Assembly (NCBI RefSeq): GCF_003194385.1
Contig: NZ_LAPT01000027.1
Span: forward strand, 1 to 64,000
Direction of reading: 5' to 3'
DNA from: Pokkaliibacter plantistimulans
Lineage (GTDB): Bacteria > Pseudomonadota > Gammaproteobacteria > Pseudomonadales > Balneatricaceae
DNA length: 64,000 nucleotides
Part shown: one piece after another, positions 1 through 64,000 of the stretch
Position numbering within the stretch: the first letter of the stretch is position 1
Layout of the letters: each line of letters opens with the position of its first letter
The notes under the pieces: model-generated
Database searches by the model: none
Told to the model about the DNA's origin: nothing
Seen by the model: only the letters and a program-made list of their open reading frames with translations
Translations under genes and position numbers: made by a program

Positions 1-94
1 AACTACGTTGCCGAATACCGCCGCCAAAACAGGCTCCCAGCCGACGGCTCAACGTGCTTTAGGCCCGCCCCGAAGGGGCGATCAACGCGAGTCA

Positions 95-129
95 AATGCT
101 CATTTAGTCCACTAAACTCCGCTTTTTCG
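95..129. repeat. Short palindromic element, copy 1
   Basis: The element reads AATGCTCATTTAG, then a short loop, then CTAAACTCCGCTTTTTC, with an inner inverted repeat TTTAGT-cc-ACTAAA at 103-116. A closely similar block lies at 12243-12279, so this looks like a dispersed extragenic palindrome. A GC-rich hairpin (CGCCCC-gaa-GGGGCG, 66-80) lies just before it. I see no gene in 1-304; besides these elements it holds only the terminator at 247-284. Confidence 0.5.
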
Positions 130-246
130 CCTGTTTCTTGTGCCCTCGGGGTATTTTCTTGTCTCGGCTGCCTCGATAACGTTTTTCAACAGCCTGTTAG
201 GCCTTTGGCACCGTGGCTTTAATGATGAGCGTGAACGTACAAGTCT

Positions 247-284
247 GAAACAACAACAGCGGCCTTGGCCGCTGTTGTTGTTTC
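247..284. terminator. Perfect 18-bp-arm palindrome, probable bidirectional terminator
   Basis: Two perfectly complementary 18-base arms flank a TT centre, with a GC-rich core (GCGGCC/GGCCGC) and A/T-rich ends (GAAACAACAACA/TGTTGTTGTTTC). It sits 20 bases past the stop of the minus-strand gene ending at 305. It could serve that gene and any plus-strand gene entering from the left edge. No clear T tract follows on either strand. Confidence 0.6.
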
Positions 285-304
285 AGGCGTTCACTCTCCT
301 GCCA

Positions 305-2053
305 TCAGGCCAGGCTTTTCTGTGAGAAGTGAACGACCTGGCGTTCCAGCAGGCGCTGTGGTTTTTCCTGCAGGCGTTCAACCAGATAGCAGTCACCATT
401 GGTCGGGCGAATGTAGCGGTCATCCAGCAGTTTGTCGCGAATGGCTCCGCAGTCATAAACCTCTCGGGATATTACCAGCTGATTGCTGTTGGTCTGGCCA
501 ATTAACTGACCTACCTGATGACACAGCTGTGGCAGTTGACTATAGGCGCCGGTATGCAGTGCCAGCTGCAGATTGATAATGGGCTTCAGTGCCTTGATCC
601 GGCGCTGGTTGTAGCTCTTGTACAAGCCATTGAACATCAGCGCAGCGCAGAGCGCGTTAATGCCGTGGGCGTCATCCTTCTGCGGCTGATCGAAAACGAC
701 AATGATGTGGTCATCTTCCATCGCTTCGACCGCGCCACTGTAGAGATTGCAGGCCTGATTGATGAAGTCATGGTAGGTTGCCAGTACTTCTTCACGCTCC
801 GGAGACGAAGCGTAACCTGCGCTCTGGCGCTGGCTCAGAAGCAACACGAACACCGTCTCATCAATCTGACTGGCCAGTGACTGGGCAATTTCCGTGGGTA
901 AGCCGCGGTGTTCGGCCAGTGGTTCAAACGGAGGTGGTGCAGATGCTGGGGTGGCAGTGAGTGCAGATGTCACCTGAGAGGGCGTACGCGCAGCGCTTAC
1001 AGCCTGGTTTAACGGCTCAAATACATCGCTCGCGCGCTGTGCTGAGGGATTCTGAGTAGTCGCCGCAGTGGCAGGAAACAGGGGTTCGGCAAACAGTGGC
1101 TCGCCAAAGCTTGCCTGCTGCAGCGGTGGCGGAGTACTGCGCACACTGGGATTGCTGGCCAGTGTCTGGGCCATGATGCTGTCAAAACTGTCTGCTGTAC
1201 TGCGCTCAGAGGCGTGCTCGTTGCCTGAAGTCGCCGTCAGTGGAGCGAAGGGCGGCTCTTCAGCGGGCTCTGACGCGTCCATATCCAGGGTGAAGTCTGC
1301 CAGAGCATCACGATTGTCATGACGGAACTCGCCGGGCTGCAGATCCAGTTCGTGCTGGGGAATATCCCGCTCTTCTTCCTGTTCACCATAGTCCGGCACT
1401 TCATTGAGGTACTCGGCATGAAGACGGTTAAAGCTGTAATTGACATAGCCCCATTCATCCTGCCGGCGCTCATCCAGCGGATCGAACGTTTCGCGCATCT
1501 GTACTGCCAGGCACGCCTTGCGTAAGGCGCGTAACGGACTTTGCAGATTGAAGGCCAGAATGAGCATGGGGAGCAGCAGCACTGCCAGAATTAGCGCGTA
1601 CTCATAACCATAGTGATTGATCAGGTTGGTCAGGCTCAGTGGCCAGTCAGGTGCTTTCCAGCGTATGCGCAGAATACCGACTTCCTGTTGATTGACCTGA
1701 ATATGCTGCGTCTGGTCGAAGCCCTGGCTGAGGCTGCCAGCACGGGCAACCAGCTCGTCTCCGCGGTAGAGCGCAGCGGCATCAACCAGCGGATGCTGCT
1801 GCATGTCACTCACCAGAACACTAAGGCCAATGCGGTCATCGGCAATCAGCAGAGGAACGGCGGACAGCTGCGTTTGTTGCAGCAGTACATTGCGCAGGGT
1901 CTGATTCTGTTGGTCAGCAATGGCATCAAGTTGGCGGGATAGCAACAGAGCGGTCAGGACAAGGCCAGCCACTAACGTCAAAACCCATACCCAAACCAAC
2001 TTAATATGCAAACCCAAGGGGGTACGTGACCGGGGTGGCGTTCTTTCCAGCAT
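305..2053 (-). CDS. SMP-type membrane protein with degenerate cyclase-like C-terminal domain
   Basis: The protein is 582 aa from the ATG at 2053. An N-terminal membrane segment (about residues 20-42, VWVLTLVAGLVLTALLL) leads into a periplasmic domain. A second membrane helix near residue 155 (YALILAVLLLPMLILAF) is followed by a long Ala/Pro/Ser-rich cytoplasmic linker. The C-terminal region of about 190 residues resembles a class III nucleotide cyclase fold but shows no clear catalytic metal or base-binding residues. E. coli smp/ytjB and a Pseudomonas homologue are likewise divergent from serB. An upstream TTG (2086) stays in frame, but a TATAAT on this strand (2094-2099) would leave almost no leader for it, so ATG is preferred. 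The function is unknown. Confidence 0.75.
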   Translation of the reverse strand: MLERTPPRSRTPLGLHIKLVWVWVLTLVAGLVLTALLLSRQLDAIADQQNQTLRNVLLQQTQLSAVPLLIADDRIGLSVLVSDMQQHPLVDAAALYRGDELVARAGSLSQGFDQTQHIQVNQQEVGILRIRWKAPDWPLSLTNLINHYGYEYALILAVLLLPMLILAFNLQSPLRALRKACLAVQMRETFDPLDERRQDEWGYVNYSFNRLHAEYLNEVPDYGEQEEERDIPQHELDLQPGEFRHDNRDALADFTLDMDASEPAEEPPFAPLTATSGNEHASERSTADSFDSIMAQTLASNPSVRSTPPPLQQASFGEPLFAEPLFPATAATTQNPSAQRASDVFEPLNQAVSAARTPSQVTSALTATPASAPPPFEPLAEHRGLPTEIAQSLASQIDETVFVLLLSQRQSAGYASSPEREEVLATYHDFINQACNLYSGAVEAMEDDHIIVVFDQPQKDDAHGINALCAALMFNGLYKSYNQRRIKALKPIINLQLALHTGAYSQLPQLCHQVGQLIGQTNSNQLVISREVYDCGAIRDKLLDDRYIRPTNGDCYLVERLQEKPQRLLERQVVHFSQKSLA

Positions 2054-2172
2054 AGCGATGCGTGCCCAAGCTCCAAAATGACACAAGACGCTGATTATAG
2101 CGGGCCATCATCGGAATGCAGCTGCTTTATACAGGTTCCGCCAGGATTGTCATGAGTATGCAAGGCTACGGG

Positions 2173-2201
2173 CTGAGAAATGCACCCGATCGGGGTATGA
2201 T
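2173..2201 (+). promoter_or_regulatory. Candidate sigma-70 promoter for serB
   Basis: CTGAGA (2173-2178) is separated by 17 bases from TATGAT (2196-2201), about 37 bases before the serB ATG. The -10 is good and the -35 is weak. The element was chosen by eye. Confidence 0.4.
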
Positions 2202-2237
2202 GACCGCCTTTTCTATCCAACCTGTGGCTTACATCCT

Positions 2238-3164
2238 ATGCAACCCAATCAAGCTCATTCGTCTGACAATCCTGTGCTGGCATCTGACTGCTGGATGTTG
2301 ACGCTGATGGCGCCTTCTCTTGGTGCTGCGGCCATCGAAGATGCAGTCGAGCTGGCCAAGCGTTTTGGTCTGTCATTGCAAAGCAGCGTATCACCTGACA
2401 GTGAGCAGCATGCCGTGCTGTCCTTGCAGGGGCAGCTGGCTGACCGTGAGGGCTTCAAGTCCGCCTGTCTTACATTGAGTGATGCCCTGCGCGTCGACAT
2501 CGTGTTGCAGGATGCCGATACCTTCAATGAGGAGTATGGCCTGGCGTGCTTCGACATGGATTCTACGCTGATCAAGGCGGAAGTGATTGATGAGCTAGCC
2601 AAGGAGGCGGGGATCGGTGATCAGGTCGCCGCCATTACCGAAGAGGCCATGCAGGGCCTGATTGATTTTCGTGAGAGTTTTACCCGTCGCATGGCGTTGC
2701 TGAATGGCCTCGACGAGTCAGTGCTGGAGATCATCGCTGCCCGGTTGCAGCTGATGGATGGTGCCGAGTTGTTGTTTGCCGGCCTTCAGCAGCGAGGGAT
2801 CAAGACGGCCATCCTTTCCGGTGGTTTTACCTACTTTGCCCGTATGTTACAGCGGCGCTTAGGTATTGATCATATCTGTGCCAATGAGCTGAATGTGCTG
2901 GACGGCAAGGTGACCGGCAAGGTCCTTGAGCCTATCGTGGATGCTCAGGTCAAGGCGGACACGCTGGAGCAACTGGCTGCAGAGCTGCAGTTACCTTTAC
3001 GTCGGGTTATTGCGGTAGGTGATGGTGCCAATGATCTGAAAATGTTGGCCAAGGCAGGTTTGGGTGTGGCATTCCGTGCCAAGCCACTGGTCCGCAGTAG
3101 TGCAAACTATGCCGTCAGCGTTTGCGGGTTGGATGCCATTCTGCAGATGATCGGTCCGCGCTGA
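2238..3164 (+). CDS. serB: Phosphoserine phosphatase SerB
   Basis: SerB removes phosphate from L-3-phosphoserine, the last step of serine synthesis, in the cytoplasm. The HAD-family core is complete. Motif I DMDST is at residues 106-110 (D106 nucleophile, D108 acid/base), followed by the LSGGF motif and the late VGDGANDLKML metal-binding motif. The first 90 residues form an ACT-like regulatory part. At 308 aa it is near the E. coli length and shorter than the two-ACT Pseudomonas form. It is convergent with the FimX-like gene and separated from it by a shared terminator. Confidence 0.95.
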   Translation: MQPNQAHSSDNPVLASDCWMLTLMAPSLGAAAIEDAVELAKRFGLSLQSSVSPDSEQHAVLSLQGQLADREGFKSACLTLSDALRVDIVLQDADTFNEEYGLACFDMDSTLIKAEVIDELAKEAGIGDQVAAITEEAMQGLIDFRESFTRRMALLNGLDESVLEIIAARLQLMDGAELLFAGLQQRGIKTAILSGGFTYFARMLQRRLGIDHICANELNVLDGKVTGKVLEPIVDAQVKADTLEQLAAELQLPLRRVIAVGDGANDLKMLAKAGLGVAFRAKPLVRSSANYAVSVCGLDAILQMIGPR

Positions 3165-3228
3165 GTAAGGTCGCTGAAGCGACCGACAAGGTGTTGCAGT
3201 TGCTGTTTCAGAGCGTCTGTAGAACAAG

Positions 3229-3258
3229 AAAAGGGCATGCCACAGGTATGCCCTTTTG
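3229..3258. terminator. Intrinsic terminator between serB and fimX-like gene
   Basis: AAAAGGGCAT and ATGCCCTTTT form a stem around a nine-base loop. T residues flank it on both strands. It lies between two convergent genes and can stop transcription from either side. Confidence 0.85.
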
Positions 3259-3278
3259 CTTTCGGTGCTGACTGCCAG

Positions 3279-5297
3279 TCAGTCGTCGGAGGTAAAGACG
3301 TAGTCCATATGTTGATGGGGGGGTTGCAGATAATGTCCCTGAATGTATTTGATACCTGCCTGCCATAGCAAGCTCAGGCAGGACGCATTTTCCACCATCG
3401 GACCGATGATAGTTTTGCCTTTTGGGACCAGCGGAGCAATCAGGCGGGCAATTCTGGCCTGAGTGTCGGGTTGATTGACCGTGCGGATCAACGGACCGTG
3501 CAGTTTGTAGTAGTCGCAGTCAAATTGCTCCGACAGCTGTTCTGCATGGGTGGTCATACCCAGATGTTTCAGACAGAGCTTCAGGCCAAGCTGATGCAGT
3601 TGTTCACAGAACAGGGCGGCCTGACGGCCAGCGGCCCATACATCCACTTCGCTGATTTGCATCACCAGCTCGTGCTGTGGAGGGACTTCTTTCATGGTGG
3701 CTTCGAGCCAGACGAAGAAGGCAGGGTCATGAATGGCCTGAGCACTGATATTGATAAATACCCGGAGCGGCAGTTGCTGCTTCTTCAGTTGCAGACATAG
3801 ACGTTCAGTGACCCACTGGTCGATCAGCAGTGCCTGCCCGGTCTGCTCCGCCTGACTCAACAGATCGACAGGGGTGATCCACTGGCCCTGATCGTCGCTC
3901 ATACGCAGCAAGACTTCATAACTGGCATCGCCCGGGCTGAACAGGTTGAGGATCGGCTGATAGAACAGAGTGAAGTGATTGTGATCCATTGCTTTACGCA
4001 GCTGCTGGCGCACCTGACTGGCCGCTCGCTGACCGCCAGGAGCACTGCGCTGGGAGGTATAAACGAACAAGGACTGCCCTTGGCGCTGAGCCTGGGCGCA
4101 AGCATGGATGGCCTGATGCAGCAGTGTCTCGGCATCTGGCAGGGTGCCATGAATCTGTACCAGGCCAGCGCAGAAGCTATTGCTCATGGAGGCGCCGGTG
4201 AGGGGCAACAGACTGCCGATCTGCTCCAGTAATAGCTGGCCGCTGCCGAGTAACGCGGATTGCTTGTCAAATGGGGCCAGGACACAAAGGTGATGCTGGT
4301 CCATACAGCCAAAGTGCAGGGTGCTGGCCTCAGGAATTTCCCGCTCCAGCAGGTGTATCTGCTCTTCTGTTTCGGCGGTAGGCTCTCCCAACTCATCCAG
4401 CAGTAACCAGTTTTCCAGACGGATGGCCATTAAAGCCCATTGCACATCATTGCCCTGATGTTCACCGCGATACTGAATGTAATGGATCTGGTCCAGCAGG
4501 GAGCGGCGATCATAGGAGGCGCGATTGAGAATATCGTCGGCCTGCTCATCCAGATTGTTTTGATGGACGTCGCTGATCATGCGCACCAGAAAGACGTTTT
4601 CTGGTGAGGGAGCGAGGCATTGCAGCTGAAACTGCAGATTACCCAGCTGCTGTTCTTCGCTCAACTGCAGGTTTAACGTCTCGCCGGGACGCCAGGTAGG
4701 TAACCGTTGGTGCAGTGCAGTCAGAGCGATGGGTGAGAACACCTCAGCCATGTCCATATCTTCCAGATGCAGTTCGTCCTGAATCTGCCACAGGCGGCGA
4801 TAGGCCAAATTGGCATAGGTGTGGTGCGGATAGCGCACCAGCGCGACCGGGTCAGTCTGGATATCCAGCAGGGAATGCAGTTGGGATACTTCGCTGTTGA
4901 GGTGGCGACGCAGGCGCATCTGTTGTCGCCAGCTGTGCAACAGGTCGTCCAGCAGGGCCAGACAGAATTCATCCCGCGGTGGCAGGCAGTCTTCCAGACG
5001 CAGGCAACAATCGGCCAGTACGTCAGGCGCGCGACCGGTGCTGAGCACGACCAGGGGCTGGTCCTGCAGGTGGCGGCGCTGATGGCGCAACCAGTCTGAA
5101 GCCTCTTCATCAATATGTTCACTGACCAGCAGGACGATGTCGAACTCGCCGCAGGCGGGTTCCAGCACAAAGCCTTCTTCCCTGATGAACAGTCCCATGT
5201 GCTCTGCCCGCTGACGAATATTAGCCAACACGGTCATGAAAGCATCATCCAGCGGACGCCGGATCACGATGTGTAAACAGTCACGATGAAGACTCAT
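3279..5297 (-). CDS. fimX: FimX-like degenerate GGDEF/EAL c-di-GMP receptor
   Basis: The protein is 672 aa. In order it has a receiver-like domain (about 1-120), a PAS-like region (135-250), a GGDEF-like domain (265-415) and an EAL domain (430-665). Both enzymatic motifs are broken: the GGDEF site reads MDQHHL (332-337), the EAL motif reads EVL (461-463) and the usual DDFG stretch reads KHLG (577-580). Substrate-binding parts such as FINIS (514-518) remain. This is the pattern of P. aeruginosa FimX, which binds c-di-GMP without cleaving it and controls type IV pilus assembly and twitching. FimX also sits next to serB there. A binding-only role here is inferred. ATG at 5297 follows an AGGA. 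Confidence 0.82.
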   Translation of the reverse strand: MSLHRDCLHIVIRRPLDDAFMTVLANIRQRAEHMGLFIREEGFVLEPACGEFDIVLLVSEHIDEEASDWLRHQRRHLQDQPLVVLSTGRAPDVLADCCLRLEDCLPPRDEFCLALLDDLLHSWRQQMRLRRHLNSEVSQLHSLLDIQTDPVALVRYPHHTYANLAYRRLWQIQDELHLEDMDMAEVFSPIALTALHQRLPTWRPGETLNLQLSEEQQLGNLQFQLQCLAPSPENVFLVRMISDVHQNNLDEQADDILNRASYDRRSLLDQIHYIQYRGEHQGNDVQWALMAIRLENWLLLDELGEPTAETEEQIHLLEREIPEASTLHFGCMDQHHLCVLAPFDKQSALLGSGQLLLEQIGSLLPLTGASMSNSFCAGLVQIHGTLPDAETLLHQAIHACAQAQRQGQSLFVYTSQRSAPGGQRAASQVRQQLRKAMDHNHFTLFYQPILNLFSPGDASYEVLLRMSDDQGQWITPVDLLSQAEQTGQALLIDQWVTERLCLQLKKQQLPLRVFINISAQAIHDPAFFVWLEATMKEVPPQHELVMQISEVDVWAAGRQAALFCEQLHQLGLKLCLKHLGMTTHAEQLSEQFDCDYYKLHGPLIRTVNQPDTQARIARLIAPLVPKGKTIIGPMVENASCLSLLWQAGIKYIQGHYLQPPHQHMDYVFTSDD

Positions 5298-5480
5298 GGA
5301 CGTCCTGCTTGTCTGAACAGTTTATTCGTTGGGGAATACTAGCACGGTTAACGCGTTGTAACAGCGTGGTTGCAGTATGAAATGCCTTCAGCTCATTGTG
5401 GCTGAGTCAGGTCGGGAGCGTGCTGTTTTATTGGCACTGTTTTGGCTGTAAAGGCAGTCGATGAGGGGAGAAGGGGCTAC

Positions 5481-5508
5481 CAGCACAGCCTGTTACCAGG
5501 CTGTGCTG
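5481..5508. terminator. Hairpin after psd, possible terminator
   Basis: A perfect 12-bp stem (CAGCACAGCCTG / CAGGCTGTGCTG) with a TTAC loop lies 17 bases past the psd stop. No T tract follows on the psd strand, so Rho-independent activity is uncertain. Confidence 0.55.
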
Positions 5509-5524
5509 TATCGAGTACGGTGGC

Positions 5525-6397
5525 TCAGTCTGCAGACTGAACAGTATGCAGCTGGCCCATGGCTTCGCCCATCCTTGTGGCGCGTCCAGCCTGCCATCCC
5601 TGCAGCCAGTCAACTTTGTCTGCACCGAACAGCACGATGGCGGTAGAGCCCAGCCAGAAACGGCCCAATTCCTCACCGCGCTTTAATACGACGGGCTCAG
5701 GTAGGCTCTGGTAGCGGGTCAGTTGCGGTTTCTTTGGCTGCGGTGTCACTTGCCCTGACCACACCGTTTCTATCCCGGCGACGATCATGGCGCCGACCAG
5801 AACCACCGCCATGGGTCCAACGTCGGTATCAAAAATGCAAACCAGACGCTCGTTGCGGGCGAACAGGTTGTCGACGTTCTCGGCGGTAGTTTGATTAACG
5901 GAGAAAAGGTCGCCGGGAACATAGATCATTTCCCGCAGCGTCCCGCCGTAGGGCATGTGTACCCGGTGATAATCACGAGGCGAGAGGTAGACTGTAGCGA
6001 AATGGCCATTGTCGAATGCTGCCGCACGCTGTGTATCGCCACCCAGCAGAGCTGTGACGCTGTAAGAACGGCCTTTGGCCTGCAGAATGCGTCCCTGCTC
6101 AAGTTTGCCTATCTCGCTGATATTGCCGTCGGCGGGACAGACCACCAGATCCTGCTGTTCCGGCAACGGGCGAGCGTTGTCGAGTAGCGCTCGGGTGAAG
6201 AAGGCGTTGAAGTGTGGGTAGTTGTTGAGCACCGGATCGGCCGCTTCGCTCATATCCACCTGGTAGTGCTGAGCAAAACGGCGGATCAGGGCATTTTTCA
6301 GCCAGACGGTACGGTTGCTGGCCAGCCAGCCAACGAGGCGGCTCAGTGCGTGCTGGGGAATCAGATGTTGAAAGTAGATAAACAAAGCAGACTTCAC
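5525..6397 (-). CDS. psd: Phosphatidylserine decarboxylase proenzyme
   Basis: Psd converts phosphatidylserine to phosphatidylethanolamine at the inner membrane. The 290-residue proenzyme carries the LGST self-cleavage motif at 249-252; Ser251 becomes the pyruvoyl group. D90 and H147, in the conserved PADG and HRVHMP segments, complete the charge-relay set. The start is a GTG with GGAGA nine bases before it. That start overlaps the stop of the upstream rhodanese gene, which suggests translational coupling. The order rhdA-psd-fimX-serB matches Pseudomonas. Confidence 0.95.
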
Positions 6398-6398
6398 A

Positions 6399-7223
6399 CT
6401 ATTCTCCGTTGCTGGATAGATCGTTGGTCACCGGGGTGTCCGGATGGTTGCCCCACTCGAACCAGGAGCCGTCATAGCAGTGCACGTGGGGGTAGCCCAG
6501 TGCCTTGGCGGCCAGATAGGTGAGGCCGGAACGGCGGTGGGTTTGGCAATGGGTAACAATGGTCTTGTCTGGCGTCAGTCCGCGATCGGCTAACAGACTG
6601 TGCAGTTCTTCTGCGGGCTTCAGTCGTGGCAGTTGCTGATCCTGCAGCAGATCGGTCCATTCCAGCCAGATGGCGCCGGGGATATGCCCGCCCTTGCTGG
6701 CGTTGATGACTTTCTCACCGGTGAATTCTTCGCGGGTGCGGGCATCCCAGACCGTCAGGTGCTGGTGATTCAGCAGGTCTTGCAATGTCGTTCGCACCGG
6801 CTCCAGATAGGTGGCGGTGTAAAGCGTTGCTTCGCGGTGATGGCTGTCCTGCTCCAGATCAAAACCTGCGGCCACCCAGGCCGGTAGCTGACCGTTGAGA
6901 ACGGACACCTGCCGATGACCGAGCAGATGCAGGGTCCACAGCAGGCGACCGGCCCAAGGCCCCATTTGATCGTCATAGGCTACCACCCAGGTATCGGGAG
7001 TCATGCCTACTGCAGAAAGCCGCTCGCTGAGCTGAGCCTCACTGGCGACGTAGTTCGGTACAGGGCCTTCTCCACGTAGCAGTAAGGAAGCAGGGAAGTG
7101 AATCGCTCCAGGAATGTGGCCGCGCTGGTAATTTTCGGCACTGGAAAGATCAAGGATCAGTAATTGCGGGGCGTGCAACTGACGATGCAGCGCATCCGCC
7201 TCAATCAGGACAGGACAGGACAT
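6399..7223 (-). CDS. rhdA: Thiosulfate sulfurtransferase (rhodanese)
   Basis: The 274-residue protein has two tandem rhodanese domains (about 5-125 and 145-265). The active-site loop is CQTHRRSG with Cys226 as the persulfide carrier, close to the CQTHHRS loop of Azotobacter RhdA. It transfers sulfane sulfur from thiosulfate or another donor to a thiophilic acceptor; the physiological acceptor cannot be read here. The gene starts two bases after the HDOD stop and overlaps psd, so the three genes are probably co-transcribed. Confidence 0.9.
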
Positions 7224-7225
7224 GA

Positions 7226-8806
7226 TCAGGATCTCATCTGTTGGCGGGCGCGATAATAGAGGGTCACCCCTCGATTGGCAGCCTGCACCAGTTGACGAAA
7301 GGCGTTGTAATGCATGGGTCTGACATCACCGCGCAGACCTGCATCGGCATAGACAACAGCAATGGGGCGTTTGCCCAGAAAAATCGACATCATAAAGAAT
7401 TCTTGGGGATGACATAGCGACTGAAAAGCCTCAGGAAGCAGGCTCTGTACTTTGTCGCGATTTTTGTCATTGACCCACAGACTGCCCGGCTGGCTGCACA
7501 GACGCTGGAAAATGCTGGCGGTGTGCAGTGGCTGGCGAAAATGCTTGAAGGCTTCAACGCCGCTATCGCCAGCTGCAAGACGACCTGCAATCTCCTTGCT
7601 GTCCTGACTGGTCATCAGGATGGCGCAACGCTGCAAACCGATACCATCATGCATGCCTTCGAGCAGGCTCTGCATGATGGCCCCCAAAGAGCTGAGCTGC
7701 TTGTCGGCATTGTTGAGCTGGAACAGCCTGTCCTGATAGTGGCGCTCATCAAACAGTTTGCCCGGTAGTATGCGCTGCTGGGCCTGAGGGCGTGCCGTCA
7801 CTGTTCTGCTGCCCTGCTGGTGGGGCATGCGGTAGGCAATAGGCTGGTCATCCGGCGCCATGATCAGACGGCTGGCGGGCGCAATGATGCCCGGCGTGGC
7901 GTAGGCTGCTGCTGCGATCACGGCTGTACGATGGCAGCGGGCGCTGGCTTCCTCTCTGGTCAGACGTAACACATCACCGATGATCGGCATCAAACGGTCC
8001 ATACCCTGACCGTACCAGCCAAAATGGGCGGTATGGGCAACCCAGTTGGCCATCTTGGCCAGCATCCACGGGGCGTGCACCAGATGGTTGAGCATACGCT
8101 CCTGATCGGGATTCAGCTCATCGCCTCTTGCGCGGCGCTGCAGGCTGCTGAGCAGGCGCTTGTCTGCTGCGTTTTCCATATCGAGGGCATTGACCAGTAC
8201 TTCCGGTAACTGCCAGCGCAATGCCAGCCCGTGGGCGATTGCCTGCGCCGGGCAACCCAGTACATTGCTCTCTGCCAAAATGGGGTCCAGTTGCTGTTCA
8301 TGAATCAGGCCGTAGACCTGGCTGATGGCATCAGGTGCGAAGCGCCACAGGCTCCAGTAAATAAAGCCGTATAACATGCCTGCCGCGTAGAGCTGGGCAA
8401 TCTGTGTCGGGCGCAGTTGCTTGGCCCAGTCGCGGGCCTGAAAGGCAGCATGCAGTGAGTTGGCAACGGCATACAGATACTGGCGGTGGGCCACGCTCTG
8501 GTTGTTCATCTGCAGTACCGGGGCATTGTCCAGCACTTCACGGATACGCTGCAGGCCAAGGCTGCTGAGTGCGTGGTCCAGAGTGCGGATGTCCGTTTCC
8601 TGATTGTTGTTGAGCTGGTTGGCGTGTCGCAGCAAATGCAGGCTTAACACAGGGTCTGCCTGCAGGGCGGGCGCCAGTTCCATCAGTGCCACGTCAGGGC
8701 GGCGCAACTGATGTAACAGAAACTGTCGGCTATGGGCCATGATGGGGAGTGGCTTGTCGGCCAGAAATTCTACCCATTGCTCTGCACCATAGGGAGAGTC
8801 GCTCAT
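7226..8806 (-). CDS. HDOD-domain protein with C-terminal GAF-like region
   Basis: The protein is 526 aa. Residues about 15-215 form an HDOD domain (LMELAPALQADPVLSLHLL, then a helical bundle), related to HD hydrolases but without the metal-binding HD pair. The last 150 residues look GAF-like. HDOD proteins of Proteobacteria are linked to signalling, motility and c-di-GMP control, but nothing here fixes a partner. The ATG overlaps the rsgA stop (TAATG), so it is coupled to rsgA. Pseudomonas has a similar gene near motAB at this place; motAB are absent here. Confidence 0.8.
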   Translation of the reverse strand: MSDSPYGAEQWVEFLADKPLPIMAHSRQFLLHQLRRPDVALMELAPALQADPVLSLHLLRHANQLNNNQETDIRTLDHALSSLGLQRIREVLDNAPVLQMNNQSVAHRQYLYAVANSLHAAFQARDWAKQLRPTQIAQLYAAGMLYGFIYWSLWRFAPDAISQVYGLIHEQQLDPILAESNVLGCPAQAIAHGLALRWQLPEVLVNALDMENAADKRLLSSLQRRARGDELNPDQERMLNHLVHAPWMLAKMANWVAHTAHFGWYGQGMDRLMPIIGDVLRLTREEASARCHRTAVIAAAAYATPGIIAPASRLIMAPDDQPIAYRMPHQQGSRTVTARPQAQQRILPGKLFDERHYQDRLFQLNNADKQLSSLGAIMQSLLEGMHDGIGLQRCAILMTSQDSKEIAGRLAAGDSGVEAFKHFRQPLHTASIFQRLCSQPGSLWVNDKNRDKVQSLLPEAFQSLCHPQEFFMMSIFLGKRPIAVVYADAGLRGDVRPMHYNAFRQLVQAANRGVTLYYRARQQMRS

Positions 8807-9852
8807 TACTCGGTCTCCAGACGCAGTTGCGCCTCTTCATCCAGTGAATTGAGAATCTGTTGATAGCTCAGCATCCGCGGCTGGCTGATCGCCCCTTCTT
8901 CCAGTGCTTTACGCAAAGCACAGCCTGGCTCGCGATCATGACGGCAGTCGCGGAAGCGGCAATGGCCGAGGAAGGGGCGAAACTCGGCAAAGCCTTCCAG
9001 CAGCTCGTCAGGGCTAAGATGCCAGAGAGCGAATTCGCGAATTCCCGGAGAGTCGATCAGGTCGCCACCACTGGGGAAGTGGAACAGGCGGGCTGTGGTG
9101 GTAGTGTGAGTGCCTTTGCGGGTGCCCTCGGAAAGGGCGCCGACGCGCAGATCAACCCCTGGCAGCAGCTTGTTGATCAGGGATGACTTACCGACGCCTG
9201 ACTGGCCAACAAAGACGCTGATATGACCTTTGAGGCTGTCAATCAGCAAGTCCAGACCATGGTCCGCTTTGGTGCTGGCACGCATGACCTGATAGCCGAT
9301 TTGCTCATAGCGCTGCAACAGGGATTCCAGTGCGCTGCGGTTACTATCGCTGATCAGGTCGGTCTTGTTCAGTAGCAGGATGGGGCGAATGTCACTGAGT
9401 TCGGCTGCCACCAGGTAACGGTCGATCAGGTTGGCGTAGGGCGTGGGCTCAGGGGCAATGGTAATGATGATCAGATCGATATTGGCCGCCACCGCCTTCA
9501 GTTCACCATGTGGGGTAGGGCGTTTGAGCACACTGCTGCGTGGCATATTGGCCACCACCACGCCCTCATCAGGGCCAGGCCGCCAGATGACATCGTCACC
9601 AGTCACCAGCGGCTCAAGGTTGGCGCGTAGATAGCAGCGCATCTGTTGCCCCTGCATTTCCCCATCGACCGCCTCCACGTCCACTTGGCGACCATAATGA
9701 GCAATCACCCGACCGCGGATTTCCGGGCCTAGTTCTCCGGCATTGAGCTGGGCGCTGAAACGCTCCTCATGCTGATGAGCGCGCTGTACCCGCTCATCCT
9801 GGATTTTCTTGATGCGCCAAGACTGGCGTCTGGTTAGGTTCCGTTTGCTCAT
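8806..9852 (-). CDS. rsgA: Ribosome small-subunit GTPase RsgA
   Basis: RsgA is a GTPase that helps late 30S maturation. The 348-residue protein has an OB-fold (about 40-110) followed by a circularly permuted GTPase domain. The motif order is G4 NKTD (162-165), G1 GQSGVGKS (216-223), then G3 DSPG (267-270). A zinc knuckle follows with C298, C303, H305 and C311. The reading frame continues upstream to 9951, but the ATG at 9852 has an AGGA nine bases ahead and gives the family's usual [10 protein letters not shown] start. It diverges from orn. Confidence 0.95.
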
Positions 9853-10060
9853 CTGATCCTGAGGTGACAAAGCTGCTCGCGAGGGAGGATGCCGCTGCCG
9901 CGTGTTGAGAAGTAACCCAGCATTTTGCCTGACATCCCGACAAGGTGCCACGTTTGCCGCTGCGGGGAGGGGCTCCTATGTGTTACCACAGGTGCCTCAT
10001 GCGCTCAGGCTGGTTAGAATAGGGCGCAATTGTGAGTATGTTTAGAGGTGGGAGAGCAGT

Positions 10061-10633
10061 ATGGCGGCGGATAATCGTTGGGTATGGATGGATCTGGAAA
10101 TGACCGGTCTGAACCCTGAACAGGACCGTATTCTGGAGTTGGCAGTACTGATCACCGATTATGACCTCAACGTTGTTGCTGAAGGCCCGGTGTGGGTCGT
10201 GCATCAGAGCGATGACGTGCTCAATGGGATGGATGAGTGGTGTACCCGCACCCATGGCGAGTCAGGTCTGACCGAGCGGGTGCGCAACAGTACGCTGGAT
10301 GAGGCTGGCCTGCAGGCTGCTCTGCTTGAGTTTTTGCAGTCCCATGTGGCGGCAGGAAGCTCTCCTCTGTGTGGCAACTCCATCTGGCAGGATCGCCGCT
10401 TTATTGCCCGCTATCTGCCCGAGGTGGATCAGTATCTGCATTACCGCATGATTGATGTCAGCACGCTGAAAGAGCTGGCTAAGCGCTGGCAGCCCGAGAT
10501 GCTCAAAGGATTCCGCAAACTGGGTTCGCACCAGGCGCTGACCGATATCCAGGAGTCCATCGCTGAATTACGCTTTTATCGCGAGCATTTTCTGATTCCT
10601 GCTGCAGAGCAGGCATCCGGCGATCAGAACTAA
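10061..10633 (+). CDS. orn: Oligoribonuclease
   Basis: Orn is a DEDDh 3'-5' exonuclease that degrades the shortest RNAs, including pGpG left by c-di-GMP breakdown. The 190-residue protein has all catalytic residues: D11 and E13 in DLEMTG, D111 in SIWQDRRF, H157 and D162 near GSHQALTD. It diverges from rsgA. A TAGAAT (10015-10020) could be its -10 box, but no good -35 is visible. nnr follows after five bases. Confidence 0.97.
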
Positions 10634-10638
10634 GGGCC

Positions 10639-12189
10639 ATGACGATCAGTACCACAACCAGTGAAAGCATTGCCGTGATGGAGCGGTTGCCGGAAGCCAT
10701 CTACGCTGCGAAAACCCTTCGCCAGCTTGATAAAGAAGCTGCCCTGGCTCTGGGCATTACCGGATTCGAGCTGATGTGCCGCGCTGCCGAGGCGGCTTTT
10801 GTGCAGTTGCGCAGCGAGTGGCCGGATGTGCGCAGGCTGACGGTTGTTGCTGGCAAGGGGAATAACGGTGGTGATGGGCTAGTGCTGGCTGGTCTGGCGC
10901 TAAAACTGCACTGGCAGGTGCAGCTGCTGCTTCCTCTGGCGCCGACGCAATACCTTGAAACATTACAGGGCGAGGCCGCAGAGGCCTGGCAATGGCTGCA
11001 GCAACAGCAGCTGTCCGGGTTGTTGATGATTCACGACGGGGACGAATTGCCAGATTGTCATGGTGAGCTGGTCGTTGATGCCTTGCTGGGGACCGGACTT
11101 GCGGGAGAGGTGCAGGGGCGATATGCGGCACTGATCGACTGGATTAATGCCACAGGCAGGCCTGTTCTGGCGCTGGATATTCCCTCAGGGCTGGAGTGTG
11201 ACAGTGGCAACGTGCTCGGGCGTGCTGTGCGTGCCAGCCACACCGTTACCTTTATCGGTATGAAAGCAGGCCTTCTGACCGGACAGGGCGCGGCCTATGC
11301 AGGGCAGGTGCATTGTCATGGTCTGGGGACGCCGGAGCACGTATATGCCCACCACGTACCGCTGTTGCAACGTGTAACACCGTCGCAGTGCAAGCAAGTA
11401 TTGCCACCCCGACCTCGTGATGGTCACAAGGGCATGCACGGTCATGTGCTGATTGTTGGCGGGAATCTGGGTATGGCCGGGGCCGCGCTGCTGGCCGGTC
11501 GCAGCGCCTTGCGCAGTGGCGCAGGTCTGGTGAGTGTTGTTACCCGCCATGAGCATGTGCCTGCTTTTATTGCTTCCCAGCCGGAATTGATGGTGCAGGG
11601 CGTGCGCAATGGTTTGGAAGCTCAGGCCTGGATAGCTCGCGCAGATGTGCTGGTAATCGGTCCGGGGCTGGGTCGTGATGCCTGGGCCGAGCAGTTGTTG
11701 CAGCAGGCTTTGGCGTCGGCCAAACCGCTGGTCATTGATGCTGATGCTTTGCACCTGCTCAAGCATAAGCACTGGCGCCCCTCTGGCCTCTGGGTGATGA
11801 CTCCCCATCCCGGTGAGGCGGCTATGCTTCTGGACCGTAACACGGCGGTGATACAACGTGAGCGCTTGCAGGCTTTGGCAGACTTGCAGCAAACCTACGG
11901 TGCGACAGTCGTGCTCAAGGGGAAAGGCACCCTGATTGCTTCCCCGGGTGCGATAAGCCAGCTGGTCAGCGAAGGTAATCCGGGCATGAGTGTGGCCGGT
12001 ATGGGTGACATTCTGGCTGGAGTGATTGGCAGTCTGCTGGCACAGGGGCTGACGCCATCTGCGGCTGCCGCGGTTGGAGCGAGTATTCATGGGCGAGCTG
12101 GTGATCTGGCGGCTCTGGAGCGTGGAGAGCGTGGCTTGCTGGCAACTGATCTGCTTCCCTATATCCAGCAGCTGGTCAATCCACTCTGA
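10639..12189 (+). CDS. nnr: Bifunctional NAD(P)H-hydrate epimerase / dehydratase
   Basis: This enzyme repairs hydrated NAD(P)H. The N-terminal YjeF_N epimerase domain (about 20-225) has GKGNNGGDG at 72-80. The C-terminal ADP-dependent dehydratase domain (about 240-510) has the NPGM...GMGD signature ending at catalytic D457. The common NPGMATGGMGD form is here NPGMSVAGMGD, a mild variation. At 516 aa both domains are complete. It follows orn closely and precedes tsaE after a 181-base gap containing a palindromic element. Confidence 0.93.
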   Translation: MTISTTTSESIAVMERLPEAIYAAKTLRQLDKEAALALGITGFELMCRAAEAAFVQLRSEWPDVRRLTVVAGKGNNGGDGLVLAGLALKLHWQVQLLLPLAPTQYLETLQGEAAEAWQWLQQQQLSGLLMIHDGDELPDCHGELVVDALLGTGLAGEVQGRYAALIDWINATGRPVLALDIPSGLECDSGNVLGRAVRASHTVTFIGMKAGLLTGQGAAYAGQVHCHGLGTPEHVYAHHVPLLQRVTPSQCKQVLPPRPRDGHKGMHGHVLIVGGNLGMAGAALLAGRSALRSGAGLVSVVTRHEHVPAFIASQPELMVQGVRNGLEAQAWIARADVLVIGPGLGRDAWAEQLLQQALASAKPLVIDADALHLLKHKHWRPSGLWVMTPHPGEAAMLLDRNTAVIQRERLQALADLQQTYGATVVLKGKGTLIASPGAISQLVSEGNPGMSVAGMGDILAGVIGSLLAQGLTPSAAAAVGASIHGRAGDLAALERGERGLLATDLLPYIQQLVNPL

Positions 12190-12216
12190 GAATGTGCTCG
12201 TTATCTGTCTGGTATT

Positions 12217-12302
12217 GGTCGCTCGGTGTCGAAAAGTCCTTCGGAATGCTCGTTTAGGGTTGCTAAACTTCGCTTCTTCAGTGCTTTTCGCTTTGAGCGA
12301 CC
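12217..12302. repeat. Palindromic extragenic element, copy 2
   Basis: Outer arms GGTCGCTC (12217-12224) and GAGCGACC (12295-12302) and a second arm pair (CGAAAAG / CTTTTCG) enclose a core at 12243-12279. The core matches the element at 95-129: AATGCTCRTTTAG, loop, CTAAACTYCGCTT. The whole 86 bases can fold as a long imperfect hairpin between nnr and tsaE. It may act as a transcription or decay boundary, or simply be a mobile extragenic palindrome. Confidence 0.55.
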
Positions 12303-12370
12303 GGCCAGCGGCTGAGGTCGTGAACATGTTCTCGGGCTGAGTCTGTTTTTCTGAAATGTTGGAAGATGTT

Positions 12371-12868
12371 ATGAGTTCAGTGTCTTTTCCTCCTCAGGTA
12401 CAACCCCTTATTGTGCGGGTTGCTGATGAGGCGGCCATGTTGATGTGGGCCGCGCAGCTGGCTGCGGTGCTTAAACAGGGCGCTGTGGTTTATCTGCACG
12501 GTAATCTCGGCATGGGCAAGACCACCCTGAGCCGCGGCGTGTTGCATGCCCTTGGACATCAGGGTGCCGTGAAGAGCCCTACCTACACGCTGGTAGAGCC
12601 TTATGAGCTTGCAGAGGTGCAGGCCTATCACTTTGACCTTTACCGTCTGGCTGATCCGGAAGAGCTGGAGTTCATGGGGATAAGGGATTATTTCGACGCT
12701 CAGTCGCTGTGCCTGGTGGAGTGGCCGGAGAAAGGCGCGGGTATTCTGCCCCGTCCTGATCTGGAAATCTGCCTGAGCCGATGGCAGGATGGTCGGGAAC
12801 TGGAAGTATCCGCCACCTCTGAACGGGGTGTGCAGATGTTGAATGCGTTGAGTGCGCTACATCCCTAG
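12371..12868 (+). CDS. tsaE: tRNA threonylcarbamoyladenosine ATPase TsaE
   Basis: TsaE is the ATPase that works with TsaB and TsaD to place t6A at position 37 of ANN-decoding tRNAs. The protein is 165 aa with the Walker A motif GNLGMGKTT (about 44-52) and the family blocks SPTYTLVEPY, FDLYRL and EWPEKG. An in-frame ATG lies at 12356, but the ATG at 12371 has GGAAG five bases before it and is preferred. amiB follows after 15 bases, as in E. coli and Pseudomonas. Confidence 0.93.
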   Translation: MSSVSFPPQVQPLIVRVADEAAMLMWAAQLAAVLKQGAVVYLHGNLGMGKTTLSRGVLHALGHQGAVKSPTYTLVEPYELAEVQAYHFDLYRLADPEELEFMGIRDYFDAQSLCLVEWPEKGAGILPRPDLEICLSRWQDGRELEVSATSERGVQMLNALSALHP

Positions 12869-12883
12869 AGTGACAACCCTGAG

Positions 12884-14551
12884 ATGAAAAAACCTTGGCT
12901 GCATGGGTGGCTTCTGGGACTGTTTGGCTGGCTGCTGATTGGCAGTGCCTGTGCCCAGACCGCGGATATCCTTAATGTGCGTATCTGGCAGGCGCCCGAT
13001 AATACACGTCTGGTATTCGATCTCAGTGCTCCTGTTCAGTACAAGGCGTTTCAGGTGGAGAATCCCAATCGACTGGTGCTGGATATCAGTAACAGCGTTA
13101 TTCATGCCGATCTTGCTGCACTGGATATCAAGGGTTCGCTGATCGAAGGACTACGTTCAGGGATTCAGGATGGCACTACTACCCGCATTGTGATCGACCT
13201 CAAGCAGAAATTACCGTTCAGGGACTTCAGTCTGGCACCCAATAAGCAGTACGGTAATCGCCTGGTGGTTGACCTGCTGACCCCCGATTCCGCTGCTCCC
13301 GTTATTGCTCCTGCCGTTGTAAGCGCTCCTGCCGTTGTCAGTGCTCCTTCGGTACCGGCCGCTGTTCAGACAACGTCAGTGAGTACGAATCCGTCCTCAC
13401 CTAACAGTGCTGTTCCGGTAGTAAGTGCAACGCCTGTGGTCGGACCATCCAGCGTAAACAGTCAGCCAAAACCCGTGGCGCCTGTGAGTTCGCCTTCCCT
13501 AAGCACTAATGGCGGTGCAGTTCCGGTGGTAAGCACTGCCCCGGTGCAGGTCATCAGCACCGGTGTTGTATCGCCCAGTGCACCCGCTGCCCCTGTCATA
13601 CAGGCGCAGCCGCTGAAGTCTGAGAACTATCGTGACATCATCATCGCAGTCGATGCAGGGCACGGCGGCGAAGATCCGGGAGCTATCGGTGCCGGAGGGT
13701 TAAGAGAGAAAGATGTGGTGCTGTCGATTGCACGCCAGCTCGCACAGATGCTCGACAAGGAGCCGGGCTTCAAGGCTTATCTGACTCGCCGTGGTGACTA
13801 CTATGTGGATTTGCGTAAACGTACTCGCTTGGCACGCGAAGCCAATGCGGACATGTTTGTGTCCATTCATGCGGATGCCTTCAAGAATGACAGTGCACGT
13901 GGCGCATCAGTGTGGACGCTGTCTGAGCGGGGGGCGACCAGTGAAATGGGGCGCTGGCTGGCGCAGACGGAGAATAATGCTGACCTGATTGGTGGCGTCG
14001 GTGGTGTCAGTCTGGATGATAAGGACGAAGTGCTGGCGGGTGTGCTGCTGGATTTGTCTATGACAGGTACGCTCAAACTGAGTGATCAGGTGGGTAAGGA
14101 TGTGCTGGGGCAGGTTGGGCGTATTGCCCGGTTGCACAAGAATCATGTCGAGCGGGCAGGCTTTGTGGTGCTGAAATCACCCGATATCCCTTCCATTCTG
14201 GTTGAAACGGGCTTTATCTCCAACTCTCATGAGGCGTCGCAACTGCGCACCAAGAGCTATCAGCAGCAGCTGGCGACCTCTATTTTTAACGGTATCAAAC
14301 ATCACTTCTACAGCCAGCCGCAACCTAATACCTGGATAGCGGCCAAAGTGCGCCAGCCTGACCTGCCTGTGATCTCGGCAACGGCACTGAAGCCCGCTGA
14401 CCGGGTGCTCTATAAGGTGGGTCCTGGCGATACCCTGTCAGCCATCGCCGCCCGCAATAAGGTCAGTCTGTCACGTCTGTTGCGGGAAAATGATCTGGAT
14501 CATCAGACGGTGATCAAGGTGGGTCAGGTGCTGGTCATTCCTTCTTCCTGA
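12884..14551 (+). CDS. amiB: N-acetylmuramoyl-L-alanine amidase AmiB/AmiC type
   Basis: This periplasmic zinc amidase splits septal peptidoglycan during cell separation. A signal peptide (about 1-25, ending SACA) is followed by an AMIN targeting domain (27-135). A Pro/Ser/Val/Ala-rich linker of about 100 residues repeats the unit SAPAVV. The Amidase_3 catalytic domain starts near residue 251 ([10 protein letters not shown], with zinc ligand H260). A LysM peptidoglycan-binding domain ends the protein (508-555). At 555 aa it is long for the family, mainly because of the linker. mutL follows after 64 bases. Confidence 0.94.
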
Positions 14552-14615
14552 TAAAGAGCTGTCTCACCGCTCTTTCCTGCACGATGTCATCCATCCCAGT
14601 CCGGTTATCACGTTT

Positions 14616-16541
14616 ATGAGTACAGTCACTACCAGCAAACGCATCCACAGTCTGAGCCCGCGACTGGCTAACCAGATCGCAGCGGGTGAGGTGGTTGAGC
14701 GCCCGGCATCTGTCATCAAAGAACTGCTGGAAAATAGCCTGGATGCAGGGGCGTCGCGTATTGATATCGATGTGGAGCAGGGCGGTATCAAGCGGCTGCA
14801 AGTACGTGACAATGGTAGCGGCATTCATGCGGATGATCTGCCTCTGGCGCTCAGTCGTCACGCTACCAGTAAGATTCTTACTCTGGAGGACCTGGAGGCT
14901 GTCGCCAGTCTGGGTTTTCGTGGTGAAGCGCTGGCCAGTGTCAGTTCTGTGTCGCGGCTGGTGCTGACATCCCGTGCCGAAGGAGCAGAGCATGCATTTC
15001 GTGTAATCGCGGAGGGGCGAGACATGGCCACAGAAGTCAGCCCTGCTGCTCATCCTCAGGGGACTACAGTTGAAGTGCGTGATCTGTTCTTCAATACCCC
15101 GGCACGACGTAAGTTCCTGCGAACTGACAAAACAGAATATGGCCATCTGGAAGAGGTGGTGCGGCGTCTGGCCCTGAGTCGTTTCGACGTTGGCTTTACC
15201 TTGCGTCACAACCAGAAGGTCAGTCTGAGTCTCAGTCCTGCGCGTACCGAGCTTGAGCGAGAGAAACGTATTGGTCAGCTGTGTGGCAGTGCTTTTTTGC
15301 AGCAGTCCGTTGTGGTGGATATCAATAACGGCCCTCTGCGTCTGCATGGCTGGGTTGGCTTGCCTACCTTTTCCCGTAGCCAGCAGGATCAGCAGTATTT
15401 CTTCGTCAATGGCCGGGTGATTCGTGATCGTCTTGTTGCTCATGCCATTCGTCAGGCTTATCAGGATGTGCTCTACAACGGCCGTCATCCGGTGTTTGTG
15501 TTGTATCTCTATGTGGATCCGGCAGTTGTTGATGTGAACGTGCATCCGACCAAGCATGAAGTGCGCTTTCGAGATGGCCGGTTAGTGCATGACTTTATTT
15601 TCAGCAGCTTGCATCGGGCGCTGGCTGAGGTGCGTCCACAAACGGCGCAAGATGCGACCGAACCCCTGTCTGTGGCGTCTGTCACGATGGTGCAGGGCAA
15701 AGAAGCGGGAGAGTTTCAGGGACAGGGGTGGATGAATCTGCCTCCGGCTGGCAGCACGCCCGGAGTGGGTCAGATCCGGGAGCAGATGGCAGGATATGCG
15801 CGGTTGCATCCAGCGCAGGATGCACAGTCGACAGCTTATGGGCAGACGACAACCGTAGCTGAGTCAGGGCTCGGGGCGACATATGCTTCAGGGGCAAAGC
15901 AAGTCTTTCCTCAAGAAAGCATGGCAATGCAGGGTTTGCCTGCTGCGAGTGCTGATGTCCCTCCACTGGGCTTTGCTGTAGCCCAGTTGCATGGCATCTA
16001 TATTCTGGCGCAGAACCAACAGGGCTTGGTGGTGGTGGATATGCATGCGGCTCATGAGCGGATCGTTTATGAACGGATGAAGTCAGCCTGGAGTGGCGAG
16101 GGTATCAAGTCTCAGCCATTGCTGGTACCGGTTTCCATGGCCGTCAGCGAGCGCGAGGCAAGTGTTGCAGAAGAGCATGAAGAGTCTTTTCAGCGTCTGG
16201 GCTTTCGTGTGCAGCGTATGGGGGCTGAAAACCTGGTTATTCGTGAAGTGCCAGCTCTGTTGCGTCAGGCTGAGGTACCGCAGCTGGTGCGTGATGTGCT
16301 TGCAGACCTGCAGGAGTTTGGTCAGAGCTCCAGAGTGGGAGAGCAAATCAACGAGTTGTTGGGCACTATGGCATGCCACGGCGCGGTTCGTGCGAATCGT
16401 CAGCTGACGCTGGAGGAAATGAACGGTTTGCTGCGTGATATGGAGCGTACTGAGCGCAGTGGACAGTGCAATCACGGTCGTCCTACATGGTCACAACTGA
16501 CCCTGAAGGATCTTGATCGTTTATTTATGCGCGGCCAGTAA
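14616..16541 (+). CDS. mutL: DNA mismatch repair protein MutL
   Basis: MutL couples mismatch recognition by MutS to strand removal. The N-terminal GHKL ATPase domain has [16 protein letters not shown] and GFRGEAL motifs. A variable linker covers about 340-450. The C-terminal dimer domain carries [12 protein letters not shown] (475-486), which fits the endonuclease signature DxHAxxExxxxE with Met for the usual Gln. Nicking MutL proteins belong to bacteria without MutH, as in Pseudomonas. The protein is 641 aa and complete. It precedes miaA with an 89-base gap to the miaA ATG. Confidence 0.96.
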
Positions 16542-16630
16542 AAGAGTGATCGTGTGCTCTGAATTTTGAATTGATGAGGGGGATTGCAGTACCATTCTCC
16601 ACCTTTCGCGTTAACTGATCTCAGGTGTGC

Positions 16631-17578
16631 ATGACCTCCTTGTCTTCTGTTCTTCCGCCAGCCATTTTACTAATGGGGCCAACTGCTGCAGGCAAAACGG
16701 CCCTGGCTTTTGAGCTGGCTGAGCGCTTTCCTTGCGACATTATTAGTGTCGATTCGGCACTGATCTATCGTGGTATGGATATTGGTACCGCCAAGCCAAG
16801 TGCAGCTGAACTGGCCCGTTACCCCCATCAGCTTATCGATATTCGTGATCCCAGTGAGGCGTATTCAGCCGCCGACTTCCGTCAAGATGCACTGGAGCTA
16901 ATGGCTGCCAGTACGGCCAGAGGGCGTATTCCTCTGCTAGTAGGCGGCACGATGATGTACTACAACATCCTGCTTCAGGGCATGGCCAGTCTGCCTTCCG
17001 CAGATCCGGCTTTTCGGCAGCAAATGGAAAGTGAAGCCCTGGAACACGGGTGGGTGAAGTTACATCAGCGATTGCAAGAGGTTGATCCTGAGTCGGCAGC
17101 ACGCATACGCCCCAGTGATCCTCAACGTCTGCAACGTGCCTTAGAAGTATACTTTTTGACTGGCAAATCGCTAAGTCAGCATTGGCAGGAGCAAGAGCAG
17201 CAGGTTCTACCGTACCGTACGATTGAAATAGCCTGGAGTCCTGCTGATCGTAGTGTGTTGCATCAGCGAATTGCGTTACGTTTTGAGCAGATGCTGAGCG
17301 CAGGTTTTCTCTCTGAGGTGGAGTCCTTGAAGCAGCGTTCTGACCTGCACGCAGCGCTGCCATCCATACGTTGTGTGGGCTATCGGCAAGCGTGGTGCTA
17401 CCTCGATGGCGAGGACGACTATTCAACCTTTGTACAAAAAGGAATTGCTGCAACGCGACAATTGGCAAAGCGTCAGCTAACATGGTTGCGAGGGTTCGAA
17501 CATGTGCACTGGATTGATTCCACCTCCTCGCAGGCACTGGATAGTGCCTTGAAATTGCTGGAGTCTGGCCTCAGTTAA
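16631..17578 (+). CDS. miaA: tRNA dimethylallyltransferase MiaA
   Basis: MiaA adds the dimethylallyl group to A37 of tRNAs reading UNN codons. The P-loop GPTAAGKT lies at residues 16-23, with [17 protein letters not shown] and LVGGTMMYY motifs downstream. The ATG at 16631 is preferred over the in-frame GTG at 16625 because a CAGG sits at the right distance from the ATG; this gives 315 aa, normal for the family. It is followed by hfq as in enterobacteria and pseudomonads. Confidence 0.95.
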
Positions 17579-17590
17579 GTGTATAAGTAG

Positions 17591-17920
<330 letters not shown>

Positions 17921-17933
17921 TGTGAGGTGATGA

Positions 17934-19280
17934 TTGTTCTTTGAACGTCCTGATACAGGTGAACGTGCCGTTCTCGTTCACCTGGATATGTATGATGATG
18001 CAGAACGGGAAGATCCTGCCGAATTTCAAGAGCTTGTTGTCTCTGCTGGTGCCGTTCCCGTGGCACTGGTGACAGGTTCGAGAAGCACTCCCAATCCCAA
18101 ATTTTATGCTGGCTCAGGCAAAGTCGACGAGATTCGCGACACGGTTCGTGATCTTGAGGCTGAAGTTGTGCTGTTCAATCATGCGCTTAGCCCGGCTCAG
18201 GAGCGCAACCTTGAGCACGCGTTACAGTGTCGTGTACTGGATCGCACGGGGTTGATACTTGATATTTTTGCTCAGCGTGCACGTACTCACGAAGGTAAGC
18301 TTCAAGTAGAGTTGGCTCAGCTTGAACATATGTCTACTCGCCTGGTGCGCGGGTGGACTCACTTGGAACGTCAGAAGGGCGGTATAGGTTTGCGAGGTCC
18401 TGGGGAAACTCAGTTGGAAACAGACCGACGCCTTTTGCGTGAGCGAATCAAATATATACATAAGCGCTTGGATAAGGTTCGCAAGCAGCGTGATCAGGGG
18501 CGACGTGCGCGTTTGCGTGCCGAAATACCTACAGTTTCATTGGTGGGATATACCAACGCTGGCAAGTCTACGCTGTTTAACAGCCTGTCGTTGGCTGGCG
18601 TGTATGCTGCCAATCAGTTGTTTGCCACATTGGATCCGACGTTACGGCGTCTGCAGATGCCTGATATTGGTCCCATCATTCTGGCCGATACCGTTGGCTT
18701 TATACGTCACTTGCCGCATAAGTTGGTGGATGCCTTCCAGGCTACCTTGCAAGAAACTTCTGAGGCCAGCTTGCTCTTGCATGTGGTTGACGCGGCCAGT
18801 GCGGAACGCGACCGTAATCTTGAGGCAGTCAATCTGGTGTTACAGGAAATTGACGCTGCCGATATTCCTGCACTAATGGTCTTTAATAAGATTGATCTGA
18901 TGGAGCGGGTAGAGCCTCATATAGATCGAAATAGTAAAGGTCGGCCCATCGCTGTCTGGCTGTCAGCACAACGCGGTGAAGGTTTAGAGTTGCTGCAGCA
19001 GGCAATTGCTGAATGTCTTGGCGATGACTTGTTTGCGGAGACTTTGACGCTGAAACCAGCTGAAGGTGCCATGCGTGCTGCGCTGTATGCTCAGGGGTGC
19101 GTGCTTGAAGAGTCCTGGGATGAGAGCGGGAACAACCTTTTGCAAGTGCGCTTACCCTTAAGCGACTTTCTGCAGATGCTCAGGCGGTGTGATATCGAGC
19201 CGGAGCGCTTTGGTTTGCGGAAGCAACACAAGGAAACTTGCGAGGACTTCGAGGCCTCCTTAGACTTCGTTGTTCCTTAG
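17934..19280 (+). CDS. hflX: Ribosome-associated GTPase HflX
   Basis: HflX is a GTPase that splits stalled or stressed 70S ribosomes. The 448-residue protein has the N-terminal glycine-rich HflX domain (GPGETQLETDRR near 160-170) and a G domain with GYTNAGKST at 205-213, DTVGF and NKID. It starts at TTG, with GAGG a few bases before. An ATG at 17930 is out of frame and stops after four codons. The MFFER start is typical of the pseudomonad family, so TTG is probably correct. Confidence 0.94.
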   Translation: MFFERPDTGERAVLVHLDMYDDAEREDPAEFQELVVSAGAVPVALVTGSRSTPNPKFYAGSGKVDEIRDTVRDLEAEVVLFNHALSPAQERNLEHALQCRVLDRTGLILDIFAQRARTHEGKLQVELAQLEHMSTRLVRGWTHLERQKGGIGLRGPGETQLETDRRLLRERIKYIHKRLDKVRKQRDQGRRARLRAEIPTVSLVGYTNAGKSTLFNSLSLAGVYAANQLFATLDPTLRRLQMPDIGPIILADTVGFIRHLPHKLVDAFQATLQETSEASLLLHVVDAASAERDRNLEAVNLVLQEIDAADIPALMVFNKIDLMERVEPHIDRNSKGRPIAVWLSAQRGEGLELLQQAIAECLGDDLFAETLTLKPAEGAMRAALYAQGCVLEESWDESGNNLLQVRLPLSDFLQMLRRCDIEPERFGLRKQHKETCEDFEASLDFVVP

Positions 19281-19379
19281 TTCTTGCAAAATTGTCACTT
19301 TGATTAGCGATGACTAGAGTGATGATTTAACGCATGGATAGATTTTCGAACAAATCAAAAAGGTAATACGGAGAACCCT

Positions 19380-20582
19380 ATGGCTTGGAACGAGCCCGGA
19401 GGTAACGGCAACAACCCCCAGGATCCCTGGGGCTCCGGTAATCGCGGCGGTGGTAACAAAGGAGATCAGGGTCCACCTGATCTCGACGAAGTGCTGCGTA
19501 AAGTTCAGGATCAACTGAATCGCATCTTTGGTGGCAAGTCTTCTGGCGGAGGTCAAGGGGGGCGTGCCTCCGGTGGTTTCAATAGCGTCTTGCTGTTGGT
19601 GTTGATCATAGTGGTTGCGATTGCCTGGGCTGCCATGGGGTTCTATACCATTGATCAGCAGGAGCGTGGTGTGGTACTGCGCTTTGGTAAGTACAGTGAG
19701 ACAGTCACTCCTGGTTTGCACTGGAATCCTCCGCTGATTGACGATGTGCGCAAGGTTAATGTAACGCGTGTGCGTTCACTTGATCATGGTGCGCAAATGC
19801 TGACCGAAGACGAGAATATCGTTGAGGTGAACATGTCTGTGCAGTATGTGGTCGCTGATCCCAAGGCCTTCGTGCTGAATGTGCGAGATCCGGAAGCCAG
19901 CTTGTCGCAGGCAACGGAGAGTGCTTTGCGTCACGTGGTTGGTAGCTCAGAAATGCATTCTATTTTGACCGAGGGGCGTGAAACCCTGGCAGCGTCTGTG
20001 CAGGAGCGTTTGCAGGAATACGTCAATCGCTATGGTACAGGCCTGCAGGTAAGTCGGATCAACATTGAAAACGCGATGGCTCCCAAACAGGTTCAGTCCG
20101 CCTTTGATGATGTTATCAAGGCGCGAGAAGATGAGCAGCGAGTCAAGAATGAGGCGGAAACCTATGCTAATGGTGTTGTGCCAGAAGCGCGTGGTGCTGC
20201 TCAGCGTGTGCTGGAAGAGGCCAATGCCTATCGTGATGAAGTGGTGGCTCGGGCGCAAGGGGATGCAGAGCGCTTCCTGAAGCTGATGAATGAATATCAT
20301 AAAGCTCCAGAGGTCACTCGTGAGCGTTTGTACCTGGATACGGTCGAAAATGTCTATGCCAACAGTGCAAAGGTGATTGTTGACGGCAAAGGCTCCAACA
20401 ACATGATGTATTTGCCTCTGGATAAGCTGGCCGAAGCTAGTCAGGACGCCAAGGCTGCCCGTAAGATGGCCGCGCAGTCTTCTTCCTTGAGCAATGGCGA
20501 CATCCAGCAACTGACTGATGAAGTGCTGAATGAGCTGCGTAAGCGTCAAGCTGTCTCTACCACTACACGGGAGGGGCGCTAA
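19380..20582 (+). CDS. hflK: FtsH modulator HflK
   Basis: HflK is an SPFH/Band-7 membrane protein that forms, with HflC, the periplasmic cage around the FtsH protease. The 400-residue protein has a Gly/Asn-rich cytoplasmic N-terminus (1-65), one membrane helix (68-90, VLLLVLIIVVAIAWAAMG), the SPFH domain and a long charged coiled segment. Its stop overlaps the hflC ATG (TAATG), so the two partners are translationally coupled. Confidence 0.95.
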   Translation: MAWNEPGGNGNNPQDPWGSGNRGGGNKGDQGPPDLDEVLRKVQDQLNRIFGGKSSGGGQGGRASGGFNSVLLLVLIIVVAIAWAAMGFYTIDQQERGVVLRFGKYSETVTPGLHWNPPLIDDVRKVNVTRVRSLDHGAQMLTEDENIVEVNMSVQYVVADPKAFVLNVRDPEASLSQATESALRHVVGSSEMHSILTEGRETLAASVQERLQEYVNRYGTGLQVSRINIENAMAPKQVQSAFDDVIKAREDEQRVKNEAETYANGVVPEARGAAQRVLEEANAYRDEVVARAQGDAERFLKLMNEYHKAPEVTRERLYLDTVENVYANSAKVIVDGKGSNNMMYLPLDKLAEASQDAKAARKMAAQSSSLSNGDIQQLTDEVLNELRKRQAVSTTTREGR

Positions 20583-21475
20583 TGTCTAACAAGTCTTTTA
20601 CAACCATCATTTTGCTGTTGGCTGTTGTTATCGCAGCGATGAAGTCGCTCTACGTCATCAATGAAACTGAGCGTGCTGTAGTGCTGCGTTTTGGTGAAGT
20701 TGTCAACGCTGACGTGAAGCCTGGTCTGCATGCCAAGATTCCGTTTATCGACAATGTTCGTGTCTTTGACAGCCGTGTGCTTACTATGGATTCGACTCCG
20801 CAACGCTATCTGACTCTGGAAAAGAAAGCGCTGATTGTTGACTCTTTTGTGAAGTGGAATATTCAGGACGTTGAGAAGTACTACACTGCTACCTCAGGTG
20901 ATGAGTTTCAGGCAGCCAAGATACTTGCTGCACGGGTAGATACTGGACTGCGCAACCAGTTTGGCTCCAGAACCCTCAATCAGGTGGTTTCAGGTAAGCG
21001 AGATGAGGTGATGAGTGAGCTGACTGAAAAGCTTACCCAGGCGACCGAAGCTGAGCTTGGCATCCGGGTTCGTGATATTCGTATCAAAAAAATCGACCTG
21101 CCACCTGAAGTTAGTCAGTCCGTTTATGAACGTATGCGCACAGAGCGCGAGCGTGAAGCACGTGAGTTGCGCTCACGTGGTAAAGAATTGGCTGAGGGTA
21201 TCAAGGCTGATGCTGATCGTCAGCGCACGATAATTAAGGCAAACGCTTATCGTGACTCTGAGCGTATTCGAGGTGAGGGAGACGCGCAGGCAGCTTCTAT
21301 TTACTCAAGAGCGTATCAGCAGGATCCACAGTTCTATTCTTTCTACCGCAGCCTGAGTGCGTACAAGAACTCATTGGGTAAAGAGGGTGATCTGATGGTT
21401 ATTCAACCTGACAGTGATTTCTTCCGCTTCCTCAATGATCCTAGCGGTGCGAAGTCATCTTCAGGTGAAAAATAG
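20582..21475 (+). CDS. hflC: FtsH modulator HflC
   Basis: HflC is the partner of HflK in the FtsH-associated complex. The 297-residue protein has one N-terminal membrane helix (about 5-25), an SPFH domain starting NETERAVVLRFGEV, a helical region rich in Arg/Glu, and the usual YSFYRSL segment near the C-terminus. A strong terminator follows, ending the run of genes from hfq. Confidence 0.96.
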   Translation: MSNKSFTTIILLLAVVIAAMKSLYVINETERAVVLRFGEVVNADVKPGLHAKIPFIDNVRVFDSRVLTMDSTPQRYLTLEKKALIVDSFVKWNIQDVEKYYTATSGDEFQAAKILAARVDTGLRNQFGSRTLNQVVSGKRDEVMSELTEKLTQATEAELGIRVRDIRIKKIDLPPEVSQSVYERMRTEREREARELRSRGKELAEGIKADADRQRTIIKANAYRDSERIRGEGDAQAASIYSRAYQQDPQFYSFYRSLSAYKNSLGKEGDLMVIQPDSDFFRFLNDPSGAKSSSGEK

Positions 21476-21529
21476 AGCAATTAGCAGTTGGAGTTATTCC
21501 CGCTGATCTAATTCGTGATAGTATTGGTC

Positions 21530-21558
21530 ACCGGGCTTTTTTAAGCCCGGTTTTTTTT
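21530..21558 (+). terminator. Strong intrinsic terminator after hflC
   Basis: CCGGGCTT and AAGCCCGG pair around TTTT and are followed by eight T residues (21551-21558). It marks the end of the hflX-hflK-hflC unit. Confidence 0.95.
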
Positions 21559-21662
21559 GCGTGCGCGTTATGGAATGGCTCAGAGCTCTTCCTCAACGCC
21601 TGCAGGCTCAGTAATACGCTGAGCCCGTATCTCGAACACCACCGAGCACTGCCAGAAAAGCC

Positions 21663-21860
21663 ATGAACAGCGACTTTTGGCAGACACTGGCCTTGGCCTT
21701 CTGTCTGTTGTTGGTATTGGAAGGCATTCTTCCGTTTCTTAACCCGCGAGGCTGGAAGCAGATGATGACTCAGTTAACTGACATGAGTGATCTTTCGCTG
21801 CGCCTGTGGGGGCTGGGAAGTATGCTGGCAGGTGTATGCCTGCTTTACTTGATTCATTAG
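21663..21860 (+). CDS. DUF2065 (YjeT-like) small membrane protein
   Basis: This is a 65-residue protein with two membrane helices (about 7-26 and 46-64) separated by a loop containing NPRGWKQMM. It matches the DUF2065/YjeT family, which lies after hflC in many gammaproteobacteria. The function is unknown. It is placed after the hflC terminator and 24 bases before hisZ, so it probably belongs to the hisZ-purA transcript. Confidence 0.85.
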   Translation: MNSDFWQTLALAFCLLLVLEGILPFLNPRGWKQMMTQLTDMSDLSLRLWGLGSMLAGVCLLYLIH

Positions 21861-21884
21861 AGCCCAAGGCTTGCGGAGACCGTG

Positions 21885-23078
21885 ATGACACTTGCCGATC
21901 GTTGGCTGTTGCCAGATGGCGTGAAAGAAGTGCTGCCGCCCGAGGCTGAACGCATTGAAAGTGTTCGCCGTCAATTGCTAGACCTGTATCGTGGCTGGGG
22001 CTATGACTTGGTCATGACTCCTCTGATCGAATACCTTGAGTCGCTGCTGACCGGTACAGGGCATGATCTGGAGTTGTTGACCTTCAAGGTGACGGATCAG
22101 CTGACTGGTCGCATGATGGGGGTGCGGGCAGATATTACCCCTCAGGTGGCGCGTATTGATGCCCACTGTCTGCACAACACTGGTGTCGTGCGTTTATGTT
22201 ATGCCAGCCCTGTTCTGCACACCCGTCCGGCGTATCTGCAAGCTTCCCGTAATCCTCTTCAACTAGGGGCGGAGCTTTATGGTCACGATGGCGCTGCTTC
22301 GGACGTTGAGGTTATTCAGCTGATGCTGGAAACCTTGCGGACTACCGGTGTACGTCAGGCGGTGACACTGGATTTGAATCAGGTGGATATCTACCGCCAA
22401 CTGGCTCGCCATGCTGGTCTGGATGCACAGCAGGCCGAGGTCCTGACCGAAATTCTGCAACGTAAATCTTTGACCGAATTGCGTAGCTATGTAGCTGCTC
22501 AGGTTGCTGACAAGCAGGCCGCAGAGTGGTTGCTGGCTTTGGCCAGTCTCAATGGAGACGTCACGGTGTTGCAGCAGGCTGAGGCACTATTTGCAGAAGC
22601 GCCTGCAGGAGTGCGTACGGCACTGGCAAACCTGCGTGATATCGTTGAGGCCGTTCAGCAGTATTCCGCAGAGGTGGATATCTATATCGATCTCAGCGAG
22701 CTTCGTGGATATAACTACCATACAGGGATAATTTTTACCGCCTATGTTCCCGGTTACGGCCAGCCCGTGGCAAAGGGAGGGCGTTATGATGATATCGGCC
22801 GCGTTTTTGGCCGAGCCAGACCTGCTACTGGATTTAGTGCTGACCTGATGGTTTTGGTGGCACTCTCTGACCAGGTGGAAGTCGAGTTACCCAAGGGGAT
22901 CTATGCTCCTGCCAACCCGGATACGCTTTTGTCTGAGCGTATTGCTGCACTGCGCGTGAGCGGGGAGCGGGTCGTGGCAGGTTTGCCAGGCATGAGCGAT
23001 GATCCGCGAGAACTGCGCTGTGACCGGCAGCTGCAATGGGATGGAGAGCGGTGGCAGGTTGTGTCGCTGGCTAACTGA
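21885..23078 (+). CDS. hisZ: ATP phosphoribosyltransferase regulatory subunit HisZ
   Basis: HisZ is a class II aminoacyl-tRNA-synthetase-like protein without tRNA-charging activity. It joins the short form of HisG to make the first enzyme of histidine synthesis and allow histidine feedback. The 397-residue protein shows synthetase-type blocks (VMTPLIEYLESL, MGVRADITPQVAR, GGRYDDIGRVFGR) and lacks the anticodon-binding domain. ATG at 21885 has GGAG six bases upstream; a GTG three bases earlier is less likely. hisG is not in the window. Confidence 0.93.
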   Translation: MTLADRWLLPDGVKEVLPPEAERIESVRRQLLDLYRGWGYDLVMTPLIEYLESLLTGTGHDLELLTFKVTDQLTGRMMGVRADITPQVARIDAHCLHNTGVVRLCYASPVLHTRPAYLQASRNPLQLGAELYGHDGAASDVEVIQLMLETLRTTGVRQAVTLDLNQVDIYRQLARHAGLDAQQAEVLTEILQRKSLTELRSYVAAQVADKQAAEWLLALASLNGDVTVLQQAEALFAEAPAGVRTALANLRDIVEAVQQYSAEVDIYIDLSELRGYNYHTGIIFTAYVPGYGQPVAKGGRYDDIGRVFGRARPATGFSADLMVLVALSDQVEVELPKGIYAPANPDTLLSERIAALRVSGERVVAGLPGMSDDPRELRCDRQLQWDGERWQVVSLAN

Positions 23079-23099
23079 ATACGCGAACTGAATTATTGA

Positions 23100-24407
<1,308 letters not shown>

Positions 24408-24422
24408 AACACAGTGAAGAGC

Positions 24423-24451
24423 AGGGGGCCTTGAGCCCCCTTGTGTTTTTT
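24423..24451 (+). terminator. Intrinsic terminator after purA
   Basis: AGGGGGC and GCCCCCT pair around CTTGA, followed by TGTG and six T residues. No tRNA gene was found in the 222-base purA-rnr gap, though some pseudomonads carry one here. Confidence 0.9.
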
Positions 24452-24629
24452 GTCTACGCTTTCTGGTGTGTACCGGAAGGAGGACAGTGTTTAATCATGA
24501 CTGTTGCGCAGCAGATTGCCGTTATCTCGATACGGTGCTGGCATCGCGCAAAAATACAGAGCTGCTTTTTGGGCAGCGTCCGAATCGCGTGGTTCGGTTT
24601 CGCCAGGATTCCTACCTAGGAGATCGCCA

Positions 24630-27110
24630 GTGTCCGATCACAATCCCCCACTAAATGATGACCCCTTCGCACAGCGAGAAGCTGAAAAATACGATAACCC
24701 CGTACCCAGTCGCGAGTTTTTGCTGGAATATCTGCAGAACTTCGCGGGTCCAGCGACTCACGAGCAGCTGTGCGAGGCGTTGGAACTGCATGACGAAGAG
24801 CGTATCGAAGCCCTGCGTCGTCGTTTGCGGGCGATGGAAAGAGATGGACAGCTGATCTTTACCCGCAAAGGGGGATACGGCCTTGTCAACAAGATGGACC
24901 TGATCGCTGGTCGCGTGATGGGACATCGTGATGGCTTCGGATTTGTCGTGCCGGACGATGGCTCTGACGATCTCTATCTGCACGAGCGTCAGATGCGAGC
25001 GGTGTTTGATGGTGACCGGGTACTAGTGAGAGTGCGTGGTGAAGACTTCAAGGGGCGACGTGAGGCGGCCATCGTTGAAGTGGTTGAGCGTGCGGTTTCT
25101 CGCCTAGTTGGTCGCTACTTCGAAGAGTACGGCAACGCGTTTGTCACGCCGGATAACACCAAGATCGCTCAGGATGTACTGATCCGAGCTGATGGCAGTG
25201 TCCGTGCTCGTCAGGGGCAGGTTGTCCTGGTCGAAATTGATGAATATCCCAGTAAGCGCGGCCACGCTGTCGGTCGAATTGTTCAGATTCTGGGCGATCA
25301 TCTGGCGCCAGGTATGGAAACCCAGGTTGCTATCTACAACTACGGCATACCCAATGAATGGTCCGATGAGGCGCTGGCGGAACTGGATGCCATCGCGGAA
25401 GAAGTGGCTGAATCTGACAAGCAAGGGCGAGTCGATCTCCGTCATCTGCCGCTGGTGACCATTGATGGTGAAGACGCCCGCGATTTTGATGATGCCGTCT
25501 ACGCTGAACGTAAGAAAGGCGGAGGCTGGCGCTTATATGTTGCTATCGCCGATGTGTCTCACTATATCCGCCCCGGAACGGCGCTGGATCAGGAAGCACT
25601 GAAACGCGGCAACTCCACATACTTCCCGGGGCAGGTGGTACCCATGCTGCCGGAGAAGATCTCTAATGGTCTGTGCTCGCTTAACCCTCAGGTAGATCGC
25701 CTGGCTATGGTGTGTGAGACCACGATCAGTGCCGCTGGGAATATCAGTGGATATACATTCTATGAGGCGGTGTTCCAGTCGCGGGCACGATTGACCTATA
25801 CCAAGGTCAGCCAGATGCTGGAGCGCCCTGACAGCAGTGATGGTCAAGAGCTGAGGCAGCGCTATTCGGCGCTGGTACCCCATCTGGAAGCGTTGTTTGA
25901 GTTGTATCATGCGTTGCGGGTAGCACGAGATGTGCGCGGTGCGATCGATTTTGAAACAACGGAAACGCGTATTGTGTTCGGTGAGGGGCGCAAGATTGAT
26001 CAAGTGGTACCAGTGCAGCGCAATGAGGCTCACCGCCTGATTGAAGAATGTATGCTGTGTGCCAACGTCTGTGCTGCCCGATTCCTGCAAAAGAACAAGT
26101 TGCCTGCATTGTATCGTATCCATGAAGGGCCAAAAGCCGAGCGTCTGGATAAGCTGCGAGCCTATCTGGCACCGCTGGGTCTGAACCTCAGTGGCGGCGA
26201 CAAACCGCAGCCTTCTGATTATCAGGCACTGCTGAGCAGTATTCAGCAGCGACCAGATTATCACCCGATCCAGACCATGCTGCTGCGCTCTATGAGTCAG
26301 GCGGTATACAGCCCCGATAATGAGGGGCATTTTGGCCTGGGCTACAAGGCGTATACGCATTTCACTTCACCTATCCGCCGCTATCCTGATCTGCTGGTGC
26401 ACCGTGCTATCCGTGCTTTGCTGCGTCGTGAGCAGAATGAAGGGGCGCTGTATGGCTACCACTATGATCTACAGGCCATGGTGGCTTTGGGTGAACAATG
26501 TTCCTCGACCGAACGCCGCTCCGACGAAGCATCGCGTGATGTCGTGTCATGGCTGAAGTGCGAGTACATGAGTCACCGGGTAGGTGAGGAATATCACGGC
26601 GTCATTTCTGCAGTGACCAACTTCGGCTGCTTTATCGAGTTGAGTGAAGTCTATGTTGAAGGATTGGTGCATGTCAGTGGACTGCCCGGTGACTACTATC
26701 ATTACGATGCCGCCTTCCAGCGTCTGAAAGGGGAGCGTACCGGCAAGAGCTTCCGTCTTGGTGATCAGGTACGGGTAAGAGTCAGTCGCGTCGATCTGGA
26801 TGAGCGGAAAATCGACTTTGAACTGATAGAAGGACCGGCACGCCGGGTGAGTAAGTCCGTTCGGGATCGCTTGCGTGACGGCGATATTCCTCCTGCACCT
26901 GCACGAACGGCGTCGCAAGAAAAAGTCGGTACGACCGGGGCAAAGTCAGGTGGTAAAGGAGTGGGCAGCCGTAAACCCAAGGACAGCAGTACTGCCAGTG
27001 CTGGTAAGGAAAAGAAAGCACGTAAGGCGAAGGTAAAGGCCAGTATCAAGGCCAAGCGTAAGGCCAAAGAAACCAGCCGCGCCAATAAAAAGCACGCGCA
27101 GCCACATTGA
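24630..27110 (+). CDS. rnr: Ribonuclease R
   Basis: RNase R is a processive 3'-5' exoribonuclease that degrades structured RNA and takes part in trans-translation and cold response. In order it has a winged-helix segment, two cold-shock domains, an RNB catalytic domain with the acidic cluster DGEDARDFDDAV, an S1 domain (about 640-725) and a Lys-rich tail of about 80 residues. The start is GTG at 24630 with AGGAG seven bases before. The frame stays open to 24504, but that extension lacks homology. Length is 826 aa, close to E. coli. rlmB follows 52 bases later. Confidence 0.95.
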   Translation: MSDHNPPLNDDPFAQREAEKYDNPVPSREFLLEYLQNFAGPATHEQLCEALELHDEERIEALRRRLRAMERDGQLIFTRKGGYGLVNKMDLIAGRVMGHRDGFGFVVPDDGSDDLYLHERQMRAVFDGDRVLVRVRGEDFKGRREAAIVEVVERAVSRLVGRYFEEYGNAFVTPDNTKIAQDVLIRADGSVRARQGQVVLVEIDEYPSKRGHAVGRIVQILGDHLAPGMETQVAIYNYGIPNEWSDEALAELDAIAEEVAESDKQGRVDLRHLPLVTIDGEDARDFDDAVYAERKKGGGWRLYVAIADVSHYIRPGTALDQEALKRGNSTYFPGQVVPMLPEKISNGLCSLNPQVDRLAMVCETTISAAGNISGYTFYEAVFQSRARLTYTKVSQMLERPDSSDGQELRQRYSALVPHLEALFELYHALRVARDVRGAIDFETTETRIVFGEGRKIDQVVPVQRNEAHRLIEECMLCANVCAARFLQKNKLPALYRIHEGPKAERLDKLRAYLAPLGLNLSGGDKPQPSDYQALLSSIQQRPDYHPIQTMLLRSMSQAVYSPDNEGHFGLGYKAYTHFTSPIRRYPDLLVHRAIRALLRREQNEGALYGYHYDLQAMVALGEQCSSTERRSDEASRDVVSWLKCEYMSHRVGEEYHGVISAVTNFGCFIELSEVYVEGLVHVSGLPGDYYHYDAAFQRLKGERTGKSFRLGDQVRVRVSRVDLDERKIDFELIEGPARRVSKSVRDRLRDGDIPPAPARTASQEKVGTTGAKSGGKGVGSRKPKDSSTASAGKEKKARKAKVKASIKAKRKAKETSRANKKHAQPH

Positions 27111-27162
27111 GTAACGTTGCATAAGATTGACCTCGGCCTAGTTGCCGGACTGAGTAATAGAC

Positions 27163-27906
27163 ATGTCACAGAATTTGGATTGGGCTTTTGGTCTGCATAG
27201 TGTGCAGACCTTGCTGAAGCGGGATGCCAAGCGTATTCGCGAACTATGGGTACAGCAGGGACGCCGGGACCAGCGCATTGAAACAATACTGGAACTGGCA
27301 CAAAGCAAGTTTGTGAAGGTCAAGCTTGTCAGTCGCCAGGAGCTGGATGCCGAGGTTGAGGGGGTGCATCAGGGGGTTGCGGCGAAGGTTGAACCGCAAC
27401 GTGCGCAGACTGAGAACTGGCTGGAAACTTATCTGGACCAGTTGGAGGATACCCCCTTTATTCTGGTGCTGGACGGCGTGACAGATCCTCATAATCTGGG
27501 TGCCTGTTTACGTACTGCGGATGCCGCAGGTGTTCACGCGGTGATCGCCCCCAAAGATAAATCTGCGCCACTGAACAGCACCGCTGTCAAAGTAGCTTGT
27601 GGAGCCGCTGAGGCCGTGCCTTACGTACAGGTAACCAACCTTGCTCGTACCCTGCGCAGCATGCAGGAACGGGGTATCTGGATGATTGGTACGGCGGGCG
27701 AGGCAGAACAAACCGTCTATGAGGCCAACCTCAAAGGGCCGATGGCACTGATCATGGGCGCTGAAGGCAGTGGTATGCGGCGTTTGACACGGGAGTGCTG
27801 TGACACCTTGGTCAGCATTCCGATGGCTGGAGAGGTCAGTAGCCTGAACGTTTCAGTTGCTACGGGAGTGTGTCTGTTTGAGGCGGTACGTCAACGCCAG
27901 CTCTGA
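27163..27906 (+). CDS. rlmB: 23S rRNA (Gm2251) methyltransferase RlmB
   Basis: RlmB is a SPOUT 2'-O-methyltransferase acting on G2251 in the peptidyl-transferase P loop. The 247-residue protein has an L30e-like N-terminal domain and the knotted SAM-binding domain, with motifs DGVTDPHNLGACLRTA, IMGAEGSGMRRL and VSSLNVSVA. The rnr-rlmB order is standard in gammaproteobacteria. Confidence 0.96.
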   Translation: MSQNLDWAFGLHSVQTLLKRDAKRIRELWVQQGRRDQRIETILELAQSKFVKVKLVSRQELDAEVEGVHQGVAAKVEPQRAQTENWLETYLDQLEDTPFILVLDGVTDPHNLGACLRTADAAGVHAVIAPKDKSAPLNSTAVKVACGAAEAVPYVQVTNLARTLRSMQERGIWMIGTAGEAEQTVYEANLKGPMALIMGAEGSGMRRLTRECCDTLVSIPMAGEVSSLNVSVATGVCLFEAVRQRQL

Positions 27907-28042
27907 TTGAGCGTTCACGCTAGCCTGCTGGTGGATATGCCGTGATGTCAGATTTGCAAGTTGGTTGTTACCTTTGGGGACCGGCCGAACGCTGCCTAAC
28001 GTCATAACGAGTTACTGTTTCCCGAGGGCTTTATACCTGCTG

Positions 28043-28070
28043 CCAGCGTTCGAGGTTATACGAGCGCTGG
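28043..28070 (+). promoter_or_regulatory. Hairpin in the leader of the NSS transporter gene
   Basis: CCAGCGTTCG and CGAGCGCTGG pair (one G-U) around AGGTTATA in the 272-base gap between rlmB and the transporter. No T tract follows, so it is unlikely to be a simple terminator. A role in the transporter mRNA leader is only a possibility. A 66-codon reading frame across the gap (27965-28165) has no features of a real gene. Confidence 0.3.
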
Positions 28071-28178
28071 CGGTGTTAGCTTGTCGCAATTGGAAAAGTA
28101 TGTCGCGCACTGGCTTGCAACTGATGAAAAGTTGGGAAAGAATCTCCCGCTTTTTCGATTCCTGAGAAGACAAAAGAG

Positions 28179-29534
28179 ATGCTAAAAAAAGAGTCCATTC
28201 ATGGCATGTGGGCCAGTCGCTGGGTATTTATCATGGCGGCGACCGGTTCTGCAGTGGGATTGGGTAACATTTGGAAGTTTCCTTACATCACTGGCGTTAA
28301 CGGCGGTGGTGCCTTTGTTCTGGTTTATCTGTTGTGCGTGGCGCTGATCGGTTTGCCGCTGATGATGGCGGAAGTGTTTATCGGTCGTCGTGGTCGGCAA
28401 AGCCCTGCAAACTCGCTGCGTGACGTTGCAGAGGAGTCTGGCCGCAGTACCAACTGGCAATTTGTTGGCTGGATGGGCGCACTCGCTGGCTTTCTGATCT
28501 TTGGTTTCTACTCGGTAGTGGGCGGTTGGGTGTTAGCCTACGTCAGCGATATGGCGCAGGGAACCTTTAATGGTGCTGGCGCTGAGCAGGTAGGCGCGGC
28601 GTTCAAGGGGCTATTGGCTGACCCCGTGACCATGCTGATCTGGCACAGTGTTTTTGCTTTTCTAAGCATGATCGTGCTGGTCAAAGGGGTTAATGAAGGG
28701 CTGGAGCGCAGTATCCGCATACTGATGCCTGCGCTGTTTATTCTTCTGTTTGTGGTGCTGGGGTATGGTATCAGCACTGGGCGTTTTGCTGATGCGTTCC
28801 ATTTTATGTTTGATTTTGAGCCTGAAAAGCTGACCTGGAATGCGGTGCTGGTTGCGCTGGGGCATGCTTTCTTTACCCTCAGTCTGGGAATGGGGACCAT
28901 GATTGCCTATGGTTCCTATATGACAAAGCAAGCGTCTATTGGTAGCACTGCGATGGCGGTTGTGTTCCTGGATACCTTCGTTGCTCTGGTTGCCGGTTTG
29001 GCTATTTTTCCTATCGTCTTTGCCAACAATATGGATCCCGGTGCAGGTCCCGGGCTGATGTTTGTCACTCTGCCGGTTGCCTTTGGCAATATGCCGATGG
29101 GGCAGATATTTGGTTTCCTGTTTTTTGTGCTGGTCGCTATTGCAGCCTGGACATCCGCCATTTCACTGATGGAGCCCTCGATCGCTTTCCTGGTTGAGCG
29201 CTTTGGTTTCCGTCGCCCGATGGCATGTCTGGTGCTGGGCGTAGTCGGATGGTTACTGGGTATTGCAGCACTGTTGTCATTTAACGAGTGGAGCAACGTG
29301 CACCTGTTCGGTAAAGGGATCTTTGATTTCCTCGACTATGTGACCGCCAATATTATGTTGCCGCTGGGTGGTCTGTTCGTCGCCATTTTCTCCAGCTGGA
29401 TCGTCAAGAGCCGCTTCAGCCACGAAGAGCTGGGCGTTTCTGCTCTCTCATACAAACTGTGGTTCTATGTGACCCGTTTTGTAGCCCCCATACTTGTGTT
29501 GACAGTGTTTATCTTTAACCTGTTCTTCCAGTAA
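28179..29534 (+). CDS. Sodium-dependent transporter, NSS/SNF family
   Basis: The 451-residue protein has about 11 membrane helices and the NSS signature in helix 1, ATGSAVGLGNIWKFPY, with the unwound GLGN segment that holds sodium and substrate in LeuT. The family imports amino acids or other amines with sodium; the substrate cannot be assigned. Helix 6 carries the region SLGMGTMIAYGSY. An intrinsic terminator follows. It lies upstream of ratA and interrupts the Pseudomonas-like order between rlmB and rpsF. Confidence 0.9.
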   Translation: MLKKESIHGMWASRWVFIMAATGSAVGLGNIWKFPYITGVNGGGAFVLVYLLCVALIGLPLMMAEVFIGRRGRQSPANSLRDVAEESGRSTNWQFVGWMGALAGFLIFGFYSVVGGWVLAYVSDMAQGTFNGAGAEQVGAAFKGLLADPVTMLIWHSVFAFLSMIVLVKGVNEGLERSIRILMPALFILLFVVLGYGISTGRFADAFHFMFDFEPEKLTWNAVLVALGHAFFTLSLGMGTMIAYGSYMTKQASIGSTAMAVVFLDTFVALVAGLAIFPIVFANNMDPGAGPGLMFVTLPVAFGNMPMGQIFGFLFFVLVAIAAWTSAISLMEPSIAFLVERFGFRRPMACLVLGVVGWLLGIAALLSFNEWSNVHLFGKGIFDFLDYVTANIMLPLGGLFVAIFSSWIVKSRFSHEELGVSALSYKLWFYVTRFVAPILVLTVFIFNLFFQ

Positions 29535-29562
29535 GTTCGGTAGAGAGTACGATCTGCGAGAC

Positions 29563-29587
29563 AGCGGGTGCAGTGGCACCCGCTTTT
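29563..29587 (+). terminator. Intrinsic terminator after the NSS transporter
   Basis: AGCGGGTGC and GCACCCGCT pair around AGTG and run into TTTT. The ratA Shine-Dalgarno begins immediately after, so the hairpin could also affect ratA expression. Confidence 0.85.
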
Positions 29588-29597
29588 AGGAGGATTC

Positions 29598-30035
29598 ATG
29601 ACAACGGTAGATCGCAGTGCGTTGGTCATGCACTCAGCTGCATCCATGTTCGATATCGTGAACGACGTGGCCGCCTACCCACAGTTTTTGCCCTGGTGCT
29701 CCGCGACCCGAATCATTTCGGTCACTGATGAGGAGATGGTGGCTTCTGTTGACGTAAGTAAAGGGGGTCTCAAGTACACCTTTACGACCAGGAACCGACT
29801 GCAGCGTCCAGCCTTCATTCAGCTGGAGCTGGTTGAAGGGCCGTTTCGGAAGCTGACCGGTAAGTGGGATTTCAAGGAACTGAATGAGCAGGCATGTAAA
29901 GTGTCGCTCAGTCTCAGCTTTGACTTTGCTAACAAGCTGGCCGGAATGGCGATGGGCAAGGTGTTCAACCAGATTGCTACCACGATGGTAGAGGCGTTCT
30001 GCAAACGGGCAGAGGTACTTTATGGCAAAGCCTGA
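29598..30035 (+). CDS. ratA: START-domain protein RatA (COQ10-like)
   Basis: The 145-residue protein is a single START/polyketide-cyclase-like domain with the family segments YPQFLPWC and FRKLTGKWDF. In E. coli RatA is reported to block 70S formation, while homologues (Coq10, PasT) bind ubiquinone-like lipids and support respiration, so the role may be respiratory. TAGGAGG before ATG 29598 fixes the start; a longer frame begins inside the preceding terminator. It overlaps rnfH by 14 bases. Confidence 0.9.
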   Translation: MTTVDRSALVMHSAASMFDIVNDVAAYPQFLPWCSATRIISVTDEEMVASVDVSKGGLKYTFTTRNRLQRPAFIQLELVEGPFRKLTGKWDFKELNEQACKVSLSLSFDFANKLAGMAMGKVFNQIATTMVEAFCKRAEVLYGKA

Positions 30036-30339
30036 AGCAAAGATGATCAGTGTCGAAGTGGCATATGCTTTGCCTACTGATCAAATGATCATCCCTCTGC
30101 AAATTGAGGAAGGTTGCAGCCTTTACCAGGCCGTAGTGCAGTCGGGCATTGTAGATTACTACCCGGAAATTGATCCTGAAACTCAACCCATGGGAATCTT
30201 TGGGAAAGCGGTACGTAATCCAAAGCAGCAGGCACTGCGCGAAGGAGAGCGGGTTGAATTATATCGACCACTTAAAGTAGATCCGAAGCAGGCACGTGCT
30301 AATCGGGCAGCTAAGGCCAAGGCTGGCCGAGCAGATTAA
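30022..30339 (+). CDS. rnfH: RnfH family ubiquitin-like protein (RatB/PasI)
   Basis: The 105-residue protein has a beta-grasp (ubiquitin-like) fold, typified by ISVEVAYALP and the late RVELYRPLKVDPK. It is the usual partner gene of ratA and overlaps it. The pair has been described as a toxin-antitoxin set in some E. coli strains, but the conserved pairing across respiring bacteria fits a housekeeping role as well. The C-terminal tail is basic and Ala-rich. Confidence 0.88.
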   Translation: MAKPEAKMISVEVAYALPTDQMIIPLQIEEGCSLYQAVVQSGIVDYYPEIDPETQPMGIFGKAVRNPKQQALREGERVELYRPLKVDPKQARANRAAKAKAGRAD

Positions 30340-30405
30340 ACATCGTGGCAGTGTAAGGTAGCGGTGGGCTATAAAAGGGATGTTTGAAGGTAGCGTAAAT
30401 AGAGG

Positions 30406-30438
30406 CTGATCAGCAGGCAAAAGCTGCCGACTGATCAG
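30406..30438. terminator. Hairpin between rnfH and bamE
   Basis: CTGATCAG repeats at 30406-30413 and 30431-30438 and pairs around an inner AGGCA/CTGCC stem with mismatches. It lies between convergent genes. No strong T tract is present. Confidence 0.5.
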
Positions 30439-30451
30439 ACTGATATGGTCA

Positions 30452-30811
30452 TTACTGGGCTTTATCTGCCGCAGTCGGGCCGCTCTCAGCAGGTGCGCCC
30501 GGGCGCATATCGCCTTGTACGTTGGCTAGCTTGTCGTTCTGGAAGTACAGGCTGATAGTCTTGCTCTCCAGTTCGCCATCGGCTTTTTCAAGGCGATAGA
30601 TATAGTCCCAGCGCTGCTGATTGAAAGTGTCCACCAGTAATGGCGTGCCAAGCACGTAGCGCACTTGCGCTTTGGTCATACCAGGCTTGAGCTGGTTGAG
30701 CATGTCCTGAGTAACCAGATTGCCCTGCTGGACTTCAATGCGGTGAATGCCCGGGAAATATGAACAGGCACCTAGAAGCAAGGAGCAGCTTAAAATGAGT
30801 GCTTTTTGCAT
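30452..30811 (-). CDS. bamE: Outer membrane protein assembly factor BamE
   Basis: BamE is the small lipoprotein of the BAM complex that inserts beta-barrel proteins in the outer membrane. The 119-residue precursor has a lipobox LLGAC with Cys16 as the lipidated residue. The SmpA/OmlA domain follows, with GMTKAQVRYVLGTPL and WDYIYRL. The tail is Pro/Ala-rich. It diverges from fur, the arrangement known as omlA-fur in Pseudomonas and relatives. Confidence 0.95.
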   Translation of the reverse strand: MQKALILSCSLLLGACSYFPGIHRIEVQQGNLVTQDMLNQLKPGMTKAQVRYVLGTPLLVDTFNQQRWDYIYRLEKADGELESKTISLYFQNDKLANVQGDMRPGAPAESGPTAADKAQ

Positions 30812-30895
30812 TGCCTAATGACTTCCAATATCTTCGTTGGCACGGAATAATACATGATGTTGCCACCTACTGCGAAGAGCACAGAGAATTTGCTT

Positions 30896-31327
30896 ATGGC
30901 ATTAGAAAATCAAGAGCTGCGCAAAGCCGGCCTGAAGATCACCCTCCCGCGTGTCAAGATCTATCAGATCCTGGAGCAGGCTGGTGAACAGGATCACTGG
31001 AGTGCAGAAGATATCTATCGGATTCTGATGGAGCAGGGTGAGGATGTTGGCCTGGCCACCGTTTATCGCGTGCTGACTCAGTTCGAAGCTGCAGGTTTGG
31101 TGGTACGTCATCATTTTGAAGGTGGCCACTCGGTATTCGAACTGTCATCGGATGACAAGCATGACCATATCGTATGCGTGAAATCAGGTGTTGTACGTGA
31201 GTTTTCTGACCCTGTTATCAACAAACGTCTTCAGGAAATTGCCGAAGAGAATGGTTTTATCCTGACTGATCGGACTATCTACCTGTATGGCATCTATAAA
31301 GATGCTGATAAAGAAAGGAAGATCTGA
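30896..31327 (+). CDS. fur: Ferric uptake regulator Fur
   Basis: Fur represses iron-uptake genes when bound to Fe(II). The 143-residue protein begins MALENQELRKAGLKITLPR, as in Pseudomonas; an in-frame ATG at 30854 would add an unconserved 14 residues. It has the winged helix, the metal-binding HHFEGGHSVFE segment and HDHIVCVKSG. Only one Cys is in that loop where E. coli has CxxC, and no C-terminal Cys pair exists. A structural zinc site through two Cys pairs is therefore absent, as in P. aeruginosa Fur. No clear Fur box was seen before it. Confidence 0.95.
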   Translation: MALENQELRKAGLKITLPRVKIYQILEQAGEQDHWSAEDIYRILMEQGEDVGLATVYRVLTQFEAAGLVVRHHFEGGHSVFELSSDDKHDHIVCVKSGVVREFSDPVINKRLQEIAEENGFILTDRTIYLYGIYKDADKERKI

Positions 31328-31371
31328 TCCTTATCTTCAGGCGTACTCATCTATGATGACTGCGTTTAACT

Positions 31372-31397
31372 AAAAAGCCTGCATGCGCAGGCTTTTT
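31372..31397. terminator. Bidirectional terminator between fur and recN
   Basis: AAAAAGCCTGC and GCAGGCTTTTT pair perfectly around ATGC. A and T runs on both sides allow it to act for both convergent genes. Confidence 0.95.
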
Positions 31398-31440
31398 CAT
31401 TTCTTCAGAGACGTCGTGTGCACCTACATTACTTTAAAAC

Positions 31441-33111
31441 TCAGTGTGGAAGCTGGTTGAGCATTGCTTCGGCATGAGCTCGGGCATGATGGGAAAGCTC
31501 AGAGCCACCTAGCATACGGGCAATTTCGTCTACTCGCTGATTATCACTTAGGCGATGAATGCGAGAGTGGGTCAGACCTTGGCGAACCTCTTTGCTGACA
31601 AATAAATGATGATGCGCCTGAGCGGCAACTTGCGGCTGATGGGTAACACACATGACCTGTACCCGATCTCCCAGTTGGCGCAGCAGTTTGCCAACCACCT
31701 CCGCAACAGCACCGCCAATCCCGACATCCACCTCATCAAAAATCAAGGTAGGCATGGTACTGGCGTGAGCGGCCACGACCTGAATGGCCAGGCTGATGCG
31801 TGATAACTCCCCTCCAGAGGCCACTTTATGCAGGGCGCGTGGTGGCTGGCCAGGATTGGCGCTTAATAAAAACTCGACCTGGTCAATACCCTTGGCATTG
31901 TATTGTGCTGCTTCCAGGCGGCTGACCTGAGCAATAAAGCGGCTATGAGGCATGCTCAATGCACGTAACTGTTCCACTACTTGATTGCTCAGACGTTCTG
32001 CTGCTTGTTGGCGTTGTTCACTGAGTTTCTCGGCCAGCATCAGATAGCGTTCAAGATGAACTGCTACGTCTGCCTCTAGAGCGGCCAACTGGTTATCATC
32101 AATATTAAGCTCTGCCAGCTCTGATTCTAACTGCTGTTGAAATGCCGGAATCCCATAAGGGTCAATACGATGTTTCCGGGCGAGGGAATAAATCAGATGC
32201 AATCGCTCATCAACATCCTGTAATCGTTCGGGGCTGATCTCACACTGATCCAGACCGTGCTGAAGTGAGTTCATTGCCTCATCCAATTGAATGGCAGCAC
32301 TATCAAGTAACGTGTCGACTTCATCCAAGATGGAGCGTGGCAATTGCATCTGATTAAGCAATGAACGGCATCGACGTAACTGATCCTGCAGGTTCTCGTC
32401 GCCATCGCGGGTGAGCTCGACAAGTTGTTGGCCTAAACGCAGGTTATGTTCGGCATTGGCAAGGATTTTCTGCTCCTGCTCCAGTTCCTCAAGCTCGCCC
32501 TGGCGCACATTCAGCTGTTGAAGCTCCTCTACCTGATAACTCAATAGCTGTACCTTCGCTTGATCTTCTTCACTACGTTCTTGCACTGTTTGCCAGTGCT
32601 GCAAGCGCTTCTGCCAGCTTTTAAATGACAGGTTAACTGCTGTTGTTGCTTCTGTCAGTTGTGCATAGTCGTCAAGAAAGTACTGATGGGTGTGGGGATT
32701 GAGTAGTTTCTGGTGAGCATGCTGGCCATGGATTTCCAGCAGATGTTCACCCAGTTGTCGTAACTCTTGTAAATTGCATGGCTGGCCATTGATCCAAGCA
32801 CGTGATCTGCCCTCGGCACTGATAGTGCGGCGCAAGATGCATTGATGATCCTGAAGCAGCTCGCGCTCTGCCAGCCATTCCTGTGCCTGGGGAATGGCTT
32901 GAATATCAAAGCAGGCGCTTATATCTGCCTTGTCACTTCCGTGTCGGACACAGCCAGCATCGCCCCGGTCACCGAGTGCCAGAGCCAATGCGTCCAGCAT
33001 GATGGACTTGCCTGCACCTGTCTCGCCGCTGATGGCAAGCATCCCGCCGGGAAGCTCGAGATCCAGATGTTCAACAATAGCAACGTTGCGAATGGTAAGT
33101 TGGCAGAGCAT
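31441..33111 (-). CDS. recN: DNA repair protein RecN
   Basis: RecN is an SMC-like ATPase for double-strand-break repair. The 556-residue protein has Walker A GETGAGKS (29-36), a central coiled coil (about 150-370) rich in Gln/Glu/Leu, the signature ASGGELSRISLA and Walker B LIFDEVDVGIGG. GGGGA precedes the ATG. A LexA box lies 18 bases upstream, so SOS induction is expected. It is convergent with fur. Confidence 0.97.
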   Translation of the reverse strand: MLCQLTIRNVAIVEHLDLELPGGMLAISGETGAGKSIMLDALALALGDRGDAGCVRHGSDKADISACFDIQAIPQAQEWLAERELLQDHQCILRRTISAEGRSRAWINGQPCNLQELRQLGEHLLEIHGQHAHQKLLNPHTHQYFLDDYAQLTEATTAVNLSFKSWQKRLQHWQTVQERSEEDQAKVQLLSYQVEELQQLNVRQGELEELEQEQKILANAEHNLRLGQQLVELTRDGDENLQDQLRRCRSLLNQMQLPRSILDEVDTLLDSAAIQLDEAMNSLQHGLDQCEISPERLQDVDERLHLIYSLARKHRIDPYGIPAFQQQLESELAELNIDDNQLAALEADVAVHLERYLMLAEKLSEQRQQAAERLSNQVVEQLRALSMPHSRFIAQVSRLEAAQYNAKGIDQVEFLLSANPGQPPRALHKVASGGELSRISLAIQVVAAHASTMPTLIFDEVDVGIGGAVAEVVGKLLRQLGDRVQVMCVTHQPQVAAQAHHHLFVSKEVRQGLTHSRIHRLSDNQRVDEIARMLGGSELSHHARAHAEAMLNQLPH

Positions 33112-33128
33112 GACGTTTCCCCGTCATA

Positions 33129-33148
33129 GACTGGTTTTATATCCAGTA
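33129..33148 (-). promoter_or_regulatory. LexA (SOS) box before recN
   Basis: The plus-strand core is ACTGGTTTTATATCCAGTA. It keeps CTG and CAG at the correct spacing and fits the 20-base gammaproteobacterial LexA consensus at about 15 positions. It starts 18 bases upstream of the recN ATG. A plausible promoter, TTGCGC-16-TAAACT on the minus strand, lies just upstream of and against it. Confidence 0.8.
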
Positions 33149-33209
33149 GTTTATCCAGCTTTTCGTCTAGCGCAATGGCTTTTTGCTGACATTTTAAACA
33201 GTGTGATGA

Positions 33210-33237
33210 CTTGAAAGTGCTGTGATCGTTCCCATAT
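33210..33237 (+). promoter_or_regulatory. Sigma-32 heat-shock promoter for grpE-dnaK-dnaJ
   Basis: CTTGAAA (33210-33216), 14 bases, then CCCATAT (33231-33237) fit the RpoH consensus CTTGAAA...CCCCATnT. It is about 116 bases before grpE, the first gene of the chaperone set, where such a promoter is expected. Confidence 0.8.
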
Positions 33238-33352
33238 TGCTGCCCAACTTGTTCCCCCTGACTATCTGGTGGGGGCACCAAGGCAATGCCTTGCCGGTGA
33301 TGAATGAACAGAGATTGTTAAGACTTAACCAACAGCTTAAGAGGATTGGCCC

Positions 33353-33928
33353 ATGGCGAACCACGAGAACACTGTCCCTGAGCAGGACGAAGTGAAGGAC
33401 GCGATTGCAGAAGAGCAGTGTGAAGCTGGGCAGACTGCAGATGTTGAACCTAGTGTTGAAGCGTTGCAGAGCGAAGTAGACCAGCTGAAACAGCAGCTCA
33501 ATGACGCTCGTGAGCAGGCGCTGCGTGCACAGGCAGAGATGCAGAATAGCCGCCGTCGCGCCGAGCAGGAAGTGGAAAAGGCACATCGTTATGCGCTGGA
33601 AAAGTTTGCCGGTGAGCTACTACCCATCGTCGACAATCTGGAGCGAGCCATTCAGTCGTCTCAGGGGGACAACGAGCATCTGCTGGCTGTGCGTGAAGGG
33701 GTGGAGATGACCCTCGATCTGTTTGTCAAAACATTGGAAAAGTTCAATGTTGGTACTGTGCATCCTGTCGGCGAAGACTTTAATCCAGACCTGCATCAGG
33801 CGGTGACCATGATTCCGCACCCGGAAATGGATGCGAACAAGGTCGTTGATGTCATGATGAAAGGCTATACCCTCAATGGTCGCCTGCTGCGTCCTGCGAT
33901 GGTGGTGGTTTCTAAAGGTAAGGCCTGA
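33353..33928 (+). CDS. grpE: Nucleotide exchange factor GrpE
   Basis: GrpE releases ADP from DnaK and acts as a thermosensor. The 191-residue protein has an acidic N-terminus, a long coiled coil (about 35-95) containing AEMQNSRRRAEQEV, and the C-terminal beta domain with the GYTLNGRLLRPAMVVVSKG ending. It leads the chaperone cluster under a sigma-32 promoter. Confidence 0.97.
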   Translation: MANHENTVPEQDEVKDAIAEEQCEAGQTADVEPSVEALQSEVDQLKQQLNDAREQALRAQAEMQNSRRRAEQEVEKAHRYALEKFAGELLPIVDNLERAIQSSQGDNEHLLAVREGVEMTLDLFVKTLEKFNVGTVHPVGEDFNPDLHQAVTMIPHPEMDANKVVDVMMKGYTLNGRLLRPAMVVVSKGKA

Positions 33929-34047
33929 AGTTGTTAAAAAAAGTAAGGTCTGGACTTGAAATAACTGAAAGCGGACCAACCTTACAAGCCAAGCTGATTT
34001 AGGGAGCAAGGTGCTCCCCTGAGAATGAATTCTGAGGTTTGAATACT

Positions 34048-35967
34048 ATGGGCAAAATTATTGGTATCGACTTGGGAACCACCAACTCCTGCGTGGCCGT
34101 ACTGGAGGGGGATAAGGTTCGCGTCATTGAAAATGCTGAAGGCGCACGTACTACGCCTTCTATCGTCGCTTATGCTGACGACAGCGAAGTGTTGGTTGGT
34201 CAGCCTGCCAAACGCCAGGCCGTTACCAATCCTCATAACACCCTGTATGCAGTCAAGCGTCTGATCGGTCGTAAGTTTGCTGATGATGTCGTGCAGAAAG
34301 ACATCAAGATGGTGCCGTACAAAATTGTTGGCGCTGACAATGGCGATGCCTGGGTAGAAGCCAAAGGCAAGAAAATGGCTCCTCCGCAGGTGTCTGCTGA
34401 AGTGCTGAAAAAAATGAAAAAGACCGCTGAGGACTATCTTGGTGAAGAAGTCACCGCGGCGGTTATTACTGTTCCTGCTTACTTCAATGACTCTCAGCGT
34501 CAGGCAACCAAAGATGCTGGCCGCATCGCGGGCTTGGATGTCAAACGTATTATCAACGAGCCAACTGCCGCGGCACTAGCATACGGTATGGACAAGAAGG
34601 GAGGCGACTCCAAGATCGCTGTCTATGACTTGGGTGGTGGTACTTTCGATATCTCTATCATCGAGATTGCTGATGTTGATGGTGAAAAACAATTTGAAGT
34701 ACTGTCTACCAATGGTGACACCTTCCTGGGTGGTGAAGACTTTGACCTGGCGCTGATTGACTATCTGGCCAGCGAGTTTAAAAAGGAAAGCAGCATTGAT
34801 TTGAAGGGTGACCCTCTGGCCATGCAGCGTCTGAAAGAAGCTGCGGAAAAGGCCAAGATTGAACTGTCTTCTGCTCAGCAGACTGACGTTAACCTGCCAT
34901 ACATCACTGCTGATGCAACAGGTCCCAAGCACCTTAACATCAAGGTGACCCGCGCCAAATTGGAGTCTCTGGTTGAGGACTTGGTGCAGCGCTCACTGGA
35001 GCCTTGCCGTATCGCGTTGAATGATGCCGGTCTGAAGCCTGCTGAAATCGACGAAGTTATTCTGGTTGGTGGTCAGACTCGTATGCCGATGGTGCTGGAG
35101 AAAGTGAAGGCTTTCTTTGGTAAAGAGCCACGTCGTGACGTAAACCCCGACGAAGCGGTAGCAATTGGAGCCGCTATTCAGGGCGCCGTATTGTCTGGTG
35201 ATGTAAAAGACGTGCTGCTGCTGGACGTCACCCCGCTGACGCTGGGTATCGAAACCATGGGTGGCGTGATGACTCCGCTGATCGACAAGAACACCACTAT
35301 TCCGACTCGCAAGTCGCAGGTGTTCTCGACTGCTGACGATAACCAGACTGCTGTCACTATCCATGTCTTGCAGGGTGAGCGTAAGCAGGCTACTCAGAAT
35401 AAATCGCTGGGTCGTTTCGATCTGTCTGATATTCCTCCCGCGCCTCGCGGTGTACCACAGATCGAAGTCAGCTTTGATATCGATGCCAACGGTATTTTGA
35501 ACGTCTCTGCTAAGGACAAGGCCACAGGTAAAGAGCAGTCTATCGTTATCAAGGCTTCATCCGGTCTGAGTGATGAAGAGATTGAAAAGATGGTGCGTGA
35601 CGCTGAAGCCAATGCTGCCGAAGACAAGAAGTTTGAGGAGCTGGTGCAGGCACGTAACGGTGCCGACGGCATGGTTCACACTGCCCACAAGACGCTGAAG
35701 GATGCTGGTGATAAGGCCACTGCTGAAGAGAAAGCAAAGATTGAAGCAGCAATCAAGGCGGTGGAAGAAGCGCTTAAAGGGGATGATAAAGACGTCATCA
35801 CCAGCAAAACAGAGGAACTGACTGAGGCACTGTCTGGTCTGGCGCAAAAAATGTATGCAGAAGCTGCAAGCCAGGAGCAGGCTTCAGGTGGCGCTCAGGA
35901 TGCTGGTGCCAAGCAGGATGATGCGGTTGACGCCGAGTTTGAAGAAGTGAAGGATGACAAGAAGTAA
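34048..35967 (+). CDS. dnaK: Chaperone DnaK (Hsp70)
   Basis: DnaK is the ATP-dependent Hsp70 for folding and stress recovery. The 639-residue protein starts [18 protein letters not shown]. It has the ATPase signatures [13 protein letters not shown] and [10 protein letters not shown], the interdomain linker [10 protein letters not shown], a substrate-binding beta domain and a helical lid ending in an Asp/Glu-rich tail (EEVKDDKK). GAGG precedes the ATG at 34048; the earlier in-frame TTG at 34039 is unlikely. Confidence 0.98.
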
Positions 35968-36031
35968 GAGTCTTTCACTTGTTAGCGGATTATCCACGTA
36001 ATTCGCTGACAACTTGGCTTTGAAGTTGACG

Positions 36032-36057
36032 AAGGCGCAGGTAGACTGCGCCTTTTC
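36032..36057 (+). terminator. Hairpin between dnaK and dnaJ
   Basis: AAGGCGCA and TGCGCCTT pair around GGTAGAC and are followed by TTT. It may act as a partial terminator that lowers dnaJ relative to dnaK. Confidence 0.6.
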
Positions 36058-36102
36058 CATTGGAGTCACCGGCAGTGCCGGTACAGCTAGCCAGCGAAGA
36101 TC

Positions 36103-37248
36103 ATGTCAAAACGCGATTTCTATGAAGTGCTGGGGCTGCAGCGCGATGCCTCTGAGCAGGACATCAAGAAAGCCTACCGGCGCATGGCCATGAAGTTCCA
36201 TCCGGACCGTAATCCGGATGACAGTGAGGCGGAAGCCAAGTTCAAAGAAGTGAACGAAGCCTACGAAGTGCTGTCCGATGCCCAGAAAAAGGCCGCATAC
36301 GATCAGTTCGGCCATGCCGGTGTTGATCCCAATGCCGCAGGCGGCTTTGGTGGGGGTGGTTTTGGCGGGGGCAGTTTCCAGGATATTTTTGGGGATGTCT
36401 TCGGCGATATTTTTGGTGGTGGTGGCGGCTTTGCCCGTGGTGGACGTGGCGGCCCTCAACGTGGCTCGGACTTGCGTTACACCCTGGAGCTGGAGCTTGA
36501 AGAAGCTGTCAAGGGCTGTCAGAAATCCCTGACAATTCCATCTTTGTCAGAGTGCGACACTTGCCATGGCAGTGGAGCGAAAAAAGGGACTCAGCCACAG
36601 ACCTGTTCTACCTGCGGTGGCGCGGGGCAGATTCGTATGCAGCAAGGCTTCTTCTCTGTGCAGCAGACGTGCCCTGCCTGTCACGGCAGTGGCAAGGTAA
36701 TCACTGATCCTTGTGGCGATTGCCATGGTCGTGGTCGGGTTGAGAAAACCAAGACTCTTAGCGTCAAAATTCCGGCAGGTGTTGATACTGGTGACCGTAT
36801 TCGTCTTTCAGGTGAAGGTGAGGCGGGAGTGCAGGGTGGTCCGGCAGGCGATCTGTATGTACAGGTATCGGTACGTGAACATCCGATTTTTGAGCGTGAT
36901 GGCAAGAATCTGTTCTGTGACGTGCCGGTCAGCATCGTTGATGCTGCTCTCGGTGGAGAGCTTGAAGTGCCAACACTGGATGGTCGTGTCCGTCTCAAGA
37001 TTCCGACGGAAACTCAGACTGGCAAGCAGTTCCGTCTGCGTGGCAAAGGCGTGGTGCCGGTCCGTGGCGGTGCAGCAGGTGACCTGATCTGTCGTATCGT
37101 GGTCGAGACTCCGGTCAATTTGACGGCACGTCAGAAAGAGTTGCTGCAGGAGTTTCAAGCAACAATGAAGGACCAGGATGAGCGCCATGCGCCTCGTACC
37201 AAATCCTTCTTTGATGGCGTGAAGAAGTTTTTTGAGGACATGAAGTAA
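36103..37248 (+). CDS. dnaJ: Chaperone DnaJ (Hsp40)
   Basis: DnaJ stimulates DnaK ATPase and delivers substrates. The 381-residue protein has the J domain with HPD at 33-35 and a Gly/Phe-rich stretch (about 75-115). Four zinc-binding repeats follow ([32 protein letters not shown]), then the C-terminal substrate domains. It is a complete type I DnaJ. Confidence 0.98.
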
Positions 37249-37274
37249 GCGGATGCAGTGGTATTCGTGACAGG

Positions 37275-37300
37275 AAAGGGCGACCATGGTCGCCCTTTTT
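37275..37300 (+). terminator. Intrinsic terminator after dnaJ
   Basis: AAAGGGCGACC and GGTCGCCCTTT form a perfect 11-bp stem and run into T residues. It ends the chaperone unit before dapB. Confidence 0.93.
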
Positions 37301-37335
37301 CTTTATAATCTCGCCACCTCTGAATTTGACTGTGA

Positions 37336-38160
<825 letters not shown>

Positions 38161-38243
38161 GGTCTGCGTCTGTACTGTCTTGAGCGAGTGTCTCAGTGTG
38201 GCGGTGAGTGGCGTCAAAATTGCCTAAATGCTGTACAGCTGGC

Positions 38244-38272
38244 TTGCATAGTGCCAGCTGCATCACTAAAAT
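38244..38272 (+). promoter_or_regulatory. Sigma-70 promoter for rpsF operon
   Basis: TTGCAT (38244-38249), 17 bases, then TAAAAT (38267-38272). The predicted transcript would have a leader of about 85 bases before rpsF. Confidence 0.7.
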
Positions 38273-38311
38273 ACTGTGCTCTTTGAAATACCCTATCTAT
38301 CCTCCTTGCTT

Positions 38312-38352
38312 CTTAACTGTGCAGCAGTGTGCTGTTAAGGGGCTGTTAACCC
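38312..38352 (+). promoter_or_regulatory. Structured leader of rpsF-rpsR, possible S6:S18 binding site
   Basis: CTTAAC (38312-38317) and GTTAAG (38334-38339) pair, with an inner AGCA/TGCT stem and a five-base bulge on the 5' side. A GGGG...CCCG pairing overlaps it and ends next to the TAAGGAG ribosome-binding site. Many bacteria carry an S6:S18-binding hairpin with a CCG element here. The match is by position and shape only. Confidence 0.4.
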
Positions 38353-38365
38353 GTAAGGAGCTTAC

Positions 38366-38779
38366 ATGCGTCATTACGAAATCGTGTTCCTGGTACATCC
38401 GGACCAGAGCGAACAAGTTCCAGCCATGATCGAACGTTACACCACTATGATCGAAGGTGTTAACGGTAAGATCCATCGTCTGGAAGATTGGGGCCGTCGT
38501 CAGCTGGCATACCCAATCAACAAAATCCACAAGGCACACTACGTGCTGATGAACGTTGAAGCGACCCAGGAAGTCATGGACGAACTGGAAGATCTGTTCC
38601 GCTACAACGACGCTGTTATCCGTAACATGGTTCTGCGCCGTAAAGATGCAGTAACCGAAGTATCCCCAATCAAAGCTGCTGAAAGCCGTGAAGAGCGTCG
38701 TCCCCGTCGTGAAGACAACGCTGCTAATGCAGAGCAGAACGACGTAGCTGAAAAAGCAGAAGAAACCAGCGAAGAATAA
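38366..38779 (+). CDS. rpsF: 30S ribosomal protein S6
   Basis: S6 binds the central domain of 16S rRNA together with S18. The 137-residue protein begins [18 protein letters not shown] and contains [16 protein letters not shown]. The C-terminus is a long Glu-rich tail, which in E. coli receives extra glutamates from RimK. AAGGAG precedes the ATG. It is first in rpsF-rpsR-membrane protein-rplI. Confidence 0.97.
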
Positions 38780-38820
38780 GCTGAGTTTTCTTTTACTTAA
38801 CTGATTGAGGAGTTTTACAG

Positions 38821-39048
38821 ATGGCGCGTTTTTTCCGTCGTAGAAAGTTTTGCCGCTTCACAGCCGAGAATGTGAAGGAAATCGATTACAAAGACATCGA
38901 AACCCTGAAGGGCTACATCACCGAGACCGGCAAGATTGTTCCTAGCCGTATCACCGGTACCCGTGCCCGTTATCAGCGTCAGCTGGCGACCGCTATCAAG
39001 CGTGCTCGTTTCCTGGCTCTGCTGCCTTACACCGACAGCCACAAATAA
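38821..39048 (+). CDS. rpsR: 30S ribosomal protein S18
   Basis: The 75-residue S18 begins [13 protein letters not shown] and holds the conserved [13 protein letters not shown] and [19 protein letters not shown] segments. It forms a heterodimer with S6 on the 30S platform. It starts 42 bases after rpsF. Confidence 0.98.
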
Positions 39049-39062
39049 GGAACCGCTAAGGC

Positions 39063-39908
39063 ATGCGTGCACTTGCTGAGTACCTCATGCAAGGCCGCAG
39101 ACAGGCCTTACTGGTTGCTGTTGTTTGTGCCGCACTACCAATGATGTTTTGGCTGAGTGCGGCAACCGTGAGCCTGGTGACCTTGCGTAGAGGCTACCGG
39201 GAAGGCGTAAAGATTGTAGTCTGGGCCTTGCTGCCCACACTGGCTTGGTGGGCCATGGGTGATCCCACGCCACTGATGAGCTTGCTTGGCACCTTTATAC
39301 TGGCCTGGGTGTTGCGGGCGACAGTGTCGTGGCCCCAGGTCCTGTTGGTATCAACGCTAGTTGGCTTGTTGTTGAGTGGTGTGCTGCCCATGGCCCTGCA
39401 GGCTCTGGTCAGCCAACTGCAGACCCTCAGCGACAGCTGGCTGGCGTCAGTGGTAGACGGTCCTGTACCGAGTGATGCCCGATACTGGCTGATGCAATTA
39501 CTGATGGGCGCTCTAGCGGCTTTTCAGTGTGCTATCAACCTCGGCAGTGTGATGATGGCGAGAGCTTGGCAAGCAGATCTTTACAATCCCGGTGGTTTCA
39601 GAGCGGAATTTCATCAGCTCAGGCTGCCGGCCTGGCTGGCACTGGCGTTAGGCTTTGTTCTGATGCTGGGAGCGGGAGCTGGCCCCGAGTGGCTGCGTTG
39701 GCTACCGGTGTTGTCTCTGCCGCTGGTCGTTGCAGGGTTAGCCTTGGTTCACGGGGTAATAGGTATCAAGGCACTGGGTAAAGCATGGCTGGGTGCACTT
39801 TATGTGGCACTGCTGCTGCTTGGACCGTATGTGTATCCTTTATTGATGCTGCTGGGTGTGATCGACTCGTTGATCAATATCCGCAGAAGACTTAACCCGA
39901 TGGTCTGA
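39063..39908 (+). CDS. Predicted inner-membrane protein between rpsR and rplI
   Basis: The 281-residue protein has about eight hydrophobic helices with short polar loops, and no catalytic motif is visible. Pseudomonas has a similar hypothetical membrane protein between rpsR and rplI. The fold resembles DUF2232-type proteins, some of which sit near ribosomal genes; this is a tentative match. It starts 15 bases after rpsR and ends 29 bases before rplI, so it is in the same transcript. The function is unknown. Confidence 0.8.
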
Positions 39909-39937
39909 CCCGGGTTGTGCAAACAGAGGTTTACGAG

Positions 39938-40384
39938 ATGGAAGTTATTCTGCTCGAGAAAGTCGGCAAGCTGGGTGGCTTGGGCGACAGAGTTAAAGTT
40001 AAAGCTGGTTATGGTCGTAACTTCCTGATGCCTTACGGCAAGGCAGTTATGGCTACTTCTGCTAACGTTGAAGCTTTTGAAGCCCGCCGTGCCGAGCTGG
40101 AAAAAGCAGCTGCCGATAAGCTGGCTACTGCCCAGTCTCGCGCTACTCAACTGGCTGAAATCGAACTGTCTATCGTTGCCAAAGCCGGTGACGAAGGCAA
40201 ACTGTTCGGCTCTATCGGTACTCGTGATCTGGCTGATGCCATCACTGCTGCCGGTATCGCTGTAGACAAGTCAGAAGTTCGTCTGCCCAATGGCGCTCTG
40301 CGTCACACTGGCGAATTCGAAGTAGCTATCCAGCTGCACCCTGAAGTGTCTGCCAAAGTTACCATCATCGTGGTAGCTGAATAA
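39938..40384 (+). CDS. rplI: 50S ribosomal protein L9
   Basis: The 148-residue L9 has the N-terminal rRNA-binding domain ([30 protein letters not shown]), a long connecting helix (about 40-75) and the C-terminal domain with [18 protein letters not shown] precedes ATG 39938; an upstream in-frame ATG at 39917 is not conserved. A strong terminator follows. Confidence 0.97.
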
Positions 40385-40418
40385 GCTGACGCTTTATCGG
40401 TCGTCGTCAAGATGACTA

Positions 40419-40444
40419 CAAACACCCGCTTCGGCGGGTGTTTG
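40419..40444 (+). terminator. Terminator with UUCG tetraloop after rplI
   Basis: CAAACACCCGC and GCGGGTGTTTG form an 11-bp stem capped by TTCG, followed by a T-rich stretch. It separates rplI from dnaB. Confidence 0.93.
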
Positions 40445-40545
40445 TGTTTATGCCCTATCAGAGTCCACTGAGTTATGGTGAGATTCCCAGGCGAGCTGCT
40501 CTGGTATAGGGTAATAGCCCGGTTTGTCTATTGAGACTGATGTTG

Positions 40546-41928
40546 ATGGATACGCTTCCCGACCAGGAAACAGAAGCCTTAAAGCTCCCTCCTCATTCAA
40601 TTGAAGCTGAACAGTCGGTACTGGGTGGTGTCCTGCTGGATAACCAGGCCTGGGATACCGTCGCTGAGCAGCTGACCGAAGACGATTTCTATCGTCGCAA
40701 TCATCGCCTGATCTTCCGGGCCATGGCGCAGCTGATCAGTCAGCAGATGCCTCTGGATATCATTACGCTGTCGGAGGAACTGGAGTCCCGCGCAGAGCTT
40801 GAGCATGCCGGTGGTCTGGTTTACCTCGGAGAGCTGGTACAGAACACGCCGAGTACTGCCAATATTCGCGCGTATGCCGAAATCGTGCGTGATCGCTCAC
40901 TGCTGCGCCAGCTTATTAGTATCAGTGGTGAGATCATGGACCTGGCGTATCATCCGGAAGGGCGGACCGGTCCGGAGGTGCTCAATGAGGCGGAAGCCAA
41001 GGTATTCAAGATTGCAGAAAGCCGGACCCAGGCTTCGGGCCCAGTGGGCGTAAACCCCATTCTGGCGCAGACGATCGAGCGTATCGATTTGCTCAATCAG
41101 CAAGGTGGCGAAATGACCGGTGCCAGTACAGGCTTCTCTGATCTGGACCGGATGACCTCGGGTATGCAGCCATCGGACATGATTATCGTCGCTGCGCGTC
41201 CTTCCATGGGAAAGACTACCTTTGCCATGAACGTTGTGCAGAACGTGGTCGTGCAGGGTGACAAGCCGGTGCTTGTATTCAGTCTGGAGATGCCTGCCGA
41301 ACAGCTGATGATGCGTATGCTGGCGTCCCTTGGCAAGATCCCGCTGGGGAATGTGCGTACCGGACAGATGGATCCCGAGGAGTGGACCCGTCTGACGGGA
41401 GCAGTGCATATGCTGCGTAACAAGCCGCTGTATATTGATGACCAGCCAGGTCTGACGCCCAGTGAGATGCGTGCCCGTGCCCGGCGAATTCATCGTGAGC
41501 ATGGCTCCATGGGGCTGATCATGGTCGACTACCTGCAGCTGATGCGGCTGGGTGGCAACGTTGAAAGCCGTACTCAGGAAGTGGCAGAGATCTCGCGCTC
41601 GCTGAAGGCGCTGGCGAAAGAGCTGCATTGCCCGGTAATTGCGCTGTCACAGCTCAACCGTAGTCTGGAAAATCGTCCCAACAAACGTCCTATCAACTCC
41701 GATCTCAGGGAGTCAGGCTCCATCGAGCAGGATGCCGACGTCATCATGTTTATCTACCGTGATGAGGTCTATAACGAAGATTCTCCCGACAAAGGGGTGG
41801 CTGAGATCATTATCGGTAAGCAGCGTAACGGCCCCATCGGCACCTGTCGGCTGGCCTTTATCGGTAAATACACCCGCTTTGAGGATCTGGCACGAGAGAT
41901 CTATGACTCCTACAAGGATGAGTACTAG
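40546..41928 (+). CDS. dnaB: Replicative DNA helicase DnaB
   Basis: DnaB is the hexameric 5'-3' helicase of the replication fork. The 460-residue protein has the N-terminal primase-interaction domain (IEAEQSVLGGVLLD onward) and the RecA-like C-terminal domain. That domain has Walker A ARPSMGKTT, FSLEMPAEQL, the VDYLQLM Walker B region and SQLNRSLE. No intein interrupts it. In-frame starts exist at 40531 (TTG), 40540 and 40546; the last has a GAGA at suitable distance, but the choice is not certain. Confidence 0.96.
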   Translation: MDTLPDQETEALKLPPHSIEAEQSVLGGVLLDNQAWDTVAEQLTEDDFYRRNHRLIFRAMAQLISQQMPLDIITLSEELESRAELEHAGGLVYLGELVQNTPSTANIRAYAEIVRDRSLLRQLISISGEIMDLAYHPEGRTGPEVLNEAEAKVFKIAESRTQASGPVGVNPILAQTIERIDLLNQQGGEMTGASTGFSDLDRMTSGMQPSDMIIVAARPSMGKTTFAMNVVQNVVVQGDKPVLVFSLEMPAEQLMMRMLASLGKIPLGNVRTGQMDPEEWTRLTGAVHMLRNKPLYIDDQPGLTPSEMRARARRIHREHGSMGLIMVDYLQLMRLGGNVESRTQEVAEISRSLKALAKELHCPVIALSQLNRSLENRPNKRPINSDLRESGSIEQDADVIMFIYRDEVYNEDSPDKGVAEIIIGKQRNGPIGTCRLAFIGKYTRFEDLAREIYDSYKDEY

Positions 41929-41964
41929 CACGCTTGCCAGAGAGTGCCGTGCGGCAGCGGTTCG

Positions 41965-42390
41965 TCAGTCGGGAATCAGGCTGGCGAATGCCGCTGGCAT
42001 AGCCACCTTGCTACGGCTGCCGTAGTCAAAAAATACCAGCGCGGTTTTGACCAGCGCGATTTCCTTGGCATCACTCTCGCGGATCATGCGATAGAACATG
42101 TCGCAACCATATTCAAAGGCATCCATCAGCCCTACGCTGATATTCAGCACCTCGCCATGAAAGGCTTCGGCGCGAAACTGAATGGCGGCGTCGGCCATGA
42201 TGATGCCACAGCCCTCAATGTTCAGCTCCTGCCAGCCATACTGGGCGAGAAAGGCTATACGTGCCTCATGTGCCAGACCGAGAATGGCACTGTTGCTCAG
42301 GTGACCGCCGTAGTTGATATCCTGAATGCGGATCGGCAGCGTCAGTTGAAACAGACTCTGTGCCGGTAACGCCAGTCTTATCCTTGCCAT
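41965..42390 (-). CDS. Hotdog-fold acyl-CoA thioesterase family protein
   Basis: The 141-residue protein has a single 4HBT-like hotdog domain. IQDINYGGHLSNSAILGLAHEAR matches the helix-containing active-site region, with Asp and His as in YbgC/FcbC-type thioesterases; here the stretch is split as DINYGGHLSN then AHEAR. It probably hydrolyses an acyl-CoA, but the substrate is unknown. AGGCAGGA precedes the ATG. It is convergent with dnaB and divergent from the oxygenase gene. Confidence 0.8.
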   Translation of the reverse strand: MARIRLALPAQSLFQLTLPIRIQDINYGGHLSNSAILGLAHEARIAFLAQYGWQELNIEGCGIIMADAAIQFRAEAFHGEVLNISVGLMDAFEYGCDMFYRMIRESDAKEIALVKTALVFFDYGSRSKVAMPAAFASLIPD

Positions 42391-42543
42391 ACTGTCCTGC
42401 CTCTTACGTCCAGATAGATCTGTTGTTGGCCTTTGCTGATCAATCGATTTTCTTGCTTATATCGAGCATTTGATTTTGTTTCTGGTGGATTCGCTTCCTG
42501 AGCAAAATAGTCGCCCTGTTTATGACTGGGGCGCTGCACTGGA

Positions 42544-43173
42544 GTGAATACTGCTACTACTGGACTCCCGGAGTCCATGCTCGATCAATTGGCCAGCTGT
42601 GGTTACGTGGTGCTGCCCGATGAGCACAATCCCCTGCTGGAGCAGACTCTATTGCAGGCTTTATACCAGGATATCAGCTGCCATTATCAGGCCAATGCAC
42701 TGGAAGAGGCCAAAGTGGGTCAGGCACGGCAACGAGTTGAGTCAATTCGTGCTGACGAGATTGCCTGGCTGGAAGGCAAGGCTATCTGTCAGCAGCAGTT
42801 TCTGCAGGTTGCAGAGGGCTGGATGGCAGAGTTCAATCGCTCGCTGTTTCTGGGGCTGAATGCCATGGAGTTTCATTACGCCCGCTATCCGGAGGGCGGT
42901 GGTTATGCTTTGCACTGGGATAACTTCCAGGGAAATAACCAGCGTATTCTGACGTTTATCACCTACCTCAATCCGGACTGGCAGCCAGGTGATGGGGGGG
43001 AACTGCTGCTCTATGCTGATGATGAGCAGCAGTTGCTGGCATCGGTAGCACCACGTTGGGGGACCACGGTGTTTTTTCTGAGTTCAGATTTCCCGCATCA
43101 GGTGCTGCCGGCGGTGAAGCCTCGCCGCAGTCTTACTGGCTGGTTTCGGCGCAATCATCCTCTTGATTGGTAA
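42544..43173 (+). CDS. 2-oxoglutarate/Fe(II)-dependent oxygenase
   Basis: The protein is 209 aa from the GTG. It has the double-stranded beta-helix with iron ligands HWD (H124, D126) and H185 (FPHQV), and a 2-oxoglutarate-binding Arg in RRSLTGWF (194-201). This is a prolyl-hydroxylase-like family; the substrate is unknown. An ATG at 42577 is the alternative start, with GGAG close to it. That ATG and its Shine-Dalgarno lie in a 17-base palindrome (42561-42577). The 3' end overlaps the convergent glycosyltransferase gene by 41 bases. Confidence 0.8.
   Translation: MNTATTGLPESMLDQLASCGYVVLPDEHNPLLEQTLLQALYQDISCHYQANALEEAKVGQARQRVESIRADEIAWLEGKAICQQQFLQVAEGWMAEFNRSLFLGLNAMEFHYARYPEGGGYALHWDNFQGNNQRILTFITYLNPDWQPGDGGELLLYADDEQQLLASVAPRWGTTVFFLSSDFPHQVLPAVKPRRSLTGWFRRNHPLDW
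42561..42577. repeat. Perfect palindrome over the alternative oxygenase start
   Basis: TGGACTC-CCG-GAGTCCA is a perfect seven-base-arm inverted repeat that ends on the first base of the ATG at 42577 and contains its GGAG. As RNA it would hide that ribosome-binding site; as DNA it could be an operator. Confidence 0.4.
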
Positions 43174-44164
43174 ACACCGGCACCAGGGACTGCACGAAAC
43201 GCTCTGCACATTGCTGCCAGCTATTGGCTTCGGCGAACTGGCGGCAGTCGGCTCTGGATAGTGACAGGCACTGCATGGCAGCCTTGGCCAGATCCTGCTC
43301 CAGATAGCCAGTGACGCCTGGCTGCACCACGTCAATGGGGCCGGTCACCGGAAAGGCGGCAATCGGTGTACCGCAGGCCAGCGCTTCCAGCATGACCAAA
43401 CCAAAGGTGTCGGTCAGCGAAGGAAAAACAAATACATCCGCGCGAGCATACTCGTCCACCAGCGCCTGTCCCGTCTTGAAGCCGACCCATTCGGCATCCG
43501 GGTAGCGGGCCTGCAAATCCGCCCGCGCAGGCCCGTCACCGACTACCCGCTTGCGCCCCGGTAGGCGCAAGCGCAGGAAAGCTTCGATATTCTTCTCCAC
43601 CGCTACCCGGCCGACATAGAGAAATACCGGATCAGTATTGGCTGGGCGCTGCTGGGGCCTGAACTGCTCGGTATCCACTCCTCTGCCCCACACCTGCAGG
43701 TGTTCAAGGCCAGCGTTACGCAGTTCCCGGGCATTGCTTTCTGTGGTGACCAGCACCTGCTGGGATGGACGATGAAACCAGCGCAGGAATTGATAACCCC
43801 AGCGCAGGGGAACCCAGCTGAAGCGACTGGAGACGTACTCAGGGAATTTGGTGTGCAGTGAGGTGGTATAGGGAATGTGGTGCTTGTGCAGGTAGCTGCG
43901 GGCGGCGATGCCGAGCGGCCCCTCGGTGGCAATATGCACGGCATCAGGCTGGCAGTCATGTATCAGTTTGCCGACCTGCCATGGGGTAAGCACCAGACGG
44001 ATATCTGGGTAGGTGGGGCAGGGCAGGGTGCGAAAGCGCGCAGGATGAATGATCTCCACCGCCAGCTGTTGCTGCTGCAGGTAGGTGACCATGTGCGTCA
44101 GGGTGGTAACCACGCCATTGATTTGTGGGTACCAGGCGTCAGTAATCAGCAGCAGTTTCTTCAC
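43133..44164 (-). CDS. agt: GT4 glycosyltransferase, probable Agt (glycolipid synthesis)
   Basis: The 343-residue protein is a GT-B, GT4-family enzyme. Its N-terminal half has DAWYPQINGVVTTL, and its C-terminal half has FLYVGRVAVEKN, VGDGPAR and TDTFGLVMLEALACGTP. It lies directly downstream of the PlcP-like phosphoesterase and overlaps it by four bases. Adjacent plcP-agt genes in Pseudomonas and many marine and soil bacteria convert phospholipid-derived diacylglycerol into glycolipids under phosphate limitation. The assignment rests on this pairing plus family membership. It is cytoplasmic or membrane-associated, with no transmembrane helix. Confidence 0.72.
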   Translation of the reverse strand: MKKLLLITDAWYPQINGVVTTLTHMVTYLQQQQLAVEIIHPARFRTLPCPTYPDIRLVLTPWQVGKLIHDCQPDAVHIATEGPLGIAARSYLHKHHIPYTTSLHTKFPEYVSSRFSWVPLRWGYQFLRWFHRPSQQVLVTTESNARELRNAGLEHLQVWGRGVDTEQFRPQQRPANTDPVFLYVGRVAVEKNIEAFLRLRLPGRKRVVGDGPARADLQARYPDAEWVGFKTGQALVDEYARADVFVFPSLTDTFGLVMLEALACGTPIAAFPVTGPIDVVQPGVTGYLEQDLAKAAMQCLSLSRADCRQFAEANSWQQCAERFVQSLVPVFTNQEDDCAETSQ

Positions 44165-44964
44165 GTGCTGCTCTCCAGCTGGGGCAGCGACGTGGCAACC
44201 ACGGTTTCACGCTGGCGTACCCAGGCGATCAATGAAATCTCGCCCTGCATGTCCTCCACCAGCGCGGTACAGGATTCCACCCAGTCGCCGCAGTTCAGGT
44301 AGCGAACCTTACCGATATCACGAATTTCGGCGTGATGAATATGGCCACAAACAACGCCGTCGAAGTTGCGCTTGTGACATTCATGAGCGAGTGCTTCCTC
44401 AAATTCACCGATGAAATTGACGGCTTTCTTGACCTTGTGCTTGAGGTAAGCCGAGAGCGACCAGTAGCCAAAGCCAAAGCGTCGACGCAGATCGTTCAGC
44501 CAGCGATTGAGTACCAGTAGCATTTCATAGGCGGAGTCACCGAGGAACGCCAGCCAGCGGTGATAGCGAGTGATAACGTCAAACATGTCACCATGCAGGA
44601 TCAGCAAGCGTTCGCCTTTGGCAGTGATGTGTTCAGCCTCATCCGTCAGTGTGATGTTACCCAGCTGCAATGTGGAATAGCGGCGGAGGAACTCGTCATG
44701 ATTACCTGTCACGTAGGTAACGCGGGTGCCACGCTTGGCCATGGTGAGGATGCGGCGCAACACGTTACTGTGGCTTTGTGGCCAGTACACGCCCTTGCGC
44801 ATACGCCAGCCGTCGATGATGTCCCCGACCAGATACAGCTGTTCGCAGTCGTGGTGTTTGAGAAACTCCGTCAGCAGCTCGGCCTGACAGCCTTTGCTGC
44901 CCAGATGGGTATCCGAAATCCAGATACTGCGGACGCTGCGTTTTGCTGAGGCATTGCTGGCCAT
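44161..44964 (-). CDS. plcP: PlcP-like metallophosphoesterase (COG2908)
   Basis: The 267-residue calcineurin-like enzyme has metal ligands in DTH (D18, H20), GD (47-48), GNHD (87-90), HGD (124-126) and GHIHH. It resembles the LpxH superfamily and would often be annotated UDP-2,3-diacylglucosamine diphosphatase. The opening SDTHLGSKGCQ and YLVGDIIDGWR fit the PlcP group, which removes the head group from phospholipids to give diacylglycerol. Coupling to agt supports PlcP over LpxH. No convincing Pho box was found upstream: only one GTCAT half-site-like element lies near 45090. Confidence 0.72.
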   Translation of the reverse strand: MASNASAKRSVRSIWISDTHLGSKGCQAELLTEFLKHHDCEQLYLVGDIIDGWRMRKGVYWPQSHSNVLRRILTMAKRGTRVTYVTGNHDEFLRRYSTLQLGNITLTDEAEHITAKGERLLILHGDMFDVITRYHRWLAFLGDSAYEMLLVLNRWLNDLRRRFGFGYWSLSAYLKHKVKKAVNFIGEFEEALAHECHKRNFDGVVCGHIHHAEIRDIGKVRYLNCGDWVESCTALVEDMQGEISLIAWVRQRETVVATSLPQLESST

Positions 44965-45221
44965 GTACGGCTCCTGACGCTGGACGCCTACCCGATATGC
45001 GCAAGTGACTGATTTCCCAGAGGACTTGCTATGGAGCGCGATCGAGAGGGCAGACGGTTGTGCAAGTCAAAGCCATGCTAAGCAGCAAAAATGACGTATT
45101 TATTGCGAAGCGTTTCTCCCGTGCTTATTCCTTGGTCAGTGAGGGGGAAATCAACATAGGAGGACTGGAAAATACCGGGGCAGCAAAAGGAGTTCATGGC
45201 GTGGCAGGAGGTATAAGCGCA

Positions 45222-45243
45222 GCTGCCGGCAGGCACCGGCAGC
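45222..45243. terminator. Hairpin after bioA
   Basis: GCTGCCGG and CCGGCAGC pair perfectly around CAGGCA, 16 bases past the bioA stop. No T tract follows on the bioA strand. The 294-base gap 44965-45258 otherwise holds no convincing gene. Confidence 0.5.
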
Positions 45244-45258
45244 CAGAGTCGATAGCGA

Positions 45259-46548
45259 TCAGTTCAGATAGTCGGCCAGTACCTGACAGGTGGTAGCGGT
45301 CAGCTGTGCCACTTCATTCTGGCTCATGATGAACGGCGGCATCATGTACACCAGTCGTCCGAACGGACGCAGCCAGATACCCGCCTCTACCAGCTGCGGC
45401 TGCAGGATACGCATATCGACCGGATGCTCCAGCTCGATGACGCCGATGGCGCCCAGGCAGCGTACCTCCCTGACGCCGTGCAGACTGCGGGCAGGCGCCA
45501 GTCCGCTTTCCAGCCAGCCTTGCAGCGCGTTGACCTTTTGCTGCCAGTCGCTCTCCAGCAACAGCTCAATGCTGGCATTGGCTACTGCACAGGCCAGCGG
45601 GTTGGCCATGAAGGTCGGACCGTGCATGAAGCAACCCGCGCCGCCAGCGGAGATCGTTTCGGCGATGGCCTTAGTGGTCAGCGTCGCCGCCAGGGTCATA
45701 TAACCGCCGGTCAGCGATTTGCCAAGACAGAGAATGTCGGGGCTGATTTCGGCATGTTCGCAGGCGAACAGCTTGCCGGTCCGGCCAAAGCCGGTGGCGA
45801 TTTCGTCAGCAATCAGCAGTACCTCATAGCGATCACACAGGGCTCTGACCCCCTGCAGATAGGCAGGATGATAGAAGCGCATTCCACCAGCACCCTGTAC
45901 GATGGGCTCCAGAATGACGGCGGCAATCTGCTGGTGGTGCTGTTGCAGGGTGCTCTCCATTTCCGCCAGCTCCTCAGGATGCCATTCGCCATGGAAGGAA
46001 CTCTGAGGGGCAGCGACAAAAAACTGCTCAAGAATGGCGCCTCTGAACAGCTCGTGCATGCCCGTTTCCGGGTCGCACAGTGACATCGCCCCTGTGGTGT
46101 CTCCGTGATACCCATTGCGCAGGGCCAGCAGTCGTTGTCTACTGCCCTGACCGCGTGCCTGCCAGTATTGAATGGCCATTTTCATGGCGACTTCGACGGC
46201 TACCGAGCCTGAGTCGCAGATAAATACCTTGTCCAGACCCGCTGGCGTCAGCTCCACCAGATGACGGGCGAGACGGATGGCCGGGGCATGGGTCAGGCCG
46301 CCAAACATGATATGACTCATGGCATGGGTCTGATCGATCAGGGCCTGATTCAGCCGCGGGTGATTGTAACCATGCACGGCAGCCCACCATGAGGCCATGC
46401 CATCCAGCAGAACCTGGCCATTGTCGAGGTAGATCCTGACTCCTTCAGCCGCACGCACGGGAAAGACTGGTGCAGGGTTGAGCATGGAGGTGTAGGGGTG
46501 CCATATATGATCGCGATCAAAGGCGAGATCGGTGGCTGACAATTGCAT
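45259..46548 (-). CDS. bioA: Adenosylmethionine-8-amino-7-oxononanoate aminotransferase
   Basis: BioA is the PLP enzyme that makes 7,8-diaminopelargonate from KAPA using SAM as amino donor. The 429-residue protein has HIWHPYTSM near the N-terminus, GYHGDTTGAMSLCDP, LIADEIATGFGRTGK and the PLP-lysine region LCLGKSLTGGYMTLA. It stands alone, about 4 kb from the bioB-bioD genes and on the opposite strand. No BirA box was seen before it, unlike bioB. Confidence 0.96.
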   Translation of the reverse strand: MQLSATDLAFDRDHIWHPYTSMLNPAPVFPVRAAEGVRIYLDNGQVLLDGMASWWAAVHGYNHPRLNQALIDQTHAMSHIMFGGLTHAPAIRLARHLVELTPAGLDKVFICDSGSVAVEVAMKMAIQYWQARGQGSRQRLLALRNGYHGDTTGAMSLCDPETGMHELFRGAILEQFFVAAPQSSFHGEWHPEELAEMESTLQQHHQQIAAVILEPIVQGAGGMRFYHPAYLQGVRALCDRYEVLLIADEIATGFGRTGKLFACEHAEISPDILCLGKSLTGGYMTLAATLTTKAIAETISAGGAGCFMHGPTFMANPLACAVANASIELLLESDWQQKVNALQGWLESGLAPARSLHGVREVRCLGAIGVIELEHPVDMRILQPQLVEAGIWLRPFGRLVYMMPPFIMSQNEVAQLTATTCQVLADYLN

Positions 46549-46683
46549 GAGCGTGTTCCTGTACTAATCTAAGTCGGTAGTCGGGTACGTAGACATCGTT
46601 AAGCATGCGATGCGGGGTGTAGGGTGAGAACCCGGGAATAGCGCCGAGTGTCTCATATATTCATAAACAGGAGGTTAAAGCGA

Positions 46684-46932
46684 ATGAACAAATCCAAAGT
46701 CGTTGCTATTGGTGCGGTCTCTGGTCTGCTGGCGTTGGGCGTGATGAGCCATTCCGCCATGGCGGCCAGTGACAAGGAAAAATGCTATGGTGTGGCCATG
46801 GCGGGCCAGAATGACTGTGCCTCCAATGGCCATGCCTGCGCCGGGCAAGCCACCAAGGACAAAGATCCCGGTGACTGGAAATATGTAGCCAAAGGCACAT
46901 GCGAGAGTATGGGCGGCATGCTGAAAAAGTAA
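46684..46932 (+). CDS. DUF2282 (BufA/bufferin-like) secreted Cys peptide
   Basis: The 82-residue precursor has a signal peptide (1-27, ending SAMA). The mature part has four Cys at 34, 45, 52 and 73 in the pattern [14 protein letters not shown]...ACAG...GTC. This is the DUF2282 pattern, now known to include bufferins, RiPP-type peptides modified by an MNIO (DUF692) enzyme and linked to copper tolerance. AGGAGG (46669-46674) sets the start. The usual neighbours (DUF692 enzyme, DUF2063 partner, DoxX protein) are not here: bioA lies upstream and trmO downstream. It may be modified by an enzyme elsewhere or be unmodified. Confidence 0.82.
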
Positions 46933-46991
46933 GCTTTTTACTTCTACACGTTCCGACTGGTGCCTCAGCAGGGTACCAGTCGTTCTTCTCT

Positions 46992-47041
46992 CACCACCTC
47001 GTCTCCTTTCACCACCTCGTCTCCTTTCACCACCTCGTCTC
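46992..47041. repeat. 18-bp tandem repeat, 2.8 copies
   Basis: The unit CACCACCTCGTCTCCTTT occurs at 46992-47009 and 47010-47027, and its first 14 bases again at 47028-47041. The copies are identical where complete. It lies 60 bases past the DUF2282 gene, between it and trmO. Frames across it are Thr/Ser-rich and not credible genes. Confidence 0.9.
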
Positions 47042-47117
47042 TATGCCGCGATGTCTGCTGTGGGATAACAGCTGTTTCAGCTTGCCATAGTACTGTGACT
47101 TGGGCTGCAGAGCCCTG

Positions 47118-47822
47118 CTACAGCGACTCTATTGCGACTACGGCAAAGCCGTCGTCACTCGCCTCGAACAGAATATTGAAGTCATATAGTCGCAGGCCGT
47201 AACGACGGCCATCCTGCCCTTTCTGATAGGCCGGACGGGGATCCTGTGCCAGCACCTGTCGCAGCAGCAGGCGCAAGTCGGGGAAACCGCCTCGTTCAAG
47301 TTGTTGCAAGTGCTGCTCCAGTGGCTCATCCCAGCTGACAATGTGCTGTGGTGGCGGAGCATCAACGAAACCGCCGCGGGCTTCAGGATGACTGTCGACA
47401 AAGGGGACGTAAGGCTTGATATCCAGAATCGGTGTGCCGTCCAGCAGGTCCGCTCCTCCCAGCTCCAGGATACTGTGATTGGCTGCATGACGGATGCCAA
47501 GCAAGGGCACAACTGACAGACCAATAGGGTTGGGGCGGAACGGACTGCGGCTGGCAAAGACACCGACCCGGCGATTCCCACCCAGACGTGGCGGACGAAT
47601 GCGGGGCTGCCAGCCACGCTCGATATGTTCATGAAAGACAAAGGTTAGCCACAGGTGGGAAAAGCCTTCGATGTCATCCAGACTGCTGGCCGGAATGTGC
47701 TGGTCAAGATGCAGTTCAATACGGGCGGCGGTCACCAACCCGGGCTGGCGGGGGATGCCGAACTTTTCCTTATAGGGCGAGTGAATAAAGCCAATGGCCT
47801 GAAAGTGAAAGTCGGTCGACAC
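47118..47822 (-). CDS. trmO: tRNA (N6-threonylcarbamoyladenosine37-N6)-methyltransferase TrmO
   Basis: TrmO (YaeB/TsaA family) methylates t6A37 in threonine tRNAs using SAM. The 234-residue protein has a beta-barrel SAM-binding domain with IGFIHSPYKEKFGIPRQPG, GVFASRSPFRPNPIGLS and DIKPYVPFVDS. A small C-terminal domain has DGRRYGLRLYDFN. The start is GTG at 47822 with AGGA about 12 bases before. It works downstream of TsaE, whose gene is in the same window but not adjacent. Confidence 0.94.
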   Translation of the reverse strand: MSTDFHFQAIGFIHSPYKEKFGIPRQPGLVTAARIELHLDQHIPASSLDDIEGFSHLWLTFVFHEHIERGWQPRIRPPRLGGNRRVGVFASRSPFRPNPIGLSVVPLLGIRHAANHSILELGGADLLDGTPILDIKPYVPFVDSHPEARGGFVDAPPPQHIVSWDEPLEQHLQQLERGGFPDLRLLLRQVLAQDPRPAYQKGQDGRRYGLRLYDFNILFEASDDGFAVVAIESL

Positions 47823-47955
47823 GGGGTGCTATTCCTGTTGCTGTGGTCAGGGTTGTCGCAAGGGGCGTTACTATAGGGGCTGTCAGCATCTGACTCCAGT
47901 CGGGTCATCCTGCTCCGCCAGGTGGGAGTGAATTGCGTCCTGATAGGCTACGAGA

Positions 47956-48594
47956 TCAGTGCAGATAGCTCATCGGGTTGACGGCCTGACCATGAATGCG
48001 CACCTCAAAATGCACGTGCGTGCCATTGGCATGACCGCTGTTACCCATACGTGCTACCGGCTGCCCTTGCTGGACTGTCTCCCCCTTGTCCACCAGATTC
48101 ACGCTGTTGTGGGCATACACCGTCTGAAAGCCGCCACCGTGATCGATGATGATGATGCGGCCGTAACCACGCATATTACCGCTGAACACCACCTTGCCCT
48201 GACCTGCTGCTAGTACTGATGTACCACTGGGGCCACGGAAATCGACGCCGTTATGCATGCGGCCATCGCGCATGCCGAAGCCGGAGGAGTAGTCAGGATG
48301 ACTGACCGGATAGGCCAAGTGCCTGACTACTGCATCCGTCGGTACTTTCAGCTTATCGCCGATTTCAATGCGGCTGGGGTTGGCATCTGGGTTCAGGCGG
48401 CTCAGGGTTTTGACGCTGATGCCATAGCGACGGGCGATGCTGTAAAACGTGTCCCCTGCCTTGACGTAGTAGGTCTGGGTATCGCTGGGAAGAGGCGGGT
48501 TGCTGCCGCAGCCGCCAAGCAGCAGGGCCAATATCAGTAAGGGTAGAGCGAGACGCAGTGAGCGCGGGGCGTTCAGAGTGCTCAGCAATGACAT
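47956..48594 (-). CDS. LysM-M23 peptidase lipoprotein (NlpD-like)
   Basis: The 212-residue precursor has a lipobox LLGGC with Cys29, a LysM domain (about 41-86, YYVKAGDTFYSIARRYGIS) and an M23/LytM domain (95-212). The zinc-site residues are all present: H114 and D118 in HNGVDF, and H193 and H195 in HVHFEVR. An active cell-wall endopeptidase is therefore possible, unlike the degenerate NlpD and EnvC activators. It is not in the usual nlpD place beside rpoS and pcm. Confidence 0.88.
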   Translation of the reverse strand: MSLLSTLNAPRSLRLALPLLILALLLGGCGSNPPLPSDTQTYYVKAGDTFYSIARRYGISVKTLSRLNPDANPSRIEIGDKLKVPTDAVVRHLAYPVSHPDYSSGFGMRDGRMHNGVDFRGPSGTSVLAAGQGKVVFSGNMRGYGRIIIIDHGGGFQTVYAHNSVNLVDKGETVQQGQPVARMGNSGHANGTHVHFEVRIHGQAVNPMSYLH

Positions 48595-48707
48595 TCATCC
48601 TCCTTGAAGGTGATGGTCTGATTCCTGGGCGGTCCGCAGTGTGACAGCAGTGCCTGCTGCCACAAGGGGCTGCCCGTGCTCTGAATCACAAGGGGGCGCA
48701 GGTATGC

Positions 48708-49610
48708 CTAACGTGGAGACTGCAGCTGCTGGCTGGGAAAGTTCGCCGCATTAAGGCGAGCCAGCAAGCCATCAGGCCCGGGCATGTGCAGTGCCCCTAC
48801 GACAACGAAAAAGGTACCACTGCTGCGCAGTAAGCGGATCAGTTTGTCTGCCATTTCCGCATTACGCTGACTGTTGAGCCGGTCCAGATAGGCTTTCAGG
48901 CGCGGGTCATCACCGGCTTCCTGTTCTGACTGGCGATAGACTGCAGGGCCATCCCCGCGGCGCCAGGCCTGATACAAGCAGGGCAGAAAGTCTTTGTCCT
49001 GTTCCATCTGATCCAGCGTACTAACCAGATTGGCCACCTGAATATTCATATCGGGGACAGCGATGGCCTGCAGCTGACTCTCAAGTGTTTCCAGCGCCAG
49101 GATCTGCCGGTTGCCGGCGCGACGCATAAAGTAGTGATCAATACCGGCCGTAGTGTCAAATCCCTGCCGCTCAGCATCTGCCAGTACCAGCTGTGTACCT
49201 GCACGCCAGGGCTGCCAGGGTTGCATGGCGTTGTAATCCAGCCCCAGTTGTTGAGCATGCTGACGTAACCGTTGCTGATCCCTGGCTGAGAGCAGGTCTG
49301 ACAGTCGCTGGCCGTTTTGCAGGTTACCGTAGTGATCGAACAGCTTCTGCTGGGCGGGCAGGGGGAGGTCGGTGGGATTGATTTCTACCACCAGATAGTC
49401 AGACAGCGAAAATGCCGCTTCCACCGCTTGTGGCAGGGGATAGCCCTGCGGCGGGAAGGCATGCAGGGAACCGAGCAGATACAGCGTGGCAGTCTGGGAA
49501 CGAATCTGCCAGGCAAAGACTGGCTGAGCGCTGGCCAGCTGGGGTACCAGCCAGAGACACAGGGCCAACAGCCAGCCTGATAGTGCGAGTGGTATTCGGT
49601 ATGGGCGCAT
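48708..49610 (-). CDS. TraB/GumN family protein
   Basis: The 300-residue protein begins with a signal peptide (about 1-28, ending ASA). The TraB/GumN domain has the first GxxH block GSLH at 47-50, a conserved Glu and the late VVGALHMPGPDGL block. This fold is related to Tiki-type metalloproteases, so a periplasmic metal-dependent peptidase is possible. The biological role is unknown. AAGGAGA lies before the ATG at 49610; the frame is open to 49712 but that part is not signal-like. Confidence 0.82.
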   Translation of the reverse strand: MRPYRIPLALSGWLLALCLWLVPQLASAQPVFAWQIRSQTATLYLLGSLHAFPPQGYPLPQAVEAAFSLSDYLVVEINPTDLPLPAQQKLFDHYGNLQNGQRLSDLLSARDQQRLRQHAQQLGLDYNAMQPWQPWRAGTQLVLADAERQGFDTTAGIDHYFMRRAGNRQILALETLESQLQAIAVPDMNIQVANLVSTLDQMEQDKDFLPCLYQAWRRGDGPAVYRQSEQEAGDDPRLKAYLDRLNSQRNAEMADKLIRLLRSSGTFFVVVGALHMPGPDGLLARLNAANFPSQQLQSPR

Positions 49611-49681
49611 AGTGCCGCGTTCTCCTTGAGGTGAGCTGCAGCTCAAGCAAATTGCCGGGGCCTGAAAATCGTTGCTATCGG

Positions 49682-50410
49682 TCAGTGGTGGGGCGTCCGG
49701 GCCAGACACCACAGTTGCAGTCGGGTGATCTGCTGGCTGCGCAACAGTGCAGCAATGGCGTTGGCGGTCGCCCCGGTCGTCATGACGTCATCAATTACGG
49801 CCACATGACGGTAACCGGGATTGCCGCGCAGCGCAAAGGCTGAGCGAAGATTGCGTCGCCGGGCCCGGGCACTCAGGCCTTGTTGTGTAGCAGTGGCTTG
49901 CGTGCGCTGCAGATAGTGGGTGTCGACCTTGATCTGCAAATGCCGGGATAGATACTGCGCGAGCCACAGGCTGTGATTGAAGCCGCGCTGCTGCAGACGC
50001 TGACGGTGCATGGGGACTGGCAGCAAGACCTCTGGAGGCTGTAGCCCTGCTTCCTGCCAGGCGCCTAGCATCAGGCTGGCCAGCAGCCGACCTGCACTGA
50101 AGTCAGCCTGATATTTCCAGCGGCTAATCAGGTACGGCAGTGGCGTTTCATAACGCCATGGACTCCAGACCCGGTTATACAGTGGCGCCTGTTTCAGACA
50201 CTGACCGCACAGCCCCGTCGCACTCTGTGCCTCCAGAGGCAAGGAACAGCCCAGACAGGCCGGCTGGTTGAAGGGCATGTCCTGCTGGCAGCCAGTGCAG
50301 AGCAAACCTGTCGGGGGGCGAGGATGACTCCTGCAAAGGACGCATGGGTAAAATAACTGGTTAAAAAAAGATCTGAAGTAAACCTTGTTATTTTTCATTG
50401 GTTGACTCAT
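49682..50410 (-). CDS. comF: ComF family phosphoribosyltransferase-like protein
   Basis: The 242-residue protein has Cys pairs (CVLC, CTGC, CLGC, CGQC) in the first 75 residues forming zinc sites. A phosphoribosyltransferase fold follows, with [14 protein letters not shown] as the PRPP loop. Relatives (ComFC, GntX) take part in DNA uptake; a role in natural competence is possible but not shown. Start codons at 50410 and 50398 are both possible. The BirA-like operator at 50378-50406 covers these first codons. It diverges from bioB. Confidence 0.88.
50378..50406 (+). promoter_or_regulatory. BirA operator for bioB
   Basis: GTAAACC (50378-50384), 15 bases, then GGTTGAC (50400-50406) fits the proteobacterial BirA palindrome TTGTAAACC-N14-16-GGTTTACAA (7 of 9 and 6 of 9 bases in the two arms). 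It overlaps the -35 of the bioB promoter, so bound biotinoyl-AMP/BirA would block it. It also covers the first comF codons. Confidence 0.72.
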
Positions 50411-50429
50411 TCCCTGAGCTGATTAAGAT
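50402..50429 (+). promoter_or_regulatory. Sigma-70 promoter for bioB
   Basis: TTGACT (50402-50407), 16 bases, then TAAGAT (50424-50429), about 95 bases before the bioB ATG. It is overlapped by the BirA-like site. An AAGTA-TGTT-TACTT inverted repeat lies further down the leader. Confidence 0.6.
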
Positions 50430-50523
50430 GGCGGTATTCCTGATACCCCTGCGGAATCGCTGCTGTGCTGACCAGACCTGCAGTGCAGGGGTAAGTATGT
50501 TTACTTTTGCGGAGCACTGCACG

Positions 50524-51600
50524 ATGTCAACCACTGTCATTCGCCATGATTGGACCGAGGGCGAAGTCCGCGCTCTGTTTGAGCAGCCTTTCAATGATTT
50601 GTTGTTTCAGGCTCAAACAGCCCATCGTCAGTACTTTGACCCCAATCAGGTGCAGGTCAGCACCCTGTTGTCGATCAAAACCGGTTCCTGCCCTGAAGAC
50701 TGCAAGTACTGCCCGCAAAGTGCGCATTACGACACCGGTCTGGAAAAGCAGAAACTGATGGAAGTGAAGAAGGTACTGGAGGAGGCCGCCAGAGCCAAGG
50801 ACAGCGGCGCCAGCCGTTTCTGCATGGGGGCTGCCTGGAAACATCCGACCCAGCGTGACATGCCTTACGTGCTGGAGATGGTGCGCGGTGTCAAAGCCAT
50901 GGGGCTGGAGGCCTGTATGACACTCGGCACGCTCAATCGCGATCAGGCCGGTGAGCTGGCGGAGGCCGGGCTGGATTACTACAACCACAACCTCGATACC
51001 TCGCCAGAGTTCTATGACAGCATCATCACTACCCGCTCTTATCAGGAGCGGCTGGATACCCTCAGTCATGTGCGCGACGCCGGTATGAAGGTCTGTTGTG
51101 GCGGCATCATGGGGATGGGGGAAAGCCTGCAGGATCGCATCGGCTTGCTGCGGGTACTGGCCAACATGCCTGATCATCCTGAAAGTGTGCCGATCAATAT
51201 GCTGGTCAAGGTGGCGGGTACGCCTCTGGCAGAAGTTGAAGACCTGGACCCCTTCGACTTTATCCGCACCATCGCGGTAGCTCGGATCCTGATGCCACGC
51301 TCACATGTGCGACTGTCGGCCGGGCGCGAAAAGATGAATGAGCAGGTGCAGGCGCTGTGTTTCATGGCGGGTGCCAATTCCATTTTCTATGGCGAAAAGC
51401 TGCTGACTACGCCTAACCCAGAGGCGCATGCAGACAAAGTGCTGTTCAGGAAACTGGGGATCACCCCTGAAAGCCGTGAAGGGTTATCTGATGAGGCGCA
51501 CGAACAGGCATTGTTGCAGCAGGTACGTCAGCAACAACAGGCCAGCCTCTACCATGACGCCGGTGCTCCTCAGGCGCAGGCCGCAGCTGCCCTGCAGTAA
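50524..51600 (+). CDS. bioB: Biotin synthase BioB
   Basis: BioB is the radical-SAM enzyme that inserts sulfur into dethiobiotin. The 358-residue protein has C56, C60 and C63 (SCPEDCKYC) for the SAM cluster. It also has [10 protein letters not shown] and [13 protein letters not shown], with Cys and Arg residues for the second cluster. ATG 50524 has GGAG eight bases before; the frame opens at 50398 across the promoter, which is not coding. It is first in bioB-bioF-bioH-bioC-bioD. Confidence 0.97.
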
Positions 51601-51602
51601 TC

Positions 51603-52781
51603 ATGATGGATGCATTCAATCTGCAGGCTCGCCTGAAGGAGCGTCAGCAGCAACATCTCTATCGTCAGCGCAGGACTCTGGAAGGTGCGCAGCAACCAGA
51701 AGTAGTGCTGGATGGTCAGCGCTATCTGGCGTTCTGCAGCAATGACTATCTGGGTCTGGCTAATGATCCAAGGTTGAAGCAAAGCGCCATCGAGGCGGTG
51801 CGGCGTTACGGTGTTGGTAGCGGCGCTTCCCATCTGGTCAGCGGTCATAGTGCCGAGCATCATGCGCTGGAAGAAGAGCTGGCGGCATTCACCGGACGAC
51901 AGCGAGCCCTGCTGTTTTCTACCGGCTACATGGCCAATCTGGGGGCTATCAGTGCGCTGCTGGATGATCAGTCGGCCGTGTTTGAAGATCGCCTGAATCA
52001 TGCCTCCCTGCTGGACGCTGGCCTGAACAGTGGCGCGCGCTTTCAGCGCTACCTGCACAATGACGTCGACAATCTGGCCAGTCGTCTGGGCAAGGCGACG
52101 CAGTCGCACAAGCTGGTGGTGACAGATGGTGTCTTCAGTATGGATGGTGATGTCGCGCCATTGAATGAGCTGGCGCAGCTATGCCACGACCAGCAAGCCT
52201 GGTTGATGGTGGATGATGCCCATGGTTTTGGGGTGCTGGGAGAGCGCGGTGCTGGGCTGGTTGAGGCCTGTGAGCTTGATCAGCAGCAGGTGCCTGTACT
52301 GATGGCAACCCTGGGTAAGGCATTGGGCTGTGCCGGTGCTTTTATCGCGGGTAGCGAGACCTTGATTGAGGCGCTGATTCAGTTTGCCCGCTCCTATATC
52401 TACACCACAGCAATGCCACCCGCAGTAGCGGCAGCAGGACGTCAGGCACTGAGTATTGTGCAGCAGGAGCCTGAGCGAAGACTGCATTTGCAGCACCTGA
52501 TCAGACGCTTTCGTCATGAGGCTGAAGTCATGGGGCTGACACTGATGTCCTCACAGACCGCCATTCAGCCTGTGCTGGTAGGCTCTGCGGCACGGGCGAT
52601 GGCGCTCTCTGCAAGCCTGCTGCAACAGGGCATCTGGGTCACGGCAATCCGCCCACCTACGGTGCCTGCTGGCATGTCTCGGCTGCGTATCACACTGACG
52701 GCAGCACATACCGATCAGCAACTGGATCGTCTGCTGCATGCCTTGGAGCGCAGCTGGCGAGAGGTGAGCGATCATGACTGA
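51603..52781 (+). CDS. bioF: 8-amino-7-oxononanoate synthase BioF
   Basis: BioF joins pimeloyl-thioester and alanine to form KAPA with PLP. The 392-residue protein has [43 protein letters not shown] and the PLP-lysine region [16 protein letters not shown]. It starts two bases after bioB and overlaps bioH by eight bases. Confidence 0.97.
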
Positions 52782-53472
52782 GTGGGTGCTGATCAATGGC
52801 TGGGCGATGCCTGACCACCTCTGGCACAGTGTAGTAGAGCGGCTATCACCGCAGGGTACCGTGCACATTCTCTCTCCTGACCGTCATGCAGGTACGTTGG
52901 CAGAGGCGGCCAGCAGCATACTGGCTCAGGCACCTGAAAGGGCAAACTGGCTGGGCTGGTCACTGGGTGGTCGGCTGCTGATGGAGGCAGCTGTGCAGGC
53001 GCCTGAACGTATTGCTCTGGCTGTCACGCTGGCAGCCAGCCCCAGCTTTGTGGCCACAGCGAATGCACCGGGCATGTCGCCTGATGTGTTTGATCAGTTC
53101 ATTGATGCCATGGAGCAGCAGCCTCTACCGACGCTTCGGCGCTTTGCCGGTATGGTGGCTCAGTCTCATCCACTAGGAAGAACCTTGCTGGCCATGTTAC
53201 GTGACTATCATCTTGGGCTGAGCAGCGAGGAGCTCATCAGTCTGTCTCGGCAGCTACAGTGGCTGGCAGATGACTGCTGCCAACACTGGGCGGAGGTTAG
53301 GGTGCCGCAGCGCCACTATCTGGGGGCGTGCGATGGTCTGGTACCTTCGCAGATTGCCGAAGTGCTTAACGGTGCGATGGCGGTAGTGGATGTGTTGCCT
53401 GATCAGGGGCACCTGCTGCACTGGCCTGATACCGCATGGCTGGACTTATCTGGAAAGAGTGCGCATGCATAA
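52774..53472 (+). CDS. bioH: Pimeloyl-ACP methyl ester carboxylesterase BioH
   Basis: BioH hydrolyses the methyl ester of pimeloyl-ACP to end pimelate assembly. The 232-residue alpha/beta hydrolase has the nucleophile Ser63 in GWSLGG, an Asp in ACDGLVP and a His in DQGHLLHWP. In E. coli bioH lies apart from the bio operon; here it sits inside it and overlaps both bioF and bioC, as in pseudomonads. Confidence 0.93.
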
Positions 53473-54238
53473 GCAGAACATTGCCCGTGAATTCAGCCGT
53501 GCCGCTGCCGGCTATGATCAGGCAGCTGTTCTGCAGCGGGAGATCGCAGGACGTTTGCTGGCGGGCTCGCCTCATTTGTCGGGCCGGGTGGTTGATATGG
53601 GCTGCGGTACCGGGTACGTCAGCCGCCATTTACCGGATGGGCTGCAGGTGCTGGCACTGGATATTGCCCAGGGAATGTTACAGCAGGCGCGTCATCTGGC
53701 ATCTGCTGACGCCTATGTGAATGCGGATGCAGAAGCGCTGCCGCTGCAGGAGGGCTGTGCTGATGCGGTGGTTTCCAGCCTGGCAGTGCAGTGGTGTCAT
53801 CATCCCGCAAGGATGTTTGCCGAGGTGTGGCGCGTACTGAGGCCGGGAGGCTGGCTGTGCCTGACCACGTTGGGGCCCCGTACCTTGTGGGAATTGCGAG
53901 CTGCCTGGGCAGCTGTCGATCAGGAGGAACACGTCAATCGCTTCGCCAGTTTAGCTTGCTGGCAGCAGGCTGCTGGTCATGGCTGGGTAAATCAACACTG
54001 GCAGGCCCGTGACAGCGTGGCCTTGTACGACAGTGCCAGACAGGTCATGCGTGATCTGAAACAGCTGGGCGCCAGCCACACTGATGCGGCAGAGGTACAT
54101 CGTGGCCGAGCGCTAGCGGGGCGCCAGCGGCTGCAGGCGCTGGAGCATGCCTATGAACAGGTGTGTTCCGGTGAGGCTCTGACTGTGACCTATGATGTGT
54201 TCTATGCGTATCTGCAGAAGCCCTGTAATCCTCTGTAG
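53465..54238 (+). CDS. bioC: Malonyl-ACP O-methyltransferase BioC
   Basis: BioC methylates malonyl-ACP so that it can enter fatty-acid elongation as a disguised pimelate precursor. The 257-residue protein has the SAM-binding motif VDMGCGTG, the usual opening IAREFSRAAAGYDQAAVLQ and VWRVLRPGGWL. GGAAAG lies seven bases before ATG 53465. An upstream start at 53390 is inside bioH in another frame. It overlaps bioH by eight bases. Confidence 0.95.
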   Translation: MHKQNIAREFSRAAAGYDQAAVLQREIAGRLLAGSPHLSGRVVDMGCGTGYVSRHLPDGLQVLALDIAQGMLQQARHLASADAYVNADAEALPLQEGCADAVVSSLAVQWCHHPARMFAEVWRVLRPGGWLCLTTLGPRTLWELRAAWAAVDQEEHVNRFASLACWQQAAGHGWVNQHWQARDSVALYDSARQVMRDLKQLGASHTDAAEVHRGRALAGRQRLQALEHAYEQVCSGEALTVTYDVFYAYLQKPCNPL

Positions 54239-54280
54239 TGCATTTCTGACTGGTTTTTATTACGACAACCGGGTGAGTTC

Positions 54281-54976
54281 ATGTCGATTTTTTTTGTTAC
54301 CGGTACCGACACCGATTCGGGCAAGACGCTGGTGTCCTCTGCGTTGCTCTGGCGAGCGCGTCAGATGGGGCTGACAACCCTGGGTATCAAACCCATTGCC
54401 TCTGGCTGCGAACAACAGGATGGTGGCTGGCGCAATCGTGATGCGCTGAGCCTTCAGCAGCAAAGCTGGCCGCAACTGGACTACGCGCTGCATAACCCAC
54501 TGCGTTTCCCCGAGGCCATTGCGCCTCATATCGCGGCTGAACTGCATGGGCAGCATCTGAGTGTGACGTCGGTGGAGCAGGCGTTGCAGCCCGTGCTGGC
54601 ACAAAAGGCACAGTTCACTCTGATTGAAGGTGCGGGTGGCTGGTATCTGCCATTGAACAATCAGGGGCAGATGCTGTCGGACTGGGTGGCGCAGCATGCC
54701 TGGCCTGTTGTGCTGGTCATCGGGTTGCGTCTCGGCTGTCTGAATCATGCCAGTCTGACCGTCAGCGCGATCCGCCAGGCAGGTCTGTCGCTGGCTGGGT
54801 GGGTGGTAAACCATGTAGATCCTGATATGCCTTATCAGCGGGAAAATATTGCAACTCTTCAGGCAACAATGCCTGCGCCGTGCCTGGGCAGAATCCCATG
54901 GCTGGAGCAGGCCAGTGCAGAAAACGCGGCACCCTTCCTTAATCTGCAATCTTTACATTTAGTTGATGTTGGCTAA
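54281..54976 (+). CDS. bioD: Dethiobiotin synthetase BioD
   Basis: BioD closes the ureido ring of dethiobiotin using CO2 and ATP. The 231-residue protein has the modified P-loop GTDTDSGKT, the conserved Lys of GIKPIASG and EGAGGWYLPLN. It ends the bio set. The promoter of the next small gene overlaps its last codons. Confidence 0.95.
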   Translation: MSIFFVTGTDTDSGKTLVSSALLWRARQMGLTTLGIKPIASGCEQQDGGWRNRDALSLQQQSWPQLDYALHNPLRFPEAIAPHIAAELHGQHLSVTSVEQALQPVLAQKAQFTLIEGAGGWYLPLNNQGQMLSDWVAQHAWPVVLVIGLRLGCLNHASLTVSAIRQAGLSLAGWVVNHVDPDMPYQRENIATLQATMPAPCLGRIPWLEQASAENAAPFLNLQSLHLVDVG

Positions 54977-54979
54977 AAT
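54952..54979 (+). promoter_or_regulatory. Sigma-70 promoter for the small gene after bioD
   Basis: TTTACA (54952-54957), 16 bases, then TAAAAT (54974-54979). It overlaps the end of bioD and would start transcription about 20 bases before the ATG at 55006. Confidence 0.6.
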
Positions 54980-55005
54980 TTGCTCAGAATATGAGGTGAT
55001 ATTCA

Positions 55006-55278
55006 ATGCAGATTCAGGGCAGTACTTTCACCTATGGGCAACTGGGTATCCAGCGAGGTCTGGCACAGCTGGATCAGGCGGGGGCACAGATTGCACAAGG
55101 TTCGGTCAGTGATAGTTCCGCTAGCTCGGACAACGGCCTCAGCAACGATCAGGGTTCTGCTTCGGTTGAGGATGGTTTGCTGAGCTTGCCTGAAGCAAAA
55201 GTTTTGGTTCAGGCTGGTGCCAAGGTATTGGAAGCGCAAAATTCAACCTTAGGAACATTGCTGGATATTAAGGTTTAA
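55006..55278 (+). CDS. Small conserved-type protein after bioD
   Basis: This is a 90-residue protein with no signal peptide or membrane helix. The N-terminus MQIQGSTFTYGQLGIQRGL is amphipathic. The middle is rich in Ser, Asp and Gln and the C-terminus (LPEAKVLVQAGAKVLEAQN) is helical. GAGGTGA precedes the ATG and a good promoter lies upstream. Pseudomonas has a small hypothetical gene after bioD, and this may be its homologue. It is 18 bases from the SprA-like gene and probably co-transcribed. The function is unknown. Confidence 0.7.
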   Translation: MQIQGSTFTYGQLGIQRGLAQLDQAGAQIAQGSVSDSSASSDNGLSNDQGSASVEDGLLSLPEAKVLVQAGAKVLEAQNSTLGTLLDIKV

Positions 55279-55296
55279 CTCGCTACGAGGTCATCC

Positions 55297-56268
55297 GTGC
55301 TGATTTCAAGCCTGGGGCTGACCTATCAACCCACTACCGCTTCAACGCCGCCTGCTCCTCAGGCAGCAGCTAATCTTACTGAGCTGACAGTCGCTCAGCA
55401 GGTAACTGCGCCCCCGTTAAATAATGGCTCGCAGAATCAGCAACAATCTTCCGGACAGGGTTCCGGCTTATTGCAGGACAGGGAAGGGGAGCTACGCGCA
55501 AAAGAGCGTATCGCCACCAATGCCGCTAAAACATCTGGCAATACATCAACCGTTGGTGAGCAATTATCAACGGCAGATCAGCAGCAGGTGGATGAGCTGC
55601 AGTCGCGTGATCAGCAGGTTAAAGAGCATGAGCGGGCTCACTCCGATGCGGCAGGTCAGTACGGAGGCTCGCCTCAGTATGATTACACCCGGGGACCAGA
55701 CGGGCGCTTGTATGCCACAGACGGTGAGGTATCGGTAGACACCTCACCTGTGCCGAACAACCCCCAGGAAACCATCGAAAAGGCACAGGCCATTATCAAG
55801 GCGGCCCGTGCTCCCGTTGATCCTTCTGCGCAGGATGACAAGATTGCACTTGAGGCTCAGCGTATGCTGGCTGAAGCTCAGGCTGAGCTGGCCAGAGACA
55901 GGGCCAAGGAGAATCAGCAGGCCCAGCAACAAGCGCAGCAGCAACTGCAGGATGATACGTCCACTCAGGCACGTGCATTGGAGCAGATACAGGAGCGCAT
56001 TGAGCCACTGGCGAGTCAGGTTGTGCAAGGAGGCGATGATACTTCATCTTTAGCTGGGCGGGGAGCTGGTGAAGCACAGGCTACCCAGAGCGACACTGCT
56101 CAATCCTCTGTTGCTAATAGTGAAACGGTACCCATTCCCCCAACGCCTGTGGATGATCAGCTAGCCAAAGTCCAGCAGCAGCTTCGGGAGATCAATCGGC
56201 GTCTCGTCGAACTCGGTGTTTATTCCCGGCTCTACCCCTCAGGCGGTTTTGTGAACACTCAGGCCTGA
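55297..56268 (+). CDS. SprA-related putative metalloprotease
   Basis: The 323-residue protein has a Ser/Gln-rich N-terminal half, then the block with zinc motif HERAH (111-115, HExxH) and QYDYTRGPDGRLYATDGEVS. A coiled region (about 185-235, Gln/Ala-rich) follows. This is the SprA-related family (also called putative metalloprotease catalytic domain). No signal peptide or membrane helix is seen. The start is GTG, with GAGG six bases ahead. The substrate and role are unknown. Confidence 0.8.
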   Translation: MLISSLGLTYQPTTASTPPAPQAAANLTELTVAQQVTAPPLNNGSQNQQQSSGQGSGLLQDREGELRAKERIATNAAKTSGNTSTVGEQLSTADQQQVDELQSRDQQVKEHERAHSDAAGQYGGSPQYDYTRGPDGRLYATDGEVSVDTSPVPNNPQETIEKAQAIIKAARAPVDPSAQDDKIALEAQRMLAEAQAELARDRAKENQQAQQQAQQQLQDDTSTQARALEQIQERIEPLASQVVQGGDDTSSLAGRGAGEAQATQSDTAQSSVANSETVPIPPTPVDDQLAKVQQQLREINRRLVELGVYSRLYPSGGFVNTQA

Positions 56269-56296
56269 GTCCGCTTGCCTCTCCCTTTTCTGGTTA

Positions 56297-57067
56297 TTAG
56301 TTATCTGCATGCAGAAATCGATTCACTATTCGTAAAAAGAGTTCCGGCTTCTCTGCATGAGGCCAGTGGCCTGCATCCTGTATTACTTTGTAACCCGCCT
56401 GTGGGAATAACTGCACAACGGCATCTCTATACTCGGCTGTAATATAGGCTGAGCGTTCTCCTTTGATAAATAATGTGGGGCCCTGATAGGGACTGCCTGA
56501 CGGCGCTTGGCTAATCTGGTCGTAGTCCTCACGGAGAGTGGTCAGGTTGAAACGCCAGGCAAATTGCCCTGACTCATTACGGTAGAGATTTTTCAGCAGA
56601 AACAAGCGCACACTGCCGTCTTCTATATACGGCTGTAGCTGCTGGTCAGCTTGAGAGCGGCTTGTCAGCTGTGTCAGATCAAGTTGTTCAAGGCCCCGAA
56701 AAACATCGTCATGATGTCGGGGATAGTGCACAGGGGCTATGTCGACCACGATCAGGCGTTCAATCAATGAAGGTGCTTGCAGGGCAAGCTGCATCGCTAC
56801 CTTGCCACCCATTGAATGCCCCATCAGCAGAACTCGGGATAGCTTAAGCTGGCTGAGAAGGTCGATAACATCCTGACACATGGCAGGATAACTATGCGGT
56901 TTTGCATGTTCTGAGCGACCATGGTTGCGCAAGTCGACACTGATAACGTCAAAGTGCTCTGCCAGCTGGCGGGTGACGCTGCCCCAGTTATCTAACGAGC
57001 CGAACAGGCCGTGCAGAATAAGCAGCGTAGGACCAGTGCCGATACGCTGAAAGTTCAGTGACAACAT
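56297..57067 (-). CDS. Alpha/beta hydrolase, YbfF-like esterase
   Basis: The 256-residue protein has the oxyanion loop HGLFGSLDNWG, the nucleophile motif GHSMGG and the catalytic His in DAGHWPHAEKP. It fits the YbfF group of acyl-CoA/ester hydrolases. The substrate is unknown. It faces the SprA-like gene and diverges from the cytochrome b561 gene. Confidence 0.85.
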   Translation of the reverse strand: MLSLNFQRIGTGPTLLILHGLFGSLDNWGSVTRQLAEHFDVISVDLRNHGRSEHAKPHSYPAMCQDVIDLLSQLKLSRVLLMGHSMGGKVAMQLALQAPSLIERLIVVDIAPVHYPRHHDDVFRGLEQLDLTQLTSRSQADQQLQPYIEDGSVRLFLLKNLYRNESGQFAWRFNLTTLREDYDQISQAPSGSPYQGPTLFIKGERSAYITAEYRDAVVQLFPQAGYKVIQDAGHWPHAEKPELFLRIVNRFLHADN

Positions 57068-57169
57068 GGAGCCTCCTTGTAGTGTGACTGGGCAGTATAG
57101 CAGGGAGACGATATGCAGTTAGCCGGTATCCGCTTTGGAAGCATGAAAGGACGATGAGGGAGGTTGAAA

Positions 57170-57829
57170 GTGCACAAGGTCAAGGTCTGGGATGGTTCTA
57201 CCCGAGTTTTTCACTGGGGGTTGGTGGGGCTGATAGCAGGGTTGTGGATCAGCGCTGAGCTCGGTTACATGGACTGGCACACCCGTTTTGGCTATGCCGT
57301 TATGGTGCTGCTGCTTTTTCGCTGGGGCTGGGGATTCTGTGGGAGCTTCTACTCTCGCTTCTCTGAATTTGTAAAAAAGCCTGGTCAAGTGGCGTCCTAT
57401 CTGCAGTCTCGTCAGCGTTCAGGCCCGGTGCCCAGTCTGGGACATAACCCTTTGGGTGGTTGGATGGTGGTAGCACTGCTGTTGACGTTAAGTCTGCAAG
57501 TCACATCAGGGCTGCTGGCCAATGACGATATCTTTACTACAGGGGCATTGGCTTTTCTCGTCAGCAAGGAGGCGAGTGATGTTCTGACCACTCTGCACAA
57601 AGGCCTGTTTAATGTATTGCTCGGGCTTTTTGCCTTGCATGTGCTGGCGGTTATTGTGCATGAAATGAAAGGTGAAAAGCTGGTTCGAGCAATGATTAGA
57701 GGCTGGAAACTCAGCGATGAACATATTGCGGTGCCTGCTGCTGGCAGGGGGCGGGTATTGTTGGTATGGGGGCTTTCCCTAATGATGGTTTTGTTGATGC
57801 TCAAATGGGCGCCCGTAGCGGATTTCTGA
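57170..57829 (+). CDS. Cytochrome b561 family membrane protein
   Basis: The 219-residue protein has four membrane helices and His residues typical of di-heme b-type cytochromes: H15 in TRVFHWGL, MDWHTRFGY, LHKGLFN and LHVLAVIVHE. Such proteins pass electrons across the inner membrane, often from or to quinone. The partner is not visible here. AGGGAGG (57157-57163) supports GTG at 57170; the TTG at 57164 overlaps the spacer. Confidence 0.85.
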   Translation: MHKVKVWDGSTRVFHWGLVGLIAGLWISAELGYMDWHTRFGYAVMVLLLFRWGWGFCGSFYSRFSEFVKKPGQVASYLQSRQRSGPVPSLGHNPLGGWMVVALLLTLSLQVTSGLLANDDIFTTGALAFLVSKEASDVLTTLHKGLFNVLLGLFALHVLAVIVHEMKGEKLVRAMIRGWKLSDEHIAVPAAGRGRVLLVWGLSLMMVLLMLKWAPVADF

Positions 57830-57941
57830 AGGCATTGGTTGCGTATGTGCCTATACTGGGCCGCCAACTGTATCTAAATGTGGCTATAATCTGTTCCGAG
57901 GCGCCAGATTGGAAGAGCGCCGGAGCTTGTGAGGAGACTGC

Positions 57942-58607
57942 ATGACTAAGCCTGTTCAGGCCGCACCGGTAAAAATGGGGCGCATTCGACTGAAGCGCAG
58001 GGCTGCCATTCTGGCAGCTGCAGAGCAGGAGTTTGCCTGTAACGGTTTCAAGGGGACCAGTACTAGCGCTATCGCTGAGCGGGCTGGGCTGGCAAAAGCT
58101 CAGGTGCACTACTATTTCGGCAGCAAGGAAGATCTCTATCAAGAGGTGCTGGCAACGATTATGAACCAGTGGAACCTCACCCTTGAAGACATTACTGCCG
58201 ATGATGAACCTGCAGAAGTGTTGTCGCGTTATGTGCGTGCCAAGATGCACTTTTCCCGCGAGCGCCCAGAGCTGTCGAAAATTTTTGCCTCAGAGGTATT
58301 GCGTGGCGCGCCCATTCTTCAGACCTATCTCGGCAAACAGCAGTACGAGTGGGTGCAGTCACGTGCTGCAGTTATTCGTGCTTGGGTAGAGCAGGGGAAA
58401 ATGCGCAGGATTGATCCTGTGCAACTCATCATCTACCTCTGGGCTTTGACCCAGCACTATGCTGATTTCAATACTCAGGTGCTGGCTGTGATGGGCAAGG
58501 ATTGTCTGACAGATGAAGAGTATGGGGAACTGACCGATCAGCTGATTGATATGGTGCTGGTCGGGTGTGGTATCGCGACCAGAGATACTTCGACCCATGT
58601 CAGGTAA
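57942..58607 (+). CDS. TetR family regulator (RutR/YcdC-like)
   Basis: The 221-residue protein has an N-terminal helix-turn-helix (about 15-65) with GTSTSAIAERAGLAKAQVHYYF and a YcdC-like ligand domain. The ligand and targets are unknown. GAGGAG precedes the ATG. A hairpin GGCGC/GCGCC lies in the leader (57900-57921), and a TATAAT at 57885-57890 may be its -10. A terminator follows the gene. Confidence 0.85.
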   Translation: MTKPVQAAPVKMGRIRLKRRAAILAAAEQEFACNGFKGTSTSAIAERAGLAKAQVHYYFGSKEDLYQEVLATIMNQWNLTLEDITADDEPAEVLSRYVRAKMHFSRERPELSKIFASEVLRGAPILQTYLGKQQYEWVQSRAAVIRAWVEQGKMRRIDPVQLIIYLWALTQHYADFNTQVLAVMGKDCLTDEEYGELTDQLIDMVLVGCGIATRDTSTHVR

Positions 58608-58716
58608 TCGCTCGCCACGAAGCGGTATTGCTCTACACTAAAAAAGTCAGCAAATATGCTGGATGATATTTGACCATCTGCGGTGTTTGCGTGATAATGC
58701 TGCCCCTGTACAAAAT

Positions 58717-58746
58717 AGGGTCGCCAGTAGGGCGGCCCTGATTTTT
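58717..58746 (+). terminator. Terminator between tetR-like gene and rpsJ
   Basis: AGGGTCGCC and GGCGGCCCT pair (one G-U) and are followed by GATTTTTG. It isolates the S10 operon from the genes before it. The 301-base gap 58608-58908 holds this, the rpsJ promoter and its leader, and no gene. Confidence 0.85.
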
Positions 58747-58820
58747 GTTCACCCCCTTCAGATTGACTCCTCCATGCAATATACCTGGCGTCCGACGGCG
58801 GCTCCGGGCTTTGTTTCGTC

Positions 58821-58849
58821 TTGCTTGTGAGGAGGGTGCGGCGTATAAT
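58821..58849 (+). promoter_or_regulatory. Sigma-70 promoter of the S10 operon
   Basis: TTGCTT (58821-58826), 17 bases, then TATAAT (58844-58849). The expected leader is about 55 bases with two small hairpins (CCCTT/AAGGG and CGGC/GCCG). That is much shorter than the L4-controlled E. coli S10 leader. Confidence 0.75.
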
Positions 58850-58908
58850 TCCGTACCCTTTTTTTGAAGGGAACCGGCAATGCCGTTCGAATTGGAGCTG
58901 TGATCAAC

Positions 58909-59220
58909 ATGCAAAACCAGAAAATTCGCATTCGGTTGAAAGCGTTTGATCACCGCCTGATCGACTCTTCCGCTCAGGAGATCGTTGAGACTGCTAAGCG
59001 GACTGGCGCTCAGGTGCGTGGTCCTATCCCGCTTCCTACCCGTAAAGAGCGTTTCACTGTGCTGATTTCTCCGCACGTGAACAAAGACGCTCGCGATCAG
59101 TACGAAATTCGTACTTTTAAACGTGTCCTCGACATCGTCGATCCAACTGAAAAAACAGTTGATGCGCTGATGAAGCTGGACCTGGCTGCAGGTGTCGACG
59201 TACAGATCAGCCTGGGTTAA
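58909..59220 (+). CDS. rpsJ: 30S ribosomal protein S10
   Basis: The 103-residue S10 begins [19 protein letters not shown] and has [15 protein letters not shown]. It also binds NusB in antitermination. GGAG (58894-58897) supports ATG 58909; an in-frame ATG at 58864 lies in the leader. It is first in the S10 operon. No str-operon gene (rpsL, rpsG, fusA, tuf) is upstream. Confidence 0.98.
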
Positions 59221-59321
59221 TTCTTAGCTGCTTTGCTACTGGTGCGCTGCGCCGTGGAATGCTCGTCATTGAGCAGCCATAGAGGGTGATGAGCCCCGTA
59301 CACATTAGAGGTATTACTGAA

Positions 59322-59960
59322 ATGACAATTGGTGTAATCGGAAGAAAAGCGGGCATGACTCGCATTTTTACCGAAGATGGTGCTTCTGTACCTGTCACTG
59401 TTATCGAAGTGGAACCCAACCGTGTTACCCAGGTTAAAACCGTTGAAACTGATGGTTATACCGCTGTACAGGTAACTACCGGTTCACGTCGTGCTTCTCT
59501 GGTCAGCAAGCCGCTGGCTGGTCACTATGCCAAAGCTGGTGTTGAAGCGGGTCGTGGTCTGTGGGAATTCCGTTTGCAAGAAGGTCAGACTTTCAACGTT
59601 GGCGATCAGCTGACTGTTGCACAGTTTGAAGCTGGTCAGAAAATTGACGTTGCCGGCCAATCCAAGGGTAAAGGCTTCCAGGGTGGCATCAAGCGCCACA
59701 ACTTCCTGAGCCAAGACGCTACCCACGGTAACTCTGTTTCTCACCGTGCACCTGGTTCAATCGGTCAGTGCCAGACCCCCGGTCGCGTTTTCAAAGGTAA
59801 GAAAATGGCAGGCCACATGGGTGCTGAGCGCGTAACCGTTCAGTCACTGGAAATCGTTCGCGTTGACGCTGAGCGCAATCTGCTGTTGGTCAAGGGCGCT
59901 GTTCCTGGTGCTACCGGCGGTGACCTGATCATTCAACCAGCTGTTAAAGCACGCGCCTAA
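59322..59960 (+). CDS. rplC: 50S ribosomal protein L3
   Basis: The 212-residue L3 starts [16 protein letters not shown]. It has the extended loop [10 protein letters not shown] that reaches the peptidyl-transferase region and carries a methylated Gln in E. coli. TAGAGGT precedes the start. The 101-base gap after rpsJ is long for this operon and holds no extra gene. Confidence 0.97.
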
Positions 59961-59974
59961 AGGGGGCTAACGCA

Positions 59975-60580
59975 ATGAATCTGACTATTGCCGGAGCTCA
60001 AGGTACGGTTGAAGTGTCCGAGCTGACCTTCGGAAAAGAATTCAACGAAGCATTGGTACACCAGGTTGTAACAGCCTACTTGGCTGCTGCTCGCCAAGGT
60101 AGCAAAGCTAGCCTGTCTCGCTCTGAAGTAAGTGGCGGTGGCATGAAGCCATGGCGCCAGAAGGGTACTGGTCGTGCCCGTGTTGGTTCCACCAATAGCC
60201 CTCTGTGGCGTAGCGGTGGTGTGACTTTCGCTCACAGTCCTCGTAACTACGAGCAGAAAGTTAACAAGAAAATGTATCGTGCAGCCATCCGTTGCATCCT
60301 GTCTGAACTGGTTCGTCAGGAGCGTCTGGTGGTTGTCGAAGACCTGAAAGTTGAAACCCCAAAAACTAAGGCGTTCGTAGCTCAGCTCGAAACCTTGGGT
60401 CTCAATGATGTACTGGTCGTGTCTGATAGCGTCGAGCAGAATCTGTACCTGGCCGCTCGTAACCTGCCTCACGTTGACGTGCGTGATGTGGCTGGTGTTG
60501 ATCCAGTCTCTCTGGTGGGTCACCAAAAGGTTCTGGTAACTGTTCCTGCTCTGAAAAAGTTTGAGGAGTTGCTGGGATGA
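59975..60580 (+). CDS. rplD: 50S ribosomal protein L4
   Basis: The 201-residue L4 lines the exit tunnel. The loop [18 protein letters not shown] is conserved, as is the N-terminal strand region. In E. coli L4 also represses its own operon through the S10 leader. It overlaps rplW by four bases (ATGA). Confidence 0.97.
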
Positions 60581-60873
60581 ACCAAGAGCGCATCTTCAAA
60601 ATTCTGCTCGGTCCACACATCTCCGAGAAAGCAACCATCGTAGCCGAAGGCGCGCAGCAGGTTGTATTCCGTGTGACTCAGGACGCGACCCGTGTTGAGA
60701 TCAAGAAAGCCGTAGAAGAGCTGTTCAACGTCAAAGTTGAAAAGGTCAACGTGCTGAATGCCAAAGGCAAGACCAAGCGTACTGCTCGTGGTCTGGGCCG
60801 TCGCGCCAATATCCGTAAGGCTTATGTGCGTCTGGCTGAAGGTCATGATATTGACTTCGTTGGCGCTGAGTAA
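60577..60873 (+). CDS. rplW: 50S ribosomal protein L23
   Basis: The 98-residue L23 starts [20 protein letters not shown] and has [13 protein letters not shown]. It sits at the tunnel exit and docks trigger factor and SRP. Its start overlaps the rplD stop. Confidence 0.97.
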
Positions 60874-60887
60874 GGGGGATTCTGGTC

Positions 60888-61715
60888 ATGGCAATCGTTA
60901 AATGTAAACCGACCTCTGCTGGCCGTCGCCACGTAGTAAAGGTTGTTAACCAAGATCTGCACAAGGGTGCTCCCTATGCTCCTCTGGTTGAGCAGCTGAG
61001 CAAGTCTGGCGGTCGTAACAACAACGGTCGTATCACTACTCGTCATATTGGTGGTGGTCACAAGCGTCATTACCGTCTGGTTGACTTCAAGCGTAGCAAG
61101 GATGGTATCCCTGCTGTTGTAGAGCGTCTGGAATATGATCCTAACCGCTCTGCGCATCTGGCGCTGTTGAAGTACGCTGATGGTGAGCGTCGCTATATCA
61201 TTGCTCCCAAAGGTGTAAAAGCTGGCGACAAAATCCAGTCTGGTGTGGACGCGCCAATCAAAGCGGGTAACGCTTTGCAATTGCGTAACATTCCCGTTGG
61301 TAGCACTGTTCACTGTATCGAGCTGAAGCCTGGTAAAGGTGCTCAGCTGGGCCGTTCTGCTGGTGCTGCTGCACAGCTGGTTGCTCGTGAAGGTCAGTAT
61401 GCGACCCTGCGTCTGCGTTCTGGCGAAATGCGCAAAGTGCACATCGACTGCCGTGCGACCCTGGGTGAAGTGGGCAACTCTGAACATAGCCTGCGTAATC
61501 TGGGTAAAGCTGGTGCTTCTCGTTGGCGTGGTGTTCGTCCCACCGTTCGTGGTGTGGCGATGAACCCTGTAGATCACCCGCATGGTGGTGGTGAAGGTCG
61601 TACCTCTGGTGGCCGTCATCCAGTTACTCCATGGGGCGTTCCAACTAAGGGTTACAAGACTCGCAAGAACAAGCGCACCACTAAAATGATCGTGCGCCGT
61701 CGCACTGCCAAGTAA
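60888..61715 (+). CDS. rplB: 50S ribosomal protein L2
   Basis: The 275-residue L2 has the core RNA-binding fold and the invariant [15 protein letters not shown] segment needed for peptidyl-transferase activity. The C-terminus is basic ([16 protein letters not shown]). It follows rplW by 14 bases. Confidence 0.98.
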
Positions 61716-61732
61716 TTTAAGAGGAAACAGCT

Positions 61733-62008
61733 GTGCCACGTTCACTTAAGAAAGGTCCTTTTATCGACCTTCATTTGCTGAAGAAGGTAGAGGCTGCAGT
61801 AGAGAAGGGCGAAAAGCGTCCAATCAAAACCTGGTCGCGTCGCTCTACTATCTTCCCTCAATTCGTAGGGTTGACTATTGCAGTCCATAATGGTCGCCAG
61901 CACGTACCGGTGTTCGTCACCGAAGACATGGTGGGTCATAAGTTGGGTGAGTTTGCTGCTACACGTACCTTCAAAGGTCACGCAGCAGACAAGAAGGCTA
62001 AACGGTAA
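61733..62008 (+). CDS. rpsS: 30S ribosomal protein S19
   Basis: The 91-residue S19 starts at GTG with GAGGAAA upstream and reads [19 protein letters not shown]. The [13 protein letters not shown] ending is standard. It lies in the 30S head near S13. Confidence 0.97.
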
Positions 62009-62022
62009 GAAAGGAGTAAACC

Positions 62023-62355
62023 ATGGAAGCTGTAGCTAAGCTGACTGGCGCGCGCCTTTCTGCACAGAAAGCCCGCCTGGTCGCTGATTTGATCCGTGGC
62101 AAGGGCATTGATGAAGCGCTGAATATTTTGGCTTTCAGCACCAAAAAAGGTGCTCAGATTGTCAAGAAAGTGCTGGAGTCTGCCGTTGCTAACGCTGAGC
62201 ACAACGAAGGTGCTGATGTTGATGAGCTGAAAGTGGCGACCATCATGGTTGATGAAGGTCCTACTATGAAGCGCATCATGCCGCGTGCGAAAGGTCGTGC
62301 AGATCGCATCCTGAAGCGCACCTGCCACATCACCATCAAGGTCGCTGAGCGTTAA
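62023..62355 (+). CDS. rplV: 50S ribosomal protein L22
   Basis: The 110-residue L22 has the globular domain and the hairpin [18 protein letters not shown] that narrows the exit tunnel. AGGAG precedes the ATG by the usual distance. Confidence 0.98.
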
Positions 62356-62367
62356 GGAGACACCGTC

Positions 62368-63048
62368 ATGGGTCAGAAAGTACATCCTACAGGCTACCGA
62401 CTGGGTGTCACCAAGGATCACACCTCTGTGTGGTACGCCGGTCGTGGCGAATATGCCAAGAAGCTGCTGAACGATCTTCAGGTGCGCAAGTATCTGGAAG
62501 ACAAGCTGAAAGCGGCCTCTGTTAGCCGTATTGAAATCGAGCGTCCTGCAAACAATGCTCGGATCACCATTCATACTGCTCGTCCCGGTATCGTGATCGG
62601 CAAGAAAGGTGAAGATGTTGAAAAACTGCGCCAGGATATTTCTGGCATGATGGGCGTTCCAGTCCATATCAACATCGAAGAAATTCGTAAGCCTGAGCTG
62701 GATGCCAAACTGACTGCACAGTCAGTAGCGCAGCAGCTGGAGCGTCGTGTTATGTTCCGTCGTGCTATGAAGCGCGCGGTTCAGAACGCAATGCGTCTGG
62801 GTGCCAAGGGTATCAAGATTCAGGTTTCTGGTCGTTTGGGTGGTGCTGAGATCGCGCGTACCGAATGGTATCGCGAGGGTCGTGTACCTCTGCACACTTT
62901 GCGTGCCGACATCGACTACAACACTGCCGAAGCACACACCACTTATGGTGTGATCGGTGTGAAAGTGTGGATCTTCAAGGGTGAGGTTCTGGGTGGTATC
63001 GAACAGGTACGTGCCGAGAAAAACGCGCCTAAGAAGAAAGGCAAGTAA
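62368..63048 (+). CDS. rpsC: 30S ribosomal protein S3
   Basis: The 226-residue S3 has the KH domain ([18 protein letters not shown]) and the conserved [18 protein letters not shown] segment. It lines the mRNA entry channel. It is 12 bases after rplV. Confidence 0.98.
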
Positions 63049-63065
63049 GGTAGAGGATACGTCCC

Positions 63066-63479
63066 ATGCTGCAACCTAAGCGTACAAAATTCCGCAAAAT
63101 GCACAAAGGTCGTAACCGTGGCCTGGCGCTGCGTGGAAACAAAGTCAGCTTCGGCGACTTTGGTTTGAAGACGACTGAGCGCGGCCGTATCACTGCTCGT
63201 CAGATTGAAGCGGCTCGTCGCGCAATGACCCGTCACGTAAAACGTGGTGGTAAGATTTGGATCCGTGTATTCCCCGACAAGCCCATTACCGAGAAGCCTC
63301 TTGAAGTGCGTATGGGTAGTGGTAAAGGTAGCGTGGAATACTGGGTGGCTGAAGTTCAGCCTGGCAAGGTTCTGTTCGAGATGGAAGGTGTTGCTGAGTC
63401 CCTGGCTCAGGAGGCTTTCGCTCTGGCAGCTGCCAAGCTTCCGGTTGAAACCACCTTTGTTAAGCGGACGGTAATGTAA
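63066..63479 (+). CDS. rplP: 50S ribosomal protein L16
   Basis: The 137-residue L16 starts [19 protein letters not shown] and has [18 protein letters not shown] with the Arg that is hydroxylated by YcfD in E. coli. Its stop overlaps the rpmC ATG (TAATG). Confidence 0.98.
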
Positions 63480-63670
63480 TGAAAACTGCAGAACTGCGTG
63501 ATAAATCCGTAGCTGAGCTGCAGCAGGTGTTGCTGGGTCTGCTGAAAGACCAGTTCAACCTGCGTATGCAGAAAGCTTCTGGGCAGCTGGCTCAGACTCA
63601 CTTGCTCGGCAATGTCCGTCGCGACATCAGCCGTGTAAAGACGGTGCTGAACGAGAAGGCTGGTAACTAA
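63479..63670 (+). CDS. rpmC: 50S ribosomal protein L29
   Basis: The 63-residue helical L29 starts [18 protein letters not shown] and contains [19 protein letters not shown]. It sits beside L23 at the exit tunnel. rpsQ starts one base after its stop. Confidence 0.97.
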
Positions 63671-63671
63671 G

Positions 63672-63929
63672 ATGGAAAAAGTAATTCGCACTGAGACCGG
63701 TCGGGTTGTCAGCGACAAGATGGATAAAACCATCACTGTCCTGATTGAGCGTAAAGTAAAGCACCCGATTTACGGCAAGTATGTGAAGCGCTCAACCAAA
63801 CTGAAAGCTCATGATGAAACTAATGAGTGTCAGATTGGTGATCTGGTAACCATCCAAGAAACACGTCCTTTTTCAAAGACTAAAACTTGGAAGCTGGTGA
63901 AGATTGAAGAGCGCGCCGCGAAGGTGTAA
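63672..63929 (+). CDS. rpsQ: 30S ribosomal protein S17
   Basis: The 85-residue S17 has the OB-fold segments [18 protein letters not shown] and [19 protein letters not shown]. It is the last S10-operon gene. The usual next gene, rplN, is not within the window. Confidence 0.98.
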
Positions 63930-63955
63930 AATCTCGGCTCTTTTGCTCCTCTGTG

Positions 63956-63988
63956 CTTATCCCGTCAGGAATGACCTGATGGGATAAG
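63956..63988 (+). terminator. Hairpin after rpsQ
   Basis: CTTATCCC and GGGATAAG plus inner TCAGG/CCTGA arms pair around AATGA with one mismatch. T residues follow (TGCTGTTTTGTC). It probably ends or attenuates the S10 operon before the spc operon. Confidence 0.65.
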
Positions 63989-64000
63989 TGCTGTTTTGTC

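Follow-up and report, generated by a model that had tools for sequence, protein, structure and literature searches.

A solitary Buf1 bufferin precursor gene between bioA and trmO in Pokkaliibacter plantistimulans: a probable operon remnant with a complete paralogous cluster elsewhere in the genome

Bufferins of the Buf1 type are the closest described systems, and the following background is taken from PMC12452194. In Buf1, modification falls on the two central cysteines, and the outer pair is joined by a disulphide. The Buf1 of Caulobacter vibrioides contains cysteine-derived thiooxazoles. Stand-alone Buf1 precursor genes have already been reported in the same paper (Fig. 3 legend and co-occurrence section), and for their products the authors consider either modification by MNIOs from other loci or no modification. 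Since such stand-alone genes are published, an MNIO beside the precursor gene is usual and not obligatory. Preliminary results mentioned in its Discussion make the signal peptide a part of BufB-BufC recognition.

In this study, a DUF2282 gene of Pokkaliibacter plantistimulans was analysed. The window is the whole stretch of 64,000 nucleotides from contig NZ_LAPT01000027.1, and the gene, called the solo gene here, lies in it between bioA and trmO (Table 1). A sequence-only reading had described the product as a DUF2282 peptide with four cysteines. The open reading frame was present, and the HMM search placed the peptide over the cut-off of the PF10048 (DUF2282) profile, with 81.2 bits and an E-value of 5.4e-23 against a cut-off of 22.4, so the assignment is not due to chance. 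With the NCBIfam BufA2 equivalog (NF050166), the solo peptide reached 29.8 bits, below the cut-off of 60, and the two peptides of the bufferin operon on contig C47 of the same genome were also below it (op1, 30.6 bits; op2, 29.9 bits). The four cysteines of the solo peptide aligned with those of op1, op2, and the bufA product of the relative G013. The N-terminus showed a hydrophobic stretch ending in SAMAA, read by eye as a putative signal peptide.

The neighbours given by the same reading, bioA and trmO, were both borne out, the former divergent and the latter convergent. The name bioA was taken from that reading and from the nearby biotin genes, and not from the PF00202 match. Matches to bioA were found in all 37 genomes searched, the genome under study included. 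The solo gene has its own ribosome-binding site, a divergent bioA, a convergent trmO, and a terminator-like hairpin, and therefore reads as a single-gene transcription unit. One hairpin was found in 46500–47150, compared with a mean of 0.4 in shuffled sequences. The Rfam scan of 46400–47200 gave nothing at the gathering threshold.

Table 1. Features of the solo gene and its surroundings (positions in the window).
Feature	Position	Strand	Evidence or remark
Solo DUF2282 / Buf1 bufferin precursor gene, 82 aa	46684..46932	+	ORF; PF10048
Putative signal-peptide-coding part, residues 1–28	46684..46767	+	boundary by eye; 20/28 residues as in C47 op1
Mature part, residues 29–82, Cys 34, 45, 52, 73	46768..46929	+	51/54 residues as in op1
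Shine-Dalgarno-like GGAGGT	46670..46675	+	read from sequence; ahead of ATG 46684
Divergent intergenic region common to bioA and solo gene	46549..46683	.	without ECF-type motif
Terminator-like hairpin 3' of solo gene, 12 pairs, weak T tail	46954..46982	+	
18-bp direct repeat, 2.8 perfect copies	46991..47041	.	in the gap where G013 has bufB-bufC-doxX
bioA, divergent neighbour	45259..46548	-	PF00202, 410 bits
trmO, convergent neighbour	47118..47822	-	TrmO_N, 142.9 bits

The genes for maturation were searched at the locus and in the genome. The genome's own MNIO, DUF2063, and DoxX proteins gave no tblastn match in 40001–56000 of the window. When the assembly (5.79 Mb in 215 contigs) was searched by family, three DUF2282, two MNIO, and two DUF2063 genes were found. 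Both MNIO and both DUF2063 matches were on contigs other than that of the solo gene, which is the outcome of the genome-wide DUF692 and DUF2063 check proposed by the sequence-only reading. On contig C47, the genes stand in the row op1, op2 (both DUF2282), MNIO, DUF2063, and DoxX, and the MNIO exceeded the BufB equivalog cut-off (363.5 versus 310 bits). The other MNIO and DUF2063 pair, on contig C160, has no adjoining DUF2282 gene and is preceded by a gene for a large ferritin-like protein; its MNIO was also over the BufB cut-off, with 344 bits. The solo gene had been read as an orphan without its modifying enzyme. This was correct for the locus and incorrect for the genome, which carries a full bufferin cluster on C47. 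An assembly artefact was ruled out: the solo gene and op1 differ at 18% of nucleotides, their flanks have no clear likeness, and the solo gene is placed inside a 72.9-kb contig.

The C160 region (26306–30454; L007:2307–6455) encodes a PF12902 ferritin-like protein of 717 aa, the C-terminal tail of which is Cys-rich, and directly after it the BufB-like MNIO and the DUF2063 protein. Homologues of the ferritin-like protein were found in four of 194 genomes of the order sample (the genome under study, G132, G196, and G223), and each was followed by matches to the C160 MNIO (54–56%) and, in part, to the C160 DUF2063 protein. Ten Cys columns were invariant in the four sequences. The 717-aa protein may be a very long MNIO substrate. 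The terms "MNIO" and "ferritin-like" did not occur together in any one paper of the literature searched. The published adjamnio-2 family has a Hahella representative.

The solo peptide was 87% identical to op1 and 62% identical to op2. The solo and op1 peptides differed at 11 of 82 positions, of which eight were in the first 28; residues 30–74, with all four cysteines, were identical. For the whole genes, the comparison of solo and op1 gave a dS of 1.14 and a dN/dS of 0.059 (Nei-Gojobori). For the mature part, dS was 1.18 (1.24 with one more alignment column) and dN/dS was 0.027, a pairwise value that does not apportion present constraint between the two copies. Near-saturated synonymous sites together with a low dN/dS indicate that solo and op1 are old paralogues under protein-level selection, and not a fresh copy. 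The signal peptide of the solo gene agreed with that of op1 at 20 of 28 positions, and that of op2 agreed with op1 at 12 of 28. Among the 157 DUF2282 ORFs gathered (some genes twice), the next best match to the solo peptide after op1 was that of G013, with 70% identity. A short peptide tree was built from 61 hand-picked rows of this set. Solo and op1 grouped with a support of 96/78; op2 and a Propionivibrio peptide likewise fell into the group with G013 (81/91).

The bioA/trmO site was then compared with that of relatives. The nearest relative in the sample was G013, with a bioA 74% identical, compared with at most 65% in the other searched genomes; the genus is represented in the sample by one genome only. 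The gene order in G013 is bioA, bufA, MNIO, DUF2063, DoxX, a 140-aa ORF, and trmO, and in the window it is bioA, bufA, and trmO. The two genomes are alike in the order of three genes left of bioA and of the peptidase, TraB-type, comF, bioB, and bioF genes right of trmO, where several flank gene names were assigned by eye. G013 has two extra genes between trmO and the peptidase gene, which are absent from the window. In the MNIO tree, the C47 and G013 enzymes were sisters with a support of 100/97; the tree held 108 of 146 collected ORFs, after removal of duplicates, of the other copy of the G013 locus, and of most rows below 43% identity.

The gene pair to the right of the C47 operon is found side by side in G013, with 59% and 66% identity, and the 1.3 kb upstream of that G013 gene pair gave no significant MNIO, DUF2063, DoxX, or bufferin match. 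The C47 position therefore looks derived. To the left of the C47 operon, the 32 aa encoded at the contig start had no match in the loci of five relatives, so the place of insertion is unproven. In the 185 bp after the solo gene, blastn and tblastn found no remnant of bufB, bufC, or doxX (82 of 200 shuffles scored as well), and the loss of these genes is thus read from synteny alone. The likeness of the DNA upstream of the solo gene to that upstream of G013 bufA was unconvincing (69 of 500 shuffles reached the score), as was its likeness to that upstream of op1 (33 of 500).

ORFs of 117–140 aa adjoin trmO in seven of the loci of 20 relatives, and none had a tblastn match in the window. They fell into three sequence groups with weak mutual similarity (pair scores reached by 0, 2, and 0 of 500 shuffles). 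The one at L226:6195–6617 (minus strand) encodes a 140-aa secreted-looking protein without a Pfam match, and has divergent relatives beside trmO in other genera. The bioA regions of 20 family members were also compared for MNIO clusters. In the bioA/trmO interval, G013 alone had a Buf1 cluster, and five members had an EGKCG-type MNIO cluster (L227, L228, L230, L231, and L239); 13 had no MNIO match there, and G018 had no trmO match in the stretch. In this family, the interval looks like a site occupied repeatedly by MNIO clusters.

The upstream regions were searched for promoter motifs. TGTAAG-N16-CGACTA was found upstream of op1 (L006:313–340, G000 C47), and the motif TGTAAG-N16/17-CGWCTA, called ECF-type from its look, is common to bufferin operons of several unrelated genera. 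A score of 11–12 of 12 was reached by 19 of 138 bufferin upstream regions, compared with 0.8 expected from shuffles; the 138 were taken from 160 stretches, the rest being redundant, short, or with N, and some of the stretches belong to related genera. Op1 counts among the 19 and gives no independent support, since the motif was first noticed there. The best score was 9/12 in the solo region (359 bp scanned) and 10/12 in the op2 region, neither above chance. The exact pattern had no site on the contig of the solo gene, and the G013 gene (L157) was not among the rows scoring at least 11. The exact-pattern scan of the whole genome gave one match, before op1, versus three of the reversed control pattern, so that no regulon can be drawn. 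No sigma-70 promoter was found before the solo gene or before op1, and NrsF had no match in the genome. We infer an ECF-type promoter for the C47 operon and none for the solo gene.

The frequency of solitary DUF2282 genes was investigated in two samples. Among the best 80 of 167 confirmed named relatives, 79 had a downstream MNIO match on the same strand, the exception being L059. Of the 99 genomes in the family sample (the one under study included), 57 carried 68 DUF2282 places. Of these places, 54 were at most 500 bp from an MNIO, nine more were within 2.5 kb, and five were farther away or without one; most genomes without a DUF2282 gene were left out of this tally, which does not affect the distances counted. 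The five places were in G000 (the genome under study), G039, G084, G095, and G086, and in G084 and G095 further DUF2282 genes are located close to an MNIO. With five of 68 places distant or MNIO-less, and with L059, solitary DUF2282 genes are a minority that recurs. In G086 (C35, L185:6439–9865), genes for a transposase (DUF772, DDE_Tnp_1) and a type I methylase (HsdM) come after the DUF2282 gene. This genome, listed as 95% complete, had no PF05114 match, that is, no MNIO was found in it. Its DUF2282 gene, with no enzyme found, is perhaps another operon head left behind.

The solo gene belongs to the DUF2282 family, is paralogous to a second locus in the same genome under protein-level selection, and stands in synteny with the full operon of G013. 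The results suggested that it is probably the bufA remnant of a Buf1 operon once present between bioA and trmO, whose product would be matured in trans by the C47 enzymes and would serve as a copper buffer. A complete Buf1 operon would have been copied or moved from the bioA/trmO site to C47. At the old site, bufB (MNIO), bufC (DUF2063), and doxX would have been lost and the promoter-proximal bufA kept, and the small trmO-side gene was probably lost too, for a total loss of about 2.6 kb. The direction of change would be loss rather than gain, as judged from the gene orders compared. The solo peptide would be exported by Sec; modification of its two central cysteines most likely takes place in the cytoplasm, carried out in trans by the C47 BufB-BufC complex. 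In the periplasm the peptide would then act as a copper buffer, as other Buf1 peptides do, and the solo gene would be regulated separately.

Maturation in trans is considered likeliest because the signal peptide of the solo gene is nearer to that of op1 and preliminary results in PMC12452194 give the signal peptide a role in recognition. Should op2 be a substrate, the same would be expected of the solo peptide, since its signal peptide is nearer to that of op1 than the op2 signal peptide is. The sequence-only reading had left two options, modification in trans and an unmodified solo form. The former is favoured by the identity with op1 over residues 30–74 and by the full operon in G013 at this site, and the latter gained indirect support only. 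An unmodified peptide, exported and with a function of its own as a metal or redox peptide with a disulphide bond, would agree with the missing enzyme in cis and the missing ECF-type motif at the solo gene. It would also agree with G086, where a solitary DUF2282 gene occurs without a PF05114 match, and the possibility is kept open in PMC12452194. However, the four cysteines and 45 consecutive residues are those of op1 despite near-saturated synonymous sites, and a new role should have let the enzyme-recognised part drift; this role is unlikely. Little credence is likewise given to the reading that the solo bufferin stays without modification, or receives it only upon induction of the C47 enzymes via the ECF-type promoter. 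If this were true, two forms of almost the same peptide, chemically distinct and separately controlled, would coexist in the cell.

The rest of the operon is gone at the site and a complete one is present on C47, so the solo gene could also be a decaying leftover, transcribed or not, which no longer matters to the cell. This is quite unlikely, given a dN/dS of 0.03–0.06 versus op1 over a long time (dS about 1.1), an intact start and ribosome-binding site, and the presence of the terminator-like hairpin. It is very improbable that the solo gene arrived alone, as an op1 duplicate in the bioA/trmO gap, and that G013 gained its full operon there independently. The identity of 87% between solo and op1, versus 70% and 66% to G013 bufA, is in line with such an arrival, and repeated arrivals do happen in an interval that is a recurrent home of MNIO clusters. 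However, two arrivals of the same Buf1 type would be needed in the same interval, orientation, and gene position, and the C47 MNIO is sister to that of G013. A duplication between op1 and solo after the split from G013 is equally expected if the solo gene is an operon remnant.

Whether MNIOs mature precursors encoded far away was left open by the authors of PMC12452194. The present genome is a natural test, with two peptides identical over residues 30–74, one beside the enzyme and one not. The two have different signal peptides and upstream regions, and G013 shows the intact arrangement. Both the occurrence of solitary Buf1 genes and the possibility that their products are matured in trans have already been published (PMC12452194). 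The present work contributes one specific example, in which a near-identical paralogue adjoins the enzyme and a relative has the intact operon at the site.

The cluster on C47 is of the standard Buf1 kind, with tandem precursors, an arrangement also described in PMC12452194. Compared with the precursor-MNIO-DUF2063-DoxX clusters described there, the window gene is alike in its DUF2282 family, signal-like N-terminus, and four cysteines, and differs in its solitary position between bioA and trmO, where it lacks a maturation gene in cis. The Buf_EGKCG/oxazolin clusters are alike in occupying the bioA/trmO interval in five of 20 family members fetched, and differ in their EGKCG-repeat precursor and in a distant MNIO with 38–39% identity to that of C47. 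The stand-alone Buf1 genes of PMC12452194 resemble the solo gene, which likewise is its own transcription unit by look and has MNIO and DUF2063 genes elsewhere in the genome; here, the near-identical operon paralogue and the G013 operon at the same site suggest the origin of the gene.
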